NCBI GenBank assembly: GCA_950295325.1
Contig: OX485803.1
Location: 28,520,001-28,584,000, forward strand
From: Polytrichum commune
Lineage: Eukaryota; Streptophyta; Polytrichopsida; Polytrichales; Polytrichaceae
DNA: 64,000 nucleotides
Direction: 5' to 3'
The translations under genes were made by a program, and so were the position numbers. This document shows, one piece after another, positions 1-64,000 of the stretch. The first letter of the stretch is position 1, and each line of letters starts with the position of its first letter. The notes beneath the pieces were generated by a model, which had not been told where the DNA came from, ran no database searches, and was given only the letters and a program-made list of their open reading frames with translations.

Positions 1-1082
1 AACTGCCCTTTTTGGGCATATATTAAAAAAATCAGCACATTCTCTTTTTGGTGCATGGTCATTCCTCTTGGTCCACATTCAATTGATCCACATTCAATTG
101 ATTTTTAAAGTAATCATACCATGGAAGTTGGACCATCAAGTCGGACCATGGAAAAAGGCCTTAGTTTGCAATGTGATCAGTTTTTGAGCATTCAGTAGTA
201 TGCATGGGCATGAGATCTACTCGCCATATAATTTTATATTGCAACTTTCTCAAGCCGTGATTCAGGTCCCTACACAAAAGTTGTCCTAATCTTAACACTC
301 CAATATTCAATTCAACTTCACTACACACTAACTTAATACAACCTAATGGGCTTGACAACATAATGGTCCTATTTATCAAGATGTGCAGTTTGTCAGACCT
401 GCATCTGGTTTCAAAATAAAATGTTAGCTTTTTTAGTTTGCAATGTAATAAATTTCTGAGCACTCCCAGAATTCACGGGCGCGGGAACTACACACCATTT
501 CTCGTACATAACGCACTCCCTTCAGGGCTATCCCCTGTACTGAAACTCTCGAGTCACAAATTCGGGTCCTCGTACACAAATTGTCCTAACACTCCAGTAC
601 TCATTTTAGCTTCAACACACTAGAACTTGACAACAATAATGGGCTTTGACAACAATATGCATTAGATCTTAGTTTGCACTGTGATGAAAATCTGGGCACT
701 GTATTTCGTATTGGAAACTTTCTTTAGCCACGATTTCGGGAACCCATTAACAAATTGTCCTAACACTCCAGAATTTAATTTTAACTTCCAATAAACACTA
801 ATACTACTTAATGGGCTTGACAACAGTATGCTACTACCTACGAAGAGCTACAGCTTGTCAATCCTGCATCTGGTATGACAACAAATGCATGAGACTTTAG
901 ATTGCAGCGGGTCATAGTTTGCACTACGATAAATTTCTGAGCACCATTTTTCATATTGGAAACTTTCGGAAGCCACAATTGTGGGTCCCCATACACATTC
1001 TCCTAACACTCCAGTTTTCAATTTGATTTTAATATACACTAATACTGCTTAATGGGCTTGACAACAAATATGCTACTATCTA
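1..1082. repeat. Tandem degenerate copies of the 3' end of the adjacent GH79 gene
   Basis: About four copies of a unit are arrayed here. A landmark, AATGGGCTTGACAACA, recurs near 345, 638 (one extra T), 812 and 1051. The unit closest to the gene runs into the GH79 coding end at 1083. On the minus strand the upstream copies at about 375-410 and 860-890 still encode versions of the GH79 C-terminus (PDAGLTNC and VVIPDAGLTSC, against VIPDAALTICNS in the gene) followed by stop codons. The unit is therefore the last ~50 bp of coding sequence plus ~180 bp of 3' UTR. Spacings differ (293, 174 and 239 bp), and the 174-bp copy has lost the coding tail. No promoter or longer open frame is seen. Confidence 0.75.
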
Positions 1083-4000
1083 TCAGGAATTACAGATCGT
1101 CAGAGCTGCATCTGGTATGACAGCAAATGCGATAGACAAAGGAGCAACTTGGACAGGCGCCGCCTTGTCAACTTGAATAGGCACCAAACTGGGGCCATCT
1201 CCAGAGGGTGATGGACCCAAGGGATACCCATTGAGAAGCACCACTTGGCTGTGTAGATTATCCCCGGGAGCTGTCAGATGGTACTCCAGACGCTTGGCTG
1301 GCACCGAAGCCAATAATGCTGCCCAAATGGAGGCGTACACTTTTTGCACATAGTGGATGGTGGGTGAGGTTAAGGTGAAGGAGACGTCCACATTGTATGT
1401 AGTGGTGTTGCTTAAATTGATCAACAATACTGTCACTCCTCCCTAAATACAGAGAATCTTTGATGTTAATAAAGAGCACAAGTGCAACACTTGCAATCTT
1501 AGTTCAGCAAAAGATGGAATCATAGTTTAAAACCCCACCTTCTACTGTGAGATTATCCATGTGAATTTCTTGCCAGATAATTCCGTACTGCGTATTAACA
1601 ACCATGCAGGGGAATATGATTGAAAATATATACATTACTGACCTGCGTATTGTTCCTCATGCAATGTGCATATGCGCGTAAATATGTCGCATTCTTGGAA
1701 CTAATCGCCAAAACCTTGGTACCCATGAGTCGGTTCCACAAAAGAGCACTGCATTCACATAAGCCGCTCATTGCACTTAGATTACATACTACACTAGGTA
1801 CCAATGCTCCAATGCAATGACTCAAACATAAAACTCAAACTTTAGCAAGATCCCGTAAATGATAACAGTTTCTTTCGCACACAGTGCGCTCATTTCCAAA
1901 ATAAGTGCAGGTGATATGTATAACCCCCCAATTGCGAGCTCACTTTCAAGGGCATCCCCAGAGAGGAACTCGAGGGTCATGCCCGGGTCATGTCCAGATC
2001 ATGTGGCATCATTCAAGAGGAAGCAATGGTCGTCTTGAAATTAGTGTGGGTCAGGAAATTTGGGAGTTTGGTGTATTTTATTGAGTAATAAAAATCCATG
2101 TAGAGGAACTTCACGCTGCATCCAAAAGGCAATTACGCTAACCAATACAGCCAGGAAATTTTTTGGAGGTCAGTGATCACTGTGTGCTTATTGGCACATG
2201 GCCTGCCACATATTAGTACGGAAGTAAACATGTAAAGGATCAGAGAGCAAGAAAACACCTTGGTTAGATAAATTCAAGTCATGGGAAGACTGCAGGATAA
2301 GTTCTGGAGAATGACCTGTAGTAGTCCGGATTCGGTTCATATGTGGTGGTGTTCAGGAGACCATAGTTCCCACCAATGAAGCTTTGACGACAATAAACCT
2401 TGTTGTTGAATGAAGCAGCCATGCCCAATTGATCCAAGTACCTGCGTGAAATGGCCATTCCAACACGTAGATTTATAACACATTTAAATCAATTGGAGTC
2501 CAACCCACATTGAGACATTTGAGTGGTGCTCATTTATGGGACTAAATTGGAAATTTTCCTACATTCCAAATTACAGCAACAAAAGATAAGTATACACATG
2601 TCATTTTTCTTATGCAAGTAGCCATTACTACTAACTGATCTTGGACGTTTCGAACGTACCAGAAACTGAAGACAAAGGCGTCAGTTACAAGATGGTGACC
2701 ACTATTATAAGCACCACCTGACTCCCCTACCCATGCGCCTGTAGTAGGTGCCACATTTTGCAACAAATTGTTTACAGACGCAAAATTGTTTGCTTCATTA
2801 TCCAAAACCTTGGGGTCCAATATCTTCTGTACAAGGTCTGTGCTAACCCCTGCAAAATTCACATCATCGTTATTGTTATTGTTATTGTTTATGTTATAAG
2901 CAGAGACTCACGGCATAGACTGTCCTGCCTGGATGCACTTTAAATCAGAGGTAAATAAAGGGGGGAGGTGATTTTAAACCTGGTCCAAGGTTATAGATAT
3001 GGCGTGTGACGAAATCAATGACTCCGGGCCCCGTGGCTTTTAGAAATGTACTGTACCACCCGTAATCAAAAAATCCATCAGGTGCAATCACCAAGGGCTT
3101 TTGGGTAGCGCTTGCGTAGAGCGTATCTGTTATGTTCCTCAGCACTTTCGCATCCGCGGCATATTGCAATGCTGAGACACTGGTGCCAACCCCGCTCCCA
3201 CTTAGTTCATTTCCTTGTCACCACCATAACATGTAAACGTGTGAGGTGAATGTGTGCTTATTATTACCCTCCATAGACGTAAGGTAACTTTTGGGCCAAA
3301 AAATGCCAGATGTCCTTATGGCAATGGTTGGAACTTCTTAAAAGATGGTGTGGAAAATGAATTTAGGCAGTGACATGCCCAATCAGACCTGAACATACAA
3401 TATGCAGATAGATATCCAGAAAAAATAAACCAGCATAGGCCCTTTCAAGCAAATATATGAGCTTTCTCTGTGGCTTACCAAGTTGCCAAGCTTGCACCTG
3501 GATCCCCTGGTCCACTGTGTACTTAATAAAGTCCCGGGCATTGGAGGGATCCCAAGCACCCCAGGCACCTGATGACAATTTCGGGCGGTTGTAGAGCGCA
3601 TTCAGTCCAAACGCAACCACAGTCCTGCAAATTGAGTTCCATGTCACCTTACATGATAGAAAATTCAGAACATTACATGCTCAAGTCGCCTATTTAGGTT
3701 CTAATGCAAATGGAAAAATTCTTAGGTAATCCAGATAACCTAAAAAAATCCCATTGGGGAGGCCCCTGCTCGATTGAATCTTGGTAGATGGACAAAGGCG
3801 TTGTATCCAAGATATGCAACAATGATGTATTGATGACTAATGAGAGCTTGCCACTTGACTTCTTATGCACAATGGCATTCATGCATTTACTCAAAGGACC
3901 TTGATTCTTGAAAGAAAAAAGTCTTGAAGCTAGAATGGCCTAAAGAGAGCGTCCTTATACATGCTTGACAATGCTATGACTTCATAAGTAATCACTTTGT

Positions 4001-5643
4001 TTTTGCATGCTTACTCTCCAGACAATGCTCTGCAGCCTTCAGTGGCCTTTGACATGCGGAAATTTGGTGATGCAAGTGATTTAATTGAACTGAGGTGGCA
4101 TTAAAACAGGGTATAGTTCATACAGTAGGTAATTGAGGAGGAATATACCCTGTTTCACGGAAGAGGGTGGTAAGCTCCGTCCACCGTTGCATACTTAAGC
4201 ATCCTCCTTGGAAGTTGAACATGACCGAGGTATTGTACACAAAAGGACGGCATGGGACTTGTGGTGTGCCAACATCGTATACCACGTTGTCTTGCAAACT
4301 TCCTCCTAGCCGTATGCGAAGTGGTGACAAGTCTGTAGCAAAATACAGTGTCAGTCAGTCAGTCAGTCAGTCAGCCAATCAATCCACTGTCAGGCAAATA
4401 AGAAGATCCGTCCTACCGTTTCACAGGTTTTGACTGTACACTGGAATTATTGAGGACATACTACTGGTAGTGGTCACATCCAGATGTTTGCAATTATAGA
4501 CAGTGTTCAGACCAACAGCTCTAAATGACATCATCACCTGTTCATGTACCATTATCTAAAGGCAATAATATCTTCGAAGGAGAGTCTATTGTGAAACACA
4601 CACACACACACACACACACATATTTATTCATATTTCACTCGAATTTGGTCAAAAATCCAAGTTCTGAGAGTATACAGAACCTCAACCGCAATTAGACACA
4701 GACCCACCTTTGAGAGCCTTCCTGAACACCGGACTTGAAAGGTTCTGCGCAACCCACCCACACCTCCGCAGATTTCAGCACAAAATTTGACCCATTATCG
4801 GTGGAATTCACGGCATGGGATTAAGAACCGAAAACTCAGTCACAAATTCATTACACAGATATTGAAGGCGGCGCTCTCCTTAAGCATGTATGTAGTTTTT
4901 CCTTTTAACTCAATGGGACTTTTCGTCGGGGGTTGGTTCCCTATGATTTTTCATTGGTTGCTTTGCATACAACATCAATAATTGCTTTCCTCTTGCAGTG
5001 CATGCTCGGAGGTAGTGTTTGAATTTGAATGAAGAGAGACTTATTTCGGTTCACTGAGGGCCAAACTCATTTTAGCACTCATTTGAGTTTGACCCTCAAT
5101 GGACCGATATAGAATGTTCTTCGCACAAACCTTCACACGACCTCCAAGCATGCACCGAGAAATTACCGATTATGGAAAGTGTTGCATGCAAAACAACGAA
5201 CTCCCCGATCAAAAGTCATGTTGAGTTAAAGGATAACTCTAGTGAGCTCTGAACATTGAAGGCGGGGGCGCTCGCCTTAAGCATATATTTATGCAGAAAA
5301 TAAAATGGGAAGGCGATTGAATATAGCGGTGGACTTCGAAGAGAATGAATGTGATTCATACCAAGTGGAGCAAGGAGGCATTTCCCCATGCGCAAGTCCC
5401 GTAGTCGCACTTCTCCGGTGGCCACCAATCCAAAGTCGCGCACACGAAATGGTCGTCGATAGTGGCAATAGTCGCACTGCTGTTTATCTCTACCGATACT
5501 AAATTAGTGTATTTCTTCGGCGAGGAGGCACCCCTACCTTGAACTTGCCACCGGCATCGCCCATTCTTCAGGTCGCAGAGCTGGGTCAAGAGCACCACCA
5601 CCACCACAAGTTGCAACAACGTCGGCACAGTGTTCAGCACCAT
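1083..5643 (-). CDS. GH79 heparanase-like / beta-glucuronidase protein (secreted), nine exons
   Basis: Plant GH79 enzymes cleave beta-glucuronic acid from arabinogalactan proteins and related glycans in the wall or vacuole. Exons, 5' to 3' on the minus strand: 5643-5362, 4744-4708, 4332-4149, 3624-3479, 3213-2980, 2849-2660, 2441-2316, 1748-1643, 1442-1083. All have AG/GT borders and join in frame to 554 residues, a normal length for plant members. Residues ~1-27 are a hydrophobic signal peptide (core LLQLVVVVVLLTQLC). Family landmarks follow: CATLDWWPPEKCDYG, PLRIRLGGSLQD, AFGLNALYNRP, WQLGNEL split across exons 4/5 (general acid/base Glu ~219), WVGESGGAYNSG (nucleophile Glu ~337), and a C-terminal EYHLTAPGDNLHSQ block. 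Both catalytic Glu are intact, so it should be active. An in-frame ATG 12 codons upstream (5679) is possible but would put extra residues before the signal peptide. Intron 1 holds a foldback element. The exact substrate is inferred, not shown. Confidence 0.93.
4349..4375. repeat. (CAGT)n microsatellite in GH79 intron 2
   Basis: About six perfect CAGT units lie in the intron just upstream of exon 3. Visible by eye; no function implied. Confidence 0.9.
4594..4620. repeat. (CA)n microsatellite in GH79 intron 2
   Basis: A run of about 13 CA dinucleotides inside the intron. Confidence 0.95.
4861..5282. mobile_element. Foldback MITE (family D) in GH79 intron 1
   Basis: Two arms of inverted sequence face each other. 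The left arm starts near 4893 with TTAACTCAATGGGACTTTT and the right arm ends near 5233 with its diverged complement. Further inward, the complement of GAGTTTGACCCTCA pairs around 5065-5100. The element is bracketed by imperfect ~28-bp direct repeats, attgaaggcg...ccttaagcat, at 4864 and 5254. These are longer than a usual target duplication and may reflect an older local duplication. Related copies lie in the CPC1/SPEF2-like gene at 35745-35835 and 51858-52092. No coding sequence is present. Superfamily not determined. Confidence 0.65.
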
Positions 5644-6215
5644 CGTGACCTGTGGTTGTAAAACCCAAAAAATCCCCAAAAGTCCCTACTTCCTTACTTA
5701 CTTCCGAGGAGTCGGAGTCACCTCGAAAGAAACCGTCATTCCATCGGTCGAAGCTCCCGAACCTCAAGCTCTTCTGACATTTACTTGCGCACCACCCCGA
5801 TTAGTAGCTCGTGCTGGTATTTGTGAGCTGCGTTTACACAACCCCCACCTCCCCAAAAGAAATCCAACAGAGCCCACTTCCTCCCTCACTTCCGAGGACT
5901 CAGAGTCACCTTGAAAACCCGACCATTCGATTGATAGCAGCTCCCGAATCTCGAGGTCTTCCGACATTCACTTATGCACCTCCCAAATTCGTAGCTCCTG
6001 CTGCTAATTGTGAGCTGCGGTTTACAAAACCCAAAATTTCCCCACAAATTCCAGTGGAACGCACTTCCTTGCTCGCTCACTTCCCAGGACTCGGGGTCAC
6101 CTCAAAAGAAGCCCAGACCTCGAGCTATTTCGCTACTTACTTATGCATCACCACCCAAATTAGTATGTCCGAGTACTGCTAATGAAGCACGTCACATAAT
6201 CCACCCAGACCGACT
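5644..6215. repeat. 188-191-bp tandem repeat upstream of the GH79 start codon, three copies
   Basis: The landmark CCGAGGAGTCGGAGTCACCT and its variants recur at 5704, 5892 and 6083, spacing 188 and 191 bp. The other unit landmark, TTGTGAGCTGCGGTTTACA, recurs near 5650 (diverged), 5820 and 6008. The first unit begins at the GH79 ATG, so the repeat occupies what should be the 5' UTR and core promoter. Copies are ~70-80% alike by eye. Confidence 0.8.
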
Positions 6216-6236
6216 CGCCCAAGGGGTGGATTAGAT
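6198..6236. other. Short inverted repeat (TAATCCACCC / GGGTGGATTA)
   Basis: Ten-base arms separated by about 18 bases in the GH79 upstream region. It could form a small hairpin; there is no further evidence of function. Confidence 0.6.
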
Positions 6237-6264
6237 TGGAGGCGAAGAAGCTGAGATTGCGTAA

Positions 6265-6735
6265 TTATGATGATGACAATGATGATGATGGTGCATGACA
6301 GTGGTGATGATGGTTCCTACCCCAAACTGCTCCTCCAAGTTTCATGGCTTGCTTCACCGATGAGTGACCTTGGAGTCACCTACTCTTCTTTCTTCTTCTT
6401 CGCCAACAAGTGGGTGCGGACAACAAACACCACCAACAAGTAAGTAGTACGACTCGGCCTCCCAAAACCTTTTGTAAGTTACTTACTACGGTGATGACTG
6501 AGATCGTTTATTATTCCCACTTACTAAGCTTTACCCACCTGTCGACATGCACGAGACGGTACGAAACATCCCCACCACCCAAAGCAATCATCAAACCTGG
6601 AGCTGAGCTGCAGCCCCACCTCCACTGGCACCATCAATCACCCCAAATCCATCACCATCATCACCCTCGTCATCCTTATTATCATCATCATCACTCTCAC
6701 TCCCCCATTACTCCTCTTCCCACAGCTGCTTGAAT
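6265..6735. repeat. Low-complexity GAT and CAC/CAT tracts
   Basis: Strand-biased trinucleotide tracts: GATGATGAC-like at 6268-6315, and CAC/CAT-rich sequence at ~6560-6720 that translates to a histidine-rich open frame. I read this as low-complexity intergenic DNA, not a gene, because the frame has no other domain-like content. Confidence 0.7.
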
Positions 6736-6854
6736 TGCAACCCCAGTGATGATGGTGTCCACCTCCACACACACTCAAAAAGCGTTATCTCGTAACTGAG
6801 CCTTCGAGTGGGAGTCGGAACTCCAGGATCCACTCACTCAATTGAGAAAAATTA

Positions 6855-7480
6855 TCTACAGCGCACATAGATGTCCGCATTGCTCAATCCGCATCTGAAG
6901 AAAACTGATGATAGCCAAACCCTAAAATCTCTCAGTGAATGTGAATTCCACTGCAGCGTTTCCCTATTTCCAGGCATATGAGGTGAAAATCAGAGCATGA
7001 TTCTTCTCGCATCAAAAACTCCGCTCCGCCGACCAAATTACTGAAAATCTATGGGTTTCGTTGAGTTTGAGGTTTATGTCCCCACTCTTGTAAGAAAAGT
7101 AGAGCGCCATAGGTTACCCACATCGAAAATCCAACCCAAACTCTGTCACCTGGGGGCTGATTCCTTTCAATAACTACAGCACAGGTGTCCACATCGTTCA
7201 ATCCACATCTCTTGGAATGTGGATCTCAATGCAACGCCTCCTTTTTCCAGGCGTGTGAGGTGAAAAAGCGGAGCGTTCATTCCTTCCCGCATCAAAAACT
7301 CCGGTCCGGTGACAAATTCCACCGGTGACAAATTCCATGGGTTTCAGCTTGCGGTATAAGCATGTCCACTTTAGAAAGGCAGAGCACGTCGGAGCTTACA
7401 TTGTTGTCACCTTACTCATGCTACATCGAAAAGCTGTCCCCGAAACTCTGCCATGAGTCTGGGGAGGGGGTTGATTCCTT
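6855..7480. repeat. Diverged ~300-bp tandem duplication
   Basis: The first copy (~6855-7165) carries GTGAGGTGAAAA-like and GCATCAAAAACTCCG landmarks near 6980 and 7010. The second (~7170-7480) repeats them near 7256 and 7290, followed in both by a block containing CATCGAAAA and AACTCTG. An extra small duplication, GACAAATTCCACCGGT, lies at 7309-7336. No gene is recognised. Confidence 0.7.
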
Positions 7481-7549
7481 CGACTTTCATGAGATTAAAT
7501 TCACCAATTGTGATTTGACGCATCGCTGTAAGCTTAAGTTGAGTTGCTA

Positions 7550-8934
7550 AAACCATAGGAGACAGATCAGAAGCTTAGATGTACCGAAGTGAGTGAGGCG
7601 GTCGCATTCTGCGAGTGAAGGCCGGGCATCATGTGATGGGGTCAGAGATCACGGGCTCCTGCGAAGATGCGGATGCAATCAGACGATGAATACAGAAGCA
7701 GAGCTTCGGGGGCCACTTGTCGTATAAGTATACGCCCAATGCATTTTAAGGCGCCCAATGTTAAGGGTAAAACCTTGCTCCATGTGTATGGGTATTCTTG
7801 GGTTCATTTCTAATGTTCTCCAACTTCTACCGATTAGATTCACACAACAAAGACATGTGTTGCATTTAACCCTAAACTTCCCAAGCAACTCTTTTTTGGT
7901 TGGTGGATGATTTCTTCCCCACATCTGATTTTGGGGAATTGTTTGTATATATGTCGTTAGAAATATGGGACGATTTAGGGGCTTACCCCACTACAGGCCC
8001 TTAAATTTCGGTGGTGGCAGTGATTGGTTGGGTGCAACTACCGCTGCCCTAACGTGTACCACACAGACGGGAGATATTAACAACGTGGCTTTGAAAAGTG
8101 GAGTGCTTCCTCACGATGAATTGTCGTTGGTTTTTCCCTAGAAGTTCCGGAATTTAGGTTCAGTTTTGTCTTCACGTGAAAAACCTGCTCACCATTTCAT
8201 CGCATGCTTCTAGGTTTTGGTTTAGGGTTTAGCTGAGGTGCTTCTCTTCACTTTCGACACAGTCTTGAAAAAGATAAATAGATAAGCACTTTATTACTTT
8301 TACAATATTTTGTGTGGTGCTAAACTGCCGGTAGTGTGGTACATGACCATTGACAAAGTGATGAGATGTAAGCATTTGCTTTGAAAAGTTGCCGGAACTA
8401 TAGTCCACATCACGGAACCCCAATTGCCGTAATGTGGTAAGCCCCTAATGCAAGGTGGCGAGCTTATTGTGGTTTGCACATTTTGGCATGAGAATTTGTG
8501 GATGTGCTCAACTATTAACTTGTACCCATCTAGTGGATCATACAAGCATTTCACTCATTTTTCAAGTGAATTTGATTGGTCAAAGGTATTTTTTGGGGGA
8601 TAAAACATGACATTTTCTTGTGCATCGCTTCCTTTAATTGTTATAATCTAAAAATCCCAAGGTTTAATCACAATTGTTTTTTTTTTTCCCTTCGTTGTAG
8701 CTCATCTCTTGTGTTTCAAGATCCTACAAACAAATCCCATTTAAATCTCAAAACTTGTCCATGAAAATTCCACAACCAACATTGAGTGAATTGCACTCAA
8801 AACAACCATTTCATGGGCTTGGAAAGTGAAGGGTTAAGTAGCAAATCTAGGATGAAGCATTGGCAAAAGTCAAATTGAAAACCGGACATTCCCTTAATTA
8901 GTGTTGGTTATGGGAAGTGTTTATTTGGTGAATG

Positions 8935-8936
<2 letters not shown>
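7550..8936. other. Intergenic, no recognised gene
   Basis: Only short open frames, none with a recognisable motif. AT content rises to the right. No inverted repeats with target duplications found by eye. Confidence 0.6.

Positions 8937-9013
<77 letters not shown>
8937..9013. repeat. (TA)n microsatellite, about 38 units
   Basis: An uninterrupted TA run of about 76 bp, long enough to be hypervariable and to form a cruciform. It lies next to a MITE family A fragment. Confidence 0.97.
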
Positions 9014-9016
<3 letters not shown>

Positions 9017-9029
9017 TTCTAGTCTTTTC

Positions 9030-9215
9030 ACTATTGAGTGTGGAGTTATTAATGATATTTGAAGACATAATGTGATCTCTTTTGAGCATGCATTTTTGTG
9101 TTATTTGTTTGTTTTGTTTTTTATCCTCACCTAACCACACACCAATCAAATGTGCATCTCCAATTAAGAAAAGTAATTGCATAACACCCACGCATCTTGA
9201 GGTAAGTGGGTCTAA
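9030..9215 (+). mobile_element. MITE family A, partial copy
   Basis: Shares the landmark order of the family (defined by the copy at 53385-53740): a GATCTCTTTTGAGCATG-like block, CTAACCACACACC, then an AGGTAAGTGGGTCTA-like end. The 5' half is missing, possibly lost into the neighbouring (TA)n tract. Confidence 0.55.
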
Positions 9216-9449
9216 TTAGCACTATCCTCTTAAACGGACACTTGTATTTGAGTTGTGTATGGTGATGGACTAGATAATCAATGAGAGGAGACTAGATGAT
9301 GAGGAGCTGAAACAACAAGTCACCCACCTACTTGAGTTGGTTATCGTTCATAATTGATCAACTCATGGATAGAATTTGAGAATTATGGATAATATTGGGC
9401 CTCCTTTTGATGCAAAGTTGTGACGAGCTTTCATAACCCTTGTGCTTGG

Positions 9450-9730
9450 ATGAGCAATCAAATATGTGCATATCTAAGAATGGATACCAAAAAAAAAAAA
9501 GTGTTTTAAAGAGATTGGACTATGTACTTCAAGTTTAATAACCATTCCATGCAAGTTCTAGGCTCAATAGTGAATATAATTGGAAGGACCTATATGATCA
9601 ATCAATTGATGAGAAAGAAAATATCCACTTTGATAATGATTAAGATACACATATGAGCGCAAAAGATTATGAAGAAAAAGGCTACTGGCAAAATTGGATT
9701 TGCTAGTCATCTTGCACAAATTTAAGGGGC
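9450..9730 (-). mobile_element. MITE family A, nearly full copy
   Basis: In inverted orientation it carries the family landmarks: TCTAAGAATGGATACC, AGAGATTGGACTA, CTAGGCTCAATAGTGAA, CCTATATGATCAATCA and GATTTGCTAGTCATCTTG. Ends are diverged and no clean target duplication was found. Confidence 0.65.
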
Positions 9731-11039
9731 AAGAGGGAATTATCGCATTTGAGCATACCTCTCATTTATCCAATAAATAAATTATAAAATAGAATCTATC
9801 AATATGTTACTCTTATAAATTGATTTGACAATCATGGAATTAGATTCGAAGACCCTTAATTAATTTGGGCAGAGTCATCTGAGATGAATCAATCACAAAC
9901 CTATTGGGGGTTCAAGTTTTTATGTTGGATGGAATATAGGTATGCTTATATGCGACAATGTTATCTTGCCCTTACTATTGTGGCACTGCTAATGCCACAC
10001 GCAATTTAGCCATTAGATCAAATCGAGAATTGCCTTATGAAAACTAATGGTATGAAAACTAGACATAAAGTTGTGCAATTTGGGGTAGGGACATGTTAGG
10101 TGTTATAGGGGGGAACTCTTTCATCGTTCAATGTTGTGTAAGTGGACAACATCACTAGCACATTCTACATGGGTCATTTGCTAAAGAAAACCAAATGTAA
10201 TGCCAATATTGACTATGTGATCTCTCTAAAGGGATTGCAGGTAAGATAAAATATTGTCGAAACAAATTTTCAATATAGAACACCCACAACACAAGTTGGT
10301 CAGCACCTCACAACCACATGTTGCCTCCTAATTTCCCTAATTCACCCACAAAAATCAAGCGTGTTAGGTTCAATGGGCAACTCTCCTAACTATGGAGGAT
10401 GGTGAGTGTAATTTGATCTTTGCGAAGGTGACTAACCCAAACATCATCAAGGTGGCGGCTATATCAACACATGTTACTCATCCACCAAATTAGGGTGACT
10501 ACATTGCCAATTAGGAGCCAAAAACAAATGTCCGATTAAGGAAGCTAGCCAAATTAGCCTCTACCTCGTGGCATTGGATCTCGAAACGAGTCACCCAATG
10601 CTACAACTATTCACTTGGAATGTAAGTTTCACCAAGTAGTGTCATTTATGTCCTATAATATCCAAACAACCTATTTGACCTTTATTGTCCAAAAATTGAA
10701 ATGTATAGTGAAAAGTGTTGCAGCATTGTGTAATTTCAAATAATAAAATGACACTAAATACTATAAACATTGCAATAAAATAGCAAGGTCTATAATTATA
10801 ATATTATAAAATGTTGTGAATTTTTTGTGGATTAGTCATTTATATTAATGTACCATGGTGCTTAATCTACTTCAACACAGTAAATAAAGAGCTTCTTGAG
10901 AGATAGTGCCACACGTCATGCAACGGTTGGTTGGAACATGTTAATTTTTTCTAACGTGGTATGAAAATTAAATCACATTCAGCAAGCAAATTGCCTAAAT
11001 TGATAAAGTACCAAGGTTTGCTTTTTTCTTTGCGCCCAC
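9731..11039. other. Intergenic, no recognised gene
   Basis: AT-rich with scattered stops in all frames. Could be decayed transposon sequence, but no diagnostic motif can be named. Confidence 0.55.
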
Positions 11040-11345
11040 TTGTTGTTTTAGGATATGAAACACCTAGTCAAAGTGAGATGATTTGCAGATCCAAATCATG
11101 CTTGCAACCATTTGTCTCATAAGTTTTGAAGCTCACATGAGTGTTCAATACCGGAGCGAGAATTCTTGTACTCATGAAGTGGTCACACAGGTTCCCTCGA
11201 TCATGTTGACTACTGAACCTAAAACAATAAGCATGTTTCAAACAAAACAATTTGATCTCTTTTAAACACATGTCTTTTTGGTGTTTGTTCTTAGATCCAC
11301 GTCTAATCACGTGCCTCTCGAATATAGGTGTCATGATCATCGCTA
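11040..11345 (+). mobile_element. MITE family A copy
   Basis: Contains GGATATGAAACA, GTTGACTACTGAACCTA, TTTGATCTCTTTTAAACAC, TTTTTGGTGTTTGTTCTTAG and ACGTCTAATCACG in the family order. Confidence 0.7.
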
Positions 11346-11431
11346 TGTTTGGAATTAGGCATGCCTACCTTACCTTACGGCAACAAAAGTGATTGCCTTG
11401 AGGCTTAAGCTCCCTCCCCCATCCTTACTTA

Positions 11432-11815
11432 GGGCCGGTTCACACTATGGCCAAACTTCGAGAGGAGAAGCGTTTGGACCAATGAAAATGCAGAAATGTC
11501 CAAAGTCCGTCCTCTCGGCCTTCACACTAGAGGCCGAAGTCCAAAGGACGTCGCCTCCCAAAGAGCCTAGGTGGCAGCACTTTTAGGAAGTTATGGCGCC
11601 AAGAGTTCGGCCTCTCGAGCAAAGTTTGGGTCGAGCAAAATGCTCGACCCAAACCTTCGTCGAGAGGCCGAACTTTTTTTTCATTAAAATATTCAAAATA
11701 TGACAGTTGATTATTTTAATACATTTTTTCAGCCCAAAGGCTTCTCCTCTCGACATAGTTTGGTCCAGAAAAGTGACGCTTCTCCTCTCGACTTGGGCAT
11801 AGTGTGAACCGGCCC
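11432..11815. mobile_element. PIF/Harbinger-type MITE with TTA target duplication
   Basis: Terminal inverted repeats start GGGCCGGTTCACACTATG at both ends. The element is flanked by TTA on both sides (11429-11431 and 11816-11818), the 3-bp TWA duplication typical of PIF/Harbinger. It is 384 bp long and rich in internal inverted motifs such as CTCGAGAGG/CCTCTCG. No transposase, so non-autonomous. Confidence 0.85.
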
Positions 11816-11818
11816 TTA

Positions 11819-13670
11819 CTTACTTAGTGCTAATTAAGTGAAGCCAAGTGATTAAGGCCGTCAATCATAACGGGAGGCTCGTCAATCATAGTGATATCAT
11901 CCTTAGTGTGTCATAACGCGAGTACTTTTTATGCTTCACACGGCTGACACAATGTTTTGGAGTGTCAAAGACTCAAGAGAAAAATCAAGTGTGGATGATA
12001 AGTACACGACTACTTACATCTTTTCAACCACTTGGAAAACCACGTGTGAACTTTGAAGAATGTGCATGTGGACTTTAGTTAGAGTGCGGGATGTCCCAAC
12101 AATCACCGTCGAATGATTGTTTCCAAAAATTGGCTTTCAAAGTGTTTTTCTAAGAGTCATGCAACGTGTTCCGACATCCCATCCACATTTAAATCGACAT
12201 ATATCATACATCTTCAATTGACCGGTCATTGATTTTATTAATAAGAGAGAGAGACAACTTTGGGGGGTCCACTCTTCATACCACGTACAAATTAACACGG
12301 GTGTTACGAGGGGCCTGGATATTATTTTAGGCATCAGTGCACATATAATATACAGAAGGAGGAGGTTTTGTTGTTATCCCATGTGTATAAATAAGAAGGT
12401 TGCTTAGAATATCAAGTATAATTGGATGTGCAGAAGGATATCATGTAGTTTAGAGAGAGAATTTGATAATAAAATATGTGATAAAGTCAAATTGTTATGA
12501 GTTAAATCTCGTGGTTGAAAAAACATTTGATAAATTTGTCGATGAAAAGTGAAAGTGGATTTTGTACATGATAAAGACCTATATATTCCATGATTTATAT
12601 TTTGTGTATAGTGTAGTGGAGATATTCAACACATTATTTTGATATCCTTGATATATGTGTATGAGTCTATTATATAGCATATCATTAGTATGTAAGTCTT
12701 TGTTTTTCTCTATATTTTTCTTGTCATGAGTTTTGAAATCCTAATTCATAGTCACCCACACACGTCATATAACGTTCCAATGAAAAAGTGGAACCCCCCC
12801 CCCAGGGAGGAAACATTTTAATGTATTCGGTCCCTCAAATAACACAAGTGGGAAGTGATTTAGAAAGTTGCGGATCTCTTAATAATTGGTGGGTAATTGA
12901 GATAGAAATCTTTGGACTTTGTGGGTAGGATGAACATGAGGCATTGCCCCTTATAAACTTAGAAGACTCAATTATTGAGATAATCTAATTCTAGTGACCA
13001 TATGAGCTTATTCTAAAGCATTATTATTAACACATTATTTAGGATGTGAATTGCACAAATAGTTGTCTATTCACCTCCCCCCCCCTTTAAGTATAGAGGG
13101 TAACTTAATTAGTCACTCTTTGAGCAAGGATGATGAAATGCCTTTTATTAGAAAAAGTGATGAATCCGATGTTGCCACCTTTGTGAATTATGGTGTTGAT
13201 TCATCTTTGAGTCGGACTAAGTTCATGTGTAAGGCCGAAGCATTTTGCCCATAACAAGCGCACATGTTTTAAGTAAATATAGGCATATTTTTAAAATCCC
13301 GACTTTTTGGTTGCTTCAATTTCATCATAGGATCTTACGATACATTTTTGATATACCTAAGTTCAATGGAAAATGTGTGAATCCTCAGCTATTACTTGAA
13401 TTTTATGTTGTTAGAATATGATGAAAATATCAAATATCTACTTGTTGATGTTAATTGTATATAAATAGATGATGAATATTGAAAATACAATCAAAATAAC
13501 TACTATAGTATTATCATTAACAACTTTGCACATTCTATCGAAGGATGTTACCATACAATCCTATTGTAGGATCCTATGAAAGAATTCGACATGTTATAAT
13601 TATGGACTCTGACTTAATCCAATTTTACTTAAATATGCGTTGCATACAAGTCAACCTACACCCATCTCCC
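11819..13670. other. Intergenic, no recognised gene
   Basis: AT-rich. Poly-C runs at 12788-12797 and 13077-13084 are the only notable tracts. The block 12255-12330 resembles 59235-59320, which suggests another dispersed repeat. Confidence 0.5.
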
Positions 13671-13674
13671 GCAC

Positions 13675-13890
13675 GGGCTAGCCTATGGGCTCCCACATGG
13701 TTGGTTGAAAATGTCTAGTTCGTTGGCTTAACTCCCACTGTGATTGGGTGGCCCATAGAAAATCATAGCGGTAGGGTGCACCGGAAACAAAGTGCATAGG
13801 AAGGTCACCCATTCAAGCATAATATCAGCCTTAGGCAACCTAACCTTGGAGTTCCCATGGGCTCCAAGTGTTGGCCTTGGGTTTAAGCCA
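13675..13890 (-). mobile_element. 5S-rRNA-like retroelement (SINE3-like or Cassandra/TRIM-like)
   Basis: On the minus strand a block CCCATGGGAACTCCAAGG ... GAATGGGTGACCTTCCTA follows the order and spacing of the second half of plant 5S rRNA, including the box C core GGGTGACCT. Flanking sequence on both sides (CTTAAACCCAAGG upstream, GGCCACCCAATCACAGTG downstream) is shared with the copy at 43900-44130. This makes it a dispersed element rather than a stray 5S gene. No LTR pair or poly(A) tail was confirmed. Confidence 0.6.
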
Positions 13891-14121
13891 CTCATGCTTT
13901 ACATCATTTAGCAATGATTTAGATTGTAAAGTACGTTGTACATTCATCCATAATTTGGAAATTGACCGTGTTTTGTTTTGTTTTTACCTATGGAGTTTCA
14001 TATCAAGATACATTTTTCTTGTTATAGAACTTTGGTTTCAAACATGGGAATCGATTGACTGTAGTCTACAATATGGAGGGTCTCATGTTATCAACCGATC
14101 ATTCCTTGCACATAGAGTCTA

Positions 14122-14498
14122 AAGGCATGTTTACACCAACGACCAGTGAACATGACCACTACTTTCTAAATTCTCTCATTGGTCAAGAATGAGTGGCAGT
14201 CCCATTTCGTTCTACACATGCTCATTAAAATAAGAATGACAATTTCATAACATGCTAATCACACACATATGTTAAACAACGGTAATTACCATTGACCACA
14301 CTATTTTCAAAGTCCAACTAATTGTGGTCACCATTGCTTCCACATGCTAAAGTTAGCCCCAACTAAAGACCATAAATAGTGTACCTTTGGTACCCATGGC
14401 ACTCTTTAATCCCGTTGATTTGGCCACTTTATTAATGTACTGCTCACAATAACATTGTGGTCACTCAAACCTAAGCTAATAGTGTAAACAAACATTGG
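14122..14498. mobile_element. Possible MITE with GTTTACAC termini
   Basis: GGCATGTTTACACCAACGAC at the left is loosely complementary to the right end (AGTGTAAACAAACATTGG). Sub-terminal GTGGTCA-like motifs occur in both orientations. No clear target duplication, so tentative. Confidence 0.35.
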
Positions 14499-15496
14499 AC
14501 CGGTGTATAGGTGAATGCATAGTATTAACTCTTAACTTCATGGAGGATATTGTGGTTTCATTAGATCATTGTAAAACTAAGCTTTCTAGAGCTCAACTTT
14601 TACTAAACCCATAAAAGAGAAGTTGTTGCTAATGATTTTAAGATCACGTCAATAAGGTAGCAATGTTTAGTAATTTTCATGATCTATTTATATTCGATTT
14701 ACATTCATTTCAAGATATTGTGATCAATATATGCAATGTATTCATTGTTCAAACTTTCAGGGTTAAATTGAGAATAGGTATACACTTTGAGGTAAGAAAA
14801 AGAGTTAATAAAAAATTGACAATTTTCAATCAAAAAATATGTATTCTCTAGATTTCAAAGATTATAAAAAAAAATAACTTCAATAAATTGATTGCAAAAC
14901 AACTATCTCTTCATATTGGAGTGGGATTAGGGCAATTGACAAAAGAATCTCATGAGGAACATAATGATACTTATTGTTACCTTCCAAGCACCTTCATTTT
15001 AGATGAATTTTGCCTTCAAAAGTCATTCATAAGCCCAAAACAAGCCTCTGATGAAGTTGAGGGTTGATTATCAACATCAGTAACAATATCAAAAAATCTA
15101 CTCATGGGTTTCAAAATTATAATACCAATCAAACATTGATATTTGGTGAGTATCTCAAGGTGAAAGGGTACTTGTATACCTGAGTTCTTCTTTGGGCCAA
15201 TATCATTCTAACCCATTTGATACTTGGACAATTTTCACCTAGGTATGAGGGCTATTGTATGGTATATAGACCTAAATGATATAAAAGAAAATGTGAAAAC
15301 CTCGTTATGGATGCCCAAATGGGATAAAAAAAAGGCGAGTGCAGTCCAACATTGATGGACAACGTTTCACAAATGGGGCTCTTAATTTTTATTGATAAAA
15401 GTATGTTAAAAACTTAGGTAAAGTTCTAGCCATTTAACTTCTCAAGATGTAGCTATTGAAATTGTTCATCATCCCTAGAAGTTTGATCATAACATA

Positions 15497-16141
15497 CAAT
15501 AATCTCCCACTTAAGTACGCACCCATTTAAGTACCCATCTCAGTTAAGTGCGCAAATTTTTTTGACAAAAATCAGGGTTCATATTTTATTGTTTGAACAT
15601 GTAATGCAGAGTCATTTGATGTGAATGCATGAATTTTTTACACTCGACATTCATTGTCAATATGTCAATTTCACTGAAACATCTCAAATGACCGTCACGG
15701 TTCATCATACATCTGTCTAGCTTCCGTTTGAACATCAAAGCAAAGCAATTGGTCGTCGGTGTCAAACATAGTAGAGCTTCAAAGCCTTAGAAGTCGGTAG
15801 CATCTTTATATTCAGCAAATGTCTCGACATGTTGGATTTCGTCATCGATAGGTGGTTCTTCAATTCGCATCATTTCCATAACTTTTCCGGATGGCACCTT
15901 CACTAACTTCATACTCCTGCCCCAACGCCTGCTTGCTTGGCACATTCGGTTTGCTCAACTTTGCAACGATTTCACATCGTTGGGCTTCGGTTAAGCGGGT
16001 TGCCTCAAGTTTCATCCGTTTCCTATTGCGATTCATTAAATCAAAAGGTCTAGAAAGCAATATGAGTAAAGTACACACCTACCCACTAAGTGCGCACCAA
16101 CAACTCCCATTCAAAGTGTGTACTTAAGCACGAGATTACTG
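15497..16141. mobile_element. Tc1/mariner-pogo (Tigger-like) element, internally deleted
   Basis: The ends are CAATAATCTCCCACTTAAGT and, in complement, CAGTAATCTCGTGCTTAAGT. Both are flanked by TA, the Tc1/mariner target duplication. The 645-bp body keeps only the DNA-binding domain of a pogo-type transposase. A second inner motif, TTAAGTGCGCA, is also inverted near the ends. Confidence 0.75.
15860..16078 (-). pseudogene. Pogo/CENP-B-type helix-turn-helix fragment of a transposase
   Basis: A 72-codon frame contains LTEAQRCEIVAKLSKPN followed by SEGAIRKSY. This is the pattern of the N-terminal HTH of pogo/Tigger and CENP-B proteins (L..R..I...L......S...LA..Y.VSE..IRK). No CENP-B second HTH or DDE domain follows before the element ends. 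It is a truncated relic, unlikely to move on its own. Confidence 0.65.
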
Positions 16142-16617
16142 TATATGAATGATTGTCCTTTATATTTCATGAAGTGCTCATATCTTCAAAGTCATTTGGA
16201 CAATCCGATCACTTCAAGATCATATTATGCTTGCAACTTTCCACTTACCACTTAGTATTTGCAAATTTAGCCAATCATGCAAAGTTCCTCATCAAAGATT
16301 ATAAATAAATAAATAAATAAATAAACACATATGGGATTACAACGAGTGTTCAAAGATTTTAATTTCTAGGTTCATCAAAGGAAGATCGTATGTTTGTTTT
16401 TGTTTTAAACCGTATAAATGTGACCTTTTGATAATATCTTACAATTTTTTTCTTGTGAACATTCTGGAGAAAATCTTAGAGATGTTAATTAATAAAATAT
16501 ATTGAAAAATGCCAACATTACCCATTAAATATTTAAGCCTTAAAAGATGTGGGGTCTCAATATATGGCCATAGATGCAATTTATACGGGCTTCGCCAAGT
16601 TCGTAAAATCTTAGTTC

Positions 16618-16655
<38 letters not shown>

Positions 16656-18258
16656 TTCTAAACCTTATTATAACATAGTCTTATGTCAATGACAAAACAA
16701 AAAATATACTCATAATAGACAATGATGATAAAAACACAACGTATGTATCACATTCAAAGTTGCGCAGACTGCATATTTGAACTTAAATATTCAATAACAT
16801 CAAAGTGTTTAATTTGAATATAAACATTCACTTTGGAAATAGATTGATTTTAGATAAGATTTCTTTTGATATGATTAATTAAAAATGAAAGTATGTAGCT
16901 CAAATAGATTAATTGTTTCATGAAGAGGCCCACTATGGGTCTCTTAGACGCTCAAGGGTTAATCCTTTAACTCATAAGGCTATTTCTATTTGGTCAATGT
17001 GGGTCAATCATTTCTTGCACCCTCAATTTTACCATACATATGTGATTTTTTAACCTACATGATTTTCTATAGCATTCTAAGCATTTATCTAACATACTCT
17101 AATCTATCCTAAGTTCTTATAATGTAGAAGTAAACGTTCAGAACATTAAATACAATGTGAAATAATAAATCAAATAAGAAATGCTATGGAATAAATCTTA
17201 CAAACATCACATACCATGCAACACACAATGACACATACACACAAATTATATACATATATATATATATCATGGTAAAGTTGGATTATGTATAGTATCTAAA
17301 TGTGAAATTTGACGAGGAAAAACATGCTATGTTGTGTATACTGATTATCCCAATCAGTTTGTGTTACTGTTCATAATTGTGCAATATGCTAACGTTCTTG
17401 CTCATGAGTTCAATTTCAACTAACTAAACCTCAATAGGTTGTTCGGACATTATTGAACATATATGACTATGTTTGGTAAAACATATAAATCTCATCAAAT
17501 AATTATAGCATTGTGTAGCTTCAAATAATGTAGGTTGATAGCCGGTCTAGCACAACTGTGTCGGATAAGTGCCAAAAGTTAGTCAAACACTTCAAAATCA
17601 TAACTTTTAAAACTCTGACAACTTTCCTACGATTTTTACACACTTCTATCTACTTTGGAAATATTCAATCTATAGATGTAAAGTATCAACATTATGCATC
17701 ATAAAAGCAATAGTATATAACTCCTCCCCATGAGATGTCCTCAATCCATGTGGGATATGTAAACTTGAGAGATGAAGCCCCGGTACTCCTCTTGTATGCA
17801 TTTGTCCATATCTTTTGCACTTTGTTTTGTTGAAGGTGATACTATGTTTGATTCTCTAAGTTTTCTTAGTATAAGACAACTCAGGAAAAAATGTTCGTCT
17901 TAGCACAATAAAAGCTATGAAAATGTGTTCATAGCACATTTCCTCTTTCAAACCCCCACACTTCTTGAAAATGATTGCTGAAAGTTGTTCATATCTTTTG
18001 CACAAAATTTCCAAAACACAAAGTTATTCTTGGACGTAGTACTTTGTTTCATGTACCAACTATCTCTTGTTGGACATGATTCCAAAACAATGCATCTTCT
18101 ATGTGGGAATTGAGGTTTGAAAATTTATCAAGGGCATAGACCTAGCCCTTAGTCCACAGTCTTGCAATTTCAAGTTAACCAATATTCTTTGTGATGACTA
18201 ATGACGACTTGGAATGTAGTGCGAAATCCTCCTTTATGTAGTAATCTACAGTATAATT
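16142..18258. other. AT-rich intergenic DNA with microsatellites
   Basis: Contains an (AAAT)n tract at about 16301-16325, a TA-to-TG compound microsatellite at 16620-16655 and a short TA run near 17254-17267. No gene or complete transposon recognised. Confidence 0.6.
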
Positions 18259-18636
18259 TTAACACTATATTAACTTTTTGTAGAGTGAGAATTCACCATA
18301 TTCCACAATAACGTAAGGTAAATCAAAGTAATTTTGGAAAATTGTGTCTATCATTTTCAAGATAATATGACATTTATTTTTAGAACGATTTTTGTGCCGG
18401 AATGTCTATCAACCTATAGTGGTAACGCACACTAAGGGCCACTTATATTAACACTATATTAACTTTTTGTAGAGTGAGAATTCACCATATTCCACAATAA
18501 CGTAAGGTAAATCAAAGTAATTTTGGAAAATTGTGTCTATCATTTTCAAGATAATATGATATTTATTTTTAGAACAATTTTTGTGCCGGAATGTCTATCA
18601 ACCTATAGTGGTAACGCACACTAAGGGCCACTTCAC
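18259..18636. repeat. 189-bp tandem duplication abutting a MITE end
   Basis: Copies 18259-18447 and 18448-18636 are nearly identical (a few substitutions such as GACATTT/GATATTT). Each ends with CACTAAGGGCCACTT, that is, flank plus the first nine bases of the Harbinger-type MITE that continues only after the second copy. Confidence 0.9.
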
Positions 18637-19105
18637 ACATGTGCCAAGAGCCATGACTAGGAAATTGTGAGAGCACAGATGAAAGTGTCCAAAGTCCGTC
18701 CCAACATACCTCCAAAATCACGTAGTGTGGCCACGGACCCTCAAGTGTAGTGTGAAGTCATATATGACCGGGCCCTCAACCAAATGCTATTTCATTGAAT
18801 ATTTATTCATGCGGGTCCTCACACATGATAAAATAGAATAAATCAACGGTTGTGAGTGTTCAGAGTGCCATGGTCTCCCAATTTTGAGTTAGGCCTACTT
18901 CCAAGAGGTGGTTTTTGAAAATAGTCCAAGTGGCCATGAAACATGATCCATTTGATGCCATGGAGGAATCCATGTAGACTTTACATCCGTCTTGCATTCA
19001 CATACTCCGTTGGTCCCTCAAGCCTAGTGTGAAGTGAACTTGGACCGGCTCCACCTTCTCCACCAATGAGAGTGCTTGAAGTGTAATGGTCACGGGCTCC
19101 GAGTC

Positions 19106-22100
19106 CCCTAACATTACCAAATCCAATGGTATTTATTCCATTTTGGGGATTGAGGCCCGGCAGAGCGACGTCACAACTTGAAAACGAGTCAGCGAACCTA
19201 CAGGGCTCATAGCCTGCACGCGACCTAGTGAACCCAACCTGGCATGGGCTGGAGCGCAAGTGCCACATCATCCAGCCGCCCGACTCCATATCCACATGCT
19301 CACCCCCAAGGTTACATGCATCTTCGCATCATATGCCCATGCCTTGCATCATGGCATCGTACTGGCATGAGGACCATGGCCTTGACCTACCATCCATCGA
19401 TGGTGGTAACCTAATCACCCTCAGGAAGTATATTCTCCATACTTCTTTTCAAACCTCCATTCAGCCACCCCTCATGATTGTGTGTAACCTTCTGATTCAC
19501 TAGACATTCCAGATTTATGTTGGAATGGAGTGTGTTGTATGAAGTGACGCGATTGCAACAATGATGCAGTGAAGTTATATAGGCAACATCACCTCATTGA
19601 GCACTTCTTTTTAAACCTCCGTTGGTTCTATGCTTTTGATTGATTATAACCTACTCATGTATTGCTTAGCCCACTTCTAGGCTAGAGTCCATTGTCTCAT
19701 GTCAAGTGATGCGACTGCAACAACGATGTTCTCACGATATGCGGGCAAGATTCTCTCATAACGATTGCCGTGCTATGAATATATTGCCTTGTTGAGTTTT
19801 GCAATCATGGCAGTCATGTTACACATCACATAATTGCACTTCCTAACTTTTGGTTGGCGCATTAGGTTATTATGCTCCTCATTTTTTCCAGGTATATTAC
19901 CTCATTGCTAGCACAACCAACCGGAGGTCCTTCCAACTATCTGTGATATGTGCACGGTACTTTGAGCACAACACAACCGCGCAACGGAAATTTTGAACAT
20001 ATCCACCATGATTTTCCGGTTCTGTGACCATTGTGCCCAAAATGGATTTGGGAAGTGTTTGCGGGCTGCATGTGGATGTTGTCATTGAAGCTACATGGTT
20101 TTAATGGGATCCTTTGTAATTGACGATGTTGTTCACTCCTCTGTTGAATTGCATAGCGAACCACACGTTCTTCCAGATGGAAAACATGGCACGAAACCAA
20201 CACATCGCCCGTTGCAGGGCATGGAACCCTCATATGAGTCTACATATCAAGAGGTACACAACGCAAAGTTTGAACAACTCCACACTTTTGTTTAAAGACT
20301 TGAAGCATGAACTTTCATGCATAGTGATCTAACGTGGGCAAGCCAAATCCGGGTGAAAGGGAGGAGGACCAATCCCATGACTCATGCTTTAGTTTCGGTT
20401 GCGTACATACCCTTGGCGTGAGTCCAAGATTTTGTGAAAGGTGAGGAGACTTGCACTTATGGTCCTTGTAAATTTGTTTGCCAAGGCATTCCATCGAATA
20501 AATAGGGGAAACTCACGTTCCCTTGGTGGAACAACTACTTTGCTGTTATCAGGTGTGTTTGTAACATGCAATTTCACTTTCATTGTGCATGTTGCAATGT
20601 TACAATATTTAAACATGTTTGTTCCTTATTATACATTATTATTTCTTCCACAAGTTGTTGTTCACCCCATCTCCAACTAACAGATATCATTGCGAGTATG
20701 GACCAAATGACAATACCTCACACATACTAGTGGTTACAAAGGACATGTACCAGAAGAAACAAAAGCTCAATGCGAAGGGCAAATACGTTCCAAATGGAAA
20801 GGGTCACACGAGTCTACGGACATCCGTAAGGATGCGAGGATTGGGGCAGCGAAGGGGGTGCCGGTGTGGTTTTGTTGTAAAGTTATTATACCTAGAGCCC
20901 GAAATGGCAGAAATAACATACCACCAGATGAAGCATGTGAATCCAAAAGGGTTCTTTGACCATGGTGCTACAAAGACTGGCCATATGAGCAGATTCTTAA
21001 GCCATATGTTGCCGCAAGTTCAGGAATTCATCATGAGTCATTTGCATTTGGGTTTGTCTATCCCACAAACAATGGCAAAACACAAGAGACACTTCCTGAA
21101 AGTTTGTGAGAGAGGGGAGGAACTCACCCATGACCTCTTCATAATGAGCAAGACATCCGTAATGTTGTTGGCCGCCTAGCAATAGAGACCTACAAACGCG
21201 ACAATAATGACGCGAAATTTGTGCGCATGTGGGTGCAAGAACATCAATTTCTCGTGTTCCACTACAAAGAGTTGGGCGTACATGTTCACGGAGCTATTAC
21301 ACATGATAATATTCCATTCACAATAGGCATCCAAACATCATGGCAACAAGATATGATGCTCAAGCACGGGCGTAAAAAGATTGTGTTTAGTGATGCCACA
21401 TTTGCAACTAATGAGAACAAAGTTTGTTGCTATCATAGTCCCTAAACCAACATTTTACAAACCATCTACACTAAGTACTTTGCCGGAATCTATGTAACAA
21501 AAGTGTTGTTTGTAGCTTCTATGATTTCTCCCAAATTGTAATGTATTTTTTTCCTTATTGTTGTAGTTTTCCACTGTACACCTTGATGGTTTTTTATGAC
21601 TGGCTAAATGGAGTTCCAATGACATACATTATTACTTTTAGTTCCAAACAACTTGAACATCTCGAGATCAGTTGCGAGTACATTCCAATTTCAACTCTAT
21701 ATACACACGCCTCCTGACGCGTTGCTCCATCCAACCAACATAATCTTTGTTCACATAGTATGTGAACTCGTCGTCTTCGGGCAGGGATGCTTTTGCCTCA
21801 TAATCCATATTCTGCAAGCAACAATGCAAGTCAATGGCTAGGAACAACGCACTTTAAGGGGTGAGCATGAATGAGGGGGGGGGGTGGATGTTTGAAGCAC
21901 GGGGAGTATGGATCAATATGCGAGGTTCATGGTTGTTGTAGCTCTCCATGGGAGGGAACACACCAACGGCCATGGCCAACAATGTCACAAATTGCGTCCA
22001 AAAAAACACCCTAAATCCTAATTACTCTATATATAATAGTGCAATGCCTCCAAGGGAAACAAGCGACAAAAACACACACAATGCCTAAGCATACATTAGA

Positions 22101-23183
22101 ACGCCACAAACACTGCCACATACAAACATGAAAGAGGAAAAAAAATGGAGCAAAAAGATAGGAAGACGTGACATGTTACAAAACTAACCGCTCCTTGGAT
22201 GGCATACGCCCGTTGTAACCACTGTCTGTAGACGTTGCGCTCGTGCGGCGCTCAACATTGTGCAACAAAATGGCAGCCCTCACTGCTTCTGGTGGCAAAT
22301 GAAGAAATAAACTTGCACTATAATGAAGACCTCACTCCATCTTGTGCCCCAATCACAATTTAGGAAAAGCAATCATGTCATATGTAACATGATTGGCATG
22401 ATTAAAAAATTGGACATCCAAATACATTCAGTGCATGCCAATCGTCATCACAAGATCTTGCACGTCACTCTTCACCGCATCATTGTTGCATTACCATCAC
22501 TTCATAGAAAACACTCCAATGCGCCACAAACCTGGACTATGTAGCAAATAAATAGATTATAATTAATCAAAAACGATGGTTGATTGGAGGTTTGAAAAGA
22601 AATATGAAAAACAATGTCACTCATTATAACCACCGTGTTTGAAAAGCAACACTCCAAACTGCGATCTTGGCCGTAAACCCTTCACTCTATCAATGTTGCA
22701 ATAACATCACTTCATGCAACACACTCCATTGCAGCAAAATTTTGGAGTGTTCAGGTTACAATTAATCATGAGGGGTGGCTGAATGGAGGTTTTATAAGAC
22801 GTGTGGAGAGCGTACTCCCCGAGGGCGATTAGGTTACCACCATCGATGGATGGTGGGTCAAGGCCATGGTCCTCATGCCAGTACGATGCCATGATGCAAG
22901 GCATGGGCATATGATGTGAAGATGCATGTAACCTTAGGGGTGGGCATGCATATATGGAGTTGGGCGGCTCGATGATGTGGCACCGTCGTAGCGACGTGGC
23001 AAACATCATGGCCAACAGAGGATCTAGGCTGGCGCTCCAACCCGGGACGGGACGGGTTCGCTAGGCTGCAGGCATGTTGTGAGCCCTGTACGTTCGCTGA
23101 CTCATTTTCAAACTCTGACGTTGCTTTGCCGGACCTCGATCCCCAAAATGGAGTAAATACAATTGGGCTTGGTAATGTTAGGG
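19106..23183. mobile_element. Mutator-like element (MULE), 4.08 kb, long TIRs, 9-bp target duplication
   Basis: The element begins CCCTAACATTACCAA and ends in its complement. It is flanked on both sides by CTCCGAGTC (19097-19105 and 23184-23192), a perfect 9-bp duplication as expected for MULEs. The terminal inverted repeats extend roughly 480-500 bp (19106 to ~19590 and ~22690 to 23183), with matching blocks such as TCCATTTTGGGGAT and CATCCATCGATGGTGGTAAC. The interior carries a broken transposase. It is nested inside a family B MITE. Confidence 0.88.
20682..21445 (+). pseudogene. MULE transposase remnant, frameshifted and 3'-truncated
   Basis: A first frame ending at 21179 includes a Cys/His-rich region (GCRCGFVVKLLYLEPEMAE, then HVNPKGFFDHG) like the N-terminal region of plant MULE transposases. 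A frameshift near 21150 moves to a frame reading DIRNVVGRLAIETYK and then GIQTSWQQDMMLKHG and VFSDATFATN. The last matches the MULE DDE domain around its first catalytic Asp. The frame then stops at 21445; the second Asp and the Glu are not found downstream. The protein cannot be functional, so mobility would need a transposase supplied from elsewhere. A 5' exon upstream of an AG at ~20681 is likely but was not resolved. Confidence 0.75.
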
Positions 23184-23217
23184 CTCCGAGTCTTGTGTGT
23201 GAAGTGGCCCTTATTGG

Positions 23218-23915
23218 CAGGGGTGATTTTTCACAAGGTCCCTAACATGTCCAGGGACATGTTCATAAAAAAAAAACATTTCCAGTGGACGGATTCTTAG
23301 AAAATGAACCGGTTTTTGGACGTGTTTTTGATAATTTTTTTTCCAAAAAATAAATGGTACAAATATCAATTACATTATGACATGTGAATATAAGCATAAT
23401 GCAATCAAACCACTAATACCCAATCAAAATATCAATCTTGAAGTGCTTGATTCACCTGCATACATTAATTCATCAACCACAAGATTTAGAATGGGATGTA
23501 TTGGAAAGATGAGAATCGACAACAAAAGACAGATAACTGACGAACATTGAAGGCATAATTTGTCAAGATCCTATTGTTTCCAAGTGCAACCAATCACATG
23601 TCAACATCTTTCGGTTTTTTGTTTTTTGTTTTCTAATTTTTTACCAACATTGTAAGAGACTTATTTATACCTCTTGCGGGACAGGTATTTTCATTTCAAA
23701 CCGGTTTTGGGACGGGTTGTTTTTTCTTTAACCTTTCCATGGACGGGTTGGTTTAGAAGTTACCGGTTTTGGGACGGATTGTTTTTTCTTTAGCCTTTCC
23801 ATGGACGGGTTGGTTTAGAAATTGCTGGTTTTGGGACGGGTTGCAATTTTTTTTGCCTTTCAATTCAAGGTTTTTGGACGTGGACGGGCAAAAACTTTGT
23901 GAAAAATCAGCCCTG
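23218..23915. mobile_element. hAT-type MITE with 8-bp target duplication
   Basis: Ends are CAGGGGTGATTTTTCACAA and the complement of TTGTGAAAAATCAGCCCTG. Perfect CTTATTGG flanks lie at 23210-23217 and 23916-23923, an 8-bp duplication as in hAT elements. Length is 698 bp with no open transposase. Inside (23695-23860) a ~63-bp unit with GGTTTTGGGACGGGTTGTTT is repeated 2.5 times. It landed exactly at the right edge of the family B MITE. Confidence 0.92.
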
Positions 23916-24509
23916 CTTATTGGGATAATCAGTGTAGTTGAAATGCTAGACCTATAAAACCTGCAAATGCAATAAATAACCTTGAATTACAAAATTTTCC
24001 AAATCTGTAAAGCGGAATAGAAAGTAGACTTCAAGATATTCCATTCATTAAGCTTAATTGGGCTCAGATACAGTTGAAATCCTCTTCGACAAAACCAAGA
24101 TTTAAGTTTGACCAAATAAAAGGCGGAGGGGCCTCCCTGGCAGGCAATCAAGGGTTACTTATAACTTGTTAATAACTGCCTCATATGAGCTGGGCAAAGG
24201 ACATGCCCAAGACCCCCTTTTCAAGTCTTCTAATGATCCCCTTTCCGTCTTCGTCTTCGTCTCCTTCGATAACTTGAGCAACAGAAGATAGTTGGAGACT
24301 GTGGCTCCTGCCAAGTCATCAGATGTGAACAAATTTGCTGCAGCAATGCACCTTTGGTATGTAGTTCTCGCAAATGTTTGTGAAGAAAATTATCCTCTTG
24401 ATCAGGTGCTGTCTGAATGGTCGTGTGTTGGATCTACGGGTCGTCTATTGAATTACTTGAAGTATTCGGACTTGTGTAATTGCAAGGCTGCAGGTCCAAC
24501 CATTCATTC

Positions 24510-24510
<1 letters not shown>

Positions 24511-24557
<47 letters not shown>
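24511..24557. repeat. (GTT)n microsatellite upstream of the glycosyltransferase gene
   Basis: About 15.7 perfect GTT units, 210 bp before the ATG. It lies in the probable promoter or 5' UTR, where length changes could affect expression (inference). Confidence 0.95.
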
Positions 24558-24702
24558 GTGCTTGGAGAATTCACACGAATCTTCATCGTCTGGCTGCTAA
24601 CCTGTGCCTCTTGGCTCATGTGTGGCTGCTGCAAAAATCATTACACATTGAAGTGGCCATTGTTGCGAACAGAACTTCTCAAGGACTTAGGTTTCGGTCA
24701 TT

Positions 24703-24718
24703 AAACCCTAAACCCTAG
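24703..24718 (+). promoter_or_regulatory. Double telo-box (AAACCCTAAACCCTAG)
   Basis: Two overlapping AAACCCTA motifs sit 49-64 bp upstream of the glycosyltransferase ATG. Telo-boxes are common in plant promoters and 5' UTRs of growth-related genes and bind telomere-repeat-binding factors. The function here is inferred. Confidence 0.6.
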
Positions 24719-24766
24719 CTGCATTGTGTCGTGAGGAGATGTAACCGAGTTAGCAAGAGCAAAGCA

Positions 24767-27578
24767 ATGGTCGCACGGCGGGTGGTGGTGTTTGCATTCG
24801 GGACGCGTGGGGATGTCCTGCCTCTGGCAGTCGTAGCGGCCGCTTTAGCCGAAGCTCACAACGAGCTTACTGTGACCTTCATTAGCCATGAAGCACATCG
24901 CAACTTGGCCACTCACCTCCTGCGGTCTAGGGTTTCGTTTCGTGCCGTGTCAACCCCGCCGGTGGTGCCTGGGCGTCGAATTGATGACATGGCAATTGAT
25001 GAGAAGGGTGAGGGCAGCGCTGTTGAAGAGGTGAAGGCTGCATTGGAGCACAGGCTTCGAGAAGAATGCATAGCAGCCATGGATGAAGTGATGGGAGTTT
25101 CGCCCCATGGTGTAGTTTTAATCAATCTGTTTGCACTGGAGGCATGGCATCTGGCGGAGCTCTACCGGTTGCCGTGTGCAGTCATGGCGCCCTATGTCGT
25201 TCCTTACAGCGCACCATCCTCGTTTGAGCGGCGGTTTCGAGCGACACATCCACTGTTGTACAGGTGATGTATTGAGTGCTCAATGCTTTACTGCCAGTCT
25301 TCTACATCAGATCACATACTTTAATAGTGGCATTTTTAGACACAATCTTGTGGGATGTCAGTTCTGGCCACTGTAACTCTGAGAATTGATGAATAAATAT
25401 GTTTTCAATCGATCGAGAATGAGGGATGCGAGGGCTTCTCACTTTGATTCATTCATAGTAATATTCAGTCCAATTCTATCTCGGTCAGGCCTCTTCGACA
25501 GAACAATAGCTTCTTAGGCTACAGTTCCCTGCTTGTGCTAAATCCTAATCCCTCGTCAATGAGGGTAAGGAAATTCCAAATGTAGTTGAAGCCCATCGCA
25601 GGTTTCAACTAGATTTGGGATTCATTTATCCTGATTGACGAGAGATTTAATACACACTTAGCTGATACAGTCCTTTCCTTCACGTGCTTCCTCCATTATG
25701 GTCAGAGTTTCTATTGAAGCTGCAAAGGATGAAGTGATACTAGGCATGATAGCAATTGACATGCCTTGTATGACAAATATATTCTCAATTGATCGAGCAT
25801 GAGGGATGCGATGACTTCTCACCTTGATTTGTTCATTGTAACTTCCAGTCCTATGCAACCTCGGTCAGGCCTTTTTGAAATAGAGCAATAGCCTTTTAAG
25901 CTAGAGTAGTTCCCTGCTTATGATAGGAAGATTGAAGGTTAAACCAGGTTTTGAAATCACTTATCCTGATTGACGAGGGATTTAGTACATACTTAGCTAA
26001 TATGTTCCTTTGCTTCACCTGCTTCCTCTGTTGTGGCCATAGGTATTTTTGTAGCTACAAATGATGAATTTTCCTCAAGTGTAACCAGGAAAGGTAGCAA
26101 TCGATATGCCAAACTTGTCAATTTTTTGGGGTTTAACTACATCGCATTGCTTCTGACATTGATGAGCGCTCTTTTATTTTTATTCTCTTATGTGTAGGAA
26201 ACTCAAGGAGGCTGCCCCAGGGGAAGTGGGATGGGGAGAGTTGATGCACTGGATGTGGCCCTTGTTCACAGATCGGTGGGCTACATGGCGAAGTCAAAGA
26301 CTTCACTTAAGTGCTTGCCCTTTGACAGACCCTGTTACTGAGCTCCCAATTGTGCACGACTGGCCTCAGCCCACCCCACTTTTGTATGGTTTCAGCAGGG
26401 AGGTAGTGGAGTGTCCTGCGTATTGGCCGGCAAGCATTCATGTGTGTGGCTTTTGGTATGCACCGATCGAGTGGGAGGTTTCTCATGCCAACTTGCATCT
26501 GGCATCCAGCAAAGCAAACCTGGAGAAAATTAATAAACCCACTTGGCCGAAAGAAGCAGTGGTGGACCCAGCAGCTGGAAATGTACACACTCAACATCCA
26601 CATGTTGGAATTACATCCAAGGATCTGCTGTTGACGGGAAACAGCAATGGAGTGCAAGAAACTATAAAAAGCTGTCTTCCTTATTCTTCGAACGAATTGC
26701 ATAGCGTAGTACTTGACAATAAATACACTGTTCTGCAAGGTGGTTGTATTCAACCAGTTGGGGATATAGGCAGTGAAAGTGATGACCAAGTAAGTGTAGC
26801 AGTAAATTCAACAGTTGGTTCAAACCCCAAATTGAACATAGTTAGAAGTAATAACTACAATTATGTACCATCTATCAAATTGTGTGATTTTTTGTTGAAT
26901 ACTAATAATACTAGAAAAGGTGATATTCAAGAAAACCGATTGTTATTTGTGGGGTTTAGCTCCATGGGCAGTATGGGTTTCTTGGAAAGGTCAGACTGTA
27001 TGCTCAAAGTTCTTGAAGCAGTTTTGGAGGCGACATGTAGTCGGGCAATCCTCCTCACAGCAGGATACCTTGCACTCGATCTTGCTGTAACGAAGGTTTG
27101 GGAGATGTCATCAACCCAAAATACAGCCATGGAATCTAAGACAAGTGGTTTAAGGGAGGGGTTGTGTATCTACAACAACCGCTTGTTTTGCTATTCTGGG
27201 TCAATACCTTATGCATGGTTGCTCCCACAATGCTCAGTTGCAGTACATCATGGTGGAAGTGGGACTACTGCAGCGTGCTTGAAATCAGGTATTCCTCAGG
27301 TTATTTGTCCCTTTGTATTGGACCAATTCTACTGGGCAGAACGTATGGAATGGCTTGGTGTGGCACCTGCGCCTCTGAGGCGTGAACACTTGATGCCTGA
27401 CTTGCACGAAGATGGATCTGTAAGGTTTGCAGAGGCGGTGAGAGCATTCACATCTGCAGTTATTAAAGGGTTTAGTGAGGAATGTCAGCAGTGTGCATCT
27501 TCCTTGAAGAACAAGATTCAGGAGGAGGATGGCAATTCAGCAGCTGTTTCCATTTTGACAGAAGATTTTTGTTCTTAA
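24767..27578 (+). CDS. UDP-glycosyltransferase, sterol 3-beta-glucosyltransferase (UGT80/GT28)-like
   Basis: Probably transfers a sugar from a UDP-sugar to a sterol or other lipid acceptor on a cytosolic membrane face. Exons 24767-25263 and 26198-27578 join at an Arg codon (AG|G) with GT/AG borders, giving 625 residues. The first ATG of the frame (24767) is used; the frame upstream lacks an ATG. The N-terminal half has the GT28/UGT80 nucleotide-fold start VVVFAFGTRGDVLPLA (residues ~5-20). The C-terminal half has LLFVGFSSMGSM, IPYAWLLPQCSVAVHHGG and GSGTTAACLKSGIPQVI...PFVLDQFYWAERM, the donor-binding motif of this class. A low-complexity, little-conserved insert (~residues 270-395) separates the halves. 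The family assignment is firm; sterol specificity is not, because plants also carry related UGT80-like proteins of unknown acceptor. Confidence 0.88.
25390..26100. repeat. ~380-bp tandem duplication inside the glycosyltransferase intron
   Basis: GAGGGATGCGA at 25421 and 25801, CTCGGTCAGGCCT at ~25481 and ~25860, and TTATCCTGATTGACGAG at ~25625 and ~25962 show two diverged copies filling most of the single intron. No splice-site conflict is created. Confidence 0.85.
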
Positions 27579-28279
27579 GCTAAACATCTCGTTATTTTAA
27601 AATCAGTGTGTGTCTACATATACCTCTCTTGATCTCGTAGCTGTTGTTGATTTGTTGCATTCTTGAAGTTTGAAGTACATGTTGGGTCTTTTAGGCATGG
27701 GCAAAGCTTGCAACAATTGGCTGACTAACGCTGTTGACTGTATTTGAGTGGTAACATCCAGACAAGTTGTTATATGTGGTTCATCTGGTGAATAATGGAG
27801 AATAAGAAGTTCATGAAGTCATCCATCAGGCACTTGAGCATTCTGCATATCAAAGTCACACCAGAAGAGTAGTTTTGTTAATCTATTTATCAAAATCTGT
27901 TCCTAGTCATGAGCTTTGGTAACGAGATTTTGTGTATTGGATTGCATGGGTAGATGCAATGTTGAGAGATGCTCTCGTTGGTTCCGGTGTTATGTTTATT
28001 CAGTTTACACCATGTATTTTGAATTTTGTATGGAATTGTCCATTCTCCTCATAATTCATGTCGTCCATTTTGCTAGTTTTATCAACTTTTCCCACATAGT
28101 GCACACAATTTGTCATCTCATAAGTACATGGCTTTGGTATGAAAGTACACCAAGTACAGCTTGTTCACTTTTGCTCCAGTAAACAATAATTGTGGTGATG
28201 ACCATATTATTGATGTAGCAGTAGTTTCTCATCCTCAAATTATTGTGAAATTCATATCCTAGTACGGTAGTGCCTTTAT

Positions 28280-28427
28280 GCAAATTACTATTATAGATGC
28301 ACATACCTTTTTCTTTTCTTTTTATCTTATAGTTTTTAATATCATTACTTGTTAAGAATTTTAAAGACTTGTACCACTAATGATTGTTATAAGGTAGAGT
28401 TATTGTGCATCTATAATTGTAATTTGC
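28280..28427. repeat. Short hairpin element
   Basis: GCAAATTACTATTATAGATG (continuing to GCACA) at 28280-28304 is the near-perfect complement of 28404-28427, with ~100 bp between. A third partial copy of TATAGATGCACA follows at ~28445. It looks like a small MITE or recombination product. Confidence 0.6.
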
Positions 28428-29518
28428 ACTTAGGGTATTATAATTATAGATGCACATTATAATTGTGGGGTCTTGAGTTATTGTTTTGAGTGGGGTGGTT
28501 AATTTGGTTCCAAAACCAAGTTTGCACCTTCCCTCTATAAATGATATTGTAATTGAAAGTAAACCCTTTGAGTACTAAGGGTTAAGCATTACACCTTCCA
28601 AGCCCCATATTTGACCTCATCTCAATTATAGACCATATTAGATTGGACCTATGGCCTTTCAATTAATTTGTTGTTGTTTTTGAGTTTAAAGATATAGTTT
28701 TTGAATGTAGATTTGAACCAATGGATTTTATGTATATAATAGTTAATTCTATATTAAGAAACACAAGTTCTTTAGAGAAATGACACATAGAGTAGAAAGA
28801 GGTTTCATTCTTGTTTGGTTGACAAATTCTCCAACCAATGGCATTGATACATCTGAATCCTACAACACCAAATATCGATAAATAAAATCATAGTCACTCC
28901 AATGCATATTATTCTATATTTTAAACAAGTTTTGATACTTCCAGTTTCATCACATCTTAAAAATACGAAATGCATGTCAATATCAAATTTCCGTTGATGA
29001 CATGACATAACTTACAAATGACTAGTTTGGACCTAAGTTGTTCCGGCCTCTACATATGAATAAATATCCAGGATCACTCTTGCACCGTATATTGAACACA
29101 TTGCCGTCGACAACCAACCGTGTTTGGAACTTTGGAACGACAACTACGTCAACACTCAGCCATAGTTAAATGGTATAATATATTATTTGAGGACAGTAAG
29201 CCTAGGTTTAAGGACACGTCGACACGAAGTTAACTTATGAAACTCGTATTCGAGCCAATCAAAGGGAGTCGGAAGGGACCTCGCTGAGGACCTGGATCTC
29301 ACCAGGACATCGTGCCCGCTCTCCCTCTCCTCTCCTCTGCTGCTGCACTCTTGCCATCGCCAGCGCCATCCGAGTGCGCTCCTCCTCCTCCATCTCCGGA
29401 ATCCCGAAGGCCAGCGCGGCGGGACTGTCTCCTCATGCGCATTGTAGAGCGGTGAAAGAGTGAGCCAAATTTCGCGGGGAATGGTGGAGAGATGGTGATG
29501 ATCTTGTGAACTCTAGAA

Positions 29519-29527
29519 CTAGGGTTT
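29519..29527 (+). promoter_or_regulatory. CTAGGGTTT motif in the TM9SF 5' UTR
   Basis: A reverse telo-box-like motif 37 bp before the ATG. The same motif type lies next to the start codons of the glycosyltransferase and CPC1/SPEF2-like genes. Confidence 0.5.
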
Positions 29528-29563
29528 CAAGTGGGGCTTGGGGCCAGGGGTTTGTAGCGATCC

Positions 29564-31579
29564 ATGGGAGGGAGGAGCGGCATGGCTCCAGCCATGGCTG
29601 CCATGGTTGCGAAGCCTGTAGTGGTGGTGGTGGTGTTGTGTGCATTGTTGATGTGTGTTCCTGTGAGTGGTTTTTACCTGCCAGGGAGTTACTTGCATCC
29701 GTATCGCGAAGGGGATAAGCTTGATGTGAAGGTGAACTCGATTACTTCGATTGAGACCGAGCTGCCTTACTCGTATTATAGTTTGCCTTTCTGCCAGCCT
29801 CCTGAAGGGGTCAAGAAAGTGGCGGAGAATATCGGAGAGCTGCTCATGGGGGACCAAATTGAGAATTCGCCGTATCGGTTTACGATGATGAAGGAGGAGA
29901 AGGATGTGAAGGTATGCGTTGCGCCACCTTTGAGTGACAATGATGTGAAGCATTTCACGCAGAGGATCGACGATTATTACCAGGTGAACCTGATTCTGGA
30001 CAATCTGCCAGTGACGCGGTACACGAAGCAGCGGGACTCCACCGCACTTTTGCGGTGGACTGGGTCGCCGATCGGATTCAAGCTCGACAGTGACAAACAG
30101 CACTACGTGTACAACCATCTGAGGTTCAAGGTGCTAGTGCATCCTTATGATGTCGACCCTTCTGCCACAGTGATGGGAACTGGTGATGGTCTTGATGCCA
30201 TCCCTGCAACCGGATATCAGAACTTGACTGGGACCTACATGGTGGTGGGATTTGAGGTCGTTCCTTGCAGCATTGTGAGGGATGCCAAGGCTGCATCTGC
30301 TGTTGAAAACTATGGCAGTCTTCCACAGTCCGATTGCAACCCTGAGGGGCCGCATCAGCCTGTGAAAACCGCTGAACAGATTGTGTTCTCCTACGATGTC
30401 ACCTTCGAGAAGAGCGACATCCGGTGGCCCAGTAGGTGGGATGCGTATCTGAAGATGGAGGGTGCGCGAGTTCACTGGTTCTCAATTCTGAACTCTCTCA
30501 TGGTTATCTCATTCCTAGCTGGTATAGTGTTTGTGATTTTCTTGAGGACAGTGCGACGGGACTTGACTAAGTACGAGGAGCTGGACAAGGAAGCTCAAGC
30601 GCAAATGGCAGAAGAGCTGTCCGGATGGAAGTTGGTGGTGGGCGATGTGTTCCGTGCGCCTCAAAATTCGCAAATTCTTTGCATCGTGGTGGGCGATGGT
30701 GTTCAAATATTAGGAATGGCCGTGGTTACCATCCTGTTCGCCGCTTTGGGATTCATGTCCCCTGCTTCTCGCGGAATGCTGCTGACTGGCATGGTGTTGC
30801 TGTACCTGTTTCTGGGAATCGTTGCCGGGTATGTTGCCTCCCGAATGTGGTGCACCCTGAAGGGCAACGCCGGCGGCTGGAAAGCCATCGCTTGGAAAAC
30901 AGCGTGCTTTTTCCCAGGAATTGTGTTCACAATCCTGACCGTGCTGAATTTCATCTTGTGGCGAAACGACAGCACGGGAGCCATTCCCATTTCTCTTTAC
31001 TTCATCCTGATTCTTCTGTGGTTCACCATCTCCGTCCCTTTGACGTTCTTGGGTGGGTACCTGGGTGCTCGGGCCGAACCGATCTCGTTCCCGGTGAGGA
31101 CGAACCAGATCCCACGAGAAATTCCTCCCCAAAAGTACCCGTCATGGCTGTTGGTGTTGGGTGCCGGCACACTCCCGTTCGGAACGCTGTTCATCGAGCT
31201 GTTCTTCATCATGTCGAGCATCTGGATGGGGCGCGTGTACTACGTGTTTGGGTTTTTGTTCGTGGTGTTGGTGCTTCTGGTGATCGTGTGTGCAGAGGTG
31301 GCTGTGGTGTTGACCTACATGCATCTATGCGTGGAGGACCATCGGTGGTGGTGGAAGGCCTTCTTCGCCTCTGGTTCGGTGTCTCTTTATGTGTTCCTGT
31401 ATTCGATCAACTATCTAGTATTCGACCTGCACAGCTTGAGCGGCCCGGTATCGGCAGTGTTGTATGTGGGGTACTCCTTACTGATGGTGATTGCCATCTT
31501 GTTTGCAACCGGCACAATCGGGTTCCTGACGTCCTTCTATTTTGTCCACTACCTCTTCTCGTCTGTTAAGATTGACTAG
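29564..31579 (+). CDS. Transmembrane 9 superfamily member (TM9SF/nonaspanin), intronless
   Basis: A Golgi/endosomal membrane protein family that helps sort other membrane proteins and affects adhesion and nutrient responses. The single exon encodes 671 residues, the usual length. A signal peptide (~1-36, VVVVVVLCALLMCVPVSG then FYLPGSY) is followed by a luminal domain with the family block ETELPYSYYSLPFCQP and DDYYQVNLILDNLP. Nine hydrophobic spans start near residue 310 (LMVISFLAGIVFVIFL) and end with the last span before VHYLFSS. The C-terminal VKID contains the KXD/E COPI-binding, Golgi-retention signal. The start ATG has a good context (gatccATGG). Plant members of this family are often intron-poor, so lack of introns does not prove a retrocopy. 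G/C-rich codon use in the exon contrasts with its AT-rich surroundings. It is intact. Confidence 0.97.
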   Translation: MGGRSGMAPAMAAMVAKPVVVVVVLCALLMCVPVSGFYLPGSYLHPYREGDKLDVKVNSITSIETELPYSYYSLPFCQPPEGVKKVAENIGELLMGDQIENSPYRFTMMKEEKDVKVCVAPPLSDNDVKHFTQRIDDYYQVNLILDNLPVTRYTKQRDSTALLRWTGSPIGFKLDSDKQHYVYNHLRFKVLVHPYDVDPSATVMGTGDGLDAIPATGYQNLTGTYMVVGFEVVPCSIVRDAKAASAVENYGSLPQSDCNPEGPHQPVKTAEQIVFSYDVTFEKSDIRWPSRWDAYLKMEGARVHWFSILNSLMVISFLAGIVFVIFLRTVRRDLTKYEELDKEAQAQMAEELSGWKLVVGDVFRAPQNSQILCIVVGDGVQILGMAVVTILFAALGFMSPASRGMLLTGMVLLYLFLGIVAGYVASRMWCTLKGNAGGWKAIAWKTACFFPGIVFTILTVLNFILWRNDSTGAIPISLYFILILLWFTISVPLTFLGGYLGARAEPISFPVRTNQIPREIPPQKYPSWLLVLGAGTLPFGTLFIELFFIMSSIWMGRVYYVFGFLFVVLVLLVIVCAEVAVVLTYMHLCVEDHRWWWKAFFASGSVSLYVFLYSINYLVFDLHSLSGPVSAVLYVGYSLLMVIAILFATGTIGFLTSFYFVHYLFSSVKID

Positions 31580-31689
31580 AGCTCTATTGTTTGCTAGAGT
31601 GGAGAATTCATGAACATAGTTACTCTTGTTGTTTAGAGTGCGTTGAATGGAATCCGCAGTTAGCTTGCAAGGGCATAGGTCAGGCTGTG

Positions 31690-31755
31690 CCTGTAGTCAT
31701 AGTTGCTCTAGTTATTAGCTATAGTTTCTCTAGTTATTAGCTATAGTTTCTCTGT
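31690..31755. repeat. Small tandem repeat in the TM9SF 3' UTR
   Basis: TAGTTATTAGCTATAGTTTC is repeated twice, preceded by a partial third copy. Confidence 0.85.
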
Positions 31756-32344
31756 AGAGTTTCTTGTTTACTGCCTCTTGGTTAGGAGTTTTAGATGCAG
31801 AGTCTGTAGAAGAGTGATGAACATTCTTCTTTGATACTGAAAATCATGGAGGTAGCTCCCTGATCCCTTTTGTTTTGATTCATCATATAACAAGTTCGGA
31901 CTTTTCGGTCTGGAAGTCAAACACATAACTGTTTTTGTACCTCTCTCCACACATTTATATCTCTGGTGGCAGCTTTTTTCCTACTGAAATGGTGTATTAG
32001 CAAGCGTTTTCTCCTTGGTGTAATCAAGCAAAGCACCTTGAACTTGCCAGAAGTAATATCTGAAGAGGTTAACTTGAATTGGTGATTGTTGCGACATCTT
32101 CTCACATGATGGTTATATTTATGGAACTGGATGCCCTTGTGTGATGCTATCTTTGTGACAGATGATACATTACGTGCAGCTTGTCTGCCCAGGAATTTAT
32201 TCCCATGGGTATGGAGTATTCCTTACATTATTGCAGAAGCGACTCATTACTGATATATTGTCATTTCGTTCTTTGCATGAATCGGCTGTGGTGGCAGTTT
32301 CTGTGTTGAAATTCGTTTTCCTACTACAGGCAATTGTACGGTGG

Positions 32345-32485
32345 TTGTCACTGGAGTGCTTCTGCTGGGCACACTATCTCACAACGTTTAACAGGAACTC
32401 TTGAATGTTTTCTGCTGCAGGTTCACTCATCTATGGCACATGGCTGCTTGTCTGGGCTTGCTAGATGTTTCTGCGGTGTTGTTTA
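32345..32485 (-). pseudogene. Duplicated fragment of the last exon of the CPC1/SPEF2-like gene
   Basis: GGGCACACTATCT, TTTAACAGGAACTCT, TTTCTGCTGCAGGT and CTGGGCTTGCTA-like blocks match 33095-33195 of the terminal exon in the same order, ~740 bp away. The copy has frame-breaking changes and no adjoining exon. It is probably downstream of the true stop (32905) and noncoding. Confidence 0.75.
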
Positions 32486-32904
32486 TAGAGGCGTTCCTTT
32501 TGTTCCATATAAATAGAGTGCTCTATATGTGCTTTGTGCATCTACCTCCTATCCAGGTGTCAGTGCATTCCAAATATGTATAATTGCCTAGTGGGTGTGC
32601 CAGATTAACTCAAATCTCTGATCTGTATGACCATGAGCATACTTCATTTCAACTCAAAATTTTGATGGTAATGTCTTTGTTTATGACAAGCATCCAACAT
32701 ATCCTAGAAGCTACACTGCCTTATGGGTTGAGCATAAGTTGAGCTTTGCTCCAGCCTTGACCCAGTGCCCATCCTCAATAAATCTGGCTTTGAGGTAGGA
32801 CTTTCTGGATGATGATGTTCCAGGATGCATGTTCCAGATCTGAAATCAGCTGAACCCTAAATTCTAAACCGTAAACCCTACCAAAAGTTTTAGAAAATGA
32901 ACTA

Positions 32905-35900
32905 CTAAAAACCCTCTGGAGCAATGCGCATGACGTGTACTGAATGCTGTCGGAAGGTTGCAGACAGTGCGCCGCAAAGCTTGGCTGTTGCATTCAATCT
33001 CACACAATCCTCCACGGTGAGTTTTTCTGGAATAGGCGGCTGTGGAGCAAACTCAAGCTCATGCTCCGATTCTTGCCATGGGGTCACTGGAGTAATTGTA
33101 CTGGGCACACTATCTGGAACATTTAACAGGAACTCTCGAATGGTTTCTGCTGCAGGTCCGCTCATCTGTGACTCCTGGCTACTTCTCTGGCTTGCTAAGA
33201 ACAAGGACACGGTATCCTGCCAAAATACACTCACCAACTTTTGTCTCAGGCCTTGAAGTTACTTAAGGTAATGTGGCCTTATTGTGGGCTGTTCCAACTC
33301 CACATACAATTTTGGCCATTGGATTGCATTGGATAGTATTGGGAATTTGTCTCATCTGGTTACGTATTGTGAATCTTTTAAACCTTAATATCATAATTCA
33401 AGACACATACGTCATAAGAAGTCAAAGTGAGGATTTCTTTTTTTGTTAAGTGATCACATAGGTCCTCCCAATTTTGTTCACTATTGAACCTAGAACATTG
33501 TCTATTTTTTGAGCACATAGTCCAATTTCATGGTAATATGTGTCATTTTGGTGTTTGTTCTTAACTTCAAGCTTGGCATATATCACTCAAATGTAAGTGT
33601 TAACTTTGTAAGTGACCAAAGACCTAACAAAGAAGCAACTTTACGAACACAAATTGCAGATTAAAAGCAATCTTCGTATAGTATATACTGTATGTGTTTT
33701 GTAGGAGGTTACCTTTTCACTAGGAAGCATTTCGGGGTCACTACTAACATACGAAGGAACTGTTCGAGGCTCCACATGTGGTGTAACCTTCTCAATACCT
33801 GCTCTAAACATGACATCCTGTAGAAGGCAAGCGACAACAACATTTTGGAACATTAACAAACTTATCTGTAGCTCATCATGCAATATTCTAATACAAATTG
33901 ATGTTTCCTTTTATGTTGTCCTAAATCCCTCACATTTTGTTGAAGTCAAATTACCTAATTGTCAAGTTAAAGATGCACTCACTCATTGACATAGATTGAG
34001 AAACATGAGGTTGCAAGTGAATGGTTGCACCCTAATGTTCTATACTAGGATTTCACAAGGGGACAAGTAATGATTTTAGGTGCGGAACTCTATATTTTCT
34101 TGAAGCAAATGTTTCATATGCATGACTTGCCATCCGACGGTTGCCCCATGTCCAATTATGTAATGCCAATTCTGGTTGGCTCATTATGAATGAGGTGATA
34201 GGTGCGAGAAACCTTGTCACAAGTTGTAGTTAGTGCCTAACCTATTGAGTTGAGGTAGTGACAAGTAGGGTGTCTAATACAACTGGTGGCAAGGTGACAT
34301 GTGTCCATTACCGGACATATTGGTTAGGTTGTGGCATGGTCATCAATTACAGGTGATAATGTTTCTCCTCGTAACCAATCAAGAATAGACATTTTATCAA
34401 AATTGTTTGGCCTGACCCTTATGTAACACATACTCAGTGTTGAAAGAGAGCAGGAGAATCATGTTTGAAGCCCATGATTGAAGATGAAGCATGGAGAGGC
34501 TAAGAGCACGAACTACCCCTGAAGCTAGTTGATAAGCTAAGCCACTTCAAATAAAGGGTATGTAGGAAACACACCAACATATCATCAGTGGTCCATGTTA
34601 AGCAGCCAGCTTCCATGGCACCATCAACTCCACTTGGGTATAAGGCTTGTATCAGTTCTGTGGGGCTCAACTGTGCTTCATCAGGGGCCCTGCAAACCAA
34701 CAACAATAACCTCTACTTTTGTAAGACTATGCATCAACTTAAGAGAACAATGTATTAGGGTTCTATATGTCCTAGAGATGTCTGATGCTTCTATCAAATA
34801 GAGGAAAGCAATGAAATGATGATAACATCGTCATCCTGAAGTGGTGGCCCCTCATAGTGGGTTTAATCCAAAGTTGGACCAATATCAATAATAGCATCAA
34901 GAACCTCCTTCACTGGTATCAATTGTAATACTAATCATGTTATGATAATTGGTGGGTGTCACAAAATGAGAGAATCATTGTTTGGCCGAGTCAATATTTG
35001 GATCAATACCGTTCTAATACAATAACTAGGATTATTTTATAAAGGTTTGAAGTTTCTTGAATTGTATATGGTTTTAAATACAAAGAATTTCCTTAAATAC
35101 CTGTACCCTCCCAGTACCTTCAATATGCATACCTGAGTAGTATAAACAAAAAGGTGACACCAGTCCAACACTGGTTTTACCTATCTATCAGGCGATACTT
35201 GCTGTGACATGGTTTTCAATCTATACATAAACTCCTGTTGCAAGAAGAAATAAAATAGAAGGTGATTGTTGTAGTACATGGTGGTGGCGAGGACTGTGAA
35301 AGCCTTTCGTAGTGCACGTTCGTAAGATGCATCACGGCATAGATACAACAGTAAGGTCTGCCATGGAAGGCTGTTCTTTGCCTCCTTTTCAGCAACGGAG
35401 AAAACGAACGTCTTAAGGGCTCCTATAAAGTCACACTTCTGGACTGAACTCTTGGCACTCTCAACTTCTGAATCTTTGTCTTCTGAATCTTTGTCCTCTG
35501 ATTCGTCACCTGCATGGACAACAAGACAGCTGATTCATACGTTGAATGGATCTAGATAAATCTAAGACTTTTGCTCGTGCACACACTGAGGACATAACCG
35601 ATTTCAGTCCTGGGTTTAGGGCGCTTTTGTTTTTTTTATAAAACAGCCAACAGCGAGATAGATTAACATCTATCACCTTCTGCAAAAACCAGGCCGAATA
35701 TTGAAGATGACCGGATCATTAGATGGTTGCAGTATTTACATCTACACTAAAGTTATCCTTTCACTTAAATGGGGCCTTTTGCTAGGAGTTGGTCTCCTAT
35801 CATTTTCCATTGATTGTTTTGCTTACGATATCAATAATTTGAATACATGCTCAAAGAATCTTGCTTGAATGCGAGATAGAAATCACATACTGCTCTCTAC

Positions 35901-38900
35901 ATCTAACCAAATTTTGGTGTTCAGGAAGTCTTCCAAAGTGATGCATCCCGTTGTTTGATCCCCTGGCTGCTTTGTAGCAACCACCATAAAGAAATCTGAC
36001 CATAAACACACAACGAATCGCAGTAAGATTCAATGCTTTGATCTCCATGTTTAATCCTGGAAACTGCATATCTGAGATTATTTGCAATTCATCCGATTTG
36101 AAAGGAAATCACAATGTTATGCATCAACTATAAGAAGATCGGATGTTTTCTGTTACAAGTCTCCTTTATAACCTGCATTGGAGTATAATGAAACAACATA
36201 GGGTCTGTATTGTGGCTCCTAAACCAAGCATAAGGATGAGAGTACCTAATGGCCACTTTACACTATGGCCAAGGGTTGTGACCATGAAATTGTTAGGGCC
36301 CTTGAGACTCATCTGAAAGGTGTACCATTGAAAATTGAAACTGAATTTTAGGTGCTCATGGGCCTTCAAGTGCAATGTTAAGGCATTCACGACTGGCTCT
36401 TAACCGAATGCTATCTTATTACCATCCTATTCATGTGGGCCCCCTTACACAATTGGTTACAATAAAATATCTCAAGGGTTGTGAGATTTTGAAGTGTCAT
36501 AGTCTCACGGTTTTGTGTTAGACCCACCTCTTTGAAGTGGGCTTGACGCAAAATGCAGTAGGCCATGAAGCATTAACCATTGCATGCCAGGACTCCATGT
36601 AGGTTTTTTCATCCATTTGATTTATTTGGTACCTTAGGCCCTCAAGCTTTAGTGTAAAGTGTAGTGGGACGGTCTTGGCATTTTCCACAAATGAGAGATT
36701 CTGGATTTCAATTGTCATGCGCCCTCAAGCTCTAATGTAAAGTGCCCGTAAGTGCTCAATAAGTGCAACATATGGTTAGAAATACCTGTCCGTGCTTGCA
36801 CAATGTCATCTAATGTGGCAGCTGAGATGGGATAATCAAAGTGTGCGTCCGCTAGAGAGACCAGAAAACCTCGCCACTCTATTACAGAGGTGTACCCTGG
36901 CTCTTTTTCTCCAGTTGATTGCTGTTTAACCCATCCCTCCGTCATGTTAGAGTCTATTGAAGTTTTTGAATTTTTGACAAATCGATTGGGCCAAACCTTC
37001 CACCTTATCTTTTATTACCCAATATTTCCTAATCAACAAGTCTCGGGGGGTGCACTATACTAAACATGTACGAGTATACGTGAGTGCATAGGAGGGGTAT
37101 TGATTTGGACCTTGCCGTATTATGTATACATATGGTATACATGTTATAATTGATAGTTACGTACATATATGGAAGGCCTTTAAAAAATATACAATAATTG
37201 TACTTGTATGGTACTGTTACTATACTACATATCATAAGTTTTCATATTTGATGCGGAGGAAGTTTTGTAATCGTTGGGTGGAGTATAGGGATCCAATTGA
37301 CTTGATGGACCGTCCGTCAAACGTGGAGATTGGTTTATGTTGGTATCAAAAAGGGGCTAACAACAAGTGGACATATGATCTTACTGATCATTTGATGGTA
37401 GACTTAGAGACAATAATTGCATTGGCTATAATGACATATATTGGTGAATCAAATGTTTATGAGTTACATCCGGGAGATGAAAAAGTTTTCAACGACTTTG
37501 CTGATGAAAGCTAGGATATTTTGTTATACATATTATAGGGGTTGATTATTGTTCAAAAGTATATTTGTATACTTATGTTAATGACTATATATGAATGGAT
37601 GTTTTTTTGTGTATACATATTGTCACTTGTATATTTATTGTTGCTATTGTATGTGTATTACTTCATTTCACAAAAAATAACTTGTATATAGGGGGTTTTT
37701 AGAGTATGTAGTGAACGCACGTGATTCTAGGTTTTAATGAAAGGTGCACCCCCGGAGCAACAAGTGAGACATTTAAGAGATGATCACTTGAAAAGTTGGC
37801 TTTTGCACTTAACCAGAAGTTTGAGCGAACGAGAGGGTTGAAGTCTGAATCCGGGTACCTCAATAATATCATATGCAAGATTAGCCCAATGCTGAAAATG
37901 CCCATAGCGTCTACTCTTCGTTAGAGGAAGCCGATTGTAGATATTATGTTCAGGATCGTTTCTCCACATCATGTAGACTTCATCAATTGCAGCCAAGGCT
38001 GCCTCAATTACTTTTTGTGTGGTTGCAAATCCCCCTGTAGATAAGGAATTAGCCATGATACTTTTAAAAGCGAGAGCTCAGTAAGGAATCATACTTGTAG
38101 AATGTTCTATAATATCTACAAATTAGTTATCACATATATTGTATTGTATTGTACTGTATTGTAGCGTATTAATAAAATGTCATAAAATGGTTATAAAAGT
38201 CTTAACCTGCAGCTGGTCTTTCTCTACAACGCTGAAGAAATCATTTGCAAGGAGTGACATTGACTTTCAGTAAGTTTACCTCTAAATTTCTTGAATTCCG
38301 CAACAAGGGACTCCATAACCAGGATGTGCCAGGGAGTGAGGTCTATGATTGGTTCCGGTGGCACATGCACTATCTGCAAAATAAATAAATAAACTCTGTA
38401 GAATTTAGTCAAGTCGACCCACAAAGTTAACATGTCAGGTCATTTTTCAGAACTCATCACATGGCAGATCTGAGAAGTGAATTACGGCATATACTGCATT
38501 GTTAAGTCCCCATGGATGTCTTGATCTAAAATTATAACAGGCGAGTTTAACAGGACAAAAGGTTCAATGTACAACCTACATACACTATTCTACAAGCCTC
38601 ACCAAGCCTTCAGATCATTTATTTATTTATTTATGGGTTTGAAACTTCATTAGTGCAATATCTTATGTCAAGGAGAAGTTAAAAGTATATTCATATGTGT
38701 CAATGATAATCAAATACGTAGTGTACATTTGCATTTAAGGACACCCATGCTCTGTGTTTGAAACAAATTTTCAATAGCATTAAGGTATTCCCTTGATTTG
38801 GAAAGAGCACTTGAAGCATGAGATAATTTTAAATAGGGTCATATTTGACACCATCAGCTAAAACTGAAAGCATGTAGCTCAAAGACAAGTTTTTTTAGCA

Positions 38901-41900
38901 TTGAGAGGTCCAAATTCAGCCTCTTAGGCGATTACGAGTTAACATGAGTTTGAAGCTCAATTTGTGTAAATCTTTCCTAAGACTAATATGCTTAATCACA
39001 CCAAGGCTGCAAGTGATCAAAGGTACATAAAAAGACCTCCAAAAGTTTTAATGCTCTCACCTGAGTGATTTCATTCTCATCCACCTGGAAATTATCTAGC
39101 TCCATCCAAACGCGGTACCACAAAGGTATGCGTTCTCGAATTGCATCTTCTACTACTGATATCACCTCTTCGACTAGTTCAGACTCTGCCTGATGGTAGA
39201 TACAAGAGTAATATCAAGTGATGAATATGCAAATATATCACAACATGTACCAAGCTTTAACATCAATCATGTATGGCCACTTCACACTATGGCCAAGGGC
39301 CCTTGAGACTAATCTGAAGGCCATACCATGGAATTGAGATTGAAATATTTGTGATCACAGTCCTTCCGGTGCAAAGACATAGGCAACCAATCTATCAATC
39401 AGTTGCTAATTCATTACCATCCTATATATGTGGGCCCATCTATACAATCACTTGTAATAAAATCAAGAGCTGTGAGATTATCAAGTGTCATGGTCTCCTG
39501 GTGTTGTGTTAGACCCACCTCTTGGAGATGGACTTGACACAAAATCTGATAGACCATGAAACATTATCCATTGCATGCCATGTAAGACTCCATGTAGGTT
39601 TGCTTATCTGTTCAAACTTCCTTGTTGGTCATTGAGGCCCTCAAGCTCTCGTGGAATGTGAAGTGGGACGGTCTTGGCATTTTCCACAAATGATGGGCCC
39701 TCAAGCTCAAGTTTGAAGTGTTCTTAAGAAGAAATTAGAAGGTTGAGATTCATACATCACATCGCCTCATGAGCCATTCATCCATGCAGCCATATGCACC
39801 ATCACAGACAGGCTGCAACTCCTCAAGATACTTGCATGCAGTTCTTGCTGCACTCACACAAGAAGACAACGTGAGCTGGTATACATATGTCGGATTTGGT
39901 TCTATCTGAGAAGACCATATGATGTTTTCGTGAAGTACATCTTGGTCTAAATTATGATACCAGTTGTGCCAAAAGATGAGGTCATAGAAATGAGCAACTA
40001 AAATTTTGGTTGTGCCTCTTGTTGACATAGATTCCTTACGAACTAGGTAATGGATGTGAGGAGCCTTGCCAAGGCTGTAGTAAGCGCCCAGCCTATTGAG
40101 TTGTGGTAGCAGCGAGGTCAGTACTAGGTGCATACTACAGTCAATGGCATGGCGACACATGTACATTACCGGACGTAGTGGTCAGGTCATGATAAAGTCT
40201 TCCATTATGGGTAATAATATGCCTTCTTATATCCACTCAGGAATAGACATGCAGCAACATCGAGAGTGTGAGATGTAACCCAGCAGTTCGAGACGGTTGT
40301 AAAAGATCTGATGTTCACGGGCAATAATTGGCGGAACACTAGAGTCAAGAGGAATTTTCTCTCGGAATGTGGGCTTTGTTACTCTCATCCAAGTATTACG
40401 GCGGCCACTCATTCTTCGTGTTCGGTGCCTCCGTGGTTGCATTTTCATATCACTGCCTGCTCTCCCTCCAACCACCTCTAGCATGTTGCATGCCTTGGCT
40501 AATGCCTCACACAACACCTGCAAGTCATTTCAAGTCCATATCCTTCTGTCATTTTAATAACCATACAAAGGAGGAAGAGTGTTTAACGTTTTTTTACTCC
40601 CACGGCACGCACATACCTCAGGATTTCTGAACTAAATCAGTTATTAGGGAGGAATTTATGTGACCACAGAATGTTTTAGTTCCTTGGATGGAGCGCACTG
40701 AGTGTGGTAAATACTGTGGGCCAAGCTATTGAGCTTATTTCCACACTAAAAACATTGGAGATGATACTGTGGGTGCACATTATTTGCCAACCCCCATAAT
40801 ATTGAACATCAAAGGTCCACGTTGTAGGTTATAATTATAATATTTCTGCTGGATTGAAAATAGTGTGCATTTGAAAGACTTCCAACCGTGTGGAAGGAGG
40901 TGGGTACATCATGACATACTGGCTGAGGATATATGCATCAAGGTTTCGCAATGCTAGCTTCCGAAATTTCTCCCTAACTAGATTACAATTGAATATTAGT
41001 AGTACAATCACAAGTTAAAAGACTTGTGTACTAGAATATATCTGGTCAAAATTGTATTAGTCACCACGTGAAATTCTGGGTAGGAACCTTCGAGGGGCGG
41101 TAACCATTTGGGTGTCATAAATCTCCAGGTGGGCTGCCTTCGGGACGTTGACAAACTGCACCGAAACTGCTTTGCAAAATTTGATCCGACCTTCTTTGAG
41201 TAGTATTCGTGTACTAAGCCACACGACTCCAGATGCCTATCCAACTATTGACCCAACAAAAATATAATTAGAGCAGTGACAGGAGTGCCTTTTCAGAGGT
41301 AGCTTGTATGTTGGTTACCATTATATCAATTTTACACATTGGGGATACACGAATCAGAAAGAAGAATTTAGTAAATTACCCTGACCTATCTGGGCTTTCC
41401 AGCTTCGCGTTTACATTCAAGGTATCTCGAATATTAGCTAAACTTAATCAATTGATATACTGTTTGATTAAAAATATCCATACTCAATAAAGGAAAGTAT
41501 GTGTTTGTGGCAAAAAACAGATCTACGTTTTAGATGACTCAACCTACCTCTGCTTGCACGAGCAAGGTAAAGAGGGATGTGAATGTTGCAGTCCGCTGTT
41601 CCAGTAGATCCTCAAGTGTTCGCTGCTCAGTTTCCTTGCCATTCTGAAAATAAGAATCTCAATCAGAACTCCCACGGATCGATCTCTCGCAGAATGAGAA
41701 CCTTAATACAGAAACAGTCTCCAGCCAATGCACCGTTTAGATGGAATCAGACTTTCATGCGACATGTATATTATCATGAAGATCCTCATCTTCAGATTGA
41801 ATCTCTCTTACTTTATCTAGTACCTACTAACGGCTCTATCCCGTCGCTGACGCCTGGAATGGTTTCAAACATTAGAGAAATGAAATTCAAACTTTCAAAT

Positions 41901-44900
41901 GGAGCCAATACTAGAATAGCCGCTCCCATCACTAAACAGATCCACGCAGTAGTAGATTAGATATATTAACTGAACAATCAATGGCTTCATGAAAATGGGT
42001 GAGTGAGACCATCGTTTCAGAATGTCATGGACATTTCGAAGGTAAGGCAGATTGCAAACGTACCTGTAAACGTTCACTGCAGAGTGCGCGCAGAACTTCA
42101 GCGAACCTGGCTCCTTCCTCATACAGCCTTTTTTGCATCGCCCTTTCACGCCGCTGGGGTATTTCAATCCTGTTGTACCTTTCCTGTATGTCTAATAAGA
42201 CCCAGTTTGAGCGTCTCCATGAAAATCGTCTGCATGAACTTCAGGTAACATGTTACGACAGTGAAACGGTATTTCTTGTGCATGTATTAAATGACCACAG
42301 GCACTGAGAGACACCTGAAAGTTTTCAAAGAGCTCTTGCTTTCCGTTCAGTTGTTTCAAGAGATCAGCAAAATTCCTTTTTGCCTGTGGAGTAACTTAAG
42401 AATTAGATGAGGATGTGGAAATTGGACGTGATGTCCCAAAAGCAAAATAGTGGTTGACAATTCGGCTTTGGTCGATTGTATAGTTGTGAGAACGTGCATA
42501 GATCTCTAACGTACACATTAATTACTTCGAATTTTTATACCAGAATCCTTGTGATATAAGTACTGTTTTAACTCCTACCTGAAAGCTGCTTACATTTTCT
42601 GCAACAACATAGCTGTGATATGCAGAAAATATCACCTCAATTAGCAACGGTATGGTTCGCTGGCGTTCACGAATCAGGAGCCTGAAGCCATCTTGTAAGG
42701 TCTGCAAATAATTCTCTTCGAGCTCCTCCCATCGTTTGTTTATCACCTCTGCAAACAGTACACAATCTCATTTCACCATGTCATCATGGCACGTTTTTAC
42801 TTTGAACCTCTTTACTTGGCCTTATGCCATTTCTGGAACACTAGTACTTTCAGTTTGAACATAACTAAGAAAATTTGTGACAGTATGCACATTGTTGACA
42901 TTTTCAGTGATTGGCAGATTCTGACTGTTTGTCAAAGACTTAAAATGCAAAGGAGATGAAGGGATCAAACTGACAGGGAAAATAATTCCTCACCTGCAGT
43001 TTTTACTTTTTCCTCGACTTCTGGGTCTATTGGTGGCTTCACAACTGGTGGTGGGGGCACAGGTGGCTCCTGAATCTGCATTTTATCAACACAATATTTT
43101 TTTTGTCTAAAGTGAGACGCACCCTCTCACTTCTAGCAAGATTAATATGCAACAGTCTATAACTCCTTCCTTTTGGTGAATTAGATTACTCAACTGTGGC
43201 ATTGTCCGATATTATGGGTACAAAACCATCTTGGTTCCAAAAGCTGCAAAGTCGAATTATCTGTCAAAATGGTCTCAAAATATCCAGTGGTTCCAATGTA
43301 AAAGTATAGAAACACTCCCAAGTATTTATTGTGATTGACCAAAGTCCTATCCTTTGCAAGGTAAAGCTTGATTCAGTTGACGTTGGTTTCATTGATTATT
43401 GATGCACATTGAGTCAAAAACAGTTGACCATGTTGATTTGTTGGGATAAAATAATCTGTGAATGACAGTACCAAAGAACCTGCATTGCCACTCTGACCCG
43501 AAGACAGAAAGTGTACCTACCTAATATACAACTTAAAACAGAACCAGCAGCATGTTATGCGAGGAAGTCACAGCGCTTCATGCATCCATATGGAGATTTT
43601 ACCTCTTAAGTGTCCGGGGTCTTCCAAGGAACAGTACAAAGGTGACCCGTTTGATCCCCCGACAATTAAGATTTGTAATAAAAAATAATGGGATTTTATA
43701 AGTGCATGCATTCACAACTTCAGTCTGCTCTAGATCGTAGTGACTTGGTAAATTTGAGTAGATTTGAGTCGTTTTGCTATTTCATGCAGGTACATGAAGA
43801 ACAAATGTGTCAACTATCACATGTCATTCTTCATATGTAGAATATATGACCCAGCACTTTTAGAAGATAAAGTCGTCCTCTATATTGAAAGATGGAAATG
43901 GGTAGTTTAAATCCAAGGATTTAACCCGGATCCTGTGGGAACTCTGAGCTGAAGCTGCCTAAGGCTAGAAAAGTGCTCAGATGGATGGGTGACCTTCCTA
44001 GCACTACCACCTATGGTCCACCCAATCATAGTGCGAGTATCCAGGGTGAACCAAATATTTTCAACAAACCATGTGGGAACCTAGAGGCTTGCTCTTGGGG
44101 AGACTAGACTTGGGCTTGTCTGAGCCCGTTCAAGGTATTCACTTTTGACAAAGAGGCAGTAATCTTCAAGGTCCCTCTAATGCTTGTGATGTTCATTTTG
44201 GAATTCCATATAGAGTTAGACTAACTCAAAGATGAAGCAACTCCATAATTCATAATTCCAGTGGCAACATTGGAGTCATCTCCTTTTTTTTTTTCTCTTT
44301 TGAAAGATGGAAGAAGATTTTCATAATAGGCTACCTCTGCTTTATCTGGTCCCTTTGCACCTTTCGCTGTAGGGGGTGCTGGTGGTGCTTTACCCTTGTC
44401 AGCTTTAGGTGGCGGAATAACTGCCTTGCCCTCTGATATGTCTTTCGCAGTCTGTACAAGATTGATAGCTTTCTGGCTTGCAGCTGCAGCCTTCACAGCT
44501 GACTGTTTTGCAACTTCGGCTGCTTGAATCGCCTCCTCTTTGCAAAGGTTAGCCACCTCTGGACCTCCTTCAACAGTCTTTTCCAAACCCATCAAAAATT
44601 TCAATAGACATTGCGTTGAGAATATCTGATTAGGTCTTAGATGATTCAAAACAAAGATCAGCAGTAGGTGAGGGATTTTCTTTGGTGTGGAAATAATCTC
44701 AAGGCTGGAAGTAAGCCCACAGTATTTACCATACACTGAGTAAGGTAAGTATTAAGGTTACCATAATAGTGTCCATTTACTTAAATGGACACTATTAGCT
44801 CTGCACCCACTTCTCATAGGATATGAAACACAAAATTAGTTCAAAATAATTGCCATTTAAAAATCATGTTTTCCTCATAATTTATCATTGGAGCTCATAT

Positions 44901-47900
44901 GAATATCTTATTCATTGTCAAAGTGAAGATTCTTGTGGACATTGAATGGTCATTTGGGTCTCCCCCCCCCCAATTATGTTGACTATTGAGCCTAGAATGA
45001 TTAATATATTTTGAGCATGTAGTCCAATCTCTTCTAAACACATGTCTGTTTGGAGTCCAATCTTGAATCTACACCTAACGACACACCACTCAAATATAGC
45101 TGTCCGATTACAAAAAATGACATGAAAGGCCCGTTTACCTTGGTTAGTACAAGGCATTTTCAAGGCACAAGGTATTGTGGTAAGATGTTCTACCTGGGAA
45201 GCCTGGCTTTCCTCAGCATGCTTCTGAGCCAGTACAGCTGCAGCGTTTGAGTCGGTTTCAGCATTTTCAGCCTCCTGGATAGCCTTGGTAACTTCGTCCA
45301 GCATTTTTGCAATTGCATCACTGGGCTTCTCTGTAGGCGGGGGTGGTTTCCCTTTAGCAGCTTTTGGGTCAGGTGGAGCCCCTGCATCTACAAGTAGGCT
45401 TGGCTTTGCCTCTATCTCCGCGAGTTTTGTCTCAAAAAACACCTTAGCTACATCCTCAGCTGCCTTTCTTGCTCTTACAACTTCCTTAGACGCCTGCGTC
45501 GGCATCGTAAGCAAAACCACTGAGTATCAAGGTTTTAGGGCAAAAGAAAAGAAAAGATAAGAATACTGCCTATGTTTCCCAAAACTATCATGAACTAAAA
45601 ATTTTCTTCGCCTGCATGCTACTGCTTCACCTAAGAGGACTCTTTCCAACGGGTGTAAATCATCCATTGTTCCTCCCCTACTAGGCTCGCTGAGCCCGTC
45701 GGTACCCACAACTTTTAAGTTGACCGGCAGACCTGTTGACCCCACAATGACTGGGTGGACCATAGCAGGTAACACCAGCATGACTTGGTGCAGAATGGAA
45801 TCCACACCGCTTGCAACGTGGAGATGGGTCCCAACCACTCAAGCTATTGGCTTAATGCTGGTTTTAAGGACAAAATAATCCTCAATCACCATAGAAAGTT
45901 CACCTCCAACTTGATTAGGCAGGTCATAAAATTTGTATAGCAATCAAGGCGCACAGCTAAGAACTACACAGTACGTATTCTTTAGTCACTTTTTGAAACA
46001 CAAATATATTCGAGAGCTCTATCTTCTGTACAAATATAATAGGTTCAATCCCACAGTTCAAACTTAACATTTGATTGCTTGCAACTATGACCTCACCTCT
46101 ATTGCCGCTGTAACTGCTTCCTTTGCCACATGCATAGCACCACTGGTAGCCCCTTTTTTAGCTTTGGTGTTTATAAGGGTCGCGACGGTTTCTATCACCA
46201 TAGTCAGATTTAGCCTCCAAACTCCAGCTTCGTTCAGGATTCGAGGCACCGAGTGCACATTTCCAAACTTACTCAAAATTGTCTGCAACGATTGCAATTT
46301 CTCTGCCTCAGCAGCCACTCTCTCACAAAGATACACCTCTGTATCCAAAGGTTGAAGGCGTTCTGCAATGCCCCTGGTTTTCAGAGATATTATTCCACCA
46401 TCAAGAACAAGACAAAATTGGAGCTTCTTGAGAGGAAAAAAGACTAAAATTGAAAACACTGTGATGAGTGTTATTGAAAAGTGCCGTAGCATAATAGAAT
46501 TCTAGTGAGCCGAGGATAGTTTTCCATCATATTGGACTGGACTAGTTCAAAACACTAGAGTCATCCGTACTGTAATTTTGTGTTTCAAGGGGATCCAGAC
46601 CCTCATAAGTGGGTTTCAGGCGTGAGAATGTCTGGATCCGGAAAGGAGAGGAACTTCAGGGTCTTCTATATGTAGCTTGTGCAGCCGAAATCATGGACCC
46701 TTTCTTTAAGACTCATATATCAAGAGAGTAACAACTTTTCGGCCTAATGGAGGAGAGTTGTGTCTATTCCGGGGCTCAAACTCAAAATTGGGTTCTGTAA
46801 GCAGAACCCAATCTTCCTTAAGGTTTTTCTTAGGCCTTAATAGAGGGCACTAAAAACGGGATTTTGAGAAGATACCTCTAAAACCATGATACTCATGGTT
46901 TCGACCCTTCCTTTTGCCACTTATTAGATAACTTCAATACTGTGTTCTATTCTGTTTTTTGACTCTATTCTGGGAAGAAAGTCGTGGCAAATGGAAATCG
47001 TGAAAGGAACATGGCTTACGTAGTATCTTCCATAGGGACAGGATGTCTTTGAGGATGGTACAATATTCCCGTATTAGGGTCAACAGCAGACTCCAACAGA
47101 AGCTTCATTATCTCATCCTCGGGGGTTGGTTCCAGTATCAAATATGTATCAAGTCCTGATTCTTGTTTCTTTTCAGTCTCCTGAGACACCCATGATCTTC
47201 CATGAGGTAAAGCCTCTCCTGATGTGCAATAAATATGGATATAAAACCTAGTCGATTAGCAAATCTGGTAAGAATCCGTTGCTTTAAAAATGACTAAACT
47301 TCAATTCGTGACGAATTTTCAAAGAGCATAAGTGTGATCTTCTTAAGTGGTTACGTAGGTGCATCTAAAGTGGTTAGTGTTGAGCATTGACGTTTTGGCT
47401 ATCCCAACCAACAAGCCGTTGTATCAATTCTTGGGTTAATTATAGAATATTCTTGGATATTGACTCATTTTGCACCCAAAAGTGTTTGAATGAGGTTGGT
47501 GTTTGAGTAAGACATGTCTACCTTAAGCACAATTAGAACACACAAGTAGCCATCAAATACCAAAGAATATCTGAGACTCTGCACCCTCCGATGTCATGTT
47601 ATCGAATATACTTACAAGCTCAGGAGGAGGGGCAATTTTTGAGGCCTTGGCTTGCTTGGCCTTCTGGGCTTCAAGATCAAAACCTGTCAAGCACTTCTCT
47701 AACGCTGCTGCCTGCCCACCTGTTTGGGGGAAGTCTTGCAATACAAAGCCCGACTCGTGGATAGTTGCTCCTACAGGAGGCAATGCTCCTTTCCCTCCTT
47801 TCATACCTGCACATAATTAACCGAAGATAAGTAGGACTACTTCGGCTACTTAACTTGTATCATACACCTATATTTGAGTGGTGTGTGGTTAGGTGTGCAT

Positions 47901-50900
47901 CTAAGAACGGACACCAAGATGAAAGAATGTGTTTAAGAGAGATTGGACTACACGCTCAAAATTTGTTAACCATTCTAGGCTCAATAGTCAACATAATTAC
48001 AGGAACTTAAATGATCATTCAATACAAAGAGAGAATCTTCACACTAACAAAACATAAAATATTATTTATAGGAGTACCAAAAATCATGAGGAAAATCTCT
48101 ATGGCCTCAATCTGGATTTGTTAATCACTTCATACTTATAGAGTGTTTCATATTCTAGGAGAAGTGGGTGCAGAGCCAAAAGTGTCCATTTTAGGCAATC
48201 AGTCAGAGGTCAAGCCATCCATTGTCAATACTTGTCATAGCATCAGAATTATATGTATGAACAGATATGACTGAATGAATAACATTGACAAGTGGCTCAT
48301 TAGACCAGTTCTATCTCGCTCCCCCAACAATGGTAATATATTTCATGTGATAGCCAAGAAATAAATATCTACTACTCCAGATAGAAAAGGAAGAAGGTTA
48401 TAAGGTGTTCAAGAAATCCTAACTAGGCTTCTTTGGTGGAGGAGCCTTGGCTGCAGGTTTCCCATCTGTTGCAGATTATAAAGTCATGACATTCATTAGC
48501 ATGCACATAAAAGACTCTTTAAAAAGGCATTCTGCTTCCTTGATTATTTTCTTGTCACTAGTAGTTGACCTATGCAAGGTCACAACATGGGGTACCAACA
48601 TATACAGTCTGCCCTCTATATTTGTTAACTATGGAGTGGAAATTTTCTTAACACAGAAACAATGTTATCACTTTAACATATACAAAGTCAAAACAAACAA
48701 GATAACACTTATAAATGTAACACAAGTAAATACTATAATAACATTAACCAAAATCTCAAAATACAAGTGAAGAATTTCACTCCTCCATTTCCATTCCTCT
48801 AGAATGGAAGAAGGCATCTATAGAGGTCTGTTAGAATTGATTCACATGGAGGACTCTACTTGACTTTGTCGATACAAGGAGATCTCTTTCTTCTGAGCCA
48901 AACTAAACTCTAAAGTCTTTCGCATCTCTACTGCCCGTACATGCAATTGAAAGATAGTTGCTAAACCTCAACCATAAGGACACACAATCTATCTACAAAA
49001 ATTAAAACAACACCCTCAATTTCCATAGACAAAACTTGCGGCCGCCGCAAGAGAATTTGTTTAATTCCAGTAGAGGAAGAAAGAAACAAGGGCAGAGCGG
49101 CCGCTGCAGGAGACTTGGAAGGCAGATTTTGGACAATCATAACTCACTCGCTAGATGTCGGATTTCAACAAAACTACTACCTTTGGAACCGCCTTTTCAA
49201 TAGCTTTCTAATCTTATGCAAATTGAATTACAAATCCGAAAGTAAGAAGCACCATTCTCAAGAATTCGAGCACTGTGGTTCAAGCAACTAGGAAAACTGA
49301 GTTGACGAGACTTGAGAGGGACTTGCAATCAATATCTTGGACTTCCTCATTTCTAATTGGAGATTTACTTGAAGTTCTATATGATATGTAATATTTTAGG
49401 GTATTGTATAGTATAATAGTAAGTTACTAGATATAAGAGAAAATATACAAAGAGGGAGTAGACACTCAGGTAACACTTAACACTTAACGTGTTTGTAGTC
49501 TCGCAAGTAGGGAGTAGAAAAAATGTTAACACATGGAATTTTAACACTTATAGATGTAACAGATTTAGAGAACAGACTGTAACATGTTGGCTACTGTCCC
49601 AAAATAATATTGTAGTAGATTCTGGATATCTCAAAAAATGCCAAGTACTTATGAAGTTGATTAATTTAATGTCATATATACGTTGAGTAAAAATTCAGAT
49701 CCAGTGACTTCTAATTACATAATTTTCATTATGTAATTTGCAGTTACACATTGACAGGTTTGATTGAAGGCAAAGTTGACAAAAGAGGAAATGACAATGA
49801 AAAAGAGTTGCTAGTGTAAGTGCACGTGCTTCACATTCTCCATCTACAAAAATGACAAGGGATATGATTGTTTCTTGAATCTGCTACTGACCTTTAACTG
49901 CTGCAGGAGGATCTGGACTTACTGGTGCCACTGTGCACAAACCCACAAAACCAATTCAGACAAAGAGATCTATTTTGTGTTCACAGTCCTAGTGAATAGA
50001 CATGTATAGCTATTTAATGCATGTATAAGACCATACCATATTCCTCGGGATTTAGCATTGTCAACAACACTAGTTGTGCTATAACGTCATCTGGTACCTG
50101 TAACAACATTCAAATGATATGTTCAGAAACTTCAGGCAAGCTGGCAAAGTTGCAAAGTTGATCCTAAATCCATGAAAGATATTTGATGCCCTACTTATTC
50201 CCCCAAACTAGTTATAATTCTGAAGATGTCACTTACAGGTTCTTTCTTGTTGATGGCACTTTTGGCTTGTAACCCCAGGCGTGCTTTTGGGGGCAAATTG
50301 GCAAGAGCTTCTGCTAGAATATCTTCTATTTTATGCTCAATTCCATCCTCTGCCTCTAGATTTGGAGTGACCTGAGCAGCAAGTTTACTTTTGACTCGCT
50401 CCTCCTCTACACCCATTTGAAATGGTAGGAACTCTTATGATTTATCAGAAGGCTTTTTTTTATGTCTGAAGCATTCCTTGATAGGATTCAGTTTGCTGCT
50501 AATAACAGAATATAAAAGAATAAAAATAATTGTGTACTAGGTAGCAAAACACACCAGAAGTGCCAAATGCGACTGCCAATTTTTGAACCTGTTGTGCTTC
50601 AATACGCAGGATACCATATTCTGCCTCCAGATGCTTTGCTACCACATTCTTCCCTACCCAACATGCACACCCTCCTTTCGTTTAGCACAATCTGATTCTC
50701 TCAAACCACCTTTGGGAATGAAAATATGTCCAATCCTGTCATAACAGCAAGAACCTCATAAGGGCCAGGCCACTTCAACCTAGTGCTTGAGGGCCCGTGA
50801 CCATTGAAATTTACAATCTTTAGTTGGTGGAAATGGCCAAGACCGTCCCACTTCATTGTACACTAGAGCTTGAGGGCATAAGGGACCAAGGAAGTTTGAA

Positions 50901-53900
50901 TGGAAGAATAAACCTACATGGAGTCCTACATGGCATGCAGTGGATAATGTTGCATGGTCTACTAGGTTTTGTGTCAAGCCCACCTCAAAGAGGTGGTCTA
51001 ACACAAAACCGAGAGACCATGAAACTTCAAAATCTCACAAGCCTTGATTTATTATACCTTATTGTGTGGGAGGTCCCACAAAAATAGGATGCTAATGAAA
51101 TAGCATTCGGTTGAGAACCCAGTCGCGTATGACTCGACTCTACACTTGAAGGCCTGTGACCACATAACATCAAATTCAATTTGTCCCTGGTATGGCATTT
51201 GGGTAAGTTTCAAGGGCTCTCATAATTTCATAGTCATGGCCCTTGGCCATACTGTAAAGTGGTCCTAAGTTCTGACACTTCGAGCAAGGGATTTTCAGTG
51301 ATCCTCGATCCTACAGTCCTTTCCACCTCCAACTATACTTCACACTTGTGTAATTGGCTTAAACATGCACAGGGATCTATATTATTAACAGGGAGATGAG
51401 GTCGGAAACTGGAGATCTTGGCTGAGATAGTCAAAATAGATTAACCTTTGAACTTCAGCGCGGATGAGATCAGTTGCACCCTACTTACAGTTTTGACACA
51501 TTCTGTGGTTTTATTTGTCTAGTATTTGATGAAAGAACAAGCTTTTGATGGCATAGACAAGAATATTTCATACTGATCATACAAAAAAATACCTGAACCT
51601 CCTACAACAGACAGCTTGAGTGTAAACTTCGTGAGGTCGGGCCGTGCAAATGGCTCAGCCAAACTATCAGCCAACTCATCAAGGTGTACCAAAAAATGGC
51701 CCAACTGTTTATTTTTTCCTATAGGCTCCACGCCCTCAGGGCTCCTGTACTCTTCTTTCTCATTCATATACGCCTCCACCTCTTCCTACCAGAGCAAGAC
51801 AATGTCTCAACACATGTAACAAAACTAAGTGGCAAATTTGAAAAAATAAAATAAGACTTATCCTTTAAGTTAATGGGACTTTTGGTCGGGAGTTGGTTGT
51901 CTTCGCATACTACACCTTCCATGTTTGGTAAGGTTTTCGGTGCATGCAAGGAAATAGTGTGGAGGTTTGAACAAAGAACGTTCTATTTTGGTTCATTAAG
52001 GGTCCAACTCATTTTCATATGCCAAGAGGTGCTGAAATTTGACCTTCAATAAATCAAAATAGGTTGCTCTTCATTCCAAAAAAACAATACCTCCAAGCCT
52101 ACACCACAAGTAGAAAGAGATTATTGATTTTGGATGTAAAAAACAACAATTTTTCAGAATGTTCGTCAGACAAATCCTAGTGGATACCTTGGCAAGCCTG
52201 ATTTCCTTTTCAGTCGGTGGCTCAGCAGGTGGCGGAGGTCGTGGTAAAACCACAGGCAGAATAGCTCCTTTTATGAACAAATTCTTCCATTCCCGCCAAT
52301 TGTTAACTGGTAGGTTCTCTCCCACCTCTACACGATACTCATTTATGCATTCTGCCATGCTAACAAACTGTCACCACCCCCAACACGAATAAGAAAATCT
52401 CTGTAATCCATTGGTTCTGATTTTATTTTTTTGAGGCACATATAAACCTCCTCACAAGATTCAAAATACTCACAAGGAAAGGCAAACTACACATGATCAA
52501 CAGTCTACGGCTAAAGCATTGTTGCTGCAACAATGCAGAGGACCTTGAAAAGAAGCGAAAGAGAGAACCTGAAGAATGATGTCAAAACAAAAGTCAAAGT
52601 GTTTTTTCCTCCTCTTTCTGCGCTTTTCTTGTATCTCCTCCTGCAAAATCCCTAGCAAATGTTTAGGGTATGCCAGGATGGATTTGGCAAATCAAAAGAA
52701 GCCTTCTTTAAGGTTTGTACATAACACTCTTAAGCATCCGTAAGGACACTCTCTTTCTATTCTAGTTTCAAGGTCTTTGAGTATATGCTCTTTTCGTACT
52801 GAGCACAGTCAAATGACAAGCTCTCAATAGTCGACACCTCATTGGTGCCTATCTTCGGACACAAAACCTTCTTCCATCTCCCAAGATTCAATTCAAAACG
52901 TGCGTCTCCACAAAATATCATTCTTACGTTATCTGAATTACCTAAGAATTATTCCATTTGCATTGAAACCTATACAGGCTACTTCAAAATGACATATAAG
53001 TATTGCCTTTATAAGACAGGTTCTTATGGGAGTTTATGCATGCAACTGGCAATGTACCTGCCACTCATTGTATTCTTGATTAATCATGTCGACTATGTCA
53101 TTAAAATACATCATAAAGCATTCATGTTCCTGGGCACGTATCAAGTCCCATTCAGCAGATCTCTTTGCCGCGAGCTCTTGCTCCTGAGCAAGCCTCCTGT
53201 CTTGCTCCACCTTTTGTTCTTCTTCAAGTAATCTCTTCTGCTCAGCTTCCTCAGCCTCTGCCGCAGCCTGAATTGCAGCGTCTTCCTCAGCTTTCTTCGT
53301 GGCGGCTTCTTCATCTTTCACTCGTTGCTGCTCCTGCTGCTCAAGCAGCTCCTGTCATTGGATCCACCACTTGCAATTAAGGTAAATGGGTCTAAAAAAC
53401 ACGATTAGCTCTGCACCCGCTTCTCCTAGCATCAACCTAGGATATTAAACATGCAATTAGTACAAGATGACTAGCAAATCTAGATCAAGGCTATGCCCAT
53501 TCTCCTCATATTTTTTGGAGCTTATATGAATATCTTATTCATTATCAAAGTGAAGATTCTCATTCTTCTTAAACATTCAAGTTATATTGATTATTGAACC
53601 TAGAATAGTTAACAAATTTTGACCACGTAGTCCAATCTTCTTAAAACGCATGATGCCTTTTTGGTGTCCGTTCTTAGATCCACACCTAACCAATTTATAG
53701 TTGTCCAACTAAGATAATTAACCAAAATGGGCCTGCTTGCCTTTGTCCCCTGCAAGACATGGGGTACCTGACAAGGAGCCAATAAACCCAAAATTTTCAT
53801 TACCCTCCATCTTGACTGATTCTAGATATTATGGGACCCCATCAAAAAATATCGTATAGATATGTATAATGGTAGAGCACCTGTCTTTGTTTTTGCAGAA

Positions 53901-56119
53901 TTTCTGACTTCTCAGCAAATTCTTTTGTTTTCCGTTCTTTGATATCTTTGATGTATGCATTGACTTTCTGCAATATTGCAATCCCAAGAAAGCAAAAGTG
54001 TTAAAGTCTGTCCGTATGTTGTCTTTGTCAAGAGTACAATTGGAGAGTATTATAGAAACAGTGCCTTGAAGAAAAAACCTTTGGCTCATCAAGCTGCCTT
54101 GAAACATTGGTTTTCTAAGGTCACCTTCAATGTTGTGCGGGTATCTAGGTTTAGCGCAGATATCAATAAGGATACATGTATGGGTATGAAATACTTGACT
54201 CATATGGTATCACATCCTTCAATGCCAATATTGATGCCCACTTAATATTTGCACACATACCCATTGCCACATTCCGTGGTATCACCTATATACCCTTGGA
54301 CAATTCAAGGATACTTTTAGGACCATAACCCACTGGGTATCAAAAATATAAGTTCTGTGTCAGTACCCTTACCCATTGGTATTTGAGAAAAATGATATCC
54401 GCACAACACTGTTCACCTTCCACTTTTCACAGAAGATGATTTACCCCCTATGCATATGCGCTTGGTTGAAAAAATATCTGCGTTATTGTGCTATGTGCAC
54501 CACTGAATTGAGTCGAAGAAGCCTACCTCCTCCAGGACCTTGGGATCAACGGTAGGTGTTTCGACGGGTTTAATTGCCGTCTTGCTCAATTTCTTAGCTG
54601 GGGGTGGTTTCTTTGCTGGAGGTGGTTTTTTGGCTCCCGCTGGCAGAGCAGGTTCTTCAGCCCCAAGTTCAAAGCCAGTGATTTTTTCAAATGCAGCAAT
54701 GTCTAATGCTGCTGCTTCACTTTCTTGCTTGTTGAAATGAGTAATTTTATCTAGCTTACTTTCCTGCATTTCAATAGGTAGCCACATGGATCTACAAAAA
54801 CTTGAAAATGTGTGATGTGCTTAACCAGCTCACACAGTCGTGAACCAGCAAGAAAGAGCGAAGATGCATGCTATTTATGATTTAGTGGAACCTCCAAACA
54901 TTGACATGGAGTTATTGAGTCAATGACCCAACTATGCATTTTAACAGAATTATTGCTATTAATGACTTTGTGTTTATCAGTAAAATCATCTCTATCAAAT
55001 GGATCTCTATAAAATCAATTCGGCCCAAGATTGAAGAATAAACACGACATCAGGAAGAGAAAGGAAGGGAAGAGAAGGAGGAATTACATACCATCCTGAT
55101 ACGCTTCTCCTCAGCGAAAAACTCCAAACCCAGGATATTATGCCAGGAAGCCTGCAGCACCCTTGAGACACCTTGAGTTCACATTCTTTTTAGCTCTATT
55201 GCAAGAGTTGAGTTAGGCTTCAAGATTTTCCGTTGCAAAAAAATGAACTAGGTTAGGGCTGGGAGGTGAGGAGGAGGATGAAGGTTCACCCGTAATGCCC
55301 GCTGCATGGCAATTGCGTATTGCTCCTTCAATTTCGCCTTGTGCATTGACGCATGAAATCTCTGCAACACAACATGCAATAGTCAGTCCCCTCTTTAGGG
55401 GTCCTAAATTTACTGGAAACTTTGTACATGTTAGCTTGAGTTAGGGTTGGTTCCCACTGGCAGTATATGCTTGCAAGGTTGTATTCTTCAAAACATGTGT
55501 AGGATTTGCATCCTCCATTTTGTAATTGATCGGCATTGTAAACCCTGAACCTTTGATTTGCAAAGTAACTCGATTCAAAAACATATTCTTGAGATCTGGA
55601 TGTGTTGTAGCATACTTGATTTAGAGGAAAATAGACTGGCACAAGTGCAGAAAGAGAGGTAGTAATCATTTTGATGTGCTTCAATTGAGAAGATTGATCA
55701 AATTACGTCAAATATGATGTCCCTTTGCTGCGTCCTTAAGATCAGAAGCTCTTCCACCTTTCTCGCAAAAAACTCCCTGCGAGTTCTTTCCTGCAACCCT
55801 CACTCACAATGAATTAGAGATAAAATTCCTCACATCGTGCTTATTATTTCCGTCCATTTGATGTTGTTGTCACATCGTGATGACAAATTTCCTATCTCCA
55901 ACTTGCACCATATATACGAGCCAAGGAAAGATAGTAAGAAACAATCAAATGCGAGAGAAGGGTGAGGAGATAAACCTGGCGGGTCTTTTCATCCTCGAAT
56001 CGGGTCAAGAGCGCATCCTCAATTAGCATCTTGGTCGTGCGCCTTGTAATCAAATTCTTCCCATGAATCTCCCATTTTTTGGCCTTCTTCTTCTCGTCAT
56101 CCCCCATCTCTTCCGCCAT
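32905..56119 (-). CDS. CPC1: CPC1/SPEF2-like axonemal central-pair protein with adenylate-kinase-like domain, ~37 exons
   Basis: A central-pair projection protein (C1b in Chlamydomonas CPC1, SPEF2 in animals) needed for normal flagellar beating; here presumably of motile sperm. Exons: 56119-55976, 55790-55707, 55361-55290, 55151-55092, 54763-54527, 53967-53881, 53351-53058, 52640-52569, 52367-52188, 51785-51593, 50653-50555, 50406-50237, 50097-50037, 49930-49892, 48465-48424, 47806-47561, 47218-47020, 46373-46097, 45493-45194, 44577-44335, 43075-42994, 42748-42579, 42383-42315, 42183-42064, 41643-41548, ~41244-41190, ~40517-40260, 39905-39756, 39189-39061, 38373-38280, 38034-37859, 36936-36786, 36056-35901, 35509-35227, 34689-34575, 33817-33713, 33216-32905. 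Phases agree except around exons 26-27. Length ~1,870 residues, close to SPEF2. Basic coiled coil first (KRLLEEEQKVEQDRRLAQEQ), then a P-loop (VVGGSGKN) and FVLQDFPQTGGQAAAL, Pro/Lys linkers, and SPEF2 C-terminal blocks (GCMDEWLMRR, WRGFLVSLADAHFDYP, WQTLLLYLCRDASYERAL). The animal N-terminal CH domain is absent. A stop codon lies just upstream of the ATG. Confidence 0.88.
33410..33605 (+). mobile_element. MITE family A partial copy (last intron of CPC1/SPEF2-like gene)
   Basis: Carries GTCAAAGTGAGGATTTCTT, TTCACTATTGAACCTAGAA, GCACATAGTCCAATTTCAT and TTTTGGTGTTTGTTCTTA in family order. Confidence 0.7.
34140..34395 (+). repeat. Dispersed repeat family E, copy 1 (intron)
   Basis: Shares CCTATTGAGTTG, GACACATGT-like, CATTACCGGAC and AGGAATAGACA-like landmarks in the same order with 40020-40258. 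No clear termini. Confidence 0.65.
35745..35835 (+). mobile_element. MITE family D fragment (intron)
   Basis: TTATCCTTTCACTTAAATGG and GGAGTTGGTCTCCTAT match the arm of the foldback element in the GH79 intron. Only one arm is present. Confidence 0.6.
36250..36748 (+). mobile_element. PIF/Harbinger-type MITE family B, full copy (intron)
   Basis: Begins TGGCCACTTTACACTATG, ends GTAAAGTGCCCG, and is flanked by TAA on both sides (36247-36249, 36749-36751). 499 bp, noncoding. Lies between exons 32 and 33 of the CPC1/SPEF2-like gene. Confidence 0.85.
37250..37514 (+). CDS. Hypothetical nested ORF on the opposite strand within a CPC1/SPEF2 intron
   Basis: Reading from the ATG at 37250, 87 codons encode an acidic protein with RDPIDLMDRPSNVEIGL, CWYQKGANNKWTYDLT and ELHPGDEKVFNDFADES. 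The frame stays open upstream to 37122. Amino-acid composition looks protein-like (three Trp, balanced charges), unlike typical chance frames here. The surrounding 37030-37700 is AT-rich with repeated GTATACATAT, so this could be a captured gene fragment in a mobile element or a small nested gene. I do not recognise the family. It may also be chance. Confidence 0.3.
39274..39722 (+). mobile_element. PIF/Harbinger-type MITE family B copy (intron)
   Basis: TGGCCACTTCACACTATGGC at the left end and CAAGTTTGAAGTG at the right. The interior matches the 36250 copy block by block (for example TTAGACCCACCTCTT, GGGACGGTCTTGGCATTTTC). Ends are eroded and no clean TAA pair is seen. Confidence 0.8.
40020..40258 (+). 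repeat. Dispersed repeat family E, copy 2 (intron)
   Basis: Second copy of the repeat at 34140-34395, about 65-70% alike by eye. It bounds the 3' end of exon 27 of the CPC1/SPEF2-like gene. Confidence 0.65.
43900..44130 (+). mobile_element. 5S-rRNA-like retroelement in an intron
   Basis: GGATCCTGTGGGAACTCTGA ... GGATGGGTGACCTTCCTAG matches the latter two thirds of plant 5S rRNA, including the internal promoter box C. Upstream GTTTAAATCCAAGG and downstream GTCCACCCAATCATAGTG and AACAAACCATGTGGGA are shared with the copy at 13675-13890 (opposite strand). Confidence 0.65.
44764..45150 (+). mobile_element. MITE family A copy with a perfect 34-bp terminal palindrome (intron)
   Basis: Opens with a palindrome, TAATAGTGTCCATTTA-CT-TAAATGGACACTATTA (44764-44797). 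The family body follows: GCTCTGCACCCACTTCTC, GGATATGAAACA, ATTATGTTGACTATTGAGCC and AACACATGTCTGTTTGG. A C10 run interrupts the middle. Confidence 0.75.
45600..45840 (-). mobile_element. Diverged third copy of the 5S-associated element (intron)
   Basis: On the minus strand TATGGTCCACCCAGTCATTG and GGGCTCAGCGAGCC match the 3' part of the 43900-44130 copy. The 5S-like part is largely eroded. Confidence 0.45.
46560..47000. repeat. Intronic region with several hairpins
   Basis: GGATCCAGAC/GTCTGGATCC (46590-46640), an 11-bp perfect stem ATTGGGTTCTG/CAGAACCCAAT with a 4-base loop (46787-46812), and TTTTGCCAC/GTGGCAAAT (46913, 46984) lie nested in one intron. Probably a decayed foldback element. 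Confidence 0.45.
47850..48215 (-). mobile_element. MITE family A copy (intron)
   Basis: Inverted copy with GTGGTTAGGTGTGCATCTAA, GAGATTGGACTACACGCTC, CTAGGCTCAATAGTCAACAT and GAAGTGGGTGCAGAGCC. Lies between exons 15 and 16. Confidence 0.75.
48780..49700. other. Large-intron filler, possible solo-LTR remnant
   Basis: The longest intron section without exons. It has two short GC-rich inverted motifs, CTTGCGGCCGCCGCAAG (49035) and GCGGCCGCTGC (49098), in AT-rich DNA. A stretch reading on the minus strand TTGAAATCCGACATCTAGCG resembles text often seen in plant LTR retrotransposons. No paired LTR, primer-binding site or coding domain found. Confidence 0.3.
50762..51265 (-). mobile_element. PIF/Harbinger-type MITE family B, full inverted copy (intron)
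   Basis: Ends GGGCCAGGCCACTTC and AAGTGGTCC, flanked by TAA on both sides (50759-50761, 51266-51268). 504 bp. It separates the exon that starts the P-loop (exon 10) from the one that completes it (exon 11). Confidence 0.85.
51858..52092 (+). mobile_element. MITE family D copy (intron)
   Basis: TTATCCTTTAAGTTAATGGG, GTCGGGAGTTGGTT, TTTCGGTGCATGC and GGTTCATTAAGGGTC match the foldback element in the GH79 intron in order. Confidence 0.7.
53385..53740 (+). mobile_element. MITE family A, reference copy (intron)
   Basis: About 355 bp, from AGGTAAATGGGTCTA through GCTCTGCACCCGCTTCTCC, GATTCTCATTC, TTGAACCTAGAATAGTTAAC and GGTGTCCGTTCTTAGATC to AACCAAAATGGGCC. The two ends are weakly inverted (AGGTAAATGGGTC versus AGGCAAGCAGGCC). 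Confidence 0.75.
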
Positions 56120-56140
56120 CTCCTCCGACACCTAAGACGC

Positions 56141-56149
56141 CTAGGGTTT
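56141..56149 (-). promoter_or_regulatory. AAACCCTAG motif in the CPC1/SPEF2-like 5' UTR
   Basis: On the coding strand GAAACCCTAG lies ~22 bases before the ATG; an in-frame TAG closes the frame immediately upstream. The motif recurs in the duplicated 5' end at ~56592. Confidence 0.5.
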
Positions 56150-56459
56150 CAGATTTCAGCTTCTTCTGATCACTGGCCACGATCCTCCACCAATCGTCTC
56201 AATGGGAGTTCAAGCTTTATTCCTTTGATGCTCTCCATGGCAGATAAATTCACAAACTAGATAGGACGTCGACTCAACTGACCTAAGCTTATGTTCCAAT
56301 TTCCCTAGACTTGACTAATGGTAGGAGGTCTGCATTGGTCACGTGGTTTTTGATCAAATGCAACCCTTCTGATCAATATGTAACCCTTCCACTATATCCC
56401 ATGAATACTAAAGCGTTACTTACAATTTTGAAGATATAGATTAAGTCAATGGCCAGCGG

Positions 56460-56750
56460 AGATGAGAAATGTCAGTCATGAAATTGTGGAGAACAAAAGT
56501 GGCATCCTCATGGCTTCGGTTGTCTATCGACTTTCATGTCGAATTCCTCCTCCCCCGTCCCTCCCGCCATCTCCTCCGAAAGCTAAAAAGACTAGGGTTT
56601 GAGCTCTTGCATCCGACTGCATCCTTTCTCCAAATATTGATGATGCCATCGGGCAGTGGAATTGAGGATGTCAGTCATGAAGTTGTGGAAATTAAATTGA
56701 CATCCTTAGGTCTCGCTTGTGGATCGTCTTCCATGTTGAATAACAAGTGT
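56460..56750. repeat. Duplicated fragments of the CPC1/SPEF2-like 5' end
   Basis: CGCCATCTCCTCCGA followed by ACTAGGGTTT at 56570-56600 repeats the start-codon region at 56114-56150, 455 bp away. A second local duplication of GTCAGTCATGAAATTGTGGA occurs at ~56470 and ~56670. The copies keep no open frame. Confidence 0.65.
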
Positions 56751-57645
56751 AACCATCCCTCCACATGCAATACCTAGAAGAGCGTCCCAGTGATCCAGTC
56801 ACCTTCTTTCTGTAGAACACAGTAGCTTGGAATCGAAAATTATACGTTCTAGAGGTGGTTACAGCTCAAAACGGCCATCCAATCCAAGTCCCAACCGCCA
56901 CCAAAGGTTAATTAATTGCCTAACTGCCAAGAGCTATCATCAACTGGAGATTCCACCCGAAACCATGTTTGATAATTCGGTACCTACAACAACTGTGCAG
57001 CAGTAGTGAACTAGACTGTATGGCAATCAAAGAAACCACACAAGTCTGAAAATTCTGGACAAACTCCATCATGTTCCTTGGACAAGATCTCCAATAAAGT
57101 TCACATTGCATGAACATCTCCAGCTGTGGGTTTACAAATGCATGCTGTGCCTCTAATTCTTCACGTGCCCTCAAATTTGTTAAACTTTGCTAATTCCAAT
57201 TTCCTCTTAGTAACTGTAGAGAAGACTGAAGCATGTTCATTAAAAAATGGATGTAGTCGGATACTTCTGCACATTAATTAGCCTCACATGCATCACGAGT
57301 AGCCGGCTGATCCCAAGGCAGTGAGAACTCCAAAATTAGTTGCAAAAACAAATCGACACACATGCATGAATGCAGTGCATCTCTACCTATACGAACTTCA
57401 ATCCCCCTCGCACTTCGCTAGAAGTTTGGAATGTGCTCTACCATGAATATTTGATGTCAAAGCATTAAATCAAGTGACTGTTACAGCGGCATCATAGTGC
57501 GATCTAAAAATTGTAGGCAGTGAATCTGCAATGTGCACAAGCACTCGAGCAAACTGGACACTATGGTCCAAAATACTCTTTTGGCTTCATGGGGTGAGGA
57601 CGTGGTCATTAAGGTTCATTCAAGCCTTAGGCCTTATCAAAAATC
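56751..57645. other. Intergenic, no recognised gene
   Basis: An 84-codon minus-strand frame at 56920-57174 has no motif I recognise and no splice-compatible neighbour. Confidence 0.5.
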
Positions 57646-57649
57646 TCAA

Positions 57650-58405
57650 CCCTCCTTGGATATCCCTAACATAGTTGTTGTCACTAGTCTTGAATGCACG
57701 AGCTAATTCTATGGCCGTGTCAGGTGTTGCAAAAGTCCCCGTCTCAGGAACTGTGCATGGATAATTTATCCCTTGTGATTGTCAAATGTTTCAGTGTTTC
57801 AGTTTTACATGATGGTAATGTTTTAATGTTAGAATATGACATTGCACAAATGTTTCATAATTAGTATAGATGTACATGGTAGATCAATGTTCCCATTTTG
57901 TTCCCTACAGGGTCTCGATGATAAAGAACAAGGTGGGAGTGGATTTTGATGTTCACCGGAGGGGAACATCGTGGGGAACATCAAAATCCACTCCCACCTT
58001 GCACTTTATTATCAAACACAAGTTTGAAATCTCCATCATCTCCCTTAAGAAAATGTGGATAACATAGTTGGAGTAAATTTGGAAGGAAAAGGACGTAGGT
58101 TTGAATCTCATCACCTACAGTTGCATTTCAGTTACATTTAAATATCATTTTCACAACAATGTTCCATTTTTTAACATTCCATATTTAAAAAAATGATCAA
58201 GTCCCCTAGTAAGTTTATGCTTAACTTTAGAAATGTGAAACATTGGAACATTATAACATTGAATGTGTGTAATTACTGGTAGAATGTGAGCATCTACCCG
58301 TATGTGGTCATTGAGGTGATATTATGCTTTGCTATTTCTAACATGGCCATAATTAGCTCGTGCATTCATGACTAGTGACAAAAACTATGTTGGGGCTTGG
58401 ATACG
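57650..58405. mobile_element. Foldback element, ~750 bp, with a 26-bp perfect central hairpin
   Basis: Outer arms CTAACATAGTTGTTGTCACT ... GAATGCACGAGCTAATT (57666-57716) are inverted at 58344-58392. The centre has perfect 26-bp arms, 57929-57954 and 57976-58001 (AAGGTGGGAGTGGATTTTGA and complement), around a 21-base loop. The arms between pair only patchily. No coding sequence. Confidence 0.8.
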
Positions 58406-59457
58406 AAGGTTTTGAATTTCGTGGTAATATGTTCACCACACCACTGATGCGGTCAAAGCTCTCTATAAAATGGATGGTTTTGATTTGAGAATATCTTAGA
58501 GGTTAATTCAAAAGGCAATGGACCATATTCTGTCAATGGGGGAAAATGACGAGAAAGCTTACATTGCACAAGCCCTCATTACCTCTCATGAAAACACCCT
58601 GAGAGGTTGTAAGTTGTGAGGGCATGGATGGGGGGCACACAATAGAGGGGAGTATTTTCCCATGGGGTGGACAATTTATCGGAAACCTAAGTGATGTGCG
58701 TGTGTGAATGAGTATGAAATAAAACCCTAATATACAAGATATTTACGGAGAAAAAAAATGTATTTTTGCTAAAGGTAGGCTAGAAAATAGACTCGTGTAT
58801 TTATTGTAAGCTTTTCAATCTAATGTGATAAATGCCTCCACTACATACACAAAATATAAATCATGAAATAAATAAGCCTTTATTACATATTCAATCCACT
58901 TTCACTTTCCAATGAGAAAGTTATTGAAGATGTTTTTATCCAGAGGATGTAATATGACCACAAAACACACGTCATTGAAGCTAAGGCATGGTTTGTACAT
59001 GGTATGAAGACCACCCCCCCCCCCCCTAGGCTTGAAGTTGCCACTCCTAGGAAACTCGTCGGTTTAAAAGCTTTTAAAAAAAAATTAAAAAAAAACGAAA
59101 ACTTTGAATTTCTCTTGATCGTAAAGAAGATGTTGCATCCCACCACGGAGCACCTCAATCCACAAGCAACAACAAGCACAAATTAGAAGACAGCCTTCAC
59201 GTGATTGGATCTTGTGTTCAATGGACCTCAAACATGGGTCTAGGGGTGCACTAGACTCTTCATACCACAGACGAACTAACATGAGTGTAAGAAGTAATAT
59301 TTGAGATTTTTGGGCATAATTGGTCAAAATCCTAGTGTTTCCAAGTCCAACCGGTTACATGTTGACATCTATCAGATCTTCTTTACTGATTTGAAGTATA
59401 CTCCATAGATTCCTCTAAAATGATGGGTAAATCTCCTGAAGTCTTGAATTTCAACCA
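58406..59457. other. Intergenic with poly-C tract, no gene
   Basis: A C13-14 run at 59011-59024. The block 59235-59320 resembles 12255-12330, and 59305-59385 resembles the interior of the hAT MITE (23540-23620). Confidence 0.5.
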
Positions 59458-60324
59458 ATTATTTCTCAACCTCAACCGGTTCATCTGTAACTGGCCGCCG
59501 GATCTCCCCGTTCATTGTGGCAAAGTGGACACCAACAGCTTATCGCTAAGACTCACTACAGACATCCATGAACGCATCGAGAATGAAACAGACATTTTCC
59601 CTCAATCCCCGATGAATGTATATATACTGCAACATGTTGAAGATCTCATGCAGACTTTGAAGCAGTGCCAAAGCATTATTTCTCAACCTCAACCGGTTCA
59701 TCTGTAACTGGCCGCCGGTTCTCCCCATTCATTGTGGCAAATTGGACACCAACAGCTTATCGCCAAGACTCACTACAGACATCCATGAACGCATCGACAA
59801 CGAAATAGACATTTTCCCTCAATCCCCGATGAATGTATATATACTGCAACGTGTTGAAGATCTCATGCAGACTTTGAAGCAGTGCCATAGCATTATTTCT
59901 CAACCTCAACCGGTTCATCTGTAACTGGCCGGCCGCCGGATCTCCCCGTTCATTGTGGCAAAGTGGACACCAACAGCTTATCGCCAAGACTCACTACACA
60001 CATCCATGAACGCATCGACAACGAAATAGACATTTTCCCTCAATCCCCGATGAATGTATATATACTGCAACATGTTGAAGATCTCATGCAGACTTTGAAG
60101 CAGTGCCATAGAATTATTTCTCAACCTCAACCGGTTCATCTGTAACTGGCCGCCGGATCTCCCCGTTCATTGTGGCAAAGTGGACACCAACAGCTTATCG
60201 CTAAGACTCACTACAGACATCCATGAACGCATCGAGAACGAAACAGACATTTTCCCTCAATCCCCGATGAATGTATACTGCAACATGTTGAAGATCTCGT
60301 GCAGACTTTGAAGCAGTGCCAAAG
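59458..60324. repeat. Tandem array of four 217-bp units
   Basis: ATTATTTCTCAACCTCAACC recurs at 59458, 59675, 59892 and 60113 (periods 217, 217 and 221; the third unit gains GGCC). Units are >95% alike. Each has ~60-codon open frames on both strands (plus: PRLTTDIHERIDNEIDIF; minus: LQMNRLRLRNNALALLQSL). 217 is not divisible by three, so no long frame runs through the array. It may be a young satellite or an amplified gene fragment. Confidence 0.92.
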
Positions 60325-60464
60325 TAGAGCCCCCCACCAAAAGGTGGCAGTAGCCCGCAATCGAATAGGCTCTTCATTTATGCTTGTTTCCACAAGTTAT
60401 TGGTGTTTCTATCAACTTGCACATAATTCCCCAAACACATTTGTGCCAGGTCCCCTTTTAAGGT

Positions 60465-60845
60465 AGACATGCATGTTATGAGGTAGTTGGTTTTTGCTCT
60501 GCACCTACTTTTTTTAGGATATTAAATACGTGATTAATTAGTACGAATGGTTAGCAAATCCAAATCGAGGCTAGAGTTATTTTCCGGAGGAAATATTGGA
60601 GTGCATACGAACATCTTGTTCAATACCAATGTGAAGATTTTGTTTCTCCTTGAATGATAATTATGTGTGCCCCCTCAATAATGTTGATTATTGAACTTAA
60701 GGTAAGCAACAATTTTAAAGCATGTAGTCCTGTCTCTTTTAAACACATATGTCTTGTTGATGTCCATTCTTAGGTTCACATCGAATCACACACTCAATTA
60801 TAGGTGTCCAATTATAAGTGATTGAACTGGGCCCACTTACCTAAC
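60465..60845 (+). mobile_element. MITE family A copy
   Basis: GCTCTGCACCTACTTTTTT, GGATATTAAATACG, GTTGATTATTGAACTTAAG, AGTCCTGTCTCTTTTAAACA and GAACTGGGCCCACTTACCT in family order. Confidence 0.7.
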
Positions 60846-62146
60846 ACTAGAGAAGTTGAGAGCATGAAGGATGGAGACTAAAGAACCTCTTACGCAAGCT
60901 TAAGGACTCTCTCATGAAGCAGGTCCAAGAGTTGGGAACTACGCACTTGACAAAAGGAACCATACATCAGTTCTATATAGAAGAGTATGAGATGTGCATC
61001 CAGAAGTTTATTCCTTACCACACAACAAAAAATTTAAGAAACTCACCAAAGTAAAAAATCTTTGAACAATTAAGTCTTATAAAAGCGAGGATAATAACCC
61101 GATCACCAGAAAGAAGAAGAAATTATCACATAAGAATGTATCTCTCATCCATCAACATAATAACTTGGCCCCCTATAGCTTTGTGGCCGATTCATTTTAA
61201 ATTGCTTGCATTGGACTATATTGGGATTTGCAATGACCAAAAGCCATCTAGAATGCTTGCTGGACTAAGAATAAGCCCAGTTGCACATCTAAAAGCTTGG
61301 TGAATGATGAGCTTCAAAATTAGTTGGTTATGAAGGAAACTATTGGATGACAATCTGCAAGACGAAACTAAATTGCCATCAAGGTTATGCATTATAGGAA
61401 GATAAAAGTGAACCAGTCAAAGTGCTTGGATGATTAAATTAAATGGCACATTTATAATCAATGTGACAGGCTTACGCAGGCACTTTGTAAAAACCAATTG
61501 AGTACAGAAACACAAGCCAAACTGAGAAAAAAAAACTACGCACATGCACACATTTACAGAGGAAAGCATCTCCCTGGAAACTTGCTGCATACAACCATGA
61601 AACAAGCCATGGCGCAAGTCTGAATGGATTGCATCATGGCATAAGGGTTTGTTACTCAAAAAGGTGTTCCAGTAGGACCCAATGCATAGCCAATGGACAT
61701 TGCACCCATCAATTCACTCAAGTCAGATCAAAGACTAAGGCACATTGAATTTGCAACCTCAATGTTCATGTGGTCTTTCCAATTATGATTAAGCTTTGAA
61801 CCTAGTCCACGTTGCCAAAAACATGCAATTTGAATGTACAAAAAAGCACAATAATTGTGGTAGCCATGTGTCAACCGAGAAAAAAAATCCATGGATGAGA
61901 TGAAACTTACAAGTTTGGCAATAAATACCAGAGAGTAGCATGCTATGACATGTCCAAAAGTGATCTGAAATAATGTACCAATCAATAATCCAACATTTCT
62001 GGAGTAAAAGCTTCTAAGATCATGAGAACCAGTTCCCCAGGTAGAGAACATTGCAGAAGCTTCACAGATTACAATCTGAAAACTGGTCCTTAATGAAATG
62101 TTTACACTATCTAATGTATCTACAATGGCTACATGCACTGCAAATT
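60846..62146. other. Intergenic or 3' UTR, no recognised gene
   Basis: Probably includes the 3' UTR of the KNL2-like gene at its right end; otherwise no features seen. Confidence 0.5.
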
Positions 62147-64000
62147 TTACCTTTTCCGCTTTGGTACTTTAGTAGCAGCCTCGCACAACTTCTTCTGGAT
62201 CTTTTTAGCATCTTCCTCTTGGGGTGGGGTAAAGGTGAAACATCCTGTATCAGCAGGCTTTGCTTCAAAACCATCAAATATTGCAATAATACCTCCATCC
62301 ATATCATAACCTATGGATTGACTACGCCAATAAGCAAGAGGAGGAACCAGTAGTCTTCCAGACCGAGATGTTTTTAATCCAAAAGCTTCCGAGACTTTAC
62401 TTTTGTCCTGCACACGGGGTGGGGGAAGAGGAGGTGGGATAATGGACCTCCTACCACCACCACTTCGGCCAACTGAAGAAGCCAGCTTCGTTCCTTTGTT
62501 ATCTTCCACCTTTAAGAATTTGAATTTTCGTCTACTTTGGGTGGCGGATTCCTTTTTTTTCTTCTGTGTGACACTGGGCTTCTCCTTCACATCAGGTGTT
62601 CTAAATTCACCTTCATCACGTTGAGCATGAGTTGCAAGACAACCTCCAGAACGACTTGAATCTAAAGGAGAATATTCTTGCTGTTCTATTTTTTGCACTG
62701 CACCTCGTACTTGCTGGAAGGTTTGTTCAATGCTAGCATCTTTTCCCTCACAGCCGTATTCCATGTTGTGAGGTATGATTGGTACGTCACATCTTGAACA
62801 AGTAATAATATTCCTCCCTCCAGATTTTCGTGAGTGTGGTGTTGGAGTAACAGTTTCCATTTCATCCTTTTGGTGGGGAGTAGCAGACCTTGAGGCTGGC
62901 TCTGTGCCAGGGCCAGCTCCACCAGAGAGCCCATGTAAGCGTGTTAAAGACCGGGTAGCAGGCACAGAACTGGGGGTAATTGGCCCAGTACTAGTTGTGT
63001 CCACTGCACCAGAGGCTCTCTGGAACCGTTTCGATGATCGTGTCACAGGGACAGAGAACTCAGCAGAGACCCGCTTCAAACATGTACTTCGTTGATTGAC
63101 CTCTGCTGTCGACAATGGCATGTCAAGGCATTTCCTTTTTCCTCGAGTCCTCTTATTGCTCGCCTGTGGAGTGTTTATAGGTGCTGGATCCGCACTCACC
63201 GAACTCCTAAAAATTACTCTGATACCTGCTTTCGACTCATGGCTGTTATGAATCTTGGTTTGGTCCTGATCTTGCTCTGCATTGCTTGGGGCTTGTTGCA
63301 CCTCCTCAACTTCCTTTACTTGAGCACCACCAGTAACATTCACTATGTCCATCCACAACAAAATAATAAGCAACAACAGCCACAGAAAACATTTTTAGCA
63401 CATCTCTGATTCATGGTCACAACCACAAGATCCCTATGTTGTTACACATATAACTACACATAATTATAAATGTTTTACATTTAATAGATATCTTAGGATC
63501 TTACTAGTAATATGAGTAGCAGTTCTTGAGAAGAAACCAGACTGGAAGGCAATGACACTCCAGATGAAACAAGCCTCATCAGATAATGAACGGATCAAAA
63601 GCACCCTCAATTTGCTAAACTCCTGTGTACTTTAGCACAAAACATGCAAGGTCATCTTACTGATGTAGAATACCACTCAAGATTGTCAATAAGGTAACCC
63701 TGGCACAATAGACAGGATCCAGTGACTTGGTTCTCTTAAGACACCTTAGCTGTAGGTTGTTTTAGATCGATATTATTCAGTAGGCACATGCATAGCTTTG
63801 AAGTGTTCACTCCATCCATCCATCCATCAAAGAGTGCATGGTCAGAAAATAAGAATAGATACCTTGATTCACAGGTTCCACATCTCCACTATCTGTCAAT
63901 TCGACTGGAGGACTTCCCATAGAGGTTTTGTCTGCCCTTGTTACTTCTTCACCGACTCTTGTAACCTGTTCCACATGTGTACTCCCCACATCTACTCCTC
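62147..64000 (-). CDS. KNL2: KNL2-like kinetochore assembly factor, 3' part, CENPC-k motif
   Basis: KNL2 (M18BP1 family) directs loading of centromeric histone CENH3. Two exons are visible: >64000-63863 and 63342-62147, joined in frame at a split Val codon with AG/GT borders. The long exon encodes ~400 residues of basic, Ser/Pro-rich sequence, a CSRCDVP pair of cysteines, and near the C-terminus SRSGRLLVPPLAYWRSQ followed by GYDMDGG. This matches the CENPC-k motif of plant KNL2 (basic-SGR-x-PP-L-x-W-R). It ends in a nuclear-localisation-like VPKRKR. The N-terminal SANTA domain expected of KNL2 lies beyond the window, so the call rests on this motif. The AAAAG|GTAAAA at the stop could instead be a donor to a further exon. 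CENP-C itself is less likely because its motif has a different arrangement. Confidence 0.65.

Follow-up and report, generated by a model that had tools for sequence, protein, structure and literature searches.

The locus analysed here raises the question of which kind of mobile element, if any, would account for a short 5S rRNA-like sequence that recurs within the window (the whole stretch of DNA under study, 64,000 nucleotides long). The first-pass annotation had proposed a dispersed retroelement with a 5S-like segment and had named two possible models, the Cassandra elements and SINE3. Our analysis supports a dispersed retroelement of this kind, and the SINE3-type option fits better than Cassandra, as indicated by a 13-bp target-site duplication (TSD), a 5′ end at about 5S +1 and a tail made of a T run. 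We consider it probable, at about 0.72, that the copies are fossils of a 5S rRNA-headed SINE (SINE3-type).

The window contains two copies with both a head and a tail, plus one eroded head. Copy 1 (43898-44299, plus strand) is a complete SINE-like insertion of 402 bp whose borders are given by the 13-bp TSD and whose 5′ end falls at about 5S +1. Copy 2 (13153-13895, minus strand), delimited by nhmmer and alignments, consists of a head (13895-13661), a middle (13660-13259) and a tail (13258-13153), and copy 3 (45647-45845, minus strand) is an eroded relative. The aligned heads of copies 1 and 2 span about 210-235 bp; 155 of the 202 ungapped columns are identical (76.7%), there are 39 gap columns, and the match reaches a BLAST E of 1.4e-20, confirming that the two copies first noticed on opposite strands are real. 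The interval originally assigned to copy 1, 43900-44130, covers only the first half of the element, which runs on to 44299.

The relationship of the third copy, also proposed at first pass, was borne out by an nhmmer model built from copies 1 and 2 alone, which detected copy 3 with an E of 1.1e-7, while the best match in the reversed window, used as background, had an E of 0.0072. Its score against copy 1, and likewise against copy 2, was equalled by none of 500 shuffles. The left part of copy 3 taken alone gave no significant similarity to copy 1 (192/500 shuffles) and a weak one to copy 2 (16/500). Judged from these scores, copy 3 is homologous to copies 1 and 2. A possible fourth remnant near 12006, the best tile outside the three copies, had an nhmmer E of 0.1 and is unsupported. 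Looking for relatives elsewhere, among viral and genome contigs, gave 13 loci, 3 of them without an nhmmer match at E ≤1; the matches at the other 10 were each short and located at the query motif, with a best E of 0.019. The search for relatives of the element in phages returned no match.

The 5S-like core of copy 1 (43926-43999, plus strand) corresponds to 5S positions 28-96, with a score of 56 (z 8.5, 0/500 shuffles), and that of copy 2 (13798-13874, minus strand) corresponds to positions 14-96, with a score of 51 (z 7.3, 0/500 shuffles); dinucleotide shuffles gave a background of 23.6 ± 3.8 and 23.0 ± 3.8, respectively. When tiles from both strands of the window were scored against 5S, these two copies ranked highest; a 5S score of 44 near 17601 is unsupported. 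The first-pass annotation had seen a 5S-like block in all three copies, which holds for copies 1 and 2 but not for copy 3, where no 5S core is detectable (score 25, equalled by 188 of 500 shuffles). Against plant, human and yeast 5S references, copy 1 scored 56, 43 and 29 and copy 2 scored 51, 26 and 23, suggesting that, of these three references, it is plant 5S that the 5S-like part resembles most.

Of the 69 core columns, copy 1, copy 2 and 5S agree in 36; in 15 the copies match each other but not 5S, and a change is confined to copy 2 in 12 columns and to copy 1 in 6. As judged from these columns, the common ancestor of copies 1 and 2 had already diverged well from 5S. Both 5S alignments end at position 96, and the sequence that follows is not 5S and is common to the two copies, in agreement with the shared non-5S flanks noticed at first pass. 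The Rfam 5S model found no match in the window (E ≤1) or in each copy (E up to 10), indicating that the sequence is not recognisable as 5S RNA, and the fold predicted for the RNA of copy 1 does not stand out (z −0.71, with 24 of 100 shuffles folding as well). The possibility that the 3′ half of the head holds another 5S-like unit was considered and rejected, the signal being too weak (equalled by 24/500 shuffles in copy 1 and 243/500 in copy 2).

What remains of 5S in the head includes the putative promoter. On the plus strand, copy 1 has box A at about 43947-43958 and box C at 43982-43994 (GGATGGGTGACCT); on the minus strand, copy 2 has box A at about 13845-13835 and box C at 13815-13803 (GAATGGGTGACCT). 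Box A and IE are only partly conserved, and copy 1 has a degenerate box A. Copy 1 and 5S both have this box at +49 (the ungapped alignment would allow +50 for copy 1); its position in copy 2 is +48 when the count begins at 13893 and +50 when it begins at 13895, the first aligned base. Box C is found at +84 in copy 1, +80 in copy 2 (from 13895) and +79 in 5S, so the distance from box A to box C in copy 2 is 30 nt, as in 5S, and in copy 1 it is 5 nt longer. The 5′ end of copy 1, 43898, coincides within about 1 nt with the position of a 5S-type transcription start, so that two separate markers of this end, the TSD and the promoter geometry, agree. A TTTT aligned in both heads, at +160 in copy 1 and +182 in copy 2 (from 13893), could act as an early Pol III stop.

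Downstream of the head, copies 1 and 2 share a conserved 3′ block, located at 44182-44283 on the plus strand in copy 1 (score 92, 0/300 shuffles) and at 13258-13156 on the minus strand in copy 2, with 74 identical positions in 98 ungapped columns. The order and orientation of head and 3′ block do not differ between the two copies. The middles between them, 75 bp in copy 1 and 408 bp in copy 2, are unrelated (265 of 300 shuffles score as high). The middle of copy 2 holds a possible MITE-like insertion (13325-13579, no strand assigned) with imperfect inverted repeats matching at 14 of 16 positions, and no target duplication was established around it. In copy 1 the 3′ block is followed by a run of T11 (44284-44294, plus strand) and then CTCTT; read from the sequence, this run is a candidate SINE tail or a candidate Pol III terminator.

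Outside these blocks the similarity between the two copies ends. To the left of the head it was not significant over 200 bp (53/300 shuffles) or 1000 bp (64/100), and neither was it to the right of the tail (19/100). The ends of copy 1 do not form terminal inverted repeats (430 of 500 shuffles score as well). The 3′ block, in which the frame is open, was also considered as the end of a duplicated gene, and this was ruled out, as the TSD places the block inside the insertion.

The TSD itself is an exact 13-mer, TTGAAAGATGGAA, present on the plus strand at 43885-43897, where it abuts the head, and at 44300-44312, where it starts 5 nt after T11. A search of both strands found this 13-mer at these two places only in the window, both on the plus strand. 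None of 20000 dinucleotide shuffles of the left zone reached 13 nt, the best being 12, while random placements of the zones in the real window reached 13 nt in 126/20000 cases and those outside TRF-masked tandem arrays in 16/20000; these placements were not tied to the predicted element ends, which the real duplication abuts. The TSD was spotted by eye once the position of the second block was known; before that, a scan with different 3′ borders had yielded nothing longer than 5- and 6-mers. Copies 2 and 3 have no exact TSD, their longest repeats being 6 and 7 nt, respectively, and allowing up to one mismatch gave no repeat of 10 nt for copy 2 or 11 nt for copy 3. A TSD of SINE length is present in one of the three copies, and the check for a SINE tail and target duplications that the first-pass annotation had suggested succeeded for copy 1, with its T11 and 13-bp TSD, but found no TSD in copies 2 and 3. 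The parallel check for Cassandra hallmarks found no LTR pair and no Met-tRNA primer-binding site (PBS).

Taken together, the Pol III-type head at the 5′ terminus, the body, the 3′ block, the T tail and the TSD of SINE length make up the anatomy of a SINE, and as neither an LTR pair nor a Met-tRNA primer site nor terminal inverted repeats were found, the element is SINE-like and not Cassandra-like. As a SINE3-type element, it would have recruited Pol III through its 5S-type internal control region (boxes A, IE and C), with transcription starting at the first base, and its RNA would have ended in a U-run behind the conserved 3′ block of ~100 nt. A LINE reverse transcriptase would then have bound the 3′ end of the RNA, and insertion by target-primed reverse transcription would have left the 13-bp duplication. 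We infer Pol III transcription, LINE mobilisation and a land-plant host from the features of the DNA, and the copies are probably inactive today.

Solo LTRs of a Cassandra-type TRIM, in which the 5S-like promoter would sit inside the LTR and be moved by an LTR retrotransposon, are an unlikely alternative, even if the 5S-like core of copy 1, about 70 positions long, compares with the ~70-bp core of Cassandra, and Cassandra occurs in ferns. Neither copy 1 nor copy 2 has a second, directly oriented head within about 5 kb. In the 450-500 bp around each head, the closest approach to the Cassandra Met PBS, TGGTATCAGAGC, still differs from it at 5 of 12 positions, and the four places in the window with two mismatches or fewer are all away from the heads. 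In fern Cassandra the PBS is 8 bp from the 5S part, whereas here about 100 bp of shared head sequence follows. Of the published patterns, those of box C and the PBS have no exact match in the window, and that of box A has one, elsewhere, at 15542. A solo LTR, however, also fails the LTR-partner, PBS and exact-pattern tests, so the evidence against it comes from the 13-bp duplication and the terminal 5S part: the TSDs of the TRIMs Ajax and plant and fungal Helenus are reported to be 5 bp long, and the 5S part of Cassandra is never at the LTR termini, whereas here it is at about the 5′ end of the element.

That copies 1 and 2 represent one old segmental duplication holding a decayed 5S-derived sequence would agree with the two blocks common to both and their conserved order and orientation, but there is no significant similarity outside or between the blocks, in copy 1 the two blocks are exactly what the TSD encloses, and copy 3 is at a third, separate location, making this reading very improbable. 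Less probable still, to the point of being hardly credible, is an origin of the copies as separate 5S pseudogenes, released together with spacer from 5S arrays. The 5S-like core itself would be expected of such pseudogenes, but the 15 columns out of 69 common to both copies against 5S point to one diverged ancestor and not to separate pseudogenes, the alignments stop at 5S position 96 to continue into shared non-5S sequence, and there is no Rfam 5S match.

Copy 1 adjoins, in antisense, an exon-like open frame at 44221-44751 of the minus strand, and copy 3 lies between two frames, 44918-45526 and 46085-46501. When the flanks of copy 1 are joined, they give a 47-codon open frame in the stretch shown, which then meets a stop, so the insertion may have occurred in an exon or at the start of an intron. 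As for other genes in the window, 29558-31579 encodes an EMP70 (TM9) protein (Pfam E 5.7e-184), its 673 codons forming a single unbroken frame, and there are also Pfam matches to GH79 and EryCIII-like families. The frame at 35181-35534 on the minus strand has a weak match to SPEF2_C (SPEF2 C-terminal; E 0.0034, below the family cutoff) and no PDB match; it is a possible sperm-flagellum gene, which, if true, would hint at flagellate sperm in the host. In ten further frames all matches were weak and below family cutoffs, and five PDB searches with proteins of the window returned nothing useful.

Other repeats were also found in the window. One dispersed repeat, separate from the 5S element and about 250-350 bp long, has copies about 67-73% alike at 44780-45113, 47855-48194, 53399-53692, 60491-60807 and 9463-9722, and another of about 400-500 bp has copies about 69-78% alike at 36253-36747, 39296-39690, 50768-51262 and 18620-19097. 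Long imperfect hairpins, perhaps MITE-like, are present at 57917-58013 and 11601-11677, where Rfam miRNA matches are below gathering scores, and tandem arrays with units 94-98% alike occupy 59457-60324 (unit of about 217 bp) and 18256-18633 (about 189 bp).

The comparison with known systems draws on the papers cited and on a literature search that covered plant 5S SINEs and Cassandra or other 5S elements in mosses, ferns, bryophytes and lycophytes. SINE3 elements are described in vertebrates and some insects (PMC7245038), and 5S-related SINEs in Aspergillus (PMC5063351). Like the present element, those of SINE3 type (zebrafish SINE3, AmnSINE1, HaSE3, PxSE4 and PxSE5) have a 5S-type A/IE/C promoter at their 5′ end, a length of about 400 bp, low identity to 5S and no coding sequence. 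The lepidopteran PxSE4, for example, is a 5S SINE of 389 bp whose promoter region is about 63% identical to Bombyx 5S (PMC8010984). Two HaSE3 relatives have TSDs of 19 and 8 bp, and HaSE3.1 has none (PMC3272025). The tail is different, being a T run in our element and (TGA)n or (ATGT)n in SINE3 (PMC8010984). In the literature covered SINE3 is animal or fungal, whereas our element is in a putative plant host and its match to plant 5S outscores those to human and yeast 5S.

The plant SINEs Au, p-SINE1 and ZmSINE2 have heads derived from tRNA, and in this they differ from our element with its 5S-derived head. Their tails, tabulated as (T) (PMC3747384), resemble the (T)n 3′ tail seen here, a kind of tail that many plant SINEs have. 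A TSD length of 8-16 nt is given for SINEs in a plant SINE annotation paper (PMC8825457), and the 13-bp TSD of copy 1 is inside this range.

Among the matches listed in the open-licence literature, judged by titles, openings of abstracts and selected passages, there was no plant 5S SINE, and the plant elements with a 5S promoter in the literature found were Cassandra. A published statement that SINE3-type 5S sequences occur "including plants" (PMC3095306) gives the Cassandra paper as its reference. A TRIM survey of 48 genomes reports 5S sequence in no TRIM family except Cassandra, and no TRIM in Physcomitrella (PMC4717578). The TRIM Ajax, from nemerteans, is like our element in that its partial 5S segment is a promoter only, with no 5S fold (PMC10886601), and is unlike it in having LTRs, a 5-bp TSD and a Leu-tRNA PBS.

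Cassandra, a plant retroelement, has a 5S promoter core of about 70 bp like that of our element, and its 5S part is reported never to be at an LTR terminus (PMC10853983); the fern elements carry the PBS TGGTATCAGAGC at 8 bp from the 5S part (PMC7215508). The LTR pair, the Met-tRNA PBS and the internal 5S position of Cassandra were not found in our element. An insertion of SINE3 has been proposed as the source of the 5S part of Cassandra (PMC10886601). That seedless land plants have a 5S-headed SINE lineage of their own, with the present element a member or a relative of the missing plant class of donors to Cassandra, is a speculative and rather improbable extension of the SINE3-type reading. 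A plant 5S SINE, if true, would mean that the 5S promoter was captured through a LINE-dependent route in plants too, and would provide a candidate donor for the proposed origin of Cassandra.
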